DNA of 37,390 nucleotides from a virus: the IMG/VR virus record IMGVR_UViG_3300009706_000028, positions 1 through 37,390 of that record. One strand, written 5' to 3'. Under the pieces are notes generated by a model. That model had not been told where the DNA came from. It saw only the letters and a list, made by a program, of their open reading frames with translations, and ran no database searches. This document shows positions 1-37,390 of this stretch, piece by piece; the first letter of the stretch is position 1, and each line of letters begins with the position of its first letter. A program made the translations under genes and the position numbers.

Positions 1-3000
1 GTCGTTATCAAATGTAACTTCAAATGTATCACCAATTTTTGTTGTTGGTGTTATTAGTGTTCCAACTATTGTTGGAACCGCTTGGCCTGTAATATTAACT
101 ATTGCTGTTGTTATCGAGCCGTCTATCCGTTCAATAATCTCAGGTTTTAATCCGCTATCAACTAATTTATGTACAGAGAATTCATTATTTGGGCCTCTTG
201 CAATATGTGCAGTTGAACCTACTGTTGGTTCAGTTGTTGCATTAACATTAGTATTTAAACCTGCTAATGTAGTATTGTCATATGCTCGATATGTAATATC
301 ATCTTTATGTACATATCCTGCAGTTGGTAATGCAGTTATTTCTGTAGTACCAATAGTATTCTTTGGCCAAACTTCCATTACTGGTGTTTTTGGCTTTCGT
401 AACCACCGCGTATCGTTTGTATGGTTAAGTTGTATAACATCGTCATTTAATGAATCAACCGATGTACTTTCATAAGTGAATTCAATCAATGGATTCTGTA
501 CCTTAACATCCGTTGCCTTAATTAATATTTCATTATCTGTGGTAATTCGTGTTGCACCAAAGTCACTTAGTTTAAGTGCAAACTCTTCATATAATGTAAG
601 TGCATCTTCATTAGTAATATTTGTATTACGAAGAAGACTTTTAATACTTTGGTTAGATCCTTTTTGTCGAATAAATCCTTTATAAAATTCATACGAAATA
701 TCATCATTGCCAGTAATGTTTGTTAAATAATCTCTTGGTTGATATCCTGTTAAATGTCTGGCCGAATCTCGTTGTGCTTTAGATACAACAGCATCAGTAG
801 TGTTATGAAATTTTCTATAATCATTAGCAACAGTATTAAAGTTTGGAAGAATAGTATCATTTTGAATAATATATCCACCAGACTCAACTTTACCGGTCCA
901 GTCATTTGTTTTAACAGCACTAAGTTTTAATTTTTCTTGGCGTAATCGAAACACTGGGTCATAAATTAAATCATTAAATCCTGTTTTGTTTTCAAAAAAC
1001 ATAACGTGTTCAGATTTGAACGTATTAACTTTTAATCCATAGATACCTATTCCAGATACTGTGCTAACTGAAAATGTATCTGCTTCTCTTTTAATATTTA
1101 AATTAGAAGCAGGAATATAGCCACCATTTTTATCAAGAATAGAATAAGTTCCATTAATAATTTCGTTGATGCTACTAATGCGTCCAAGTGATGTTGAATC
1201 TAATTTAATTTTATGTGCTGATGGACTTAATGCAATAAACGCTCCATCATCCCAGGTTGTTAATTGAGCCCAAAATATAAATTCTTTACCAGCGTGTTTC
1301 CAATCTAAAATAGTTTCTGCATCAATGTCCCACTCATCAAATATAAATCCAACCGCAGTTAAATATCGTTGATAACTAATTAAGAAATCAAACACCTCTT
1401 GTACATTGCTAAATTCAAATCCGTATTCAACTTCGGCAACTACATCATAATGTGTAGTATATTCTTCTACTCGAACTTCTTCAGTATCAACTGAATTGCT
1501 AGGGCCAGTAGTAACACTTGGTATAATTCTAAATACGGGATTAAATGGATCATATCCAAATACTTTATATCCCGTACTTGTAACTTCGATAATTACTCCA
1601 CTATATGATCTAACGCCTTCGCTGGCACTATTATAAATTGCAACAGATTTATCTTCTATTGGAATAAAAATACTATCCGAATCCCGTGTAGTGCTATACG
1701 AATCTGCTTGTATAGTAATGTTATTATTACTAATAAAGCCACCTGTTTTATAACCAAGATTTACTCCGGCTGTTTTTATGTCATTAGCAAAGCCAACATC
1801 ATAACTTATTCCTTGATCTAATAATAAATTATAAATCCATTGCTGATATCCAAAAACATATTCTTTTGTTGTGCTAGTATCAGTAAGTCCTAATTGATGA
1901 AATCTTAGTTCACTAATTTTCTTTCTTTTACTTGTATCCTCAAATAAAATTTGTGCCTTTTGTGCTTTGGCCCTTTTTAAATTTAATGTATCCCAATTCT
2001 TAGTTGCCCATTCTGCTGGGCGAGTTAAGAATGCTAATTTATTAATAATAAATGGCCATACAGGGTTTAATCTTATACTAAATTCTGCAGGCCCATAATC
2101 GCCGTTGCGCCATGGGTCATCTCTATGTGGGCCATATGGAACAGTATATCCTGATGCAGTAATTTGTACTGCTGGATCGCCAAAAATGCCTGATTGTACT
2201 GGATCTTTAAGTGTACCATATCCATCAACGGGAATATAATTACTTAAACCTGTTCGCTTAAATGGGTTATTAGTTAAGTAACTACTATCTGTAAAGTTTT
2301 CTCTAGCACCTGCTCTAATAATACCATTCTCTAAATCAGACCATAATGCAGTGTTGGTTTCAAGTGTAGTACCATATTGTGCATCCCACCACGATGGTTT
2401 AGAAGCAAAACCAAGCATCTCCCATGGGTGTGTATGTGGTCTATGTGTATCATAATAATACAAATAAATTCCACGCCATGCACCGGGTACTTCTTTGCCG
2501 TCTCTATCTGCTTCAGTAGCATAATTCCAAGTAAATGGTGAACTGCCATCATAGTCACGATGTGTAAATATATCAACTTTGTTTTCAACACTCCAACGTT
2601 GATATATTGGTTCCATTATTCTATTATATTCAAATAAACTATAATCATTATCTCTAAATTTGCCTGGAACATATTCGTATTGATTTAGTTCTGGCATATA
2701 ATCCTCAGAAATAAATTTGTCTGGAATAGCATTATAAATTCTTTTTTCAAGTTCTAATAAACAGTCATCCTTGTAATCACCATACATTAAAGTACGAGAT
2801 CCATCATGGCCGACTATAAAGTTTTTAGTGCCATTAAAATATGTATTATCACCTTCGGCTTTTGGACGATATACTTGATACATTCCCAACATACTTGGTG
2901 TTGACGGAACAAAAGAATTTTGTATATTTTCAAATTCTCGTATTTGAATTTTATCATCTTTTTGTACACCATCTGTAAAAATAATACGTGTAACTGTAGT

Positions 3001-6000
3001 ACCAGAACTAGTAATGGTTGTAGCAAATTTATAATCAGATACTTGATTTAGTAAACTATAATTAGTTTCAATATTATTCTTTTTGTATATGTAAATAATT
3101 TTTGTACGATCATTAACACCTGTGATTGATAACAATGATGATAAATCAATATGATCAGCATTAAATGGTACAGTTACATCTGTTTTTATAAAGTTATCTC
3201 CAAATGCAAATGCTTTTGTTTCTTGAAATACTTTTAAATTACTTCTTGTTGAATACATATCCAGTAGGATAGTATCTACAAATACATCTATAGGTGTAGT
3301 TAAATGCTTTGTTACTAAAAATTCTGCTCTTTGTAAAAATTTATTTTTAAAATTTACATATTGTCGTTGATTAAATCTTATCGAATCTAAAATATGAAAC
3401 GATTCATGATTAGCAAGTAACCCCATAAGAGGTAACATAGAACTTTCATGTTGTAGTATTTTTAATCCTAAACTCAAATCTTTTTTGCTGTCTCGATAAT
3501 TATTATTTCCATATGCAATACCAGAAAAATCAGATTGATTTTGAATAATCGATGTAAAATGTTCTTGTAGTTCACTCGAACTTGCAGAGGTTATATCATT
3601 ATTATCGGGATTTGCTTCCAATGAATCCGGAATTTCAAAATAATGTACATCATTGAGATTAACAGCATCTTTAGTAAATGATTTTACTTCAATTAATTGG
3701 TCTTTGCTTAATATTTTATTAGTTGTAAATGTTAATGTATTATCACTAATATTATAATCATATGCTGTCGATGTTGTTGATTGCTTTGCTAGATCACCGT
3801 CAACTGTAACTATTACATCTGCTGGACTATTTGTTACAGGTGTAGTTTGTAAAATATATTCTTGTGTACCGTCGACATCTGACTTGTATTTTTCAATAAC
3901 CCTTTGCTTATTAAATACATTAGTAGGATTCCAACTATTATTAAAATTATCAATTTTCCGTGTTTCAGGCGGAATTTTAAATTTAACTTCTGTCCAGCCA
4001 TCTGTTTGCCACGTCATATCTTTACCACTGTAAAGAATACCATCACTAATTGTTACATAATCACCATGATTGATTGTAGTTGTTAAGTTTAATAATACTC
4101 GGCTGATACCGTTTGAGGTATCAATATTAATTGTATAAATTCCTGTTTGGCCTTCAAGTAATGCTAAATCTACTTGCTCGGCCCACGCTATTTCGGCAGG
4201 CGTGTCATCATCCCATTCGTCAATATCCCACCTTGCTGAAGTATAATTTTCTGCGTTGTTGATTAAAATAATTTTTTTACCATCATATGATGCTATGTCA
4301 TCAAATTCTGCTATTTGACTTGATAAGTTTCCATGTATATTATTATAACTTAATGTATCTTCGACTAAATCAACATTTTCGATAAATGTTACATCACCAA
4401 TGTCTCTGTTTAAATTATATTGGTTATAATATTTGTAACCAAAAATGTCATATTTACTTGATGTTCCCCAGGTAGTTGTGTCTTCTAAATTATTTTGGAA
4501 AACAATATCAGCAACCTGGCCAAATTCTTTGTATTCTAATGCTTTACCTATAACCACATCAGCAGTACCGGTTGACATTTTATAACTAAAAATAGGGTTT
4601 CCTGTAAAATCACTACTCGGATATATGCCAATATCGTCTAACTTAATTGTATTTAAATCATATAATTGGAATAATGGCTCATCATTTTGTGCAGTCTTAC
4701 TTTGACTTAAAATCCAATCGGAGCCAGTCCAATGATATTCTAAACCTTTTCGTTCATCGCCCTCTGTAACAAGGATTTTTTGTTTTGTTAAAATACTTTT
4801 TATTTCTACAAGCGTACATACACCTGATGTTACTGTAGCCCTATAAATTTTTCCTAACTGATCGGCACCAGAGCCGGAATCGATATCCCATGGCTTTGAA
4901 TCCCATTGTCCTTCGGTTGCGCCCGAAGTTGCATTAACAATTTTCTCGCCGTCCCATTTAATAAAAGTTAACAAGTTAGTTGAATTTAAAAAGATAATTG
5001 TATCATCGGTTGCAATAGTAATTCCGTCAATTGTAACATTAGATGCATTATGAACAATGTCATATGTTTGATCGGCCGCAAAGTTTACAATGCCAGCACT
5101 TTCGATACCATAATTATATAGTTCTAGATCATTATCAAATTCAATAATTGGGCGAACGGCCTTACGAGCAGAATCTAATGCAAATTCTGTTGCTTTTTGT
5201 GTAACAGTTGAATCCCACGATACTTCGTCCCAGACATCGCCTGTTTTGTCCCATGGATTATCAACAATATCATTATATGTAACTCCGGTCGAAATACCAG
5301 TACCTCTTAATAATACATCTTTATGGTACCAACCATTTGTGCGACTCCATGGATTTGTATCTACAGCGCCTCGTTCAATAGTTATATAATCTATTTTATC
5401 AGTTATTAATGTTGGTGTATATGCCCGTGTATCATTAAGCACTGGTGATGTTATGTCTAGTAAATCGATACTTGTACCAACTCCTGTTACAATATAATCT
5501 TTATTAAGATATCCTTGTGGAGAAATATTACTACCAGTAAATCTAACTTTTAATCCATTAGTAAATTTTACCTCATTATATGATGTAAATGATGTTTTGC
5601 CAATTATATCAGATACAATATTAAGATTTGTACTGCCTTGTATAATATCAAATCTAATAAGTTCTGCTGGTTCGTACCAATAATAATTTTCATAGTTAAT
5701 AAATTTATCTATGTCAATTGGCGGTGCCCACGAATATGCTTTAGATTTAAATAATCTATTATGATTGTCAACATTGCTTCCTTCAACTGCTAATGTTTTA
5801 ATCGTATCATCATAAAACAATGCATTTGTAATTTCTGCTGTGTCAATATCTTTTGTTGTTAATACCGGTTCTAATTGATAGTTTTGTCTAGTATAATCAA
5901 TTTCTGGTAAGAAAAAATCTTGATCAGGTTTGAAAGATTTTGGATCTTTTCTTCCAATATAACCAGTTACTTTTGATGTGTTATCATCTGAAAACCATTG

Positions 6001-6081
6001 GTCAATTGTACTCTGGAAAAATTTATCCAGGGTATTAGTTTGCAGTATCTGTGGTAATTTTTTAAATGTTCTTTCTGTCAT
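1..6081 (-). CDS. Giant virion structural protein, 3' end outside window (baseplate wedge gp7-like by position)
   Basis: The minus strand is open without a stop from an ATG at 6079-6081 to the window edge, giving at least 2,027 codons; the C-terminus is missing. The start is 1 nt after the gp6 stop, so it is the next gene of the baseplate operon. The N-terminus reads MTERTFKKLPQILQT. The central part is Trp/Tyr-rich, with segments such as HTHPWEMLGFASKPSWW and repeated acidic-aromatic phrases (WDIDEWDDD, FDEWDID). I know such segments from very large 'virion structural proteins' of marine T4-like phages. I see no signal peptide, membrane segment or enzymatic motif. In T4 the gene after 6 is 7, the wedge initiator of about 1,000 residues, so a gp7 role is inferred from position only. 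It could also be a gp8/gp10-type or fibre-linked protein. Confidence 0.75.
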   Translation of the reverse strand, partial: MTERTFKKLPQILQTNTLDKFFQSTIDQWFSDDNTSKVTGYIGRKDPKSFKPDQDFFLPEIDYTRQNYQLEPVLTTKDIDTAEITNALFYDDTIKTLAVEGSNVDNHNRLFKSKAYSWAPPIDIDKFINYENYYWYEPAELIRFDIIQGSTNLNIVSDIIGKTSFTSYNEVKFTNGLKVRFTGSNISPQGYLNKDYIVTGVGTSIDLLDITSPVLNDTRAYTPTLITDKIDYITIERGAVDTNPWSRTNGWYHKDVLLRGTGISTGVTYNDIVDNPWDKTGDVWDEVSWDSTVTQKATEFALDSARKAVRPIIEFDNDLELYNYGIESAGIVNFAADQTYDIVHNASNVTIDGITIATDDTIIFLNSTNLLTFIKWDGEKIVNATSGATEGQWDSKPWDIDSGSGADQLGKIYRATVTSGVCTLVEIKSILTKQKILVTEGDERKGLEYHWTGSDWILSQSKTAQNDEPLFQLYDLNTIKLDDIGIYPSSDFTGNPIFSYKMSTGTADVVIGKALEYKEFGQVADIVFQNNLEDTTTWGTSSKYDIFGYKYYNQYNLNRDIGDVTFIENVDLVEDTLSYNNIHGNLSSQIAEFDDIASYDGKKIILINNAENYTSARWDIDEWDDDTPAEIAWAEQVDLALLEGQTGIYTINIDTSNGISRVLLNLTTTINHGDYVTISDGILYSGKDMTWQTDGWTEVKFKIPPETRKIDNFNNSWNPTNVFNKQRVIEKYKSDVDGTQEYILQTTPVTNSPADVIVTVDGDLAKQSTTSTAYDYNISDNTLTFTTNKILSKDQLIEVKSFTKDAVNLNDVHYFEIPDSLEANPDNNDITSASSSELQEHFTSIIQNQSDFSGIAYGNNNYRDSKKDLSLGLKILQHESSMLPLMGLLANHESFHILDSIRFNQRQYVNFKNKFLQRAEFLVTKHLTTPIDVFVDTILLDMYSTRSNLKVFQETKAFAFGDNFIKTDVTVPFNADHIDLSSLLSITGVNDRTKIIYIYKKNNIETNYSLLNQVSDYKFATTITSSGTTVTRIIFTDGVQKDDKIQIREFENIQNSFVPSTPSMLGMYQVYRPKAEGDNTYFNGTKNFIVGHDGSRTLMYGDYKDDCLLELEKRIYNAIPDKFISEDYMPELNQYEYVPGKFRDNDYSLFEYNRIMEPIYQRWSVENKVDIFTHRDYDGSSPFTWNYATEADRDGKEVPGAWRGIYLYYYDTHRPHTHPWEMLGFASKPSWWDAQYGTTLETNTALWSDLENGIIRAGARENFTDSSYLTNNPFKRTGLSNYIPVDGYGTLKDPVQSGIFGDPAVQITASGYTVPYGPHRDDPWRNGDYGPAEFSIRLNPVWPFIINKLAFLTRPAEWATKNWDTLNLKRAKAQKAQILFEDTSKRKKISELRFHQLGLTDTSTTKEYVFGYQQWIYNLLLDQGISYDVGFANDIKTAGVNLGYKTGGFISNNNITIQADSYSTTRDSDSIFIPIEDKSVAIYNSASEGVRSYSGVIIEVTSTGYKVFGYDPFNPVFRIIPSVTTGPSNSVDTEEVRVEEYTTHYDVVAEVEYGFEFSNVQEVFDFLISYQRYLTAVGFIFDEWDIDAETILDWKHAGKEFIFWAQLTTWDDGAFIALSPSAHKIKLDSTSLGRISSINEIINGTYSILDKNGGYIPASNLNIKREADTFSVSTVSGIGIYGLKVNTFKSEHVMFFENKTGFNDLIYDPVFRLRQEKLKLSAVKTNDWTGKVESGGYIIQNDTILPNFNTVANDYRKFHNTTDAVVSKAQRDSARHLTGYQPRDYLTNITGNDDISYEFYKGFIRQKGSNQSIKSLLRNTNITNEDALTLYEEFALKLSDFGATRITTDNEILIKATDVKVQNPLIEFTYESTSVDSLNDDVIQLNHTNDTRWLRKPKTPVMEVWPKNTIGTTEITALPTAGYVHKDDITYRAYDNTTLAGLNTNVNATTEPTVGSTAHIARGPNNEFSVHKLVDSGLKPEIIERIDGSITTAIVNITGQAVPTIVGTLITPTTKIGDTFEVTFDND

Positions 6082-6082
6082 A

Positions 6083-9000
6083 TTATCTAATCTTTAAATT
6101 CTGTTCTGTAAATCCTTTAACAACGTCGATATCAGTTACTTTTGCAACTGGTAAAAATAGTTCGTCAACTTCTGCTTTAACTTGGAATAGGTTACCAAAG
6201 TTACTTTCACTGTTTGTTGGCACTAATGCAACACTACTAATATTTGTTGGCATTGATTGATGTATAAATGCCGCAAGTTCTGTATAATAAAAACTCTCTC
6301 CCATGTCCCAATTATTAAGTAAAAAGAATCTATTAATTGCTTCAATAACTTGGCTCTTTACTTCGTTGTCACTTATGTCAGATCCAAGTGTTTTAATAAC
6401 TTTAAATGTTGCTTGTAGTTCGGTTATAGCCATTGAACCGAACAGTAATTTAAATTTCACTGGTCGGTAAATAATTTGATCACTAATACTTTTATAGTTA
6501 TTTAAATTATTAAACGAAATTGATAACTCAGTATTAGTTGGTGGAGCAGGAAATTCTACTAGTGTTTTATTATTTGCTTTCCACGAAAGAACGTTATCAT
6601 AATATGTTTTCGTTAATATAAAGATATCTATTAAGTTTGTTACGCTTGGATCAACTCGTTGATCGGTTGGAGCATAATGTTTCCATTGGAAGAATATTTT
6701 TTCTTCTGTGCTATTAGCAATTGTACTATCAGACGAATTAACTTTTGGTGTATTATATCCGCTTCTTCCAATAAATGCTGATAGTTTTAAAGTTCCATCA
6801 GTAGCATTTGTTAATGTAGTTAAACCATATGGCGTTACCGAAGCAATTTTCTTAAACACTTTTAAGTCTGTTCTGTAAATATATTTTCCAGCGTATGTAG
6901 AAGCATTTTGGATAATAACATTTTCTTCTGCTTGTGTATCTGCTTGTAGTACGTTTCGTGAAAGTTTATAATATGTATATCCGTCAAAGTCCGTATAAGT
7001 TTCTTCAAACAAATATCTTGCTACATCAACAAACTTGTCGAAACTTAAAGGATCATCTGGAATACCGTCGCCATCATTGTCGTGAAATGTAACTAATACT
7101 TTACGAGGATCTTGATAACCATCCGAATACGTTAACAATTTTGAAAGATTAAATTTAATATCTGTTTCTAAATTCTGATTTAATTTGATTACCGGTGTTC
7201 CTATTGTTGTTACCGGAGAATCTCCAGTTGGTGTTGAAAATGATACCGTTGTATCGCTAGTATAACCGTTACCTGGATCGGTAATTTCAACATGACTAAC
7301 AAATCCATCGATATTAATAGTGCTTGCACCAGTACCATTGGTTGTTTCGGCATATGAAATAAGTGGACGTCCTGTATAACCAAATCCAGGATCAATAATA
7401 TCAACTGATCTAATCGACCCGCTATTTGCAATTGTGCAAACTGGAGCAGGTGTCCAACCAGTGCCGCCGTTGTTTATTATTACAGCAGTAACCGCGCCGC
7501 CTGTTATTGTTACTGTGCCGGTGCCGTTGATCCCTGTATTTCCTGAGAACGCAACTGTTGCCGAAGTATATCCCGAGCCGCCGCCTGTTATTGTTATTGT
7601 ATCAATTATACCAGATGCATTTACAGTACACGTTGCAGTTGCTAATGTACCATCGCCCGAAATTGTTACCAAGGGCCGTGAATAATATCCGTTACCTGTG
7701 TTTCCTATTACAATACCGGTAACATTACCGGTAGCATTAACTGTTGCTGTTCCTGTAGTTGATGTGCCGCCAATTGGTGCTGTAGTAAATATTACCGTTG
7801 GAGGACTTCCTTGTGTATATCCTGAACCAGTATTAATCATTGTAACTGCTGTGATACTACTATTAAGTGTAGTTGCTCGTGCTTGTGCAATTGTTGAATA
7901 TCCGCCTCCAGTAAATGTAATAATTGCTGGTAGGTCGACACTAGTATAGCCCGAACCAGAATTAGTAACAGTTATACCGGTAACTGTACCTTCTTGGGTT
8001 GCGGTGGCTGTTGCTTGGCGCGATACACATGGTGCTGTGCCAGCAGGCGGCGCACCGATAGTTATTGTTGGAAGTGATTGATAACCACCGCCGCCAGTAA
8101 GGGGACTTGGTGAAAATGCAATGGATATAACTTTCCAATTAAGATCGAACGTTGCGCCGAGGCCACCTAATACTGGTACAGCAATTCCACCAGCAGTTGT
8201 GATATAATCACCACCTGCAAGCAATGTTGCGCCAGTAATTGCGCCGCCGCCGTCAACTGTATTAACTGTTATTGTTGCCGCTGTACCGCCAGTGAAGTCT
8301 CCACCACTTACAGTAAGAACATTACCTGCTGTATATCCTGCGCCGCCGTTGTTTATTGTTACTGGCGCACAGAGAGTTGGTGTACCTGTGTCATCACCTA
8401 CTGCCATATGTGCGACGCCAATGGCTTGTGTACCAAGTGCCGTGCCACATGAAATTGTTGCTTTACCAGCAGTTGGTGTAATCCAAGTTATTGTTAAGTT
8501 ATTATCGTCAACAAATGTAATTGTAGGAGCATCATAATGCCCTCTAATATTATAATATTTTGTTGCATCTGGACTTGCAAATCCTGCCATCAATAATGCA
8601 CTACCTAGTTTTGCAATATCAACGTTGACATGCTTTTTACCAAGATTGTGTGTTATGTTCCAAATTCCTGCTGGTGTCCCAGTAGTAAAATTAAATCCTG
8701 TGCCAGTTGCACCATTATTACCAAGGTTATGTGTTACAACAACATAACCGGCTTTGGTAACATTGGCTGGAAACTTGATTTTACATTGTGTGGTGCTAGT
8801 ATATTCAATAATCGGATGATCAAATCTGCCCTGGGCACTTATATCTGTCGAACCCTCAGTATAAACAACATCAATATTTGGATATTGTTCTCCTAAGTTA
8901 TGATTAATAATCCATTCATTAGTACTTAATTGTGCTGGGCTAACAAATTTTGACTTAATAATATCAATATAACCAATTGTATTTGAGTCCCATGTAACTT

Positions 9001-12000
9001 TTAAATTATTCTCATCAATAAATTCAACTGTCGGCTGCGAGTAAATATGATCAATTGCTAAATCATTCCCTCCTGATGTAACAATAATTTCATAATTAAC
9101 ATACTTTTGATTTAATCCATGATTTACATTCCAAACTGTACCTGAAAAACCAGGAGAATTAACCGTAACATCGGGTGTTGTAATATAGCCTCCGCCTTGG
9201 TCGGTTATTGTAGCGCCTGTTAATGCAGTGTCAATTGTTGCATATCCTAATGCAGTTATGCCGCCGCCGGCCGGAGCAGGAAATGCTATTGTAGGTAGTG
9301 ATGTATATCCTGCACCCGAAGCAAATAACTCAATTCCAATATCAGATATAGTATCATCTGCAATTGTTGGCAATGCTGTTGCTGACTCAGATAAATTTGC
9401 TTTTAATCTAAGAGAGCGGCCGCCGGTTGCAGTATTTAATACCCCGGAATTGTTAATCATAATTTCATTTTGAATACCGTTCGAATCAACTGTAACACTA
9501 TCTAAATAAGTTAGTGCAGGATCAATTGGTGCATATTCTGAACCGCCAATACCACCTGAAAGAAAGTTCCACGAAAGTTGTGCTACTGCGGTGGCCGGAT
9601 CAATTTCGCCAGGCTGTTGAAATTCAACAACAGGTGATGATGTATAACCATTACCCGGTGTTAAAATATTAATTCTATCAATTTGTGATCGTTTATCACT
9701 ATTAATTTTTAAAAGAGAAATTACATCTCTTTTTGCTTGTCCTGTTTTTACATCAACTGTTTTAAATGCATTGTCAAAATAGAATCTAACGTCTTCTTCA
9801 CTTTCAAAAATATAACGCATTCCTCTTGTTGATAAAGAAAAGTTTGCACTAGTAAGTGATGTTGCTTCAACGTATTCTATTTTAATAATCCAACTATCAT
9901 CTTTATTGGTATTAGTGTTATCTTGTGCATTAACTAAACTAAATTCTGTTGCTGTAGATAAGTTATTAGGATTGATTACATAAAATGCTGAAGTTTTATA
10001 ATCATAACCAATACCAAATGTGTTTTTAAGATCAAGTTGTGTAAAAATTGCTGTTTGTTCGGTGGTGTTAAATAATTTTCGAAATTTTGGATAAACCCGT
10101 GTTAAAATATATCCATCTGGTATAGAAACATTTAATTCAATCGGTCCAGTTGTTAATCCTGTTGGATTTCCTGATACAGTTAAATTTTCAACTGTAGCAA
10201 ATAATGTTAAAGACCTTGCAGAGTTTTGAAATTCTAGTAATGATTTCTCAACAATAAATTTATTTTTTCCTGTGCCGCTTGTACCTACAGTTTGATAATT
10301 AGTTGCAATACTTGCTACGTCTTGTTTTACAAAATACCCTTTATTACCGTCGGTTGACGATGGTAAAGTAACCCATTGCATAACTTCACTGGTAGTGAAT
10401 CGCCATGCTGAACTGCCATCGGCTGTGTGTACTGCTTTTCGATAAACATCATAATAAAAATTAATAACGTCGTCCTCTGATAATTGAGGTTGAACATATC
10501 TTTGAATAATAGTATTAGATGTTGTTGAAGATGTAAGTTCAGCAACAACTTGAATGTTCTGTTCGTCTTTGTAAATAAACCCATCTTCGGCAAATACATT
10601 TAAATTTTGTACAGTGCCGGTTGGATCATTAATGTCAATAAACCTACTATGCCCTGCGTGTGTTCTATTAATGGCTTTGATTTTAATAATGTCTGAATTC
10701 TTATATAATGGATATGTGTTATAATCCTCACCATTAACCATTCGATCCTGTGTATAAAATACTTGAGGAGCATTTGTTTTAATTTCAGCATTTGTTTCAG
10801 TTGCTAAACTATTGCTAATACTTCCAACAAGTCCAAGTGTTATGCTTAAGATATGAGTGGTATTGTTTTTACCTATGTAAGGTACTTGAATTGTTTGTAA
10901 ACCAATATCTTCTGGACGGGCCGTTGTTGTCAGGTTTGCACTTTGCCTATACCATACTCGTGTAGTTCCTGACGGTGCATCGCCAAATGAGCCATCTGCA
11001 AATCGTAATGATATTTTATCATTAACAGCCGACGTAACTGCAAAAATCTTTCTTTTATTTTTAAGTAAACTATTATAAACTACACTAGTACCATTTACGC
11101 TAGGTACTTTAGTCCAACTATCAAGTATAGTACCGGTTGAATCAACAGTTTGACACCAAACATCAAAATTATTAATATTCTCTTTATTAATAAAGATTTC
11201 TCTATTTGGTTGTGGCAGATCTAATGCAAAATCATCGAATGATAATGCACCTTGTTTTAGGTACATAAAGAATCCAGTTTGACTACTGTTATTACCTAAG
11301 CCATCATTGATGTAAAACATACTTAATCCATTTGCAGGATTTGGTTCTATTTCTTTCATAAACATGCCGTCTTCGAATGTAGCATTAACTACTTCGAACG
11401 GAAAACTTGCACCGTTAACATCCCCATTTAAAGAATAAGTAACTGCTAGATTTTTAATAGCATCAATAGTATATACTTCAATTGGAACAGCATCTACAGT
11501 ACCTTTTTTAACTGGAGTACCATATGGGTTTTGTGCTAGGAATGCCGCATTAAGTATTAATGTTAATTGTTCTAAATAATCAACATTATTTGGATCATTC
11601 CAATTTATTACTAAATTTGATAAATCATTTCCTGCACTATCAATAATTTGTTCGTCGGTTGATACAGCGAAAATCTTTATGACGCCGGCCGCTGGAAGAT
11701 TTCTCTTTGGAGTATAATTTAACATTTTTGCTAAACGTCGAATACTTTCGGTGCGTTCAGCAGTATCTAAAAAGTTTTCTCTAGTATTTAAGTCTTGTCT
11801 AAATGCAATTGTTTGGCCCATATATGCAAGTAGTTCAATGATAGCAATAAATTCACTGCTTTCGATAAAGTCATTAAATTCTTCTGGAAAATGCCGTTGT
11901 AAATATTCAATCATCGCACGTTTAATCGTATCAAAATCATATGCAGTAAAGTTAATTTCACTGAATGTTCGATAAATTGTTCTAAAATCTTCTGCGGCGA

Positions 12001-12031
12001 AAAAGTTATTTTGTCGTTGTATTTGGGCCAT
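6083..12031 (-). CDS. gp6: Baseplate wedge protein gp6-like, greatly enlarged (1,982 aa)
   Basis: In contractile tails gp6 (baseplate J family) forms the inner ring of the wedge. The first ~130 residues look like a gp6 N-terminus: an aromatic/acidic start, then FIAIIELLAYMGQTIAFRQD and LDTAERTESIRRLAKMLNY. The last ~250 residues are again typical, with LTKTYYDNVLSWK and a closing domain containing INRFFLLNNWDMGESFYYTEL. T4 gp6 is about 660 aa; this one is three times larger because of a glycine-rich insertion at roughly residues 790-1610. The insertion holds about a dozen copies of a GxGYTSxPxV-type repeat and three copies of a WNIxHNLG-type domain. The ATG lies 3 nt after the gp25 stop, with GGAG just upstream inside the gp25 end, so the two are probably translationally coupled. 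Family assignment is firm; the insertion's role is unknown. Confidence 0.9.
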   Translation of the reverse strand: MAQIQRQNNFFAAEDFRTIYRTFSEINFTAYDFDTIKRAMIEYLQRHFPEEFNDFIESSEFIAIIELLAYMGQTIAFRQDLNTRENFLDTAERTESIRRLAKMLNYTPKRNLPAAGVIKIFAVSTDEQIIDSAGNDLSNLVINWNDPNNVDYLEQLTLILNAAFLAQNPYGTPVKKGTVDAVPIEVYTIDAIKNLAVTYSLNGDVNGASFPFEVVNATFEDGMFMKEIEPNPANGLSMFYINDGLGNNSSQTGFFMYLKQGALSFDDFALDLPQPNREIFINKENINNFDVWCQTVDSTGTILDSWTKVPSVNGTSVVYNSLLKNKRKIFAVTSAVNDKISLRFADGSFGDAPSGTTRVWYRQSANLTTTARPEDIGLQTIQVPYIGKNNTTHILSITLGLVGSISNSLATETNAEIKTNAPQVFYTQDRMVNGEDYNTYPLYKNSDIIKIKAINRTHAGHSRFIDINDPTGTVQNLNVFAEDGFIYKDEQNIQVVAELTSSTTSNTIIQRYVQPQLSEDDVINFYYDVYRKAVHTADGSSAWRFTTSEVMQWVTLPSSTDGNKGYFVKQDVASIATNYQTVGTSGTGKNKFIVEKSLLEFQNSARSLTLFATVENLTVSGNPTGLTTGPIELNVSIPDGYILTRVYPKFRKLFNTTEQTAIFTQLDLKNTFGIGYDYKTSAFYVINPNNLSTATEFSLVNAQDNTNTNKDDSWIIKIEYVEATSLTSANFSLSTRGMRYIFESEEDVRFYFDNAFKTVDVKTGQAKRDVISLLKINSDKRSQIDRINILTPGNGYTSSPVVEFQQPGEIDPATAVAQLSWNFLSGGIGGSEYAPIDPALTYLDSVTVDSNGIQNEIMINNSGVLNTATGGRSLRLKANLSESATALPTIADDTISDIGIELFASGAGYTSLPTIAFPAPAGGGITALGYATIDTALTGATITDQGGGYITTPDVTVNSPGFSGTVWNVNHGLNQKYVNYEIIVTSGGNDLAIDHIYSQPTVEFIDENNLKVTWDSNTIGYIDIIKSKFVSPAQLSTNEWIINHNLGEQYPNIDVVYTEGSTDISAQGRFDHPIIEYTSTTQCKIKFPANVTKAGYVVVTHNLGNNGATGTGFNFTTGTPAGIWNITHNLGKKHVNVDIAKLGSALLMAGFASPDATKYYNIRGHYDAPTITFVDDNNLTITWITPTAGKATISCGTALGTQAIGVAHMAVGDDTGTPTLCAPVTINNGGAGYTAGNVLTVSGGDFTGGTAATITVNTVDGGGAITGATLLAGGDYITTAGGIAVPVLGGLGATFDLNWKVISIAFSPSPLTGGGGYQSLPTITIGAPPAGTAPCVSRQATATATQEGTVTGITVTNSGSGYTSVDLPAIITFTGGGYSTIAQARATTLNSSITAVTMINTGSGYTQGSPPTVIFTTAPIGGTSTTGTATVNATGNVTGIVIGNTGNGYYSRPLVTISGDGTLATATCTVNASGIIDTITITGGGSGYTSATVAFSGNTGINGTGTVTITGGAVTAVIINNGGTGWTPAPVCTIANSGSIRSVDIIDPGFGYTGRPLISYAETTNGTGASTINIDGFVSHVEITDPGNGYTSDTTVSFSTPTGDSPVTTIGTPVIKLNQNLETDIKFNLSKLLTYSDGYQDPRKVLVTFHDNDGDGIPDDPLSFDKFVDVARYLFEETYTDFDGYTYYKLSRNVLQADTQAEENVIIQNASTYAGKYIYRTDLKVFKKIASVTPYGLTTLTNATDGTLKLSAFIGRSGYNTPKVNSSDSTIANSTEEKIFFQWKHYAPTDQRVDPSVTNLIDIFILTKTYYDNVLSWKANNKTLVEFPAPPTNTELSISFNNLNNYKSISDQIIYRPVKFKLLFGSMAITELQATFKVIKTLGSDISDNEVKSQVIEAINRFFLLNNWDMGESFYYTELAAFIHQSMPTNISSVALVPTNSESNFGNLFQVKAEVDELFLPVAKVTDIDVVKGFTEQNLKIR
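7200..9650 (-). repeat. Protein-level repeat array inside gp6 (GxGYT repeats and HNLG domains)
   Basis: Translated in the gp6 frame, this stretch contains many diverged copies of a unit built as GNGYTSxPxVxF followed by a Gly/Ala/Thr-rich strand and an IxIxxxGxGY return. Examples are GAGYTSLPTIAF, GGGYQSLPTITI, GNGYYSRPLVTI and GFGYTGRPLISY. About 8480-9150 interrupts the array with three related domains beginning WNVNHGLNQKYVN, WIINHNLGEQYPN and WNITHNLGKKHVN. At DNA level the units are diverged, but the stretch is richer in GCC/GCG runs than its surroundings. Such repeats are common in marine phage tail proteins and are presumably beta-structured surface decorations (inference). Confidence 0.8.
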
Positions 12032-12034
12032 TAT

Positions 12035-12406
12035 TTACTCCTGCAACTCCGTATTAAATTGTATTGCTAATGAATCAGTTATACCATCGGGTAAGTACGT
12101 TAATTGCATTTCTAATGTAATACTGTTATCAGTTTCAGTTAGTTGCGTATCACGTAATTCGACACGCGGATCTTCATTAACGATTCGTTCGGCATCTTGT
12201 AAAATTGCATCTTTTGATATTTCATCCAATGGATCCATTAGTAAATCATAGATTATGCTTCCAAAATTCGGAAGCATGACCCTTTCCCCCATTCTAGTAC
12301 TAAAATGATTTAATAAATCGATTTTTACTAAATCCATACCGGTTGCTGAGTACGAGGGCTTATCTCGATTAACTGTTGTAAAACCTTTGAAATAATAATC
12401 TTCCAT
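12035..12406 (-). CDS. gp25: Baseplate wedge protein gp25
   Basis: This 123-residue protein has the size and sequence features of the gp25/GPW family, the small wedge component that contacts the sheath and helps start its assembly. Visible features are the central GERVMLPNFGSIIYDLLMDPLDE core, with the PxFGS(x)IxxxLxxP pattern typical of the family, and the following DAERIVNEDPRVEL segment. It lies directly upstream of gp6 in transcription order, as in other T4-type phages. A late-promoter motif sits 21 nt upstream of the ATG, so the leader would be very short (about 14 nt). No strong Shine-Dalgarno sequence is visible. Confidence 0.93.
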   Translation of the reverse strand: MEDYYFKGFTTVNRDKPSYSATGMDLVKIDLLNHFSTRMGERVMLPNFGSIIYDLLMDPLDEISKDAILQDAERIVNEDPRVELRDTQLTETDNSITLEMQLTYLPDGITDSLAIQFNTELQE

Positions 12407-12426
12407 ATCTAATATACCGTTTTAAT

Positions 12427-12433
12427 TATTTAT
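12427..12433 (-). promoter_or_regulatory. Late promoter -10 motif ATAAATA (gp25)
   Basis: On the minus strand the sequence reads ATAAATA, close to the T4 late promoter element TATAAATA read by gp55. It lies 21 nt before the gp25 ATG in the only real gap (about 65 nt) in this part of the operon. It would allow separate late transcription of gp25, gp6 and the following giant gene. The motif is short, so support comes from its recurrence upstream of several late genes in this window. Confidence 0.55.
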
Positions 12434-12471
12434 CGTCGTAAATTCTATAGGGTTATATTAAGATATAAGAA

Positions 12472-14763
12472 TTAACCTAGAAGGGTACTTACATCCTCTT
12501 CATCGTTTTCGGCCACTATTACAACGCTTCTGGCTGGAAATGTAGTAAATAATTTTGCTTCGCGTGTGCGTCTGTTAAGTAATCCTTTACTAATAACTTT
12601 AGTTGGTACAAACACGGTTTGACCATTAACTGTTTTTTCAATATTTTTTGTAACTTTAGACCATTTCATCATTTCAGATGGTACTTTTTCTATATTACCA
12701 GCATTAATTTCTTTTACTAATGTGCTTTTTCGAAATGCATTAATTCCAATGTTATAAGCCATAGATGTTAATGCATCAAATTGATTTTGCGTTAATGGTT
12801 TTGTAATAGCGCCTTTTACTGCTCGTTCGGCCTCTCTCATATCTTGTGCTAATAATTCTTTTGCTTTTGCTTTATCAATAGTAGTAAATGATTCGCCTGC
12901 TTTAATTAAATGGCCATAGCCAATTGTAAGTTTACCAGCAGAATCTTTATAAGGAGTAGAACTATATCCTTCAAAATCTTTAACTATATCAACTCCCTTT
13001 TCACTTACTTTTGATAAGTTCATGTCGTGTAATATTGCTTCTCCGGCGGAATTAACTGGATCACTCTTTTTCTTAAATATTGGGTCACCTTCTGGCCCGA
13101 AGCGAACGCCTTCGTGAATACCCGTTTGATCAATTTTATCTAATGGTTTTGTTGCACTGGAACTTATTGCACCATCTTTAATTGGTTTATTAGTTGCTGG
13201 GTCAATAAATTTAGGTTCAACTGTATCGGAGGCCGCCTGAGGATATAATCCTCGAGTTAATTCATTTTTATGATATTGATATGGCTCTCTACTTGGCAGG
13301 CGAGTATGCCTGCCTTCGTGTGGTAAAATTTCTGGGCCTACACACTCAACGTAAGTTAAGACATCGTCAACAATTATTAATTCTGGAAGTATTGGCGCCG
13401 CAGGAAATATATCTGTTACGGCCTCAGGTCCGTTCATATGAATTTCTGGGGCAGTTTCTTTATAAATGCCACCTGCTTTAACATTCATTTCATCGTTTGA
13501 TGTAAAAAATGCTTTTGCCGCAGTGTGATAAGACATATTGTCTATCACATGATAATGTAAAGTTTTATGTATTAAGTGTCTCACATATCCAGCAATATCA
13601 GTTTCGATATCACCTTTATCTAATGTACCATGTATATGCCCGTTTTTTAATTCATAGATAATTGAACCATCAGCAATAGGTGTTTTAATCGGGTCACTTG
13701 CTTTTGCTGGATCATATGTTTGTCCTAAATCATTTGTTGAAATTCCCAAAGGTGGTGCATAATCGGCGGGCATATGTAAGTTAAGATCACGTCCAATGTC
13801 AATATTTAAATCTCTATCTGCCCGTATGTTAATATCTTCTTCTGCTCTAATCGAAAGATGCTGACCACTATAAATTTCAACATTACCAACTTGATCTAAT
13901 TCAATCCATGCCGTAGCATCCTTATTACAAATGTATACAAATCCTGATGAATCATGTAATAAGATTTGTGCGCCTCCCCGAGTACGTAATCGTATAAGTC
14001 CATTTTTATTATCATCCATAGGATCGCCATCATCCATAACAAATGTGTGGCCACCTGCCCTTTTAAAAGTTTCGCCAACCCTTAATGCATCAGGGTCAAT
14101 TGGACCCGGGGTGCTCATACCATATACGTGGCTTGGCGTTTCTCTGGCCGCACTACTTGATGTTGTTCCTCTATACGGGTCTTCAATTAGACCTTGAGCA
14201 ACCAATCTGTCATATGTTGGTTTATGATATGGCCGCAAGGGAGGCATTAATGGATCATTTAATGCTGGATCATATTTGTTATATTCTGTTGTTGGAACAA
14301 TCGGATAACACGGAGCATCGTGTTTGTCGTATACTCCTAATCCTGGCATACTATGATTCATAAAAGAATCTAATAAACAACCTATCCATACACCGCGAGA
14401 TAGGTCACCACCAATAAACATTACTAATACTTTATTACCAACATCGGGTGGTACTGCCCAAAAGCCATATGAGGTTGGAGTAAAATCATATGTTTTGTCA
14501 TGGATCCAATGTCGTTCAGCGGCCGGCGTTGATCCACCAAATGGTGTTGCATATGAAACTGTTTTCCAAAGTCTATAATTATCTTCGTCGCCGCCCATAT
14601 CTGGAAGATAAACTTCAAGTCTTCCCATATGTTGTGAATCGCGTGTACCTTTTACAATGCCAATATATAAACCATAGAATTTTTTATCACCGGTATCGCC
14701 TGTAAAATGCCCCGGTATTTCTTTTGATTGATTATACGACGGTAGATCGTCTTTTCTTACCAT
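12472..14763 (-). CDS. gp5: Baseplate hub spike with C-terminal tail lysozyme (gp5-like, 763 aa)
   Basis: This is the central spike that punctures the envelope and locally digests peptidoglycan. Residues ~25-135 look like the OB-fold domain (KKFYGLYIGIVKGTRDSQHMGRL...YLPDMGG, then GFWAVPPDVGNKVLVMF). Residues ~238-335 show alternating short strands (AQILLHDSSGFVYI, NVEIYS, LSIRAEEDINIRADRDLNI) as in VgrG/gpV-type beta-helix spikes. Residues ~588-740 are a GH24 lysozyme with E598, D607 and T613, which have exactly the spacing of Glu11, Asp20 and Thr26 of T4 lysozyme; IGYGH follows the Thr. In T4 gp5 the lysozyme lies between the OB fold and the beta-helix; here it comes last. The gene follows the hub gene by a 15-nt gap. 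Confidence 0.92.
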   Translation of the reverse strand: MVRKDDLPSYNQSKEIPGHFTGDTGDKKFYGLYIGIVKGTRDSQHMGRLEVYLPDMGGDEDNYRLWKTVSYATPFGGSTPAAERHWIHDKTYDFTPTSYGFWAVPPDVGNKVLVMFIGGDLSRGVWIGCLLDSFMNHSMPGLGVYDKHDAPCYPIVPTTEYNKYDPALNDPLMPPLRPYHKPTYDRLVAQGLIEDPYRGTTSSSAARETPSHVYGMSTPGPIDPDALRVGETFKRAGGHTFVMDDGDPMDDNKNGLIRLRTRGGAQILLHDSSGFVYICNKDATAWIELDQVGNVEIYSGQHLSIRAEEDINIRADRDLNIDIGRDLNLHMPADYAPPLGISTNDLGQTYDPAKASDPIKTPIADGSIIYELKNGHIHGTLDKGDIETDIAGYVRHLIHKTLHYHVIDNMSYHTAAKAFFTSNDEMNVKAGGIYKETAPEIHMNGPEAVTDIFPAAPILPELIIVDDVLTYVECVGPEILPHEGRHTRLPSREPYQYHKNELTRGLYPQAASDTVEPKFIDPATNKPIKDGAISSSATKPLDKIDQTGIHEGVRFGPEGDPIFKKKSDPVNSAGEAILHDMNLSKVSEKGVDIVKDFEGYSSTPYKDSAGKLTIGYGHLIKAGESFTTIDKAKAKELLAQDMREAERAVKGAITKPLTQNQFDALTSMAYNIGINAFRKSTLVKEINAGNIEKVPSEMMKWSKVTKNIEKTVNGQTVFVPTKVISKGLLNRRTREAKLFTTFPARSVVIVAENDEEDVSTLLG

Positions 14764-14778
14764 AATTATATCTCACCA

Positions 14779-17700
14779 TTACCCAATTTGAGCGCCGCCT
14801 GCTTCCATGTTCTTAGCGTTATCAATTGCGATGTATTTGTCTGTTATGTGATAACCAGTTTTTTGCATAAATGCTTTATTTTCTCTGGCTGCGGCCGACA
14901 TGTTTTGGCCGCCGAATACTGTATTTAAATCTATACTAGTAGATCGTGTCAATGCTAATTCCTGAGAATATTCACCGTCTGAAAAATTATGTACTGCCGA
15001 AATTACTTGATAAACACCATTTAACGAATTGCGTTGTTGAATTTCCATTACTCCAGTTTCTGGATCATATGTATTAGATTGATCTGCAATAATAATACAA
15101 TACGCTTCACTAATACTTGGTGTAACAGACATGTCCTTGCCGAGTGCATCAAGTTGTTTTCCTTGATATATCTTCGGCCACCAAAATGGGTCTCCTCGAA
15201 TCGTCAGGGTAACGTTTACCATGTTCGTATTTTTACTTTGATAAATCTCTGAAAAAATATTTTTTCCTCTATCGTGGCCTTCTCTTATGCCAGCACTTTC
15301 TGTTTTTGCTACTACTGAACTTGCAAATTTTACAGGAAACATTACTCCTTGGTCAATTGCACTTTCTACAAGTTCATCGTTAATATCATTTAAAAATGTA
15401 GTTTTACCTAAAGCAACAGGCAACGATGCTGGCTCCCAACTAATAATCCGTATCGGGCCATTGCCTTTTTGGAATGCCCTTTGATTCGCCCCAAGGCCTT
15501 TTATTATGCCTTGTCTTTGTTCGGCGCCCATACCTTGTACATTAATGATTCGAACTTTTTCGCTTACTTTTGCACCAGTTCCTTGTAGGGTGCGGATCAC
15601 TTCTTTTTCTTGTATAGATATTATTTCGTCAGCATGCCGTTTTTGTTCGGACGTAAGTTTTGCTTCTGCTTTCGCAATTTCAAAACTATCTATCATTGGA
15701 TTTCCGTCATCGTCATATTCAATATTTTGCTTCGCTGCCTCTACTTCCTTTTCGGCTTTTTTAACAGCACCCGCCGATTGTTTTTCGGCTTCTTTAAGAA
15801 CTCGCAAATCTATTAAGGCTTTATCGGCAAAACCTAAATGTGCCGCACCTTGTTTAGCATCTCCTACTTGTACACCGTGTTGTCTTTGTTGATAACCTGA
15901 AACGATACCTGAGTATAATTGATTAGCATTGAATACTAAATTATCAAATGTCCACTCAAGGCCTTTAATTTCAGTATTTAAACCAGTATACATATGATGA
16001 TAACATTTTCTTACAAAGTTTCCTTTAAGCATTGCTTGTAACCGTGATATCGAAACACCTTTATTTTGTGTTGTTGTTGCTTGTTGAGTTTCAGAATAAC
16101 TTGGAGCAGAGCTTTCAAACACTTTGAAAAAGTTTTTGGATGCATATTTGCGTCTACCTATATCATAATCTTTTAATATAACTTCACTTTCGATTTGAAT
16201 AAATTCTCGTATTATATTATCTGGATTTATATTTTTTAGATCTTTTGCGGCCGTCTTTGACGCCGGATCTACAAGGCCAGAAATTAACGCTTGTGCTTCA
16301 ACAGTATTTGATACAAGATTAATAATAAGGTCAGTTAATCTAGTACCCCTTGCCGCAGTAATGGTAACTTTTCCTAAAGACTTATTTAAATCAGCAGTAT
16401 GTGCGGACTTTGCTTTTGATGTCGATTCGGAATTTTTGAGAGACGAAGACACATTGCGTGATGGGTGTCCTTTTGGTTCTGGTGTTGCAATACTTGTTTT
16501 TGGGTTGAATTCCGCTTTTTGGTTTGCTACATTATCAAAAAGTTTACCTTTACCAACTACCATTTTATAATCTTTAATTTTATTAATGCCGCCGCCGCTT
16601 GTTTCTGGAAATTCAATATAAATTTCATCTGGAATGATATGTACATCTTTGCCGTTAGTTTCTAACTTATACATTTCCGTAGTAATTTGTGTAAGAATTT
16701 CACCAACAGTATACCCTGATACAGTTATTTCTTCTTGTGTCGTTTGTAATTGATTATTAAATACTTGTGCGCGATAACTGACGAATGTAAGTTCATATGT
16801 TGAACCACCTTCGTCTAATGTTGCGGCACCTGCTTTAGCAATTCTAACTGGGAAACATCTAAATATTTTATTAATTTGTTTCTCCGGAGCATCAGTAATT
16901 GAATTTCTGCCATTCCACTCAACGTGTATAAACATAGGCATCTCCGTATGATCTTGCCATCCTCCAACAATTGATGCTTTAATTAATAAATCTATAAAAT
17001 CATTATTAGTCGGCGCTTTAATAGTAACTGTAACATCTAATGGTTGTGTACCTGTTCCTTGATCTGGATTTTTGCCAATAGTTGTCTTAAAAGATAATCC
17101 TTCTATATAAAATTCATCGGTGCCGGCCGATTGTGTTACAATAATTGCATTGTTTTTATAAGCATCAAGGCCTTTCATTGCAACCTCATTAATACGATGC
17201 CCTAAAACAATATTTGCAGGCAAAGCAAATAAGGTAATATTATATGCGACTAAATTAAACCCGGCAGTATCGTCTTCGTTAAAATATAATTTATTAGTTA
17301 AAAATTTATCTTGAAATAATGCATTAAGATCATCATATGATATTCGATTTTGATCTACACCATTTGATGTTGTTGGGGCCGTCGGATCCGACACTTTATA
17401 TTTGTTATTTCTAGGTGTATTTGGATTGCCGCCGCGGATATTATCTGATAGTTTGGCTTGGACATGAACGGCATGTTGATCAAACATATCGCCAAGATTA
17501 CCCACGCTCTCTGGTCCTTCAGTCATAGCAAGGCCGATCGCCGTGTTTTTTCTAACTTGTGCTTTTATTCCCGCCATTGCTACTGCAAATTCAACATCGC
17601 CTAAGTCATGAAGATCTTGTTTAGTAAGTGCGGCCATAAATGGTGCTACGATACCTTTAACTTCGGTATTGTTTGAACTCTCTGTACCTAGTTGTGGGTT

Positions 17701-17916
17701 GCGTACTGAATTAACGCCGCCGCGGGGGATTACCTTTTGTTCTTGTCGTGTTTTTATTTCTACCCCACCAAAAGGATCAATTCCCACTGATGAAGTACCT
17801 TGCGGAGACCGGAATGGCTCTTCGGCGACGTTATTTAGATCGGCTGCTCTTTTACGGGCCCGTCTGCGGGCCTTTATGATGTCCCTGATGGATACGTTCT
17901 TTTTTTCAGTACCCAT
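14779..17916 (-). CDS. Large baseplate hub/structural protein (gp27-like by position), 1,045 aa
   Basis: The gene sits between gp53 and the gp5 spike, where T4-type phages carry hub components. The C-terminal ~170 residues resemble hub proteins that hold the spike: NVTLTIRGDPFWWPKIYQG, then GVYQVISAVHNFSDGEYSQELALTR. An Ala/Glu/Lys-rich segment at about residues 690-775 is a likely coiled coil. The N-terminus is strongly basic (RDIIKARRRARKRAADLNN). T4 gp27 is about 390 residues, so this protein is far longer and the equivalence is inferred from position and C-terminal pattern. The ATG is 1 nt after the gp53 stop (TAA-A-ATG), suggesting translational coupling. A baseplate or virion structural role is well supported by context; the exact homologue is not. 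Confidence 0.65.
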   Translation of the reverse strand: MGTEKKNVSIRDIIKARRRARKRAADLNNVAEEPFRSPQGTSSVGIDPFGGVEIKTRQEQKVIPRGGVNSVRNPQLGTESSNNTEVKGIVAPFMAALTKQDLHDLGDVEFAVAMAGIKAQVRKNTAIGLAMTEGPESVGNLGDMFDQHAVHVQAKLSDNIRGGNPNTPRNNKYKVSDPTAPTTSNGVDQNRISYDDLNALFQDKFLTNKLYFNEDDTAGFNLVAYNITLFALPANIVLGHRINEVAMKGLDAYKNNAIIVTQSAGTDEFYIEGLSFKTTIGKNPDQGTGTQPLDVTVTIKAPTNNDFIDLLIKASIVGGWQDHTEMPMFIHVEWNGRNSITDAPEKQINKIFRCFPVRIAKAGAATLDEGGSTYELTFVSYRAQVFNNQLQTTQEEITVSGYTVGEILTQITTEMYKLETNGKDVHIIPDEIYIEFPETSGGGINKIKDYKMVVGKGKLFDNVANQKAEFNPKTSIATPEPKGHPSRNVSSSLKNSESTSKAKSAHTADLNKSLGKVTITAARGTRLTDLIINLVSNTVEAQALISGLVDPASKTAAKDLKNINPDNIIREFIQIESEVILKDYDIGRRKYASKNFFKVFESSAPSYSETQQATTTQNKGVSISRLQAMLKGNFVRKCYHHMYTGLNTEIKGLEWTFDNLVFNANQLYSGIVSGYQQRQHGVQVGDAKQGAAHLGFADKALIDLRVLKEAEKQSAGAVKKAEKEVEAAKQNIEYDDDGNPMIDSFEIAKAEAKLTSEQKRHADEIISIQEKEVIRTLQGTGAKVSEKVRIINVQGMGAEQRQGIIKGLGANQRAFQKGNGPIRIISWEPASLPVALGKTTFLNDINDELVESAIDQGVMFPVKFASSVVAKTESAGIREGHDRGKNIFSEIYQSKNTNMVNVTLTIRGDPFWWPKIYQGKQLDALGKDMSVTPSISEAYCIIIADQSNTYDPETGVMEIQQRNSLNGVYQVISAVHNFSDGEYSQELALTRSTSIDLNTVFGGQNMSAAARENKAFMQKTGYHITDKYIAIDNAKNMEAGGAQIG

Positions 17917-17917
17917 T

Positions 17918-18208
17918 TTACGACCTGCTTATAACGTTTATACGATTTGATGGGATTCGAATTTCTAAGCCAGATACAAAATCTTCGACCGGATCTATAA
18001 GAATATCGACATTTCGTAAAGCAAAGAGCCACCAATAGTTAGGCGACCCATATATTTCAGTTGCCATTAAGTCTGGACGTTTATTATATTTTGTTGGAAT
18101 AGTTAGTTTTTCATCGCTATTCGAAAAGGCCACGCCAGGATCCTGCCAGAGATCTAAGTAAAAATCTCTTCTATATGTATTAGAATAAAAACTATCATTT
18201 CCAGCCAT
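17918..18208 (-). CDS. gp53: Baseplate wedge protein gp53
   Basis: This 96-residue protein carries the gp53-family signature: KYNKRPDLMATEIYGSPNYWW, then a NVDILIDPVEDFVSGLEIRIPS ending, i.e. RPDxxAxxxYGxxxYWW followed by DPxxDFxxGxxIxIP. gp53 clamps wedges together around the hub. T4 gp53 is about twice as long; the short form matches the conserved core. Its ATG shares one base with the preceding stop (TAATG), indicating translational coupling to the cap gene upstream. Confidence 0.88.
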   Translation of the reverse strand: MAGNDSFYSNTYRRDFYLDLWQDPGVAFSNSDEKLTIPTKYNKRPDLMATEIYGSPNYWWLFALRNVDILIDPVEDFVSGLEIRIPSNRINVISRS

Positions 18209-18858
18209 TAACTAAACCCCTTTCCAAGTAATTTACCGTTAACAAAATCCTTCATTGTAAACTGTTTTCTTGTCTCATATGTATTATATGCTGGTGATAA
18301 TGATAAAATAAAAGTAACTTTAATTGGTATAAATGTTTGGTCTACAATTGGATTGCCGCCTTTAATTTGGCCATGAGCATTTTCAATTCTTGCAAAAACA
18401 TAATCAGTGCTAGTATCTAATGCATAGTTTAAGTTAGAAATTACTACAGGAATATTTTTAAAAAATCCTGGGCCATATCCACTAAAGTTTAATACAGGTG
18501 GTGGAACCCCTCGATTTTTATCGTTTTCTCCAAATCCCATTTTCATTGCTGATTTAAAGAAATGCAATGCCGCTACTGCATATTTTGCTTCAGCAGTTGT
18601 TGCCGCAGTAAACTCAGCAGAACAAGTAATTTCTTGCATAGAATGATTTTGAAAAAATTTATATACAAAATTACTATGCGTTGGTTGATGCGTTCCATAA
18701 TTTGAAACATAAGATGCATTAATCATTGGTGTATAAGGAAAAATTACACCATTGTCATTTAGTAAAGGGCCGAGGATATCGGTTGTTTTAACCTCGGCGC
18801 CAAGTGATTTCCCTATAGAATGTTTACAAGTTAATCGAACTCGTGGGTCTGATTGCAT
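18208..18858 (-). CDS. Baseplate tail-tube junction/cap protein (gp48/gp54-like)
   Basis: The 216-residue product resembles the tube-initiator proteins gp48/gp54 of marine T4-like phages. These sit on the hub and nucleate tail tube polymerisation. Recognisable stretches are YAVAALHFFKSAMKMGFGE, PPPVLNFSGYG, FKNIPVVISNLNYALD and the C-terminal FTMKDFVNGKLLGKGFS. Late operon context next to gp53 fits. I cannot decide between gp48 and gp54; only one such gene is present in this window. The start overlaps the preceding stop by one base (TAATG). Confidence 0.7.
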   Translation of the reverse strand: MQSDPRVRLTCKHSIGKSLGAEVKTTDILGPLLNDNGVIFPYTPMINASYVSNYGTHQPTHSNFVYKFFQNHSMQEITCSAEFTAATTAEAKYAVAALHFFKSAMKMGFGENDKNRGVPPPVLNFSGYGPGFFKNIPVVISNLNYALDTSTDYVFARIENAHGQIKGGNPIVDQTFIPIKVTFILSLSPAYNTYETRKQFTMKDFVNGKLLGKGFS

Positions 18859-19496
18859 TATCCTAACCTCTTTTTGAGCATGTCGAATGCATTCTCATCA
18901 AATTTTCCAAATAAATCAATAAACATTTCCTTTTGTTCCTCGGCATCTGCTGTTTTAAAATTTGCTCTAATTTCGCTTGCGCTAGTTGCTGGTTTACCTA
19001 ACACTTGAAATTCAAATGTTGGTACTGTACCAATGTAACTATGTTCTGCAAACGGTTTAGCATCTTCCATATTAGTCCAACGTTGAAAATGTGTTGGGCC
19101 TGTTCCACTTTTTAACATTTTTTGTCCCGAGTCAGGAAAACTAAAACGAGGATCTTCGGCCATATCTTTTTCACTTACAACGTATAGGACAACAATCTTT
19201 TTTGGATCATATTTGCCTGTAATTTCTACAGCATTATATGGATTTTTTGTTTGTATAATTGCATTCGAGTCGACCCCACCAAGGGTCATAAGTTGCTTTT
19301 TATCAGCAAACCCCATTGGATGTCTGTCGCCGCCAGAAACGTCACTAGTTGAAATAAACACATCGCCCTTACCTCCATATTGTTTACGAAGATAATTATA
19401 TACAGCACCATGTCCCTTATGGAACGGTTGGAATCTACCAGGGTATATGGCAATGATTTTTTGTGTAGTTGCTTCAAGCAATTCAAGTATACGCAT
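18858..19496 (-). CDS. HxGH-type nucleotidyltransferase (NMN adenylyltransferase/cytidylyltransferase-like)
   Basis: Residues 14-29 (IIAIYPGRFQPFHKGH) contain the GRFQPxHxGH loop of the nucleotidyltransferase superfamily. A C-terminal ATSASEIR (about residue 170) corresponds to the ISSTxIR motif that binds the triphosphate. Such enzymes join a nucleotide to a phosphate acceptor; relatives make NAD, CoA, FAD or CDP-linked compounds. The acceptor cannot be told from sequence. The gene is first in the late baseplate operon, an odd place for a metabolic enzyme. The N-terminus MRILELLEA precedes the catalytic fold and resembles a capsid-targeting peptide with an LxE cleavage site. The start is supported by AGGAGA 8-13 nt upstream. 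Confidence 0.85.
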   Translation of the reverse strand: MRILELLEATTQKIIAIYPGRFQPFHKGHGAVYNYLRKQYGGKGDVFISTSDVSGGDRHPMGFADKKQLMTLGGVDSNAIIQTKNPYNAVEITGKYDPKKIVVLYVVSEKDMAEDPRFSFPDSGQKMLKSGTGPTHFQRWTNMEDAKPFAEHSYIGTVPTFEFQVLGKPATSASEIRANFKTADAEEQKEMFIDLFGKFDENAFDMLKKRLG

Positions 19497-19517
19497 TAAA
19501 TCATTCTCCTATAACTT

Positions 19518-19524
19518 TATTTAT
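19518..19524 (-). promoter_or_regulatory. Late promoter -10 motif ATAAATA (baseplate operon)
   Basis: ATAAATA on the minus strand lies 22 nt before the ATG of the nucleotidyltransferase, with the Shine-Dalgarno AGGAGA (19505-19510) between them. It is placed to drive the whole baseplate operon. It shares a 105-bp divergent spacer with the gp55 promoter. Confidence 0.6.
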
Positions 19525-19548
19525 CGTAAAAAAATCTTCAGAATTTAC

Positions 19549-19577
19549 TTGACCTTGCAAGGAAAATATATTATAAT
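19549..19577 (+). promoter_or_regulatory. Sigma70-type promoter of the gp55-gp47-gp46-sbmA operon
   Basis: TTGACC (19549-19554), a 17-nt spacer and TATAAT (19572-19577) make a near-consensus host-type promoter. Transcription would start about 19584, leaving a short leader with AGGAGA (19591-19596) just before the gp55 ATG. This fits early or middle expression of the late sigma factor and recombination genes. Confidence 0.8.
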
Positions 19578-19601
19578 ATACAATATAGGTAGGAGAACAT
19601 A

Positions 19602-20477
19602 ATGGCAAGAAGACAAAAATATTTAAATAATAAAGACATGCTTCTGCAGATACACAAGTCAAAAACTAGTTTCTGTTATTATATTGATAAAAGTTATAAT
19701 GATTTTGATATTATTTTGCCAAGCGTTGATGATATTATTGAGGAAAATATTGTATTAGCAAGATTAGCAAAGGCTAAGCGTATTAAAGATGGTATTGTAG
19801 CACGAATGAAGGAAGACGGAAAAGTTGTTAAAGCATCTAATATTCATGTTGATCCTGATAATGATGTTCAATTAGAAGAATTAGTTTTTCGTGTAATGAC
19901 TTATGATCATATTCCAGAAGATTCAACACGTAAGAAAAATCCAAAAACAGAAGCAGATAGGCGTACTAAAGTTCCATTCCCTCCCTTTAAACATTATGCG
20001 TTTGTTGGCGATGAATTAAAAGAAGTTGGCCGTAGCCATTGGAAGGGCGGTCTAAAAAATGGAAGATTTGATTTATTAACTGGGAAGGTAACAAACGAAT
20101 TGGCTATGATGTATCTTAAATTAGTTGAACGTTATAGTATGCGTAGTAACTGGCGTGGATATACTTATGTTGATGAAATGCGTGGCCAAGCATTATTGCA
20201 ATTGTCTCAAATAGGATTACAGTTTGACGAAAGTAAGTCACAAAATCCTTTTGCTTATTATACGGCGGCTATTACAAATAGTTTTACCCGTGTATTGAAC
20301 GTTGAAAAACGTAACCAAAACATTCGAGATGATATGCTCCAAGAAGCGGGTGCTATGCCAAGTTTTACTAGACAAATAAAACATGAGGAAGAGCAAAAAC
20401 TTCAACGAGAGCAAAAGATGAAAGCCTCAGAGGAAGCAATTGCAAAAACCAAGTCGGAAGAAGAAAGTACAGGATGA
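19602..20477 (+). CDS. gp55: Late-transcription sigma factor gp55
   Basis: gp55 is the highly diverged sigma-family protein that lets host RNA polymerase recognise T4-type late promoters. The 291-residue product contains the core region NELAMMYLKLVERYSMRSNW, then MRGQALLQLSQIGLQFDESK and NPFAYYTAAITNSFTRVLNV, the segment related to sigma region 2. An RDDMLQEAGAMPSF element follows, as in cyanophage gp55 proteins. T4 gp55 is 185 aa; this version has a longer charged N-terminal half and a lysine/glutamate-rich tail. The first gene of its operon, it overlaps gp47 by 38 nt. ATAAATA motifs before late genes in this window are its expected targets. Confidence 0.88.
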   Translation: MARRQKYLNNKDMLLQIHKSKTSFCYYIDKSYNDFDIILPSVDDIIEENIVLARLAKAKRIKDGIVARMKEDGKVVKASNIHVDPDNDVQLEELVFRVMTYDHIPEDSTRKKNPKTEADRRTKVPFPPFKHYAFVGDELKEVGRSHWKGGLKNGRFDLLTGKVTNELAMMYLKLVERYSMRSNWRGYTYVDEMRGQALLQLSQIGLQFDESKSQNPFAYYTAAITNSFTRVLNVEKRNQNIRDDMLQEAGAMPSFTRQIKHEEEQKLQREQKMKASEEAIAKTKSEEESTG

Positions 20478-21489
20478 ACCATTATTTAATAGAGTAGCAT
20501 GTTTTACAGATATCCATTTTGGATTAAAAAATAATAGTAAATTACATAACGAAGATTGCTTAAACTTTGTTAAATGGTTTATTAATGTCGCAAAAGAAAA
20601 CAACTGCGAGACATGTATTTTTTTAGGAGATTGGCATCATAATAGGGCCAGTCTTAATGTAAGCACACTAAATTACTCGTTAAAGGCATTGACATTACTA
20701 AACAATGCATTTAATAACGTATACTTTATTAATGGTAATCACGATCTTTATTACAGGGATACTCGAGAACTAAACAGTATCGAGTTTAATAAATTACTCC
20801 CAAATTTTACTCAAATTAATGATCCATTCATTAAAGGTGACGTGGCGATCGTGCCATGGCTAGTTAGCAATGAATGGAAAAAGATTCAAAAAATTAAATG
20901 TAAATATATGTTTGGGCACTTTGAGTTGCCTAACTTTTATATGAATGCTATGGTTAAAATGCCAGATCATGGTACTATTAATGATAGCCATCTTTCAAAC
21001 CCTGATTTAGTTTTTAGCGGCCATTTTCATAAGCGACAAACTAAAGGAAATATTGTTTATATGGGCAATGCTTTCCCTCATAATTATGCTGATGCTTGGG
21101 ATGATGAAAGAGGAATGATGTGGTTTGAATGGGGCAAAGATCCAGTGTTTATTACTTGGCCAGATCAGCCAACATATAAAACACTTAAATTAACTTCATT
21201 ATTAAATGATCCAGAAAAATATTTAAGTATAAAAGGAAATTTGCGTGTTAATATTGATACTAATATTACATATGATGAAGCAAATTTTATAAAAGAACTA
21301 TTTACACAAATTTATAAATTACGAGAATTTGTTTTAATGCCGTCAAAAGATACCGAGCATGAGGATGGTGAAAGCATTGGGGAGATCCAATTTAAAAGCG
21401 TTGATCAAATAGTTATAACGCATTTACAAGATATACGAAGTGATACATTTGACCCAAATATTCTCGTAGCAATTTATAATTCGTTATAG
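20440..21489 (+). CDS. gp47: Recombination endonuclease subunit gp47 (SbcD/Mre11-like)
   Basis: gp47 is the phosphoesterase subunit of the gp46/gp47 complex that resects DNA ends for recombination-dependent replication. The metal-binding motifs of the family are present in order: D24-x-H26 (FTDIHFG), GDWHH at 63-67, GNHD at 99-102, FGHFELP, and SGHFHKR in the middle third. Translation most likely begins at a TTG at 20440: AGAGGA (20429-20434) is ideally placed, and no in-frame ATG occurs before the first catalytic motif. The gene overlaps gp55 by 38 nt in another frame and ends 7 nt before gp46. Confidence 0.93.
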   Translation: MQKPSRKKKVQDEPLFNRVACFTDIHFGLKNNSKLHNEDCLNFVKWFINVAKENNCETCIFLGDWHHNRASLNVSTLNYSLKALTLLNNAFNNVYFINGNHDLYYRDTRELNSIEFNKLLPNFTQINDPFIKGDVAIVPWLVSNEWKKIQKIKCKYMFGHFELPNFYMNAMVKMPDHGTINDSHLSNPDLVFSGHFHKRQTKGNIVYMGNAFPHNYADAWDDERGMMWFEWGKDPVFITWPDQPTYKTLKLTSLLNDPEKYLSIKGNLRVNIDTNITYDEANFIKELFTQIYKLREFVLMPSKDTEHEDGESIGEIQFKSVDQIVITHLQDIRSDTFDPNILVAIYNSL

Positions 21490-21496
21490 GATTTAT

Positions 21497-23260
21497 ATGT
21501 TATTAATTAAAAATATTACATTAAAAAACTTTATGAGCGTTGGTGCAGTAACGCAGGCCGTTACTTTTGATCAAGACCAATTAACACTAGTATTAGGTAA
21601 TAACATTGATCTAGGTAGCGATGGTTCTCGTAATGGTACCGGTAAAACTACATTAGTTAATGCCATTAGTTATGCGTTATTTGGAACAGCAATAACAAAT
21701 ATTCGTCGAGATAACCTTATTAATAAAACTAATGGTAAAAACATGGTTGTTAGTTTAACATTTACTGCCGGCGATCATGAATATAAAATTGAAAGAGGTA
21801 GACGCCCAAATAAATTTAAATTTTATGTAGATAATAAAGCAAATGAAGATGATGAAATTGATGAAGCTCAGGGAGAAATTCGACAAACCCAAAAAATAAT
21901 TGAAGATATTATTAAAATGAGCTCAATAATGTTTAAGCATATTGTAGCACTTAATACATATACCGAACCTTTCCTTAATATGAGGGCAAATGATCAACGA
22001 GAATTTATTGAGGAACTTCTTGGTATTACCGAACTAAGCAAAAAAGCAGAAATACTTAAAGAACAAATTAAAGAAAATAAAGAATCAATTACTGAAGAAA
22101 ATTATAGAATAAAGTCTGTGCAAGATGCTAATGAAAAGATAGAAGCACAAATTGAAAAAGCACAAAACAGAAGTAATAAATGGGATGATGAACATACATT
22201 AACTATTAATCGATATAAAGATGCACTTACAAAGTTATCAGAAATTGATATTGATATAGAGATTCAAGCACATAAAGATCTAGAAATTTATAATCAAAAA
22301 AGCACAGACATTCGACGTTATAATAGAGAAATGGCATTGCTTAGCCGACAAGAGAATAATGATTTATCAATGATTGATACAATTTCGGATAATTTAGAAA
22401 TTGCTAAAAATCATACGTGTTTTACATGTGGCCAAGACATTCACGATAAAGCACATGAAAAAATTATTAATGAATTAACAGAAAAATTAGATAGTACAAA
22501 TATTAATTTAAAAGAAACCTTAAAACTGATAAAAAAGTTACAACATAAGTTAGATAAAATTGGTGATCCTGGTGATGTGCCAGATACATTTTATGATGGT
22601 AAAGGTGATGCATATGATCACCAAGATAGTGTTAGTAGACTTGCAGATAATTTAGAGAAAGAATTAAAAACTAAAAATCCACATATTGAACAAATTGAAG
22701 AATTAAAATCAGGTGGCCTGCAAAGCATTAAATATGATACAACCGAACAGTTAGAAGATTTAAAAAATCATCAAGAGTTTTTGTTAAAACTGCTAATTAA
22801 TAAGGACAGTTTCATACGAAAGAGTATTATTGACCAAAATTTATCTTACTTAAATAATAGATTAGATTATTACTTAACTAAAATTGGGTTGCCACACGAA
22901 GTACAGTTTTTAAGTGACCTTAGTGTTGAGATTACAGAGTTAGGTAGAGAGTTAGATTTTGATAATTTGTCGCGTGGTGAGCGGAACAGGCTTATTTTAA
23001 GTTTAAGTTGGGCATTTAGAGATGTATTTGAAAATTTAAACGAACCTGTTAATTTAATGTTTATTGACGAATTGATTGATAACGGAACAGATACAGCAGG
23101 AGTAGAGGCGGCGCTCTCAGTACTAAAAAAAGTAACAAGAGAACGTAAAAAGAATATATTTTTAATTAGTCATCGCGAAGAACTCATAGGTCGCGTATCA
23201 AATGTTTTAAATGTTATCAAAGAAAATGGATTTACTTCGTTTATTAAAGAGGACGAGTAG
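21497..23260 (+). CDS. gp46: Recombination endonuclease subunit gp46 (SbcC/Rad50-like ATPase)
   Basis: This SMC-like ATPase partners with gp47. Residues 43-52 form the Walker A loop (GSRNGTGKTT). Two long charged coiled-coil arms flank a zinc hook with C308 and C311 (HTCFTCGQ). The C-terminal lobe has the ABC signature (LSRGERNRLILSLSW), Walker B (VNLMFIDELID) and a LISHRE switch. At 587 residues it is close to T4 gp46 (560). Start ATG at 21497 follows gp47 by 7 nt. All catalytic elements appear intact. Confidence 0.95.
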   Translation: MLLIKNITLKNFMSVGAVTQAVTFDQDQLTLVLGNNIDLGSDGSRNGTGKTTLVNAISYALFGTAITNIRRDNLINKTNGKNMVVSLTFTAGDHEYKIERGRRPNKFKFYVDNKANEDDEIDEAQGEIRQTQKIIEDIIKMSSIMFKHIVALNTYTEPFLNMRANDQREFIEELLGITELSKKAEILKEQIKENKESITEENYRIKSVQDANEKIEAQIEKAQNRSNKWDDEHTLTINRYKDALTKLSEIDIDIEIQAHKDLEIYNQKSTDIRRYNREMALLSRQENNDLSMIDTISDNLEIAKNHTCFTCGQDIHDKAHEKIINELTEKLDSTNINLKETLKLIKKLQHKLDKIGDPGDVPDTFYDGKGDAYDHQDSVSRLADNLEKELKTKNPHIEQIEELKSGGLQSIKYDTTEQLEDLKNHQEFLLKLLINKDSFIRKSIIDQNLSYLNNRLDYYLTKIGLPHEVQFLSDLSVEITELGRELDFDNLSRGERNRLILSLSWAFRDVFENLNEPVNLMFIDELIDNGTDTAGVEAALSVLKKVTRERKKNIFLISHREELIGRVSNVLNVIKENGFTSFIKEDE

Positions 23261-23268
23261 GAGGCATA

Positions 23269-24300
23269 ATGTTAAAAGCATTTTTTAGAAGTAAACAATG
23301 GGCCTTATGGGCCTGGGGCGGAGGTGGTTTACTTGCTATCTCTTTATGGATACAAGTACAGATAACAGTAGCCATAAACAAGTGGTATGGCGGCTTTTAT
23401 GATTTACTACAAACATCAGGAACATATAAAGATAATTCAGCAGAAGGTATTGCGTTATTTTACGATAAGTTAATTAGTCTTTCTTATTGGACTAATGGCT
23501 TCGAAGGTGACCCATCTTTTGTTGTGTTAGCATTCCCTTATGTTGTATTAGCAGTACTAACAGGTTGGTTTACTCGTGTATATGGACTGCGATGGCGCGA
23601 AGCAATAACGTTTAATTACATACCGCGTTGGCGTACAGTTAAGGAAGAAATAGAAGGCGCATCCCAGCGTATTCAAGAAGACTGTAATCGGTTTGCGCGA
23701 ATTGTAGAGTCATTGGGTTTACAAGTTGTTAGAGCTATTATGACATTAGTAGCATTTATTCCAGTATTATGGGGTTTAAGTAGTGCTGTTGAAATCCCAT
23801 TCTTTAGTGAAATACCTGGGTCATTAGTTTGGGTAGCTCTCACGGTATCATTGGGTGGTTTAATAATCTCATGGTTTGTAGGTTGGAAATTACCAGGACT
23901 TGAATACAATAATCAGAGAGTAGAAGCGGCGTTTAGAAAAGATTTAGTACTTGGCGAAGATGATAAAGCCAACTACGCACAGCCCGAAACTATATTAAGT
24001 TTGTTTACAGGAATAAAATTTAACTATCATAGGCTGTATTTACATTATGGTTATTTTGATACATGGATGATTATGTATGACCAATTTATGGTCATTGTTC
24101 CATACTTAATAATCGGTCCAGGTTTGTTTACTGGCGCAATATTGTTAGGTGTGGTAGTACAAGTTAGTAATGCGTTTAGTAAAGTACATGGTGGATTTGC
24201 ATTATTCTTACATAATTGGACTACAATAACTGAACTTCGTAGCATATGGAAACGTTTGCACGAATTCGAAAAAAATCTCGATAAGTACGCAATTGCTTAA
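23269..24300 (+). CDS. sbmA: SbmA/BacA-family peptide transporter
   Basis: SbmA/BacA proteins are inner-membrane, proton-driven importers of peptides, microcins and some antibiotics. The middle shows the family core: WRTVKEEIEGASQRIQED, IMTLVAFIPVLWGLS, KLPGLEYNNQRVEAAFRKD, LVLGEDD, and a C-terminal SKVHGGFALFLHNWTTITEL followed by LRSIWKRLHEFE. E. coli SbmA (406 aa) aligns from its third membrane segment (VNAWYAPFYDL against INKWYGGFYDL). This 343-residue protein therefore lacks about two N-terminal helices and keeps five or six hydrophobic segments. Its ATG follows gp46 by 8 nt with AGGAGG upstream, so it is the last gene of the gp55 operon, and a hairpin follows. A host-derived origin is likely; function in infection is unknown. 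Confidence 0.92.
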   Translation: MLKAFFRSKQWALWAWGGGGLLAISLWIQVQITVAINKWYGGFYDLLQTSGTYKDNSAEGIALFYDKLISLSYWTNGFEGDPSFVVLAFPYVVLAVLTGWFTRVYGLRWREAITFNYIPRWRTVKEEIEGASQRIQEDCNRFARIVESLGLQVVRAIMTLVAFIPVLWGLSSAVEIPFFSEIPGSLVWVALTVSLGGLIISWFVGWKLPGLEYNNQRVEAAFRKDLVLGEDDKANYAQPETILSLFTGIKFNYHRLYLHYGYFDTWMIMYDQFMVIVPYLIIGPGLFTGAILLGVVVQVSNAFSKVHGGFALFLHNWTTITELRSIWKRLHEFEKNLDKYAIA

Positions 24301-24309
24301 TTAGAGAGG

Positions 24310-24329
24310 AGAGGGGCAAATACCCCTCT
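24310..24329 (+). terminator. Hairpin after the SbmA-like gene, possible terminator or RNA processing signal
   Basis: AGAGGGG (24310-24316) and CCCCTCT (24323-24329) form a perfect 7-bp stem with loop CAAATA, starting 10 nt after the transporter stop. There is no U-tract downstream, so termination would be weak. It may instead stabilise the mRNA end or separate the transporter from the enzyme cassette. Confidence 0.5.
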
Positions 24330-24353
24330 TCAACTGTAAGGTAAATATTAGTA

Positions 24354-25253
24354 ATGAAGTATTTTGAAACAGAACCAGAAGATAATATTTTTACTGCATT
24401 AGTTGCAGATCTCACCCACCGTTGTAATATGGAATGTGCCAATTGTTATATCCCTAATCGTGCATTTCCTGATATGGACGCTAACAAATTATATTCATTT
24501 TTAGAACGTTTACCTAATAGAATATATGTTAGACTTATTGGTGCAGAACCAACAATGCGTGAAGATTTATTTGATATTATTCGTAATATTAAAAAGATTG
24601 GGCATAAGTGCAGTCTAACAACCAATGGGTTAAAATTAGGGCATAGAGATTATGTTAAGGAAATTAAAAATGCTGGCCTGCGCCTTATTTTAATTTCAAT
24701 GAATGGCGCCGGCGATGATGATGTTTATAAAATTATTGATAGTGGAAAATATGCAAATTTAAAAATTAGAGCACTTCGTAATTGTATGTTAGAAAATATG
24801 ATTATTAATACAGGAACTATTATTGCAAAAGGTATTAATGAACATACAATCGATGATCAAGTTAATTTGTTTTTTAATATAATGGAAGAAACAAATTATA
24901 AACCAAGAGTCAAACCTATATTACGTTTTAAAAGTGTTGGCAAAATTGGCAGGCATATGGATGGAGATACTACATATAATATTAATGAACTTATTGATCT
25001 TTTTAAACAAAAATTTGATATACAGCCTTCGGATCAACCAGTACAAAATAGTGGTAGGACATCTGTTGATGGAACCTATGGATTAATTGGAACTATATAT
25101 GAATATAACAATGTTCTAATACGTTTTGTTGATTGGGAAGTTGACGATGACGGTGTAGTTGATTCAGGTAGTGAATATAGAGGACGTATTACTAAAGATT
25201 GGAAATGTGCTCCATTTTTTGAAAATATAAAGTTAAACGAATATGGATATTAA
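24354..25253 (+). CDS. Radical SAM enzyme, MoaA/PqqE-like core
   Basis: The 299-residue protein has the radical SAM cluster motif C24-x3-C28-x2-C31 (LTHRCNMECANCY), which binds a [4Fe-4S] cluster that cleaves S-adenosylmethionine to start radical chemistry. The GGEP-type SAM-binding motif is present as LIGAEPTMREDL, and a CSLTTNGLKLG strand follows. The C-terminus has no cysteine-rich SPASM domain; only one Cys remains (DWKCAPFFENIKLNE). Substrate cannot be predicted. It opens a tightly packed cassette: its stop overlaps the next start by 11 nt. The Shine-Dalgarno is weak (AAGG about 12 nt upstream). I recall similar proteins in other phages but no defined role. Confidence 0.85.
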   Translation: MKYFETEPEDNIFTALVADLTHRCNMECANCYIPNRAFPDMDANKLYSFLERLPNRIYVRLIGAEPTMREDLFDIIRNIKKIGHKCSLTTNGLKLGHRDYVKEIKNAGLRLILISMNGAGDDDVYKIIDSGKYANLKIRALRNCMLENMIINTGTIIAKGINEHTIDDQVNLFFNIMEETNYKPRVKPILRFKSVGKIGRHMDGDTTYNINELIDLFKQKFDIQPSDQPVQNSGRTSVDGTYGLIGTIYEYNNVLIRFVDWEVDDDGVVDSGSEYRGRITKDWKCAPFFENIKLNEYGY

Positions 25254-25863
25254 TGAAATTATTAATAATCCAGATCCAGTAATATTGGGTATTATAGAAA
25301 AAGAATTACAAACATTATCAGAGCAAAATTTACATAACGTTGAAAATTACCAAGGGTTAATAACTGATATGAAGGACTATGATTGTTTTCATGTTATAAC
25401 CGAGGACGATACACTTATTGCTTTCTGTGGTTTATACAGTAAACGTTGGAATAATGTTGGTAGAGCATTACAACGTGCATATAAGAATCCATTATATAGA
25501 CGCAAAAGTTTAGCATATAATTCTACTGACAATATGCAACATTTATGGAGTGAAATTTTTGCTCCTTTACAAATTGCATTTGCTAACAAAATTGGATTGG
25601 ATGCTGTATTTGTTACTACAGAATTTCCACGTCGGTGGAAAAGTTTAAATCGATTTACTCAACGTTTAAATGGAACGTTTGAAATGCTTCCAAATATGTA
25701 CTTTATATGCAATAAATATAATACAGAAGGAAAATATATCGGAGCACATTTTGCAAAAACGTGTTGGCAAAATGTATCATTGTGTATTTTAAATGATGAA
25801 TATGTATTTGATTTCGATTCAATGACGCATAATGAATGGAGAAGTTATTTTGAAAAACAGTAA
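25243..25863 (+). CDS. Uncharacterised 206-aa protein, possibly GNAT-fold acyltransferase
   Basis: I do not recognise this family with certainty. Residues ~43-58 (CFHVITEDDTLIAFCGLYSK) look like the paired strands of an N-acetyltransferase, followed by a basic segment GRALQRAYKNPLYRRK. A second half has LQIAFANKIGLDAVFVTTEF followed by an aromatic/basic stretch, as in the CoA-binding half of some phage GNAT proteins. The canonical Q/RxxGxG/A loop is not obvious. The gene overlaps the radical SAM gene by 11 nt and the dioxygenase by at least 14 nt, so the three are probably co-translated and functionally linked. Confidence 0.6.
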   Translation: MDINEIINNPDPVILGIIEKELQTLSEQNLHNVENYQGLITDMKDYDCFHVITEDDTLIAFCGLYSKRWNNVGRALQRAYKNPLYRRKSLAYNSTDNMQHLWSEIFAPLQIAFANKIGLDAVFVTTEFPRRWKSLNRFTQRLNGTFEMLPNMYFICNKYNTEGKYIGAHFAKTCWQNVSLCILNDEYVFDFDSMTHNEWRSYFEKQ

Positions 25864-26467
25864 ACCAATTAGTTTAGATAATTTATTAAATTATTCAGAT
25901 CAAACATTCATTGACGTTGCGGCCGAAATTGAAAAAGTAATTCAAAAAGTAAAACCTATTTACATTGGAAAAGATTCTGATGGCGATCTTGCATTAGTAG
26001 ATGAAAAAAACAAAGAATGGGGAGCATGGGTATTAGTTGATGATACTGTATATGGGGATGTTGATTATTATAAACCGCGCAGTTGGAATGCAATGGCCTT
26101 GCGTTTATTTCCAAAATTAGTTAAGTTTATAAACGATTTACCTATCGAGGGGTTAGGTAGAGCAATAATAATGTCAATTGATGCTAATAAAGAAGTTACA
26201 ACACACATTGATAATCAATTTTTGGATAATCAAGAAGTTTTTGATTATGATAGATTATTAAACATTAGTTTTGGAAATAAGAAACGTTTATATATGTACA
26301 ACCCCGATACTAATACAAAAAAATATTTCGAAGGTAAAATTAATTGGATTGATGTAAGTGATTATCACGGAGTTGATCCTTCTGCAGATTTTACATACTC
26401 TGTAAGGGTTGATGCAAAACTTAATAAAGATTTTAGACAACTGGTTCACGATAAGTATGGGGTATAA
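25850..26467 (+). CDS. 2-oxoglutarate/Fe(II)-dependent dioxygenase-like protein
   Basis: The product shows the facial-triad pattern of double-stranded beta-helix dioxygenases. Numbered from an upstream in-frame ATG at 25832, H125-x-D127 (TTHIDNQF) and a distal H179 (VSDYHGVD) would bind iron, and R192 (TYSVRVD), 13 residues later, would bind 2-oxoglutarate. The spacing resembles aspartyl/asparaginyl hydroxylase-type enzymes. The TTG at 25850 is the more likely start: GGAGA (25838-25842) is well placed for it, giving about 205 residues and a 14-nt overlap with the upstream gene. Starting at 25832 would add six residues. It is the third gene of the overlapping trio; the substrate is unknown. 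Confidence 0.72.
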   Translation: MKNSKPISLDNLLNYSDQTFIDVAAEIEKVIQKVKPIYIGKDSDGDLALVDEKNKEWGAWVLVDDTVYGDVDYYKPRSWNAMALRLFPKLVKFINDLPIEGLGRAIIMSIDANKEVTTHIDNQFLDNQEVFDYDRLLNISFGNKKRLYMYNPDTNTKKYFEGKINWIDVSDYHGVDPSADFTYSVRVDAKLNKDFRQLVHDKYGV

Positions 26468-26470
26468 TCA

Positions 26471-26477
26471 ATAAATA
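26471..26477 (+). promoter_or_regulatory. Late promoter -10 motif ATAAATA (diiron enzyme)
   Basis: ATAAATA lies 29 nt before the ATG of the heme-oxygenase-like enzyme, in the 38-nt gap after the dioxygenase gene. TAGGAG (26492-26497) is the ribosome binding site. This suggests late, gp55-dependent expression of the last cassette gene in addition to any read-through. Confidence 0.55.
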
Positions 26478-26505
26478 CTACTATTACTTTTTAGGAGTTT
26501 GTCTG

Positions 26506-27333
26506 ATGATTAGTGATCTCGAAGTATTTGATTATTTTAAACAAGGATTACATGAAGAAGTTTTAACTCATCCAATTATCAAACGCAACAGATATCTATG
26601 GTGGTTTTCTCAGAACACAGATTTAGATAAAGAAGACATTATCTACTTTGCAAAACAATTTTCTGTTTTTTCAAATCAATTTATTATTGCACAATTACTA
26701 AAAACACTCAATTCAAATAGTCTCGAACAAATGCGAGATGCTAAAGAAATATTAGTAAATGAATTAGGAGTTGTATTTAAGTCTGAAAATAAAGTAAATG
26801 CAACTGAAATCGATCCCGAAGTAGTTGGTGTAGAAGGTACCGTTGATGGCGGCACATTTAGATTTAAGGCCGCACATTTTGAATGGCTTTTATTTTTTGT
26901 AAAGCCGCTTGGATTAACATTTAATGATATTGGTAAACGTAAACATGCTGATCCAGCAACACTTTTCTTTTGTGATGAGTTAATTAGAATCTACGGTAGT
27001 GATGATTTTAGTACTGCCGCTGGCGCTAGTTTTGCTGTTGAAAATTGGGCAAATGCCGGTTTTTGGAAACAGTTAATTCAAGGATTGGAATGTTATAGTA
27101 AAGAATCTGGAATACAATTAAACTTAGGATTCTTTAAATGGCATGATGCATTAGAAGCACAACACGCACAACACACATGGGATGAGTTAGAAGATTTGTT
27201 TCTTAATAATAAAGACTTCGACCAGGATAAATTTATTCGTGGGGCACTAGAAATGCTCGACGGTGTTCAAGCATTTTGGGAAGGGTTAGATCAGCACAGG
27301 ATTACAAGGTACTGGCGCGATACCAGAGGTTAA
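26506..27333 (+). CDS. Heme-oxygenase-like diiron oxidase/oxygenase (HDO)
   Basis: This 275-residue helical protein carries the six-ligand set of the HDO superfamily: E86 (VNELG), H124 (AAHFEWLLFF), E179 (VENWANAGFW) and H213-x3-E217-x2-H220 (HDALEAQH). The final H-x3-D/E-x2-H spacing is that of CADD-type enzymes. HDO enzymes bind two irons and activate O2 to oxidise amines, fatty acids or amino acids (UndA, SznF and CADD are known members). About 35 residues are inserted between the first Glu and His. The family also includes metal-free PqqC/TenA relatives, but the intact ligands argue against those. It ends convergently with the nuclease gene: the two stop codons overlap in TTAA. Confidence 0.8.
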   Translation: MISDLEVFDYFKQGLHEEVLTHPIIKRNRYLWWFSQNTDLDKEDIIYFAKQFSVFSNQFIIAQLLKTLNSNSLEQMRDAKEILVNELGVVFKSENKVNATEIDPEVVGVEGTVDGGTFRFKAAHFEWLLFFVKPLGLTFNDIGKRKHADPATLFFCDELIRIYGSDDFSTAAGASFAVENWANAGFWKQLIQGLECYSKESGIQLNLGFFKWHDALEAQHAQHTWDELEDLFLNNKDFDQDKFIRGALEMLDGVQAFWEGLDQHRITRYWRDTRG

Positions 27334-27833
27334 TCTTTTTGTGAGTATTCTTTAACATTCTCTTTATTATCAGAAAAGAATTTATCAAATTCACAAAAAT
27401 ACCAACTTTTGTATGTGATGCCACGGTTAGTAACCATATGATGTTTAAGTTCATACATTACATATTTGCCTTTGCGATTAAACTTCATAATAATTAAATT
27501 AAAGTCGCCTTCGTCGGCGGCATCGTATGTCTGTTGTATCCAAGTGTTTAGAATTGGAATTTCTTTATTTTGAAACAACTGATGAAACGGAAAATCCGCG
27601 TATGCTTTACATTCAACGTTCAAATGTCCCCAATTGTCTGGCGGAATGATATCACTTTTGAATCCTCTAATTTGATTCTCTGATAAGTGTTCTTTACGAA
27701 CAGCATTTTGTCCACCAACGTATGCACCACTTTGTGGTACTCTTGTAAAACTATCCTCGTATAATTCAGACAAGTAATTTGCTATGTCTCTTTCAAAAGT
27801 TTTACCTTTGTCTTTAGATTTTTTTCCTGACAT
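27330..27833 (-). CDS. PD-(D/E)XK nuclease, Holliday-junction-resolvase-like
   Basis: The 167-residue protein has the order of conserved residues of Hjc-like PD-(D/E)XK nucleases: E14 in KGKTFERDIANYL, a basic loop (TRVPQSGAYVGG), D61 in KSDIIPP and E74-x-K76 in VECKAYADFPFHQL. Such enzymes cut branched DNA or junctions, which would suit resolution of recombination intermediates before packaging, or degradation of host DNA. It is transcribed opposite to its neighbours, from a near-consensus promoter about 50 nt upstream, with AAAGGAAAA before the ATG at 27833. No helicase or methylase partner is adjacent. Confidence 0.78.
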   Translation of the reverse strand: MSGKKSKDKGKTFERDIANYLSELYEDSFTRVPQSGAYVGGQNAVRKEHLSENQIRGFKSDIIPPDNWGHLNVECKAYADFPFHQLFQNKEIPILNTWIQQTYDAADEGDFNLIIMKFNRKGKYVMYELKHHMVTNRGITYKSWYFCEFDKFFSDNKENVKEYSQKD

Positions 27834-27860
27834 TTATTTTCCTTTTTTTGTAGAAACCGG

Positions 27861-27889
27861 TTGACAACGTTCTCTACTTTGTGTATTAT
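27861..27889 (+). promoter_or_regulatory. Sigma70-type promoter upstream of the candidate ncRNA
   Basis: TTGACA (27861-27866), 17 nt, TATTAT (27884-27889): a perfect -35, optimal spacing and a good -10, with predicted start near 27896. No gene-length reading frame follows on the plus strand for nearly 2 kb, so the expected product is an RNA. The -35 overlaps the palindrome AACCGGTT (27855-27862), a possible operator. Confidence 0.78.
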
Positions 27890-27913
27890 ATAGTCAATGG
27901 TACAAAAAGTCAA
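27885..27913 (-). promoter_or_regulatory. Sigma70-type promoter of the PD-(D/E)XK nuclease gene
   Basis: On the minus strand TTGACT (27913-27908), 17 nt and TATAAT (27890-27885) face the nuclease gene, with a start near 27878 and a leader of about 45 nt. Its -10 occupies almost the same bases as the -10 of the plus-strand promoter, so the two promoters should compete. Confidence 0.72.
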
Positions 27914-28360
27914 ATGAAATTATCAAACATCAGGCGCAGTAGGCACACGGCACACTTGGCACACAAACGCGGCAAAAACAAAATCAGGCTTCGCAAAATT
28001 AAACTTTCTAATAAAACTATTAATGGCACACTAGGCAACATTTAGGCATTACATAGCAACCTTAATGGTGTTAAGAGCACCCGCATCGAGGCTGTTTTTT
28101 ACGGTCGGATTTTGCGAAGACGTAATTACGTTGTTGCAGGGAAAACGCTAACCTAAGGCTAGAACGATTACGGCTCTGAGAAAAAAGCAACCGTATACTT
28201 TAGTAGATGTTGTCAGTAAGCATCACTAAAGTTCCGTTGGTATAGAAGACTGAGGTAGGGAGTACCGGCTAACCGCTTCCGCAAAACAATCCTCTTTATT
28301 GAATGGTGAAATACTCGAATGATGACACCTCATACTTCTCCCGCAAGGGAGAAGTATGGC
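27896..28360 (+). ncRNA. Candidate large structured noncoding RNA, undescribed
   Basis: This is the largest gap without a gene (27834-28463). It starts at a near-consensus promoter and has no convincing reading frame. An 11-bp perfect long-range pairing joins CTTCGCAAAAT (27989-27999) with ATTTTGCGAAG (28109-28119). A 12-bp hairpin with one bulge lies at 28197-28232, and GGTG/CACC and GGTA/TACC stems lie around 28067-28081 and 28254-28266. A perfect 12-bp stem capped by a GCAA tetraloop lies at 28331-28358. GGCACAC occurs four times near the 5' end. The features suit a multi-domain RNA of about 460 nt. I could not match it to tmRNA, RNase P, SRP, 6S or a group I intron. A GOLLD- or ROOL-type phage RNA is possible but unproven. 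The 3' end is a guess. Confidence 0.55.
28331..28358. other. Perfect 12-bp hairpin with GCAA tetraloop
   Basis: CATACTTCTCCC (28331-28342) pairs fully with GGGAGAAGTATG (28347-28358) around GCAA, a GNRA loop typical of structured RNAs. GAATGAT occurs on both sides (28317-28323 and about 28369). No U-tract follows on the plus strand, so it looks like an RNA domain rather than an intrinsic terminator. Confidence 0.75.
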
Positions 28361-28432
28361 AAAAATCTGAATGATAACAAGTAATCTTATTAAGAAGTAA
28401 AAGAAAGTTTGAATAGAATGAAAAACTTTTAC

Positions 28433-28450
28433 AATGCCTGTTAAGGCATT
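28433..28450 (-). terminator. Probable terminator of the gp26 operon
   Basis: AATGCC and GGCATT form a 6-bp stem around a 6-nt loop, 13 nt past the stop of the small membrane protein gene. On the minus strand a run of five T occurs shortly after. It may also end the plus-strand RNA, but no U-tract follows in that direction. Confidence 0.45.
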
Positions 28451-28463
28451 CCTAAAGTGAATA

Positions 28464-28670
28464 TTAGTTACGCTTCGTCGGACTCTGAGTAGGTAATAAC
28501 TTATTTTCGACTTTTAACAATATCATGTTGATACTTGTAATACATTCATACCAAAAATAAAGCGTAACCGGAACTAGCCAAACAAGTGCTATATAAAGTA
28601 CACTTGGTTCGCTTTTTAATATAAAAATAACAAAAAGACTGAATGCTGTTGCTAAAAACATAAACTTCAT
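28464..28670 (-). CDS. Small two-helix membrane protein, 68 aa
   Basis: I do not recognise the family. The sequence has two hydrophobic segments, at about residues 2-18 (KFMFLATAFSLFVIFIL) and 25-42 (LYIALVWLVPVTLYFWY), then a polar basic tail ending PTKRN. The start ATG overlaps the stop of the upstream frameshift reading frame (ATGA), so it is translationally coupled to the tail-assembly gene. A role in lysis (holin or spanin-like) or in membrane localisation is possible, but nothing specific supports it. Confidence 0.6.
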   Translation of the reverse strand: MKFMFLATAFSLFVIFILKSEPSVLYIALVWLVPVTLYFWYECITSINMILLKVENKLLPTQSPTKRN

Positions 28671-28903
28671 AATAATGCTATACCGGATTCTTTAGTACGT
28701 TCTATATTTTGTTCAATTAAATCCATAATCATACTTCGATCGTCTATACTTAATTGCCAGGCTTGTTCGATAGTAATACTACCTCTCATATACCAGCAGA
28801 TTTCAAGTACTTGCTTTTTTAAGGCTCTAGTTTCTGTTGCAAGATCATTTAGATAGTCGGAAATCTCTTCTTGAGACCCGACTAGGAGCCTATATCGAAA
28901 AAA
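28667..28903 (-). CDS. Frameshift-encoded C-terminal extension of the gp26-like protein
   Basis: In the -1 frame relative to the upstream gp26-like gene, an open frame runs from a TAA 12 nt before the slippery site to TGA at 28667-28669. It has no ATG, GTG or TTG until its middle, so it cannot be translated as a whole by normal initiation. After slippage at F291-F292 it adds 76 residues, giving a 368-residue fusion. The extension includes ETRALKKQVLEICWYMRGSI and WQLSIDDRSMIMDLIEQNIE, similar to small coiled proteins I recall from tail-assembly loci of marine T4-like phages. The arrangement parallels the G/GT tail assembly chaperones beside the tape measure of lambda-like phages. An internal ATG start (WYMRG) is the alternative. 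Confidence 0.75.
   Translation of the reverse strand, partial: FFRYRLLVGSQEEISDYLNDLATETRALKKQVLEICWYMRGSITIEQAWQLSIDDRSMIMDLIEQNIERTKESGIALL
28854..28903 (-). promoter_or_regulatory. Programmed -1 frameshift signal: slippery heptamer plus hairpin
   Basis: On the minus strand T-TTT-TTC (28903-28897) is in phase as an X-XXY-YYZ heptamer, 12 nt before the zero-frame TAG. Twelve nucleotides downstream, starting at that stop, TAGTCGG pairs with CCGACTA and, after a TT bulge, GTCTC pairs with GAGAT (one G-U) around AAGAA: a 12-bp hairpin at 28884-28854. Both tRNAs can re-pair in the -1 frame. The heptamer falls in the only window (about 30 nt) between the -1-frame stop upstream and the zero-frame stop. 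Confidence 0.8.
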
Positions 28904-29772
28904 CTTGCTGGATTAAATTCTATTTTTTGATTATAAGAATGTTCGCATTCCGGGCATACAAGTTTCCACTCTCTAGCGATGCCTTTGTCATTTACACTAT
29001 TTGCTTCGTTCATGATTAGATCGGCTTCTTGTTTTCCAATGCCTTGTACCCATGCTAAAATATGTTTTTTATTAGTAACTTCAGTTTCTTCGGTTGCTTC
29101 GCCCTCTTCATCTTCGGTACTAGGTATAATAACTTTAATAATAGAATTGGCCAAGATTACAATATTCAAATCTGCCATTGCTTGAAAACTTTTATTAAAT
29201 ACCTTTAATTTTTCAAAGTCATCAATTTTCTTTTCTTCATCAGATGTTAATCTATTAAGTTCGGTAGTTTCACGGAATGCTTGAAGAGCAGCCATTTGAC
29301 TATCTTTATATGTATATGGCCGAATATAAACAGTTAAACCATTATCTAGATTAACTATATATTCGTCATCTAGTTCTTCAACAGTTTCTAAAATAGCCTC
29401 GATATTAACATCATAATCATGCTTGTGCTCACATTCAGGACACTCAGAACCAATTGGTAAATCTTGCCCGTATGTTGCATATCTCGATGCAAGTAAAATT
29501 ACATCAACATCATTTGATGATAAGTTATAAACATCTTGAATTCCTGTTACACTACGAATAACTGAAACTAAACTTTCACCGTTTAGCAATGCATCAGGAT
29601 TACGAAGCATGGTTTCGTCTTTTGCAGTCATCGGAAAAATAGGAATTTCGTCAGTAATTTGACTTTGTGTGTCCAGTTCTGAAAATTTACCTCGACTTGG
29701 TAAAGATACATATAATTTTGGAACTCTAAGAAATCCGTCCAATGGATTAATATTTTTTACGTTAGTAGTCAT
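28882..29772 (-). CDS. gp26: gp26-family baseplate hub/tail assembly protein
   Basis: The 296-residue protein matches the T4 baseplate gp26-type family: a proline-rich start (FLRVPKLYVSLPSRGKF), then DEIPIFPMTAKDETMLRNPD and LLNGESLVSVIRS. It has two CPEC pairs about 160 residues apart (SECPECEHKH; LVCPECEHSY) that probably bind one zinc ion. In T4, gp26 acts in hub assembly with gp51. GGAGG lies 9 nt before the ATG. It is divergent from the tape-measure gene and its last codons hold a -1 frameshift site, so it probably yields a short and a long form, as tail assembly chaperones do. Confidence 0.82.
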   Translation of the reverse strand: MTTNVKNINPLDGFLRVPKLYVSLPSRGKFSELDTQSQITDEIPIFPMTAKDETMLRNPDALLNGESLVSVIRSVTGIQDVYNLSSNDVDVILLASRYATYGQDLPIGSECPECEHKHDYDVNIEAILETVEELDDEYIVNLDNGLTVYIRPYTYKDSQMAALQAFRETTELNRLTSDEEKKIDDFEKLKVFNKSFQAMADLNIVILANSIIKVIIPSTEDEEGEATEETEVTNKKHILAWVQGIGKQEADLIMNEANSVNDKGIAREWKLVCPECEHSYNQKIEFNPASFFDIGS

Positions 29773-29800
29773 GTCTGTTTTGACCTCCGAATTTCGTTGG

Positions 29801-29807
29801 ATAAATA
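29801..29807 (+). promoter_or_regulatory. Late promoter motif ATAAATA (tape measure gene)
   Basis: ATAAATA on the plus strand, 72 nt before the tape-measure ATG. It lies 35 nt on the gp26 side of the opposing minus-strand motif (29843-29849), so the two late transcripts would start towards and across each other and overlap in their leaders. Confidence 0.5.
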
Positions 29808-29842
29808 TTATTATATAATAAGATAATGTTAACCTATAATAT

Positions 29843-29849
29843 TATTTAT
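29843..29849 (-). promoter_or_regulatory. Late promoter motif ATAAATA (gp26 operon)
   Basis: ATAAATA on the minus strand, 71 nt before the gp26 ATG, in the same divergent spacer as the plus-strand motif at 29801-29807. Both genes belong to tail assembly, so shared late control is expected. Confidence 0.5.
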
Positions 29850-29878
29850 CTACGTATATAATGGTGGATTAAGCAAAT

Positions 29879-32800
29879 ATGGCAGAAATGATGATCGATG
29901 ATTGGGCAACGGAGACGACGCTCGATAAAATCAGACAAATTCTAGAAGGTAATATTAAAAAAGGCCCGCTAGATGCCCTTCTCAAAGTAATGGAGGACAT
30001 GGCTAAAGGAAAGGACGTTGATGCGGCCCGGGCCCGATCCGTTATGGAATCTGCTAAAGCAACTGCTGATGCAACCACCTCAAGCGCAGATGCAGAAGGT
30101 AAAAAGTCAGGTGTTGAAGATTCTCGTTGGCGCAAATTAATCGACAACGGCAAAAAAGTCCACAATGAAATTGCAAAACAAGATATTGGTAAGCATTTAA
30201 TGGATGCTGGCGGTATGCTTGCTATGCCTATTGCGTCAATGGAAGACGCATTTGCTAAAATTAGTGGAGTGTTTACAGCAGTTGGCGCAAGTGTTTTTAA
30301 TGCATCAAAAGCATTAATATCAAGTATGGGTAAAATTGGTGCAGGCATTGGTAAAGCAATGGGTGCTATTGGTATGTTTGGCGGTGCTTTATTAAGTGTT
30401 GCCACAGGCGCAGTTGGATATTTACTCGGTGCTATAACCGCAATGGGAGATACATTCTTTGATCTGTATGATACAGGTATTAACTTTGCATCAGGATTAA
30501 AAGAAGGTGCATCTGGTATAGGATCAATGTTAGAAGTTGCTACTGATGCTAGATTATCTCTTGGAGATTTTGCAGAATACTTAGCAAAAAATACTTCAGT
30601 GGCACTTAGTATTGGTACTAAAAATATGGCGCAACTTAGTCTTGGTGTTAGAGATGCAATATATGATATGGGTGCCTTTGGAATGTCAATTTCAGAGACT
30701 AATGAATATTTAGGCGATTATTTAGAATCGTCACGTTTGACTGGCACATTAGAATCAATGAACCAAGCACAACGAACGCAAGCAGGCGCGGAATATTTAG
30801 AACAAATTACTAGGTTATCTGCGGCAACCGGTAAACGACGAAAGCAAGTTGCTGAAGAATTAGCACAAATAAAGAAAAGTACTGGTGCTCGAGCCTTTTT
30901 AATGGCCCTTGGTGATAAAGAAAGATTACAAGCAGAGCAGGCAATCGACACGATGACGGGTTTAATGAATACGTTTGATGACACCGGCGGTATGTCTAAA
31001 GATTTTGCCGACTCGCTGTTGTTAGGAAACTTTGCCGCAACCGAAACTGGTATTGCAATGGCACAATCCGGACGTCAAGTTGAAGCAAACATGATTCAAG
31101 ACATTCAAAATAGACTTAAAAATGGCCAATTAAATAAGAAACAAGCCGAAGAAGAAATGAAGCGAGTGGCTGCTTATGCGGCCGCTAATACATCCGCAAT
31201 AGAAGCCACAGCACAAATAGCCGTGGCGTTCGGCGACGAAGCCCGTCAACATGTAGCGTTTACAGCAGGTGCTAAATTATTAAACAAATCTATGGCAGAC
31301 ATGAATACTGGAGTAACCAAGACCGAAAAAAGTATCGGAAACTGGGATGAAATGCAAAATGCTATCTCACAGACTTGGCAAAAATTTATGTCTACCTTAT
31401 TTGGCGGCGATGAAGGAAATGACTTTTCTAAGATATTAGGCGATATCTCAGCGACGTTCAGCACAATGTTAGGTCCAAACTCAGATTTTACTAAATCATT
31501 GCATAGTTTTGCTGAAACAATGGCAACACATGTATTAGAGGCATTAAAATGGTTTCAGAGCGGCGGCGCCAAGGAAACGATGGGAAAGATAAAGACCTTT
31601 TTAGCAGAACTCCCAGTTAAAATTAAGGCGTTTACTGCTGGCCTCGGTGAAATGGTAGACGCTATTAAGAGCTTTTTAATGAAAGACTCCGGTGAAAAAG
31701 ACAAAGATGGCAAAGCAATTATGGAATTTAAATCCTTTGGCGAAATTATTGGCGACACAATTAAAAAAGGCCTTGCCGCGGTAAATTGGCTTAAAGTTGG
31801 AGGTATTATTGCGGCCGCATTTGCTGGTATATTCCTTATGAAATCCGTTGTAGGCATGTTTACTTCATCACTTACTACTGGTATGGGTTCTCTATTAGGC
31901 AAAGTGGCACCTGGCTTAGCAAAAGTAACCGGCGGCGCTGGCGCGGCCGTTAGTAAGGTAGCAGGCGGCGGCGGCGCAAGCAAAGGCGGAATGGATACAA
32001 TTGCTAAAGCAGTAGGTAAACTTGGTAAAGGAGTTGGCCAAGCAATTAAAGGACTTATGCAAGGCGTGGCCGGCGGATTAAGTGCATTCAAACCACAAGT
32101 ATTAATAGGTGCAGTAATATTTGGTTTATCGATAGCGGCAGTCGGCGCAGGTATAGCGGCGGCGGCGTGGATTATGGGTAAAGCATTACCCACACTTGCT
32201 GAAGGTTTAGGAAGTTTTGCTACTCTTGATGGAGATAATTTACTTGATGTTGGTTTAGGAATGCTTGCTGTAGCCGCAGGATTAGCGGCTATGGGCGCCG
32301 GATCGGTAGTCTCAGGAATTGGTGGTTTAGTAGGCGGCGCATTTAGTAAATTAGGAGACATGATCGGCGCTAAAAGTCCACTTGTAATGTTAGAAGAATT
32401 TAGTAAAGTTAATATTAATACTAAAAACGCTATAAAAAATGCCGAAGCAATGGTAGCATTTTCAAAAGCAATGGCTATGGGAGGCGGCGGAGCGGCCGCG
32501 GCAGGTATTGGTACGTTAGTTGGCGGAATAACTGGTGCCCTTGGTAAATTCTTTGGCGCCGATGATCCGTTAACACAACTTAAAAAGTTTGGCGCGGTTG
32601 ATATCGATGGTGCAAAAGTTAAAGTTAATGCCGAGGCAATGAAACTTTTTGCTAGTGCAATGGCAGATGCACCAACAATGAAAACAGATGTAGTCGGTGC
32701 GTTGTTTGCTGGAGTTGTAAGCATTTTTGGCGGCACTGTAACAATGCCTTGGGCCAATTTAAAGTTATTTGCTGATGCAGATGTCGACGGAGCAAAAGTT

Positions 32801-34087
32801 AAAGTTAATGCTGAAGCAATGAAACTCTTTGCCAGTGCAATGGAGGCCGCACCAGTAATCAAGCCAGATATAGTTGGTGCTTTGTTTGCTGGAGTTGTAA
32901 GCATTTTCGGCGGCACTGCAACAATGCCTTGGGCCAATTTAAAGTTATTTGCCGATGCTGATATTGATGGTGCAAAAGTTAAAACTAATGCCGACGCAAT
33001 GAAACTTTTTGCCACAGCGATGGAAACTGCACCAGTAATCAAATCAGATGTAATTGGTGCGTTGTTTGGAGCAATTGTAAGTATATTTGGTGGCGAAGTA
33101 AAAATGCCGTGGGATAACTTAAAGTTATTTGCCGATGCTGATATTGATGGAGTAAAAGTAACAGCAAATTCTGCCGCAATGAAAGCATTTTCCAACGCAA
33201 TGACTAATGTACCAGTAATTGAAACTACAAAGGTTGGTGGATTATTTGGTGCTATTGGAACTATTTTCAGTGGTAAAACAGTAATGCCATGGGCAAATGT
33301 AAAAGCATTTGCTGATGCAGACATGGGCGATGCAACTAAGTTAACGGCAAATGCTAAAGCATTAGGTGATTTTGGTACAGCAGTATCAGGTATGCCAGTA
33401 ATGCCAGAAGGCACAAGAGAAGGTGGTGCTTGGGGATTTGTTAAAGGTATATTTGCTGGCGACACAAAAATGCCATGGGATAAAGTGAAAGCATTTGCTG
33501 ATGCAGACATGGGCGATACTACTAAAATAGTAGCCAATGCTAATGCTTTATCAATATTTAGTAAAACAATGTCAGGTATTGATCTAGCAAGTCTCGAAGC
33601 ATGGGGCGATTCGGATTCAATGGATAAAATGTCTAGTGCATTTGGAAACTTGTTTGGTAAAAATTCACCATTAACTCAAATAGCAAACTTAGATAAAATT
33701 TCTACGCCATTATCAACAGCAGGCACATCATTAGATGCTTTTAATCCTAAAATGAAAACATTATATGATATGTTAAAAGATCCTGCATTTGTAGCAGGCG
33801 CCGGAGCAATTAAAGTATTAACTTCTAATTTAGGAGATCTTGATGATGCAGTTAATGACTGGTCGAAAGATGAATTAGAACAATTTAAATCTATTACTTC
33901 GTCGTTAGGTAATTTCACAGGCGCTCAAATTAAAGGCGGCCAAGAAGCACAAACAGGAAAATTAGAAGAAATTAATACATTATTAAAATCCATCGACGAA
34001 CACGTTGTTGCACAGACAACAGCATTGTTAGGTGAGGGTAAGAGAACTACCGCGGCCACTAAAGACTCAAGTATGCATGTATCTTAA
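29879..34087 (+). CDS. Tape-measure-like tail protein with membrane-type segments and tandem repeats (1,402 aa)
   Basis: Length, low sequence complexity, Ala/Gly-rich hydrophobic stretches and position next to the tail-assembly gene point to the tape measure protein that sets tail length and enters the host membrane (gp29 role in T4, about 590 aa). Hydrophobic segments occur near residues 110-200 (MGAIGMFGGALLSVATGAVG) and 630-660, and around 740-800. The region before them is helical and charged. Residues about 900-1240 consist of 60-residue tandem repeats. The start ATG at 29879 lacks a strong Shine-Dalgarno; GGTGG lies about 13 nt upstream. A long open frame on the opposite strand is a by-product of its codon pattern. 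Another large structural protein is possible. Confidence 0.72.
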   Translation: MAEMMIDDWATETTLDKIRQILEGNIKKGPLDALLKVMEDMAKGKDVDAARARSVMESAKATADATTSSADAEGKKSGVEDSRWRKLIDNGKKVHNEIAKQDIGKHLMDAGGMLAMPIASMEDAFAKISGVFTAVGASVFNASKALISSMGKIGAGIGKAMGAIGMFGGALLSVATGAVGYLLGAITAMGDTFFDLYDTGINFASGLKEGASGIGSMLEVATDARLSLGDFAEYLAKNTSVALSIGTKNMAQLSLGVRDAIYDMGAFGMSISETNEYLGDYLESSRLTGTLESMNQAQRTQAGAEYLEQITRLSAATGKRRKQVAEELAQIKKSTGARAFLMALGDKERLQAEQAIDTMTGLMNTFDDTGGMSKDFADSLLLGNFAATETGIAMAQSGRQVEANMIQDIQNRLKNGQLNKKQAEEEMKRVAAYAAANTSAIEATAQIAVAFGDEARQHVAFTAGAKLLNKSMADMNTGVTKTEKSIGNWDEMQNAISQTWQKFMSTLFGGDEGNDFSKILGDISATFSTMLGPNSDFTKSLHSFAETMATHVLEALKWFQSGGAKETMGKIKTFLAELPVKIKAFTAGLGEMVDAIKSFLMKDSGEKDKDGKAIMEFKSFGEIIGDTIKKGLAAVNWLKVGGIIAAAFAGIFLMKSVVGMFTSSLTTGMGSLLGKVAPGLAKVTGGAGAAVSKVAGGGGASKGGMDTIAKAVGKLGKGVGQAIKGLMQGVAGGLSAFKPQVLIGAVIFGLSIAAVGAGIAAAAWIMGKALPTLAEGLGSFATLDGDNLLDVGLGMLAVAAGLAAMGAGSVVSGIGGLVGGAFSKLGDMIGAKSPLVMLEEFSKVNINTKNAIKNAEAMVAFSKAMAMGGGGAAAAGIGTLVGGITGALGKFFGADDPLTQLKKFGAVDIDGAKVKVNAEAMKLFASAMADAPTMKTDVVGALFAGVVSIFGGTVTMPWANLKLFADADVDGAKVKVNAEAMKLFASAMEAAPVIKPDIVGALFAGVVSIFGGTATMPWANLKLFADADIDGAKVKTNADAMKLFATAMETAPVIKSDVIGALFGAIVSIFGGEVKMPWDNLKLFADADIDGVKVTANSAAMKAFSNAMTNVPVIETTKVGGLFGAIGTIFSGKTVMPWANVKAFADADMGDATKLTANAKALGDFGTAVSGMPVMPEGTREGGAWGFVKGIFAGDTKMPWDKVKAFADADMGDTTKIVANANALSIFSKTMSGIDLASLEAWGDSDSMDKMSSAFGNLFGKNSPLTQIANLDKISTPLSTAGTSLDAFNPKMKTLYDMLKDPAFVAGAGAIKVLTSNLGDLDDAVNDWSKDELEQFKSITSSLGNFTGAQIKGGQEAQTGKLEEINTLLKSIDEHVVAQTTALLGEGKRTTAATKDSSMHVS
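32581..33600 (+). repeat. 180-bp tandem repeats in the tape-measure-like gene
   Basis: Units begin at about 32581, 32761, 32941, 33121 and 33301 (exactly 180 bp apart), then near 33488 after a unit of 186 bp. Each encodes a variant of FADADxDGAKVKxNAEAMKL followed by FASAM, a variable proline-containing segment, GALFAGVVSIFGG and MPWANLK. The first units are the most alike at DNA level, indicating recent duplication; the later ones are diverged. A weaker copy precedes the array at about 32380-32580. Period and frame are preserved, as expected if each unit adds a fixed length to a tape measure. Confidence 0.9.
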
Positions 34088-34092
34088 AAGAC

Positions 34093-34121
34093 TTGACTGT
34101 GGTAATAAATACTGTTATAAT
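34093..34121 (+). promoter_or_regulatory. Composite promoter before the portal gene (sigma70-type with embedded late motif)
   Basis: TTGACT (34093-34098), 17 nt and TATAAT (34116-34121) form a host-type promoter. The spacer itself contains ATAAATA (34105-34111), the late motif. Both start sites would lie in the 59-nt gap before the portal ATG. The portal and prohead core genes could therefore be transcribed both before and after the late switch. Confidence 0.65.
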
Positions 34122-34146
34122 TAACAAATAATTTGGATGAATCTTA

Positions 34147-35880
34147 ATGAGTTGGCGAAAACATTTTACAGTATACGATCAATCTAACTTTAGAGGTAGA
34201 GCAGATAGTGCTACCGGAACAGGTGCGGCATCTAATAGCAAATATGCTTCGTGGTTACCTGAAGTATATATGGGCCCACCTAATAGACTCGAACGTTATA
34301 TGCAATATGACCAAATGGATGCAGATAGTGAAGTAAATGCGGCATTAGATATTATTGCTGAATTTTGTACACAAGTCGATGATGCTACAACATTACCATT
34401 TGAAATACATTTTAAAAAAGAAGCAACTGAATCAGAAATTAATGTATTGCAAAGTACTTTAAGACAATGGTGTAATATTAATGATATGGATCGTCGTGCT
34501 TGGCGTTTAGTGCGTAGCACATTAAAATATGGCGATCAATTTTTTATGCGTGATCCTGAAACTTGGAAGTTATATTGGATCGATCCAGCAAAAGTTGAAA
34601 AGGTTATTGTTAATGAAGGCAAGGGCAAAAAAGCAGAAGAATATTGGATTAAAGATTTAGATCTTAATTTGCAAACTTTAGTTGCAAGTAATATGCATTC
34701 TGGACGTGATTATTCGTCCAAAGCAAATCCAGCCATCCCAAATATAACAGGTGGCCAATCATCGTCGACTGTTGGTTCAATGGAAGGCTTAGGTATGGGA
34801 GGCTCAACAGCAGGATTTAGTAATGCAGTACCAGTTGATGCAACTAATATTGTACATATTAGTTTAAGTGAAGGCTTAGATAATAACTGGCCTTTTGGTA
34901 ATAGTATTTTAGAGCCAGTTTATAAAATCTTTAAGCAAAAAGAAATGCTTGAAGATGCTATTTTAATTTATCGTGTACAACGTGCTCCAGAACGCAGAGT
35001 ATTTTATGTTGATGTTGGTGATATGCCACGTTCACGTGCTATGGCGTTTATTGAGCAAGTTAAAAATGAAATTCATCAAAAAAGAATTCCTAATAAATCA
35101 GGCGGCGGCGCCAATGTAATGGACGCGGCATATAATCCATTATCAATGATTGAGGATTATTTCTTTGCACAAACTTCTGAAGGTAGAGGTTCACGAGTTG
35201 AAACATTACCGGGTGGTGAGAATTTAGGACAAATTGATGATTTAAAATATTTTAATAATAAATTATTACGTGGTTTACGTGTACCAAGTTCTTATTTGCC
35301 AACAGGACCAGAAGACGGTACTGCTGTTTATAGTGATGGCAGAGTTGGTACAGCATTTATTCAGGAATATAGATTTACAAATTTCTGTAAAAGACTACAA
35401 GATTTAATTTCACCGTGGTTAGATGATGAATTTAAATTATTTTGTAAACAGCGAGGTATTGAGGTCGAAGCAAGTTTGTTCGAATTAGAATTTACAGAAC
35501 CACAAAATTTTGGTAAGTATAGACAAATTGAAGTTGATGGCGCACAAATGAATGTGTTTTCAGCCGCTGTAGCAATTCCGTTTATGAGTAAACGTTTTGC
35601 AATGAAACGGTATTTGGCATTGACAGATGACGAAATCCAACAAAATGAAAGATTATTCCTTGAGGAAGTTGGCGCCGAACATCCAATGACTGCACTTGAT
35701 GCAAGCATGGTTGATGTTGGTGTACGTCCAATGGATAGTGGTGATTTAGCACCTGATATTGATGCAGATTTGGATATGGGTGGCGATATAGGTGGTATGG
35801 AACCCGGAGCAGAGTCTCCAATTAGTGGTGCAGAAAATGCGCCAGCACCTGTAGCACCAGCGGCAGAACCGGCTGTATAA
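34147..35880 (+). CDS. gp20: Portal protein gp20
   Basis: The portal dodecamer nucleates prohead assembly, is the DNA entry channel and docks the terminase and neck. The 577-residue product closely follows the T4-like gp20 pattern: ASWLPEVYMGPPNRLERYMQY, MDADSEVNAALDIIAEFCTQ, DQFFMRDPETWKLYWIDP, NNWPFGNSILEPVYKIFKQK, LIYRVQRAPERRVFYVDVGD and NPLSMIEDYFFAQTSEGRGS. T4 gp20 is 524 residues. The extra length is mainly a Gly/Asp/Pro/Ala-rich tail (SGAENAPAPVAPAAEPAV). It opens the head-gene run portal, core proteins, protease, in the T4 gene order. Confidence 0.96.
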   Translation: MSWRKHFTVYDQSNFRGRADSATGTGAASNSKYASWLPEVYMGPPNRLERYMQYDQMDADSEVNAALDIIAEFCTQVDDATTLPFEIHFKKEATESEINVLQSTLRQWCNINDMDRRAWRLVRSTLKYGDQFFMRDPETWKLYWIDPAKVEKVIVNEGKGKKAEEYWIKDLDLNLQTLVASNMHSGRDYSSKANPAIPNITGGQSSSTVGSMEGLGMGGSTAGFSNAVPVDATNIVHISLSEGLDNNWPFGNSILEPVYKIFKQKEMLEDAILIYRVQRAPERRVFYVDVGDMPRSRAMAFIEQVKNEIHQKRIPNKSGGGANVMDAAYNPLSMIEDYFFAQTSEGRGSRVETLPGGENLGQIDDLKYFNNKLLRGLRVPSSYLPTGPEDGTAVYSDGRVGTAFIQEYRFTNFCKRLQDLISPWLDDEFKLFCKQRGIEVEASLFELEFTEPQNFGKYRQIEVDGAQMNVFSAAVAIPFMSKRFAMKRYLALTDDEIQQNERLFLEEVGAEHPMTALDASMVDVGVRPMDSGDLAPDIDADLDMGGDIGGMEPGAESPISGAENAPAPVAPAAEPAV

Positions 35881-35893
35881 GGTAAATAATATT

Positions 35894-36118
35894 ATGAAAG
35901 TAAAAGATATTTTAATTGAAGGTTATTATGATGTCGAGAAAGACAGGTACGGTGTTGCTCTAATTGATGACACCCGACGTCCACGATTTACTTTAGAACA
36001 TTTAAATAAATTAAGAAAAGTTAGAGAATTTCGTAAATTTGAAAAAATTAATAGAAAATCTTTATTGCAACAAATATATGGTCCACCGCCAGCAGAAGGC
36101 GAAATGGGCGGTTTATAA
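35894..36118 (+). CDS. Small basic prohead-associated protein, 74 aa (gp67 position)
   Basis: The gene lies between portal and the acidic core protein, where T4 has gene 67 (80 aa), but the sequence is basic and does not resemble T4 gp67. It reads MKVKDILIEGYYDVEKDRYG, then DDTRRPRFTLEHLNKLRKVR and a PPPAEGE tail. Similar small proteins beside gp20 occur in marine T4-like phages as far as I recall. The N-terminus MKVKDILIE-G matches the pattern of capsid-targeting peptides cut by gp21 after (L/I)xE. It follows the portal by 13 nt, so it is co-transcribed. A prohead core or internal head protein is the best guess. Confidence 0.72.
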   Translation: MKVKDILIEGYYDVEKDRYGVALIDDTRRPRFTLEHLNKLRKVREFRKFEKINRKSLLQQIYGPPPAEGEMGGL

Positions 36119-36288
36119 TAATATAATAATTAAAATATTAGTTATTGAAATTAAAAATTATTTAAATATATTTCCGGCCAAAAAAACATCTTTTTCGGCC
36201 TAAAAATCCCCTTATTACCCCCCTTTTAAGTAAGACATCTTAAATATTATTACAAACTCTTTCGCGGTTAGAAGAGAGGAGAATTCGG
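36119..36288. other. AT-rich intergenic spacer with a weak hairpin
   Basis: The spacer holds no gene. GGCC-A5 (36176 onward) and T5-C-GGCC (36191-36200) can form a stem with one mismatch, without a downstream U-tract. It is followed by C-rich runs (CCCC, CCCCCC) unusual for this DNA. The ribosome binding site AGAGGAGA of the core protein lies at its end. It could hold a weak terminator or an RNase site; nothing is certain. Confidence 0.35.
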
Positions 36289-37218
36289 ATGTCAAGACAA
36301 AAACTTGAAAAGGTATTAGAATACCTTATTAATGATGAAGAAGCACAGGCAACTGATCTTTTGCATCAAGTTTTCGTTGAGAAGGCTCGCAGTATTCACG
36401 AATCATTAATTGAAGATGAGGATGAGGATATTGATGAGGCTCTTAATGATGACGATGATGCCGAAGAAAAATCTGTCGACGAAAATATGAAATCTGATTT
36501 TAGGGATGAAATGAAGGACGAAAACGAAAGTGTTCGAACTCATGAAGATGAACTAGAAGCAGAAGAAGCATTTGAAGCCGATGATGATGACGATGCTGAA
36601 TTTGATGACGCTGAAGCAGAAGACGAACTAGACGACATGATGGGTAACGACGAAGCCGAAGCACCAGAAGGTGAAGAGGAAGAAGTCGAAGACCGAGTAG
36701 ATGATCTAGAAACCGCAATCGAAGAACTTAAAGCACAGTTTGATGAACTCATGGGTGCAGAAGATACAGGCGACGAAATGGACGCCGGTGATGAAATGGG
36801 CATGGATGATGAAATGACCATGGAATTACCAGCAGAAGAAGAGTCAATTGCATTCGAAGCCAAAGACGACGATGAAGAAAACGTTGATGAGGCAAAAGCC
36901 GATGATGATGACGATGCTGATGAGTTGGACGAGGCTGCAGATTTAAAGGCTGTTGGCAATGCAAAGATGGGTGATGATGGCGACGCTGGTGCAAAAAGCA
37001 CAATTACAGGCGGAAACCTCAAGAAATCCGATCAAGGTGTCAAAGTTCCAAATATTGCAGGCGGCGATGAGAAAGGTCGTTCAGCAGACAAACCTGCCGA
37101 AGGCATGACAACAAATCAAGATGCTAAACTTTCAGCCGGACCAAAGGCAGAAAGTGGCGACAAGTCTGATAAAGGCGCAAAATCGATGGTAGGCGCTGGT
37201 AAAGACTTAAGGAAATAA
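36289..37218 (+). CDS. Acidic prohead core/scaffold protein (gp67/gp68-like)
   Basis: The 309-residue protein begins with a helical segment (KLEKVLEYLINDEEAQATDLL, then HQVFVEKARSIHESLIEDED) and continues as a highly acidic Asp/Glu-rich middle with a predicted coil around DDLETAIEELKAQFDEL. It ends in a Gly/Lys/Ser-rich basic tail. T4 gp67 likewise has a short helical start followed by an acidic tract, and T4 gp68 occupies the place before gp21. The position between portal and protease and this layout support a role in the scaffolding core that the protease later degrades; LIE-D and IEE-L are potential cleavage sites. AGAGGAGA precedes the ATG. Confidence 0.75.
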   Translation: MSRQKLEKVLEYLINDEEAQATDLLHQVFVEKARSIHESLIEDEDEDIDEALNDDDDAEEKSVDENMKSDFRDEMKDENESVRTHEDELEAEEAFEADDDDDAEFDDAEAEDELDDMMGNDEAEAPEGEEEEVEDRVDDLETAIEELKAQFDELMGAEDTGDEMDAGDEMGMDDEMTMELPAEEESIAFEAKDDDEENVDEAKADDDDDADELDEAADLKAVGNAKMGDDGDAGAKSTITGGNLKKSDQGVKVPNIAGGDEKGRSADKPAEGMTTNQDAKLSAGPKAESGDKSDKGAKSMVGAGKDLRK

Positions 37219-37224
37219 TGAGTA

Positions 37225-37390
37225 ATGATTAAACCTTTATATGAACGTTTAACATTTGATCAAGCTCAAGCAACTGTTGAGTCGCGTAATCGCGACGACG
37301 GTACAGGTAAAGATCTTTATATGAAAGGTATCTTTATCCAGGGTGGTGTTAAGAACCAAAATGAACGTGTTTATCCTGTAAACGAAATAA
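37225..37390 (+). CDS. gp21: Prohead core protease gp21, 5' part only
   Basis: Translation from ATG at 37225 gives MIKPLYERLTFDQAQATVES, continuing DLYMKGIFIQGGVKNQNERVYP, which is the N-terminal signature of T4-like gp21, the serine protease that matures the prohead by cutting after (L/I)xE. The catalytic residues lie beyond the window. The start is 6 nt after the core protein stop. An earlier ATG at 37218 is followed by a stop after four codons and is not used. Confidence 0.9.
   Translation, partial: MIKPLYERLTFDQAQATVESRNRDDGTGKDLYMKGIFIQGGVKNQNERVYPVNEI

Follow-up and report, generated by a model that had tools for sequence, protein, structure and literature searches.

A predicted structured noncoding RNA in a gene-free gap beside the baseplate-hub gene of jumbo T4-like phages

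What does a phage encode in 630 bp that hold no gene? The question is raised by a 37390-base IMG/VR record (hereafter the window, meaning the whole stretch that was analysed), which was found to be a fragment of a jumbo T4-like phage carrying portal, baseplate, SbcC-like and resolvase genes, with relatives that include PA5oct, Phosso, Atu_ph07, CBB and GAP32. The gap (27834-28463) lies between a PDDEXK/RusA-like Holliday junction resolvase gene (27330-27833, minus strand) on one side and, on the other, a 68-aa frame and the T4 baseplate hub protein gene (28882-29772, minus strand; PF12322), which served as the anchor of conserved synteny. Elsewhere, the window contains two giant frames back to back on the minus strand (1-12031), one of 2027 aa that is cut by the left end of the window and one of 1982 aa. 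The plus-strand stretch 23269-25253 holds a gene for an SbmA/BacA-like peptide transporter (PF05992, E 4e-117; NCBIfam PRK12369) and, next to it, a radical SAM gene (PF04055) in second place; these two are unusual phage cargo, possibly with a peptide- or cofactor-related role.

A first-pass annotation had proposed that the gap encodes a promoter-driven structured noncoding RNA, had named an Rfam covariance search and a covariation test on aligned homologues as checks, and had named a conserved small reading frame spanning the stems as evidence against the proposal. We consider it about 90% probable, from comparative sequence analysis, that the gap is a plus-strand gene for a structured noncoding RNA of ~550 nt. 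The gap was confirmed to be without a gene: the longest reading frame in it (27881-28045) encodes 54 aa, and the stems are not covered by any longer one. The structured RNA itself was supported by a covariance model trained without the window that nevertheless matched it, by covariation, and by more than 100 homologues, all of which are described below.

Searches with the resolvase and hub proteins led to ~200 loci, and the gap between the two genes was found to be conserved in ~45 contigs. By sequence, the window gap matched those of several relatives (L155, L195, L186, L164, L189, L112 and the L013 group; E down to 6e-18). When phage records were searched directly with the gap by blastn, chance hits only were returned. 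An iterated profile collected 110 distinct sequences; because its 5' end strays into the resolvase gene, the structural analysis was limited to the core of this profile. Additionally, a 23-base pattern applied blind to genomic context found at least 120 IMG/VR stretches, and 75 of the 80 pattern-found loci examined matched the window RNA by nhmmer. Wherever one of these 80 loci contains the hub gene, the RNA runs on the strand opposite to it, in 48 cases within 3 kb. A second class of contigs (L022-L048) carries a highly conserved form of ~550 nt in the same direction as the hub gene. An initial attempt to align the window to this class was unsuccessful, and the link of the class to the family rests on the iterated profile and a common PK1 motif (see below).

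The covariation analysis started from an alignment of 12 relatives (A7) with 30 stated pairs, in which 98.6% of the pair cells were standard and half of the pairs (15/30) had changed on both sides. The covariation score was 0.341, compared with at most 0.130 when the pairs were slid, and shuffled controls were also far lower. A covariance model of the P_a, P_b and P_d core (R1), built from 12 relatives with the window excluded from training, matched the window at 28168-28326 on the plus strand with 39.6 bits (E 9e-9); R1 alone overlooks most of the diverged members. We also applied a tree-aware null of our own, which is R-scape-like but is not R-scape itself, and this test returned significant canonical pairs. 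In particular, 72 environmental relatives yielded six significant pairs (89-100% canonical), of which P_a, P_g, P_d and the GNRA hairpin account for four and an accessory hairpin, absent from the window, for two. The enterobacterial isolate copies yielded five, all 100% canonical; alignment A9, with too few sequences (n=14), gave none. Sequence conservation was found to track the helices, with indels of any length between members. The prediction is supported by compensatory changes for two hairpins, helix P_d, one pseudoknot and the GNRA hairpin, and by a partner-swap test for another pseudoknot.

The 5' leader contains the four GGCACAC repeats seen in the first pass (27942-27948, 27949-27955, 27958-27964 and 28025-28031, plus strand). 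Repeats of the form [AT]GGCA[CT] were enriched at the same place in 23 sequences including the window, with 54 occurrences against a shuffled mean of 7.9 (maximum 15 in 200 shuffles). An 11-bp long-range pairing had also been proposed across 27989-28119 on the plus strand. The complementarity is perfect, as CTTCGCAAAAT (27989-27999) exactly reverse-complements ATTTTGCGAAG (28109-28119), but its conservation was not confirmed when it was looked for in the relatives, and this pairing may be due to chance.

The core begins with hairpin P_a (28169-28195), in which 28169-28173 pairs with 28191-28195 around the conserved loop GCUCUGAGAAAAARGCAA. In A7, both partners vary in four of its six pairs, and pair 28170-28194 was significant under the tree-aware null. 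Hairpin P_b (28198-28231) corresponds to the bulged hairpin of the first-pass annotation and proved to be conserved across the family; in A7, seven of its ten pairs show changes in both partners. The first pseudoknot, PK1 (28236-28273), joins 28236-28240 (GUUGG) to 28269-28273 (CUAAC); in relatives the corresponding segments read GUUGA/UCAAC, GUAAC/GUUAC, GUUGU/ACAAC, GUCAU/AUGAC and GUUGC/GCAAC. Over 25 sequences including isolates, the four counted PK1 pairs were 97% paired, with a covariation score of 0.613 against 0.197 for shuffled and at most 0.239 for slid controls. In the window PK1 interleaves with helix P_d (28258-28280), which joins 28258-28262 (GGGAG) to 28276-28280 (CUUCC). P_d was 100% paired across variants such as GAGAG/CUUUC, ACUGG/CCAGU, AGGGG/CCUCU and others, and pair 28258-28280 was significant. 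Both PK1 and P_d were 100% paired in 15 isolate copies.

Helix P_g (28252-28294) joins 28252-28255 (GAGG) to 28291-28294 (CCUC). It was 73% paired, and one register off, in a first alignment, and became significant in a larger one, where pair 28252-28294 occurs as AU 31, UA 29 and GC 4 times (tree-aware null). The second pseudoknot, PK2 (28214-28301), was revealed by two A7 column pairs (48-142 and 49-140) that were significant under the tree-aware null in 12 sequences, and its 3' partner site sits after P_g. In 23 sequences, pairing with the own partner was stronger than with swapped partners (0 of 20000 permutations). The window pairing of the P_b loop at 28214-28219 (CAGUAA) with 28296-28301 (UUAUUG) was read by eye, as the swap-test script chose another, longer pairing in the window. 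Downstream lies a perfect 12-bp hairpin with a GNRA (GCAA) loop (28331-28358) followed by a conserved UAUGRC. This hairpin, also noted in the first pass, was found family-wide with compensatory changes, including a significant covarying pair near the loop (tree-aware null); the chance expectation for its 20-base core pattern in the window is 0.00. As evident from these comparisons, the predicted core of P_a, P_b, P_d, P_g, two pseudoknots and the GNRA hairpin is homologous across jumbo T4-like phages.

The folding z-score was better for the minus strand of the window (-3.3) than for the plus strand (-1.9), and proved a misleading guide to the strand. We nevertheless prefer the plus strand, because the conserved G-U pairs would become A-C if the minus strand were the RNA, the loops read GNRA on the plus strand, and the promoters of isolates point along the RNA strand. 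The matching gaps of relatives all lie on the strand that corresponds to the window plus strand.

Upstream of the RNA, the predicted promoter TTGACA-N17-TATTAT (27861-27889, plus strand) was present as described in the first pass, with TTGACA at 27861-27866, TATTAT at 27884-27889 and 11 of 12 consensus matches. A second, sigma-70-like site with 11 of 12 matches, TTGACT-N17-TATAAT (27885-27913, minus strand), faces the opposite way, so that the two form a divergent, overlapping pair; the minus-strand promoter probably serves the resolvase gene. TTGACA-N17-TATAAT likewise occurs upstream of the RNA in two relatives (L079 and L062). Environmental relatives do not in general carry the sigma-70 consensus, which occurred in 13/97 in sense compared with 7/97 in antisense. 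From the promoter position, the gap limits, the last hairpin and the homologues on the plus strand, we infer that the RNA extends from about 27897 to 28452. The last hairpin (AAUGCCU/AGGCAUU, 28433-28450, plus strand) has similar 3' counterparts in relatives and is likely the RNA end; no U-tract follows it, and no intrinsic terminator was found on the plus strand of the window.

Isolated phages revealed a further property of the family. With a second model, R2, we found five copies in each of the whole genomes of CBB, GAP32, pEa_SNUABM_47, Munch and XaC1, four each in 121Q and Sharanji (recorded host E. coli K-12 MG1655), and three in K64-1. Since R2 was built partly from isolate copies, its scores are not independent, and the number and place of the hits are the informative part. 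All copies within an isolate genome share one strand. Environmental contigs of 302-347 kb showed one copy each, a count that diverged paralogues could escape. In CBB the hub-side gap spans 786 gene-free bp, flanked by endonuclease VII and the hub operon, and its sequence recurs elsewhere in the CBB genome and in relatives; the four other CBB copies occupy gene-free gaps of 661-738 bp among unrelated genes. The other copies in 121Q are likewise surrounded by unrelated genes. Overall, comparative analysis showed that the predicted RNA gene lies beside the hub gene on the opposite strand in most phages, with three to five dispersed copies in Enterobacteria and Xanthomonas phages. PA5oct, Phosso and SCTP-2 gave no match with R2. 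Gaps were observed at the same syntenic place in PA5oct (L049, 2668-4180) and MIJ3 (L052, 2249-3762), of 1.5 kb each, and in Phosso (L051, 2760-3773), of 1 kb. In PA5oct the gap contains UUAUGAC directly after a GNRA hairpin like that of the family, and is a candidate member that the models did not match.

A second promoter class with a TGAAACG -35 element and a TATA -10 box has been described in CBB (PMC5259590). Scanning CBB for TGRRAC...TATAAT returned 28 matches, all on the plus strand. A match stood immediately upstream of four of the five CBB RNAs and a GCTATAAT variant before the fifth; the match at 32923 is not the copy 1 promoter, being situated downstream of the copy 1 core.

Granted a structured RNA, we think it probable that the molecule acts in trans, as a structured RNA or RNP. 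This reading fits best because the neighbours differ between copies, and it is favoured over a leader or antisense role by the two-pseudoknot core, the isolates' own promoters and the copies beside unrelated genes. The RNA would be transcribed from its own promoter, which in the CBB group would belong to the phage TGRRAC...TATAAT class, and would fold into a stable multi-domain particle. Most likely it would serve as a scaffold or decoy that binds a protein of the host or the phage, or another copy of itself, with the 5' GGCACAC repeats as a putative binding array, and extra gene copies would raise the RNA dosage.

The best-surviving alternative is that the RNA forms an R-loop or primer at replication origins, in the manner of T4 origins or ColE1 RNA II, the copies marking several origins and the structure governing hybrid formation. 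Each CBB copy has a dedicated phage promoter and a predicted noncoding transcript unit, and T4 provides a parallel in ori(uvsY), near gene 26, presumably a relative of the hub gene. The CBB copies lie at 32.7, 94.6, 174.8, 258.5 and 336.7 kb, with similar positions in GAP32, pEa_SNUABM_47 and Munch, and their fairly even spacing has a smallest-gap probability of 0.003-0.005 in each genome, although these positions are homologous across the four genomes and amount to nearly one observation. However, the spacing is unremarkable in XaC1, 121Q and K64-1, a GC-skew switch is absent from every CBB copy, most lineages show a single copy (including the environmental contigs of 302-347 kb), and an R-loop does not require conserved pseudoknots. 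We regard an origin RNA as unlikely.

More doubtful still is regulation in cis, by which an antisense or convergent transcript would control the small ORF and the baseplate-hub gene next to it. The opposite orientation in every pattern-found locus holding both RNA and hub gene agrees with such a role, yet the orientation is reversed in the second class of contigs, the extra CBB and 121Q copies adjoin unrelated genes, and the covarying structure is confined to the gap and does not run across the hub gene. The compact pseudoknotted core, with a size like that of a regulatory fold, could also suit a leader RNA or riboswitch for a downstream gene. This reading is very improbable and largely refuted, since no downstream gene is conserved: in most contigs, as in the window, the gene that comes next has the opposite orientation, and the CBB copies precede different genes. 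Short hypothetical proteins are annotated across the gap in some records, but the idea that it holds short frames or unannotated genes, or is spurious, is refuted by covariation and has a negligible chance of being correct, given that no window frame exceeds 54 aa and conservation follows helices with indels of any length.

Returning to a trans-acting RNA, the copy numbers invite a bolder view, which we offer tentatively: a multi-copy RNA system unprecedented in phages, in which a pseudoknotted RNA of ~550 nt would be needed by large genomes, as an RNP, an RNA-only particle or marks of replication start. Here most jumbo T4-like phages would have one copy and others three to five same-strand copies, dispersed over the genome and each under a promoter of the phage's own. 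The five-copy expansion together with dedicated promoters suggests selection on dose or position.

How does this RNA compare with known systems? A search of Rfam 15 (4227 families), as proposed in the first pass, revealed no credible match in the whole window, in the gap region up to E 5 or in relatives; the covariance models without a match include those of group I and group II introns. The first-pass annotation could not match motifs to GOLLD or ROOL, in agreement with their covariance models, which had no match at the gathering score in the window and the loci of 15 relatives, or up to E 5 in the region. ARAGORN found no tRNA or tmRNA in the window and 14 relatives. T4 origin transcripts and ColE1 RNA II are noncoding phage or plasmid transcripts, and ColE1 RNA II is structured and similar in length to the new RNA, but no origin signature was found at the latter. 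A description of the family was not found in the literature searched, which took in a minority of subscription papers and no preprints, and a term search of the CBB paper (PMC5259590) revealed no mention of noncoding RNA; the family appears previously uncatalogued, although an earlier description may exist.

OLE RNA is similarly large and ornate; however, it is a cellular RNA of extremophilic Gram-positive bacteria and its model did not match. GOLLD is characterised by a rise in expression at phage lysis. It shares with the new RNA its large size, phage origin, unknown function and a 3' part that is better conserved than the variable 5' part (PMC12286853), but it often exceeds 800 nt, has a different core and gave no covariance-model match. 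ROOL is similar in its length of ~600 nt, elaborate multi-pseudoknot fold, phage or prophage origin and unknown function (PMC12286853). In contrast to ROOL, the new RNA has no match to the ROOL covariance model, the window lacks a tRNA gene, and the family has so far been found in jumbo T4-like phages, with several dispersed copies in some genomes. A homo-octameric RNA cage is characteristic of ROOL. Widespread in jumbo phages and matching no Rfam family, it stands beside GOLLD and ROOL, which are likewise without known function, and the coliphages that carry four copies make its function testable in the laboratory.

Follow-up and report, generated by a model that had tools for sequence, protein, structure and literature searches.

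Gene organization of the gp26-type locus

The sequence analysed here, referred to as the window, comprises 37,390 bases of a virus record and includes T4-type structural genes. A gp26-type gene occupies positions 28882-29772 of the minus strand and encodes, in the zero frame, a protein of 296 aa. This protein was assigned to the T4 gp26/gp51 family by its match to PF12322 (E 1e-14; 55.2 bits vs the curated cut-off of 24.5), also matches phrog_150 (baseplate hub, E 3.9e-21), and would be the short, TAC-N-like form of a tail assembly chaperone. The gene ends with the codons AGT TTT TTC GAT ATA GGC TCC TAG, in which the slippery heptamer T_TTT_TTC (28903-28897, minus strand; TTT and TTC in phase) is located 15 nt before the end of the TAG stop. 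The -1 frame is open from three codons upstream of the heptamer and continues for 76 codons past the slip to a TGA at 28669-28667; this extension (28667-28897, minus strand) would form the C-terminal part of a 368-aa long form. Only one start codon in this frame leaves more than 30 codons to be read, an ATG located 40 codons from the end, and no start codon precedes the second half of the frame. A 12-nt spacer (28885-28896) separates the heptamer from a stem-loop on the same strand (28884-28854; 12 bp, a 2-nt bulge, and a 5-nt loop), which starts exactly on the zero-frame TAG and lies within the 5-15 nt expected of a downstream structure at a programmed -1 frameshift site. The preliminary description of this DNA had reported an in-phase U_UUU_UUC, a 12-bp bulged hairpin 12 nt downstream, and a -1 frame that opens 12 nt before the slippery site, runs for 76 codons, and has no start codon in its first half, all of which agree with the sequence.

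On the downstream side, a small ORF of 68 aa (28464-28670, minus strand), whose gene status is putative, was identified from the ORF list and the sequence. Its ATG overlaps the stop of the -1 frame (ATGA), which is consistent with ribosomes arriving in the -1 frame. Beyond it lie ~600 nt (27834-28460) with no ORF longer than 54 aa and no Rfam or tRNA match, and then a gene for a RusA-like/PDDEXK endonuclease (27330-27833, minus strand; phrog_244, E 3.6e-22; PF24608, E 2.2e-26), in the same order as in PA5oct and Phosso. A cassette on the plus strand (23269-27333), located between T4-type core genes, contains genes for an SbmA/BacA-like transporter (PF05992, E 3.8e-117) and a radical SAM enzyme (PF04055, E 1.2e-15), two ORFs without a family, and a weak, below-cut-off match to a haem-oxygenase-like iron enzyme (PF14518, E 0.0042); it resembles a phage-borne peptide-modifying or metabolite pathway.

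On the upstream side, the gp26-type gene adjoins a divergent structural gene of 1402 aa (29879-34087, plus strand), followed by the portal protein gene (34147-35880, plus strand; phrog_213, E 4e-112), and this portal/tape-measure-like/gp26 order is shared with PA5oct and other jumbo phages. The 1402-aa protein is related by blastp to a structural protein of PA5oct (E 2e-14) and to one of Phosso (E 1e-7). Judged by its length, its position, and these weak relatives, and not by a family model, it is likely to be the tape measure protein, the role already ascribed to the divergent neighbour in the preliminary description, and would be the client of the chaperone.

Heptamer, extension, and possible stimulatory elements in related phages

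A tblastn search of 50,697 phage records identified 62 records with the zero-frame protein, all at less than 60% identity, and the 60 matches listed of these 62 end at residues 292-296, i.e. at or just past the slip site. Seventeen jumbo phages were taken as representatives: PA5oct, Phosso, Atu_ph07, Munch, 121Q, RaK2, XbC2, BF, XaC1, Kaldavass, Vibrio 2.275.O, XacN1, GAP32, CBB, Hallingskeid, SCTP-2, and RAS14. Together with the window they provide 18 jumbo-type loci, and all 18 contain TTTTTTY at the homologous Phe-Phe (TTTTTTC in 16 and TTTTTTT in two) followed by a -1 extension of 69-80 residues, in support of the frameshifting first proposed for this gene. As these phages are relatives, such counts do not represent independent observations. 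The extension of the window shares 46% identity with that of Atu_ph07 over 76 of 76 residues (E 1e-13).

Searches of IMG/VR yielded at least 80 loci with S-RIM8 gp26 as the query and three with PA5oct gp26, including near duplicates (e.g. L117 and L118). Among the matches listed, 82 of 83 loci contain TTTTTTC and a -1 extension, the other (L119) ending before the 3' end of the gene. TTTTTTY with a -1 extension is also present in S-RIM8, Vibrio phage Bakedbeans, Stenotrophomonas phage Moby, Nitratidesulfovibrio phage SRB7757, and Schizotequatrovirus R11Z. A search with gp26 of Pseudomonas phage Cygsa01 returned 17 loci, and the 16 that were read (the incomplete L163 was left out) all keep TTTTTTY and the -1 frame. 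Overall, among the matches listed and for loci read through the 3' end, the heptamer is present in 121 of 131 single-copy-type loci, cyanophages included (18, 82, 5, and 16 loci with it; 1, 1, and 8 without). Comparison of these sequences indicates that the frameshift site is very probably common to jumbo phages, cyanophages, and others.

The -1 frame is kept and the heptamer lost in Cygsa01, in the Ackermannviridae phage Mansal, and in 8 of 8 Ackermannviridae-type loci read (of 15). In these ten single-copy-type loci, ATT TTC replaces TTT TTC and thus no canonical heptamer is present, so not every member of the family requires the site. Loss of the heptamer with retention of both frames, which the preliminary description had named as counter-evidence, therefore occurs in the Ackermannviridae-type loci and Cygsa01 but not in the jumbo clade. 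A non-canonical slip site or re-initiation is possible at the ATT TTC loci, which offer a ready test case for non-canonical slippage. The loci concerned, Ackermannviridae-type and Cygsa01, include L123:3260-3400, L132, L134, L138, L142-L146, and L036:3760-3990. In Cygsa01, an ATG overlaps the stop codon (TAATG).

The stem-loop at 28884-28854 is real but not extreme. Folded alone, it has a predicted free energy of -14.6 kcal/mol (z about -3 to -4), and 0.4% of the 36-mers in the gene region are equally stable; in a 70-nt folding window, the z value of the region is only -1.24. In 70-nt folding windows of the 18 jumbo-type loci, z falls below -2 in four (PA5oct, Phosso, Atu_ph07, and XacN1) and reaches -1.96 in 121Q. 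A universal hairpin was rejected on the basis of a mean z of ~-0.8 at the expected offset across 19 jumbo-type loci. Of the two elements whose retention by homologues had been proposed as a check, the heptamer is thus kept in all 18 loci but the hairpin is not. The gp26 genes of cyanophages (e.g. S-RIM8) resemble the present gene in having TTTTTTC at this Phe-Phe position together with a conserved but shorter -1 extension. Folds are present 6-12 nt downstream of the heptamer at the cyanophage-type loci (mean z ~-2; 13 sampled of 78), and many of these loci contain a Shine-Dalgarno (SD)-like element, GGAGGG or GAGGG, ~9 nt upstream of it, a spacing known to stimulate -1 frameshifting. The GGAGGG-like anti-SD complement of loci L037-L116 gives a mean duplex energy of -6.6 kcal/mol vs -1.8 kcal/mol for the background. 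No SD-like stimulator was found upstream of the heptamer in the window or in the jumbo group. The stimulators therefore differ between the groups, whereas the heptamer is common to them.

Copy number and relation to T4 gp26 and gp51

Copy number itself was counted in the 17 jumbo records, S-RIM8, Bakedbeans, Moby, SRB7757, R11Z, Cygsa01, Mansal, T4, RB43, phiAS4, phiP4-3, and SFHK24. T4 contains two PF12322 genes, the short gene 26 and the divergent gene 51, which extends ~49 residues past the shared domain, and two such genes were also found in RB43, phiAS4, phiP4-3, and SFHK24. A single PF12322 gene is present in 16 of the 17 jumbo records (the profile misses that of SCTP-2 because of its divergence, and only tblastn detected it), in S-RIM8, Bakedbeans, Moby, SRB7757, and R11Z, and in the exceptions Cygsa01 and Mansal. 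The window is a fragment, and a second copy could lie outside it in the same phage; the single-copy state was observed in the records of its relatives. TTTTTTY is absent from the last 90 nt of the gp26 genes in 12 two-copy phages or loci. Other in-phase heptamers do occur in this region in RB43 and phiP4-3, and the Phe-Phe of T4 gp26 is encoded by TTC TTT, without a slip site. In T4, phiAS4, and SFHK24, the -1 frames of gp26 extend into the beginning of the gene 25-like neighbour; in RB43 and phiP4-3, stops interrupt them.

The extension alone matched no credible family in PHROGs or Pfam, and its homology to the C-terminal tail of gp51 was assessed by profile-profile comparison with 100 column shuffles. 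The cyanophage-type extension (78 of 80 loci plus five phages) scored 52.8 against the gp51 tail, with a probability of 97% and a maximum of 19.2 among the shuffles. The jumbo extension scored 25.1 (shuffle maximum 15.3) at a probability of 60%, and when taken alone it is weakly linked to the tail. On these scores, the -1 extension is the likely counterpart of the gp51 C-terminal tail, with a frameshift in place of the second gene. A T4-like layout in which the -1 ORF is a separate gene 51 was also considered and rejected, because in T4 this gene runs divergently from gene 26 and represents a full second copy.

We consider it rather probable that, across the T4 superfamily (cyanophages, Vibrio and Stenotrophomonas phages, and jumbo phages), both chaperones ancestrally came from a single frameshifted gene, and that duplication and fusion gave rise to the two-gene state of T4 (gp26 plus gp51) in its place. 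The Ackermannviridae and Cygsa01-type phages would then represent a third state, with the same two frames and a non-canonical slip site. The breadth of the single-gene state suggests that it may be older than the two-gene state of T4. This breadth may be new, as may the existence of a group in which both frames persist although the canonical heptamer is missing. One virus group in which the same two-product output is obtained by recoding or by gene duplication offers a clean evolutionary comparison, so that recoding and duplication lineages can be used to examine what makes the ratio between the two forms important for tail length.

Proposed frameshifting, alternative explanations, and the putative chaperone role

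We propose, with a probability of roughly 0.88, that the gene encodes a tail assembly chaperone pair (296 and 368 aa) by programmed -1 ribosomal frameshifting. Most ribosomes would stop at the zero-frame TAG and yield the 296-aa short form, and a minority, as we infer, would slip back one base at T_TTT_TTC and yield the 368-aa long form with its 76-residue C-terminal extension; the downstream hairpin probably aids slippage. On the model of lambda gpG/gpGT, the tape measure protein would be engaged by the extension and, during tail assembly, coated by the domain common to both forms. T4 would make the same pair from two genes, with gp26 as the short and gp51 as the long form.

The window contains 82 in-phase X_XXY_YYZ heptamers (in 20 ORFs), and only T_TTT_TTC at 28903-28897 has a -1 frame that continues for at least 30 codons past the stop of its own gene. 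In codon-shuffled genes, an in-phase TTTTTTY occurs within the last 20 codons with a probability of 0.018. Conservation is far stronger evidence against chance than these heptamer statistics. Beyond the Phe-Phe, the zero-frame residues are not conserved, whereas the -1 frame is. In the DNA of the extension, the changes at positions 1/2/3 of the -1 codons number 2/3/11, 4/4/19, 9/6/26, and 17/8/29 in four pairs of jumbo phages; this predominance of third-position changes indicates that the -1 frame is under selection as a protein. It is very likely that T_TTT_TTC is a genuine site of programmed -1 frameshifting, within a tail assembly chaperone gene of the gp26 type.

Among the alternatives, the one that survives best, although we regard it as improbable, is that the -1 frame is a separate small gene expressed by re-initiation or coupling at the zero-frame stop, and not an extension fused to the short form. 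An ordinary start codon for the second frame, the other observation named beforehand as counter-evidence, does occur near the junction in some relatives: an ATG overlaps the zero-frame stop in Phosso and Atu_ph07 and lies 5-14 nt from the heptamer in 121Q, XbC2, and Kaldavass, so re-initiation could also give a separate C-terminal piece there, and annotators have called a separate gene in Phosso, 121Q, XbC2, and Kaldavass. All five phages nevertheless keep the heptamer, no start codon precedes the conserved second half in the window, PA5oct, or RaK2, and T4 gp51 has the homologous tail fused to a full N-terminal domain. Less probable again is transcriptional slippage on the T run as the source of the second form, in which a one-base insertion would also give access to the -1 frame. 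Six consecutive T residues are few for RNA polymerase to slip on; moreover, the heptamer keeps to the reading phase, has C as its usual last base, and is accompanied in several groups by a downstream fold or an upstream SD-like element, all of which argue for the ribosome.

It is more doubtful still that a conserved Phe-Phe accounts for the T run and that the -1 frame is a useless relic. F291 and F292 are indeed invariant in 18 of 18 aligned proteins, but the first Phe codon is TTT in every jumbo-type case, and the preceding codon ends in T at 19 of 19 loci (the 18 jumbo-type loci and L117) while encoding any of seven amino acids (S, H, N, R, Y, A, or D), although only 56% of the Ser codons in these genes end in T. 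The TTC TTT of T4 and the third-position bias in the -1 frame speak against a relic as well. A sequencing or assembly error, i.e. loss of a T from the run of six T in what is really one continuous frame, can be dismissed, since the same arrangement is found in isolate genomes from many laboratories and in the 121 of 131 loci among the matches listed.

The preferred reading, programmed frameshifting, also bears on annotation. The frameshift in this gene is unannotated, although other tailed phages are well known to use this mechanism. In public records, the second half appears as a gene of its own, e.g. as a 'baseplate hub assembly catalyst' in S-RIM8 (part of the extension) and as a hypothetical protein in 121Q and XbC2; these separately annotated second halves lie at L034:4232-4369, L006:3705-3914, and L009:3861-4058, respectively. 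Calling the second half a separate gene is likely a widespread annotation error. Frameshifting would explain the small 'hypothetical' or 'gp51' ORFs that follow gp26 in many T4-related genomes; most of these ORFs probably encode the latter portion of a frameshifted protein, and a single joined CDS is the annotation they call for.

Xu, Hendrix, and Duda reportedly described the lambda gpG/gpGT proteins and related frameshifted tail assembly chaperones in 2004. As in lambda, short and long products here would come from one gene by -1 slippage near its 3' end, beside the tape measure gene; the adjoining of the two-frame gene and the tape-measure-like gene bears out the analogy drawn in the preliminary description. 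The present gene differs in belonging to the T4-type (gp26) family and in being divergent from the tape-measure-like gene, which lambda G precedes in the same operon. T4 gp26/gp51 share the family PF12322 with the present protein, and the -1 extension matches the gp51 C-terminal tail, but T4 has two genes without a slippery site in place of one gene with a frameshift. Vladimirov, Gautam, and Davidson are said to have treated the tail assembly chaperone genes of T4-like phages in Virology in 2022; we take these to be genes 26 and 51. T4 gp26/gp51 would thus have been identified as chaperones in that year, so that a unification of the T4-type and lambda-type systems, which fits the present data, was at least partly put forward then.

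A passage of PMC10885494, citing Vladimirov et al. 2022, states that T4-like phages have one short chaperone copy and one long fused copy, and a passage of PMC12846349, citing the same work, mentions poly-T slippery sites in T4-like chaperone genes. The suggestion that the gp26/gp51 locus is undescribed is therefore not upheld by that title and the two passages. For the tail assembly chaperones of Vandenendeviridae and Andersonviridae, the latter source predicts a -1 frameshift with an invariant GTTTTT near the TAC-N end; these resemble the present gene in the position of the predicted frameshift but belong to other myovirus families. Among the titles and abstract openings outside subscription journals, no description of this gp26-type slip site was found.

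The AlphaFold2 model of the short form has a mean pLDDT of 74.5. The top row in VIA-align was the HK97 tail-assembly chaperone 2ob9 (Z 6.4, 3.6 A, 88 of 107 residues), tied with unrelated rows at Z < 8. This is the fold predicted in advance, and the match, being below the level that stands alone, is suggestive only. Foldseek with this model gave no match in the PDB at E < 0.001, and the family profile gave nothing credible among the sequences of solved structures. PMC3004832 counts T4 gp26 and gp51 among the hub assembly chaperones and states that gp51 is absent from the particle. In the virion mass spectrometry of CBB (PMC5259590, Table 4), CBB_251, the counterpart of the 1402-aa neighbour, is listed with 29 peptides, and CBB_249 and CBB_250 are unlisted; this fits a chaperone, but the portal protein CBB_252 is missing too.

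The tape-measure-like protein of the window (1402 aa) is longer than the counterparts in most of the related jumbo phages fetched (~710-830 aa) and contains repeats of roughly 60 residues, e.g. around MPWANLKLFADAD. This length and these repeats might reflect a longer tail.
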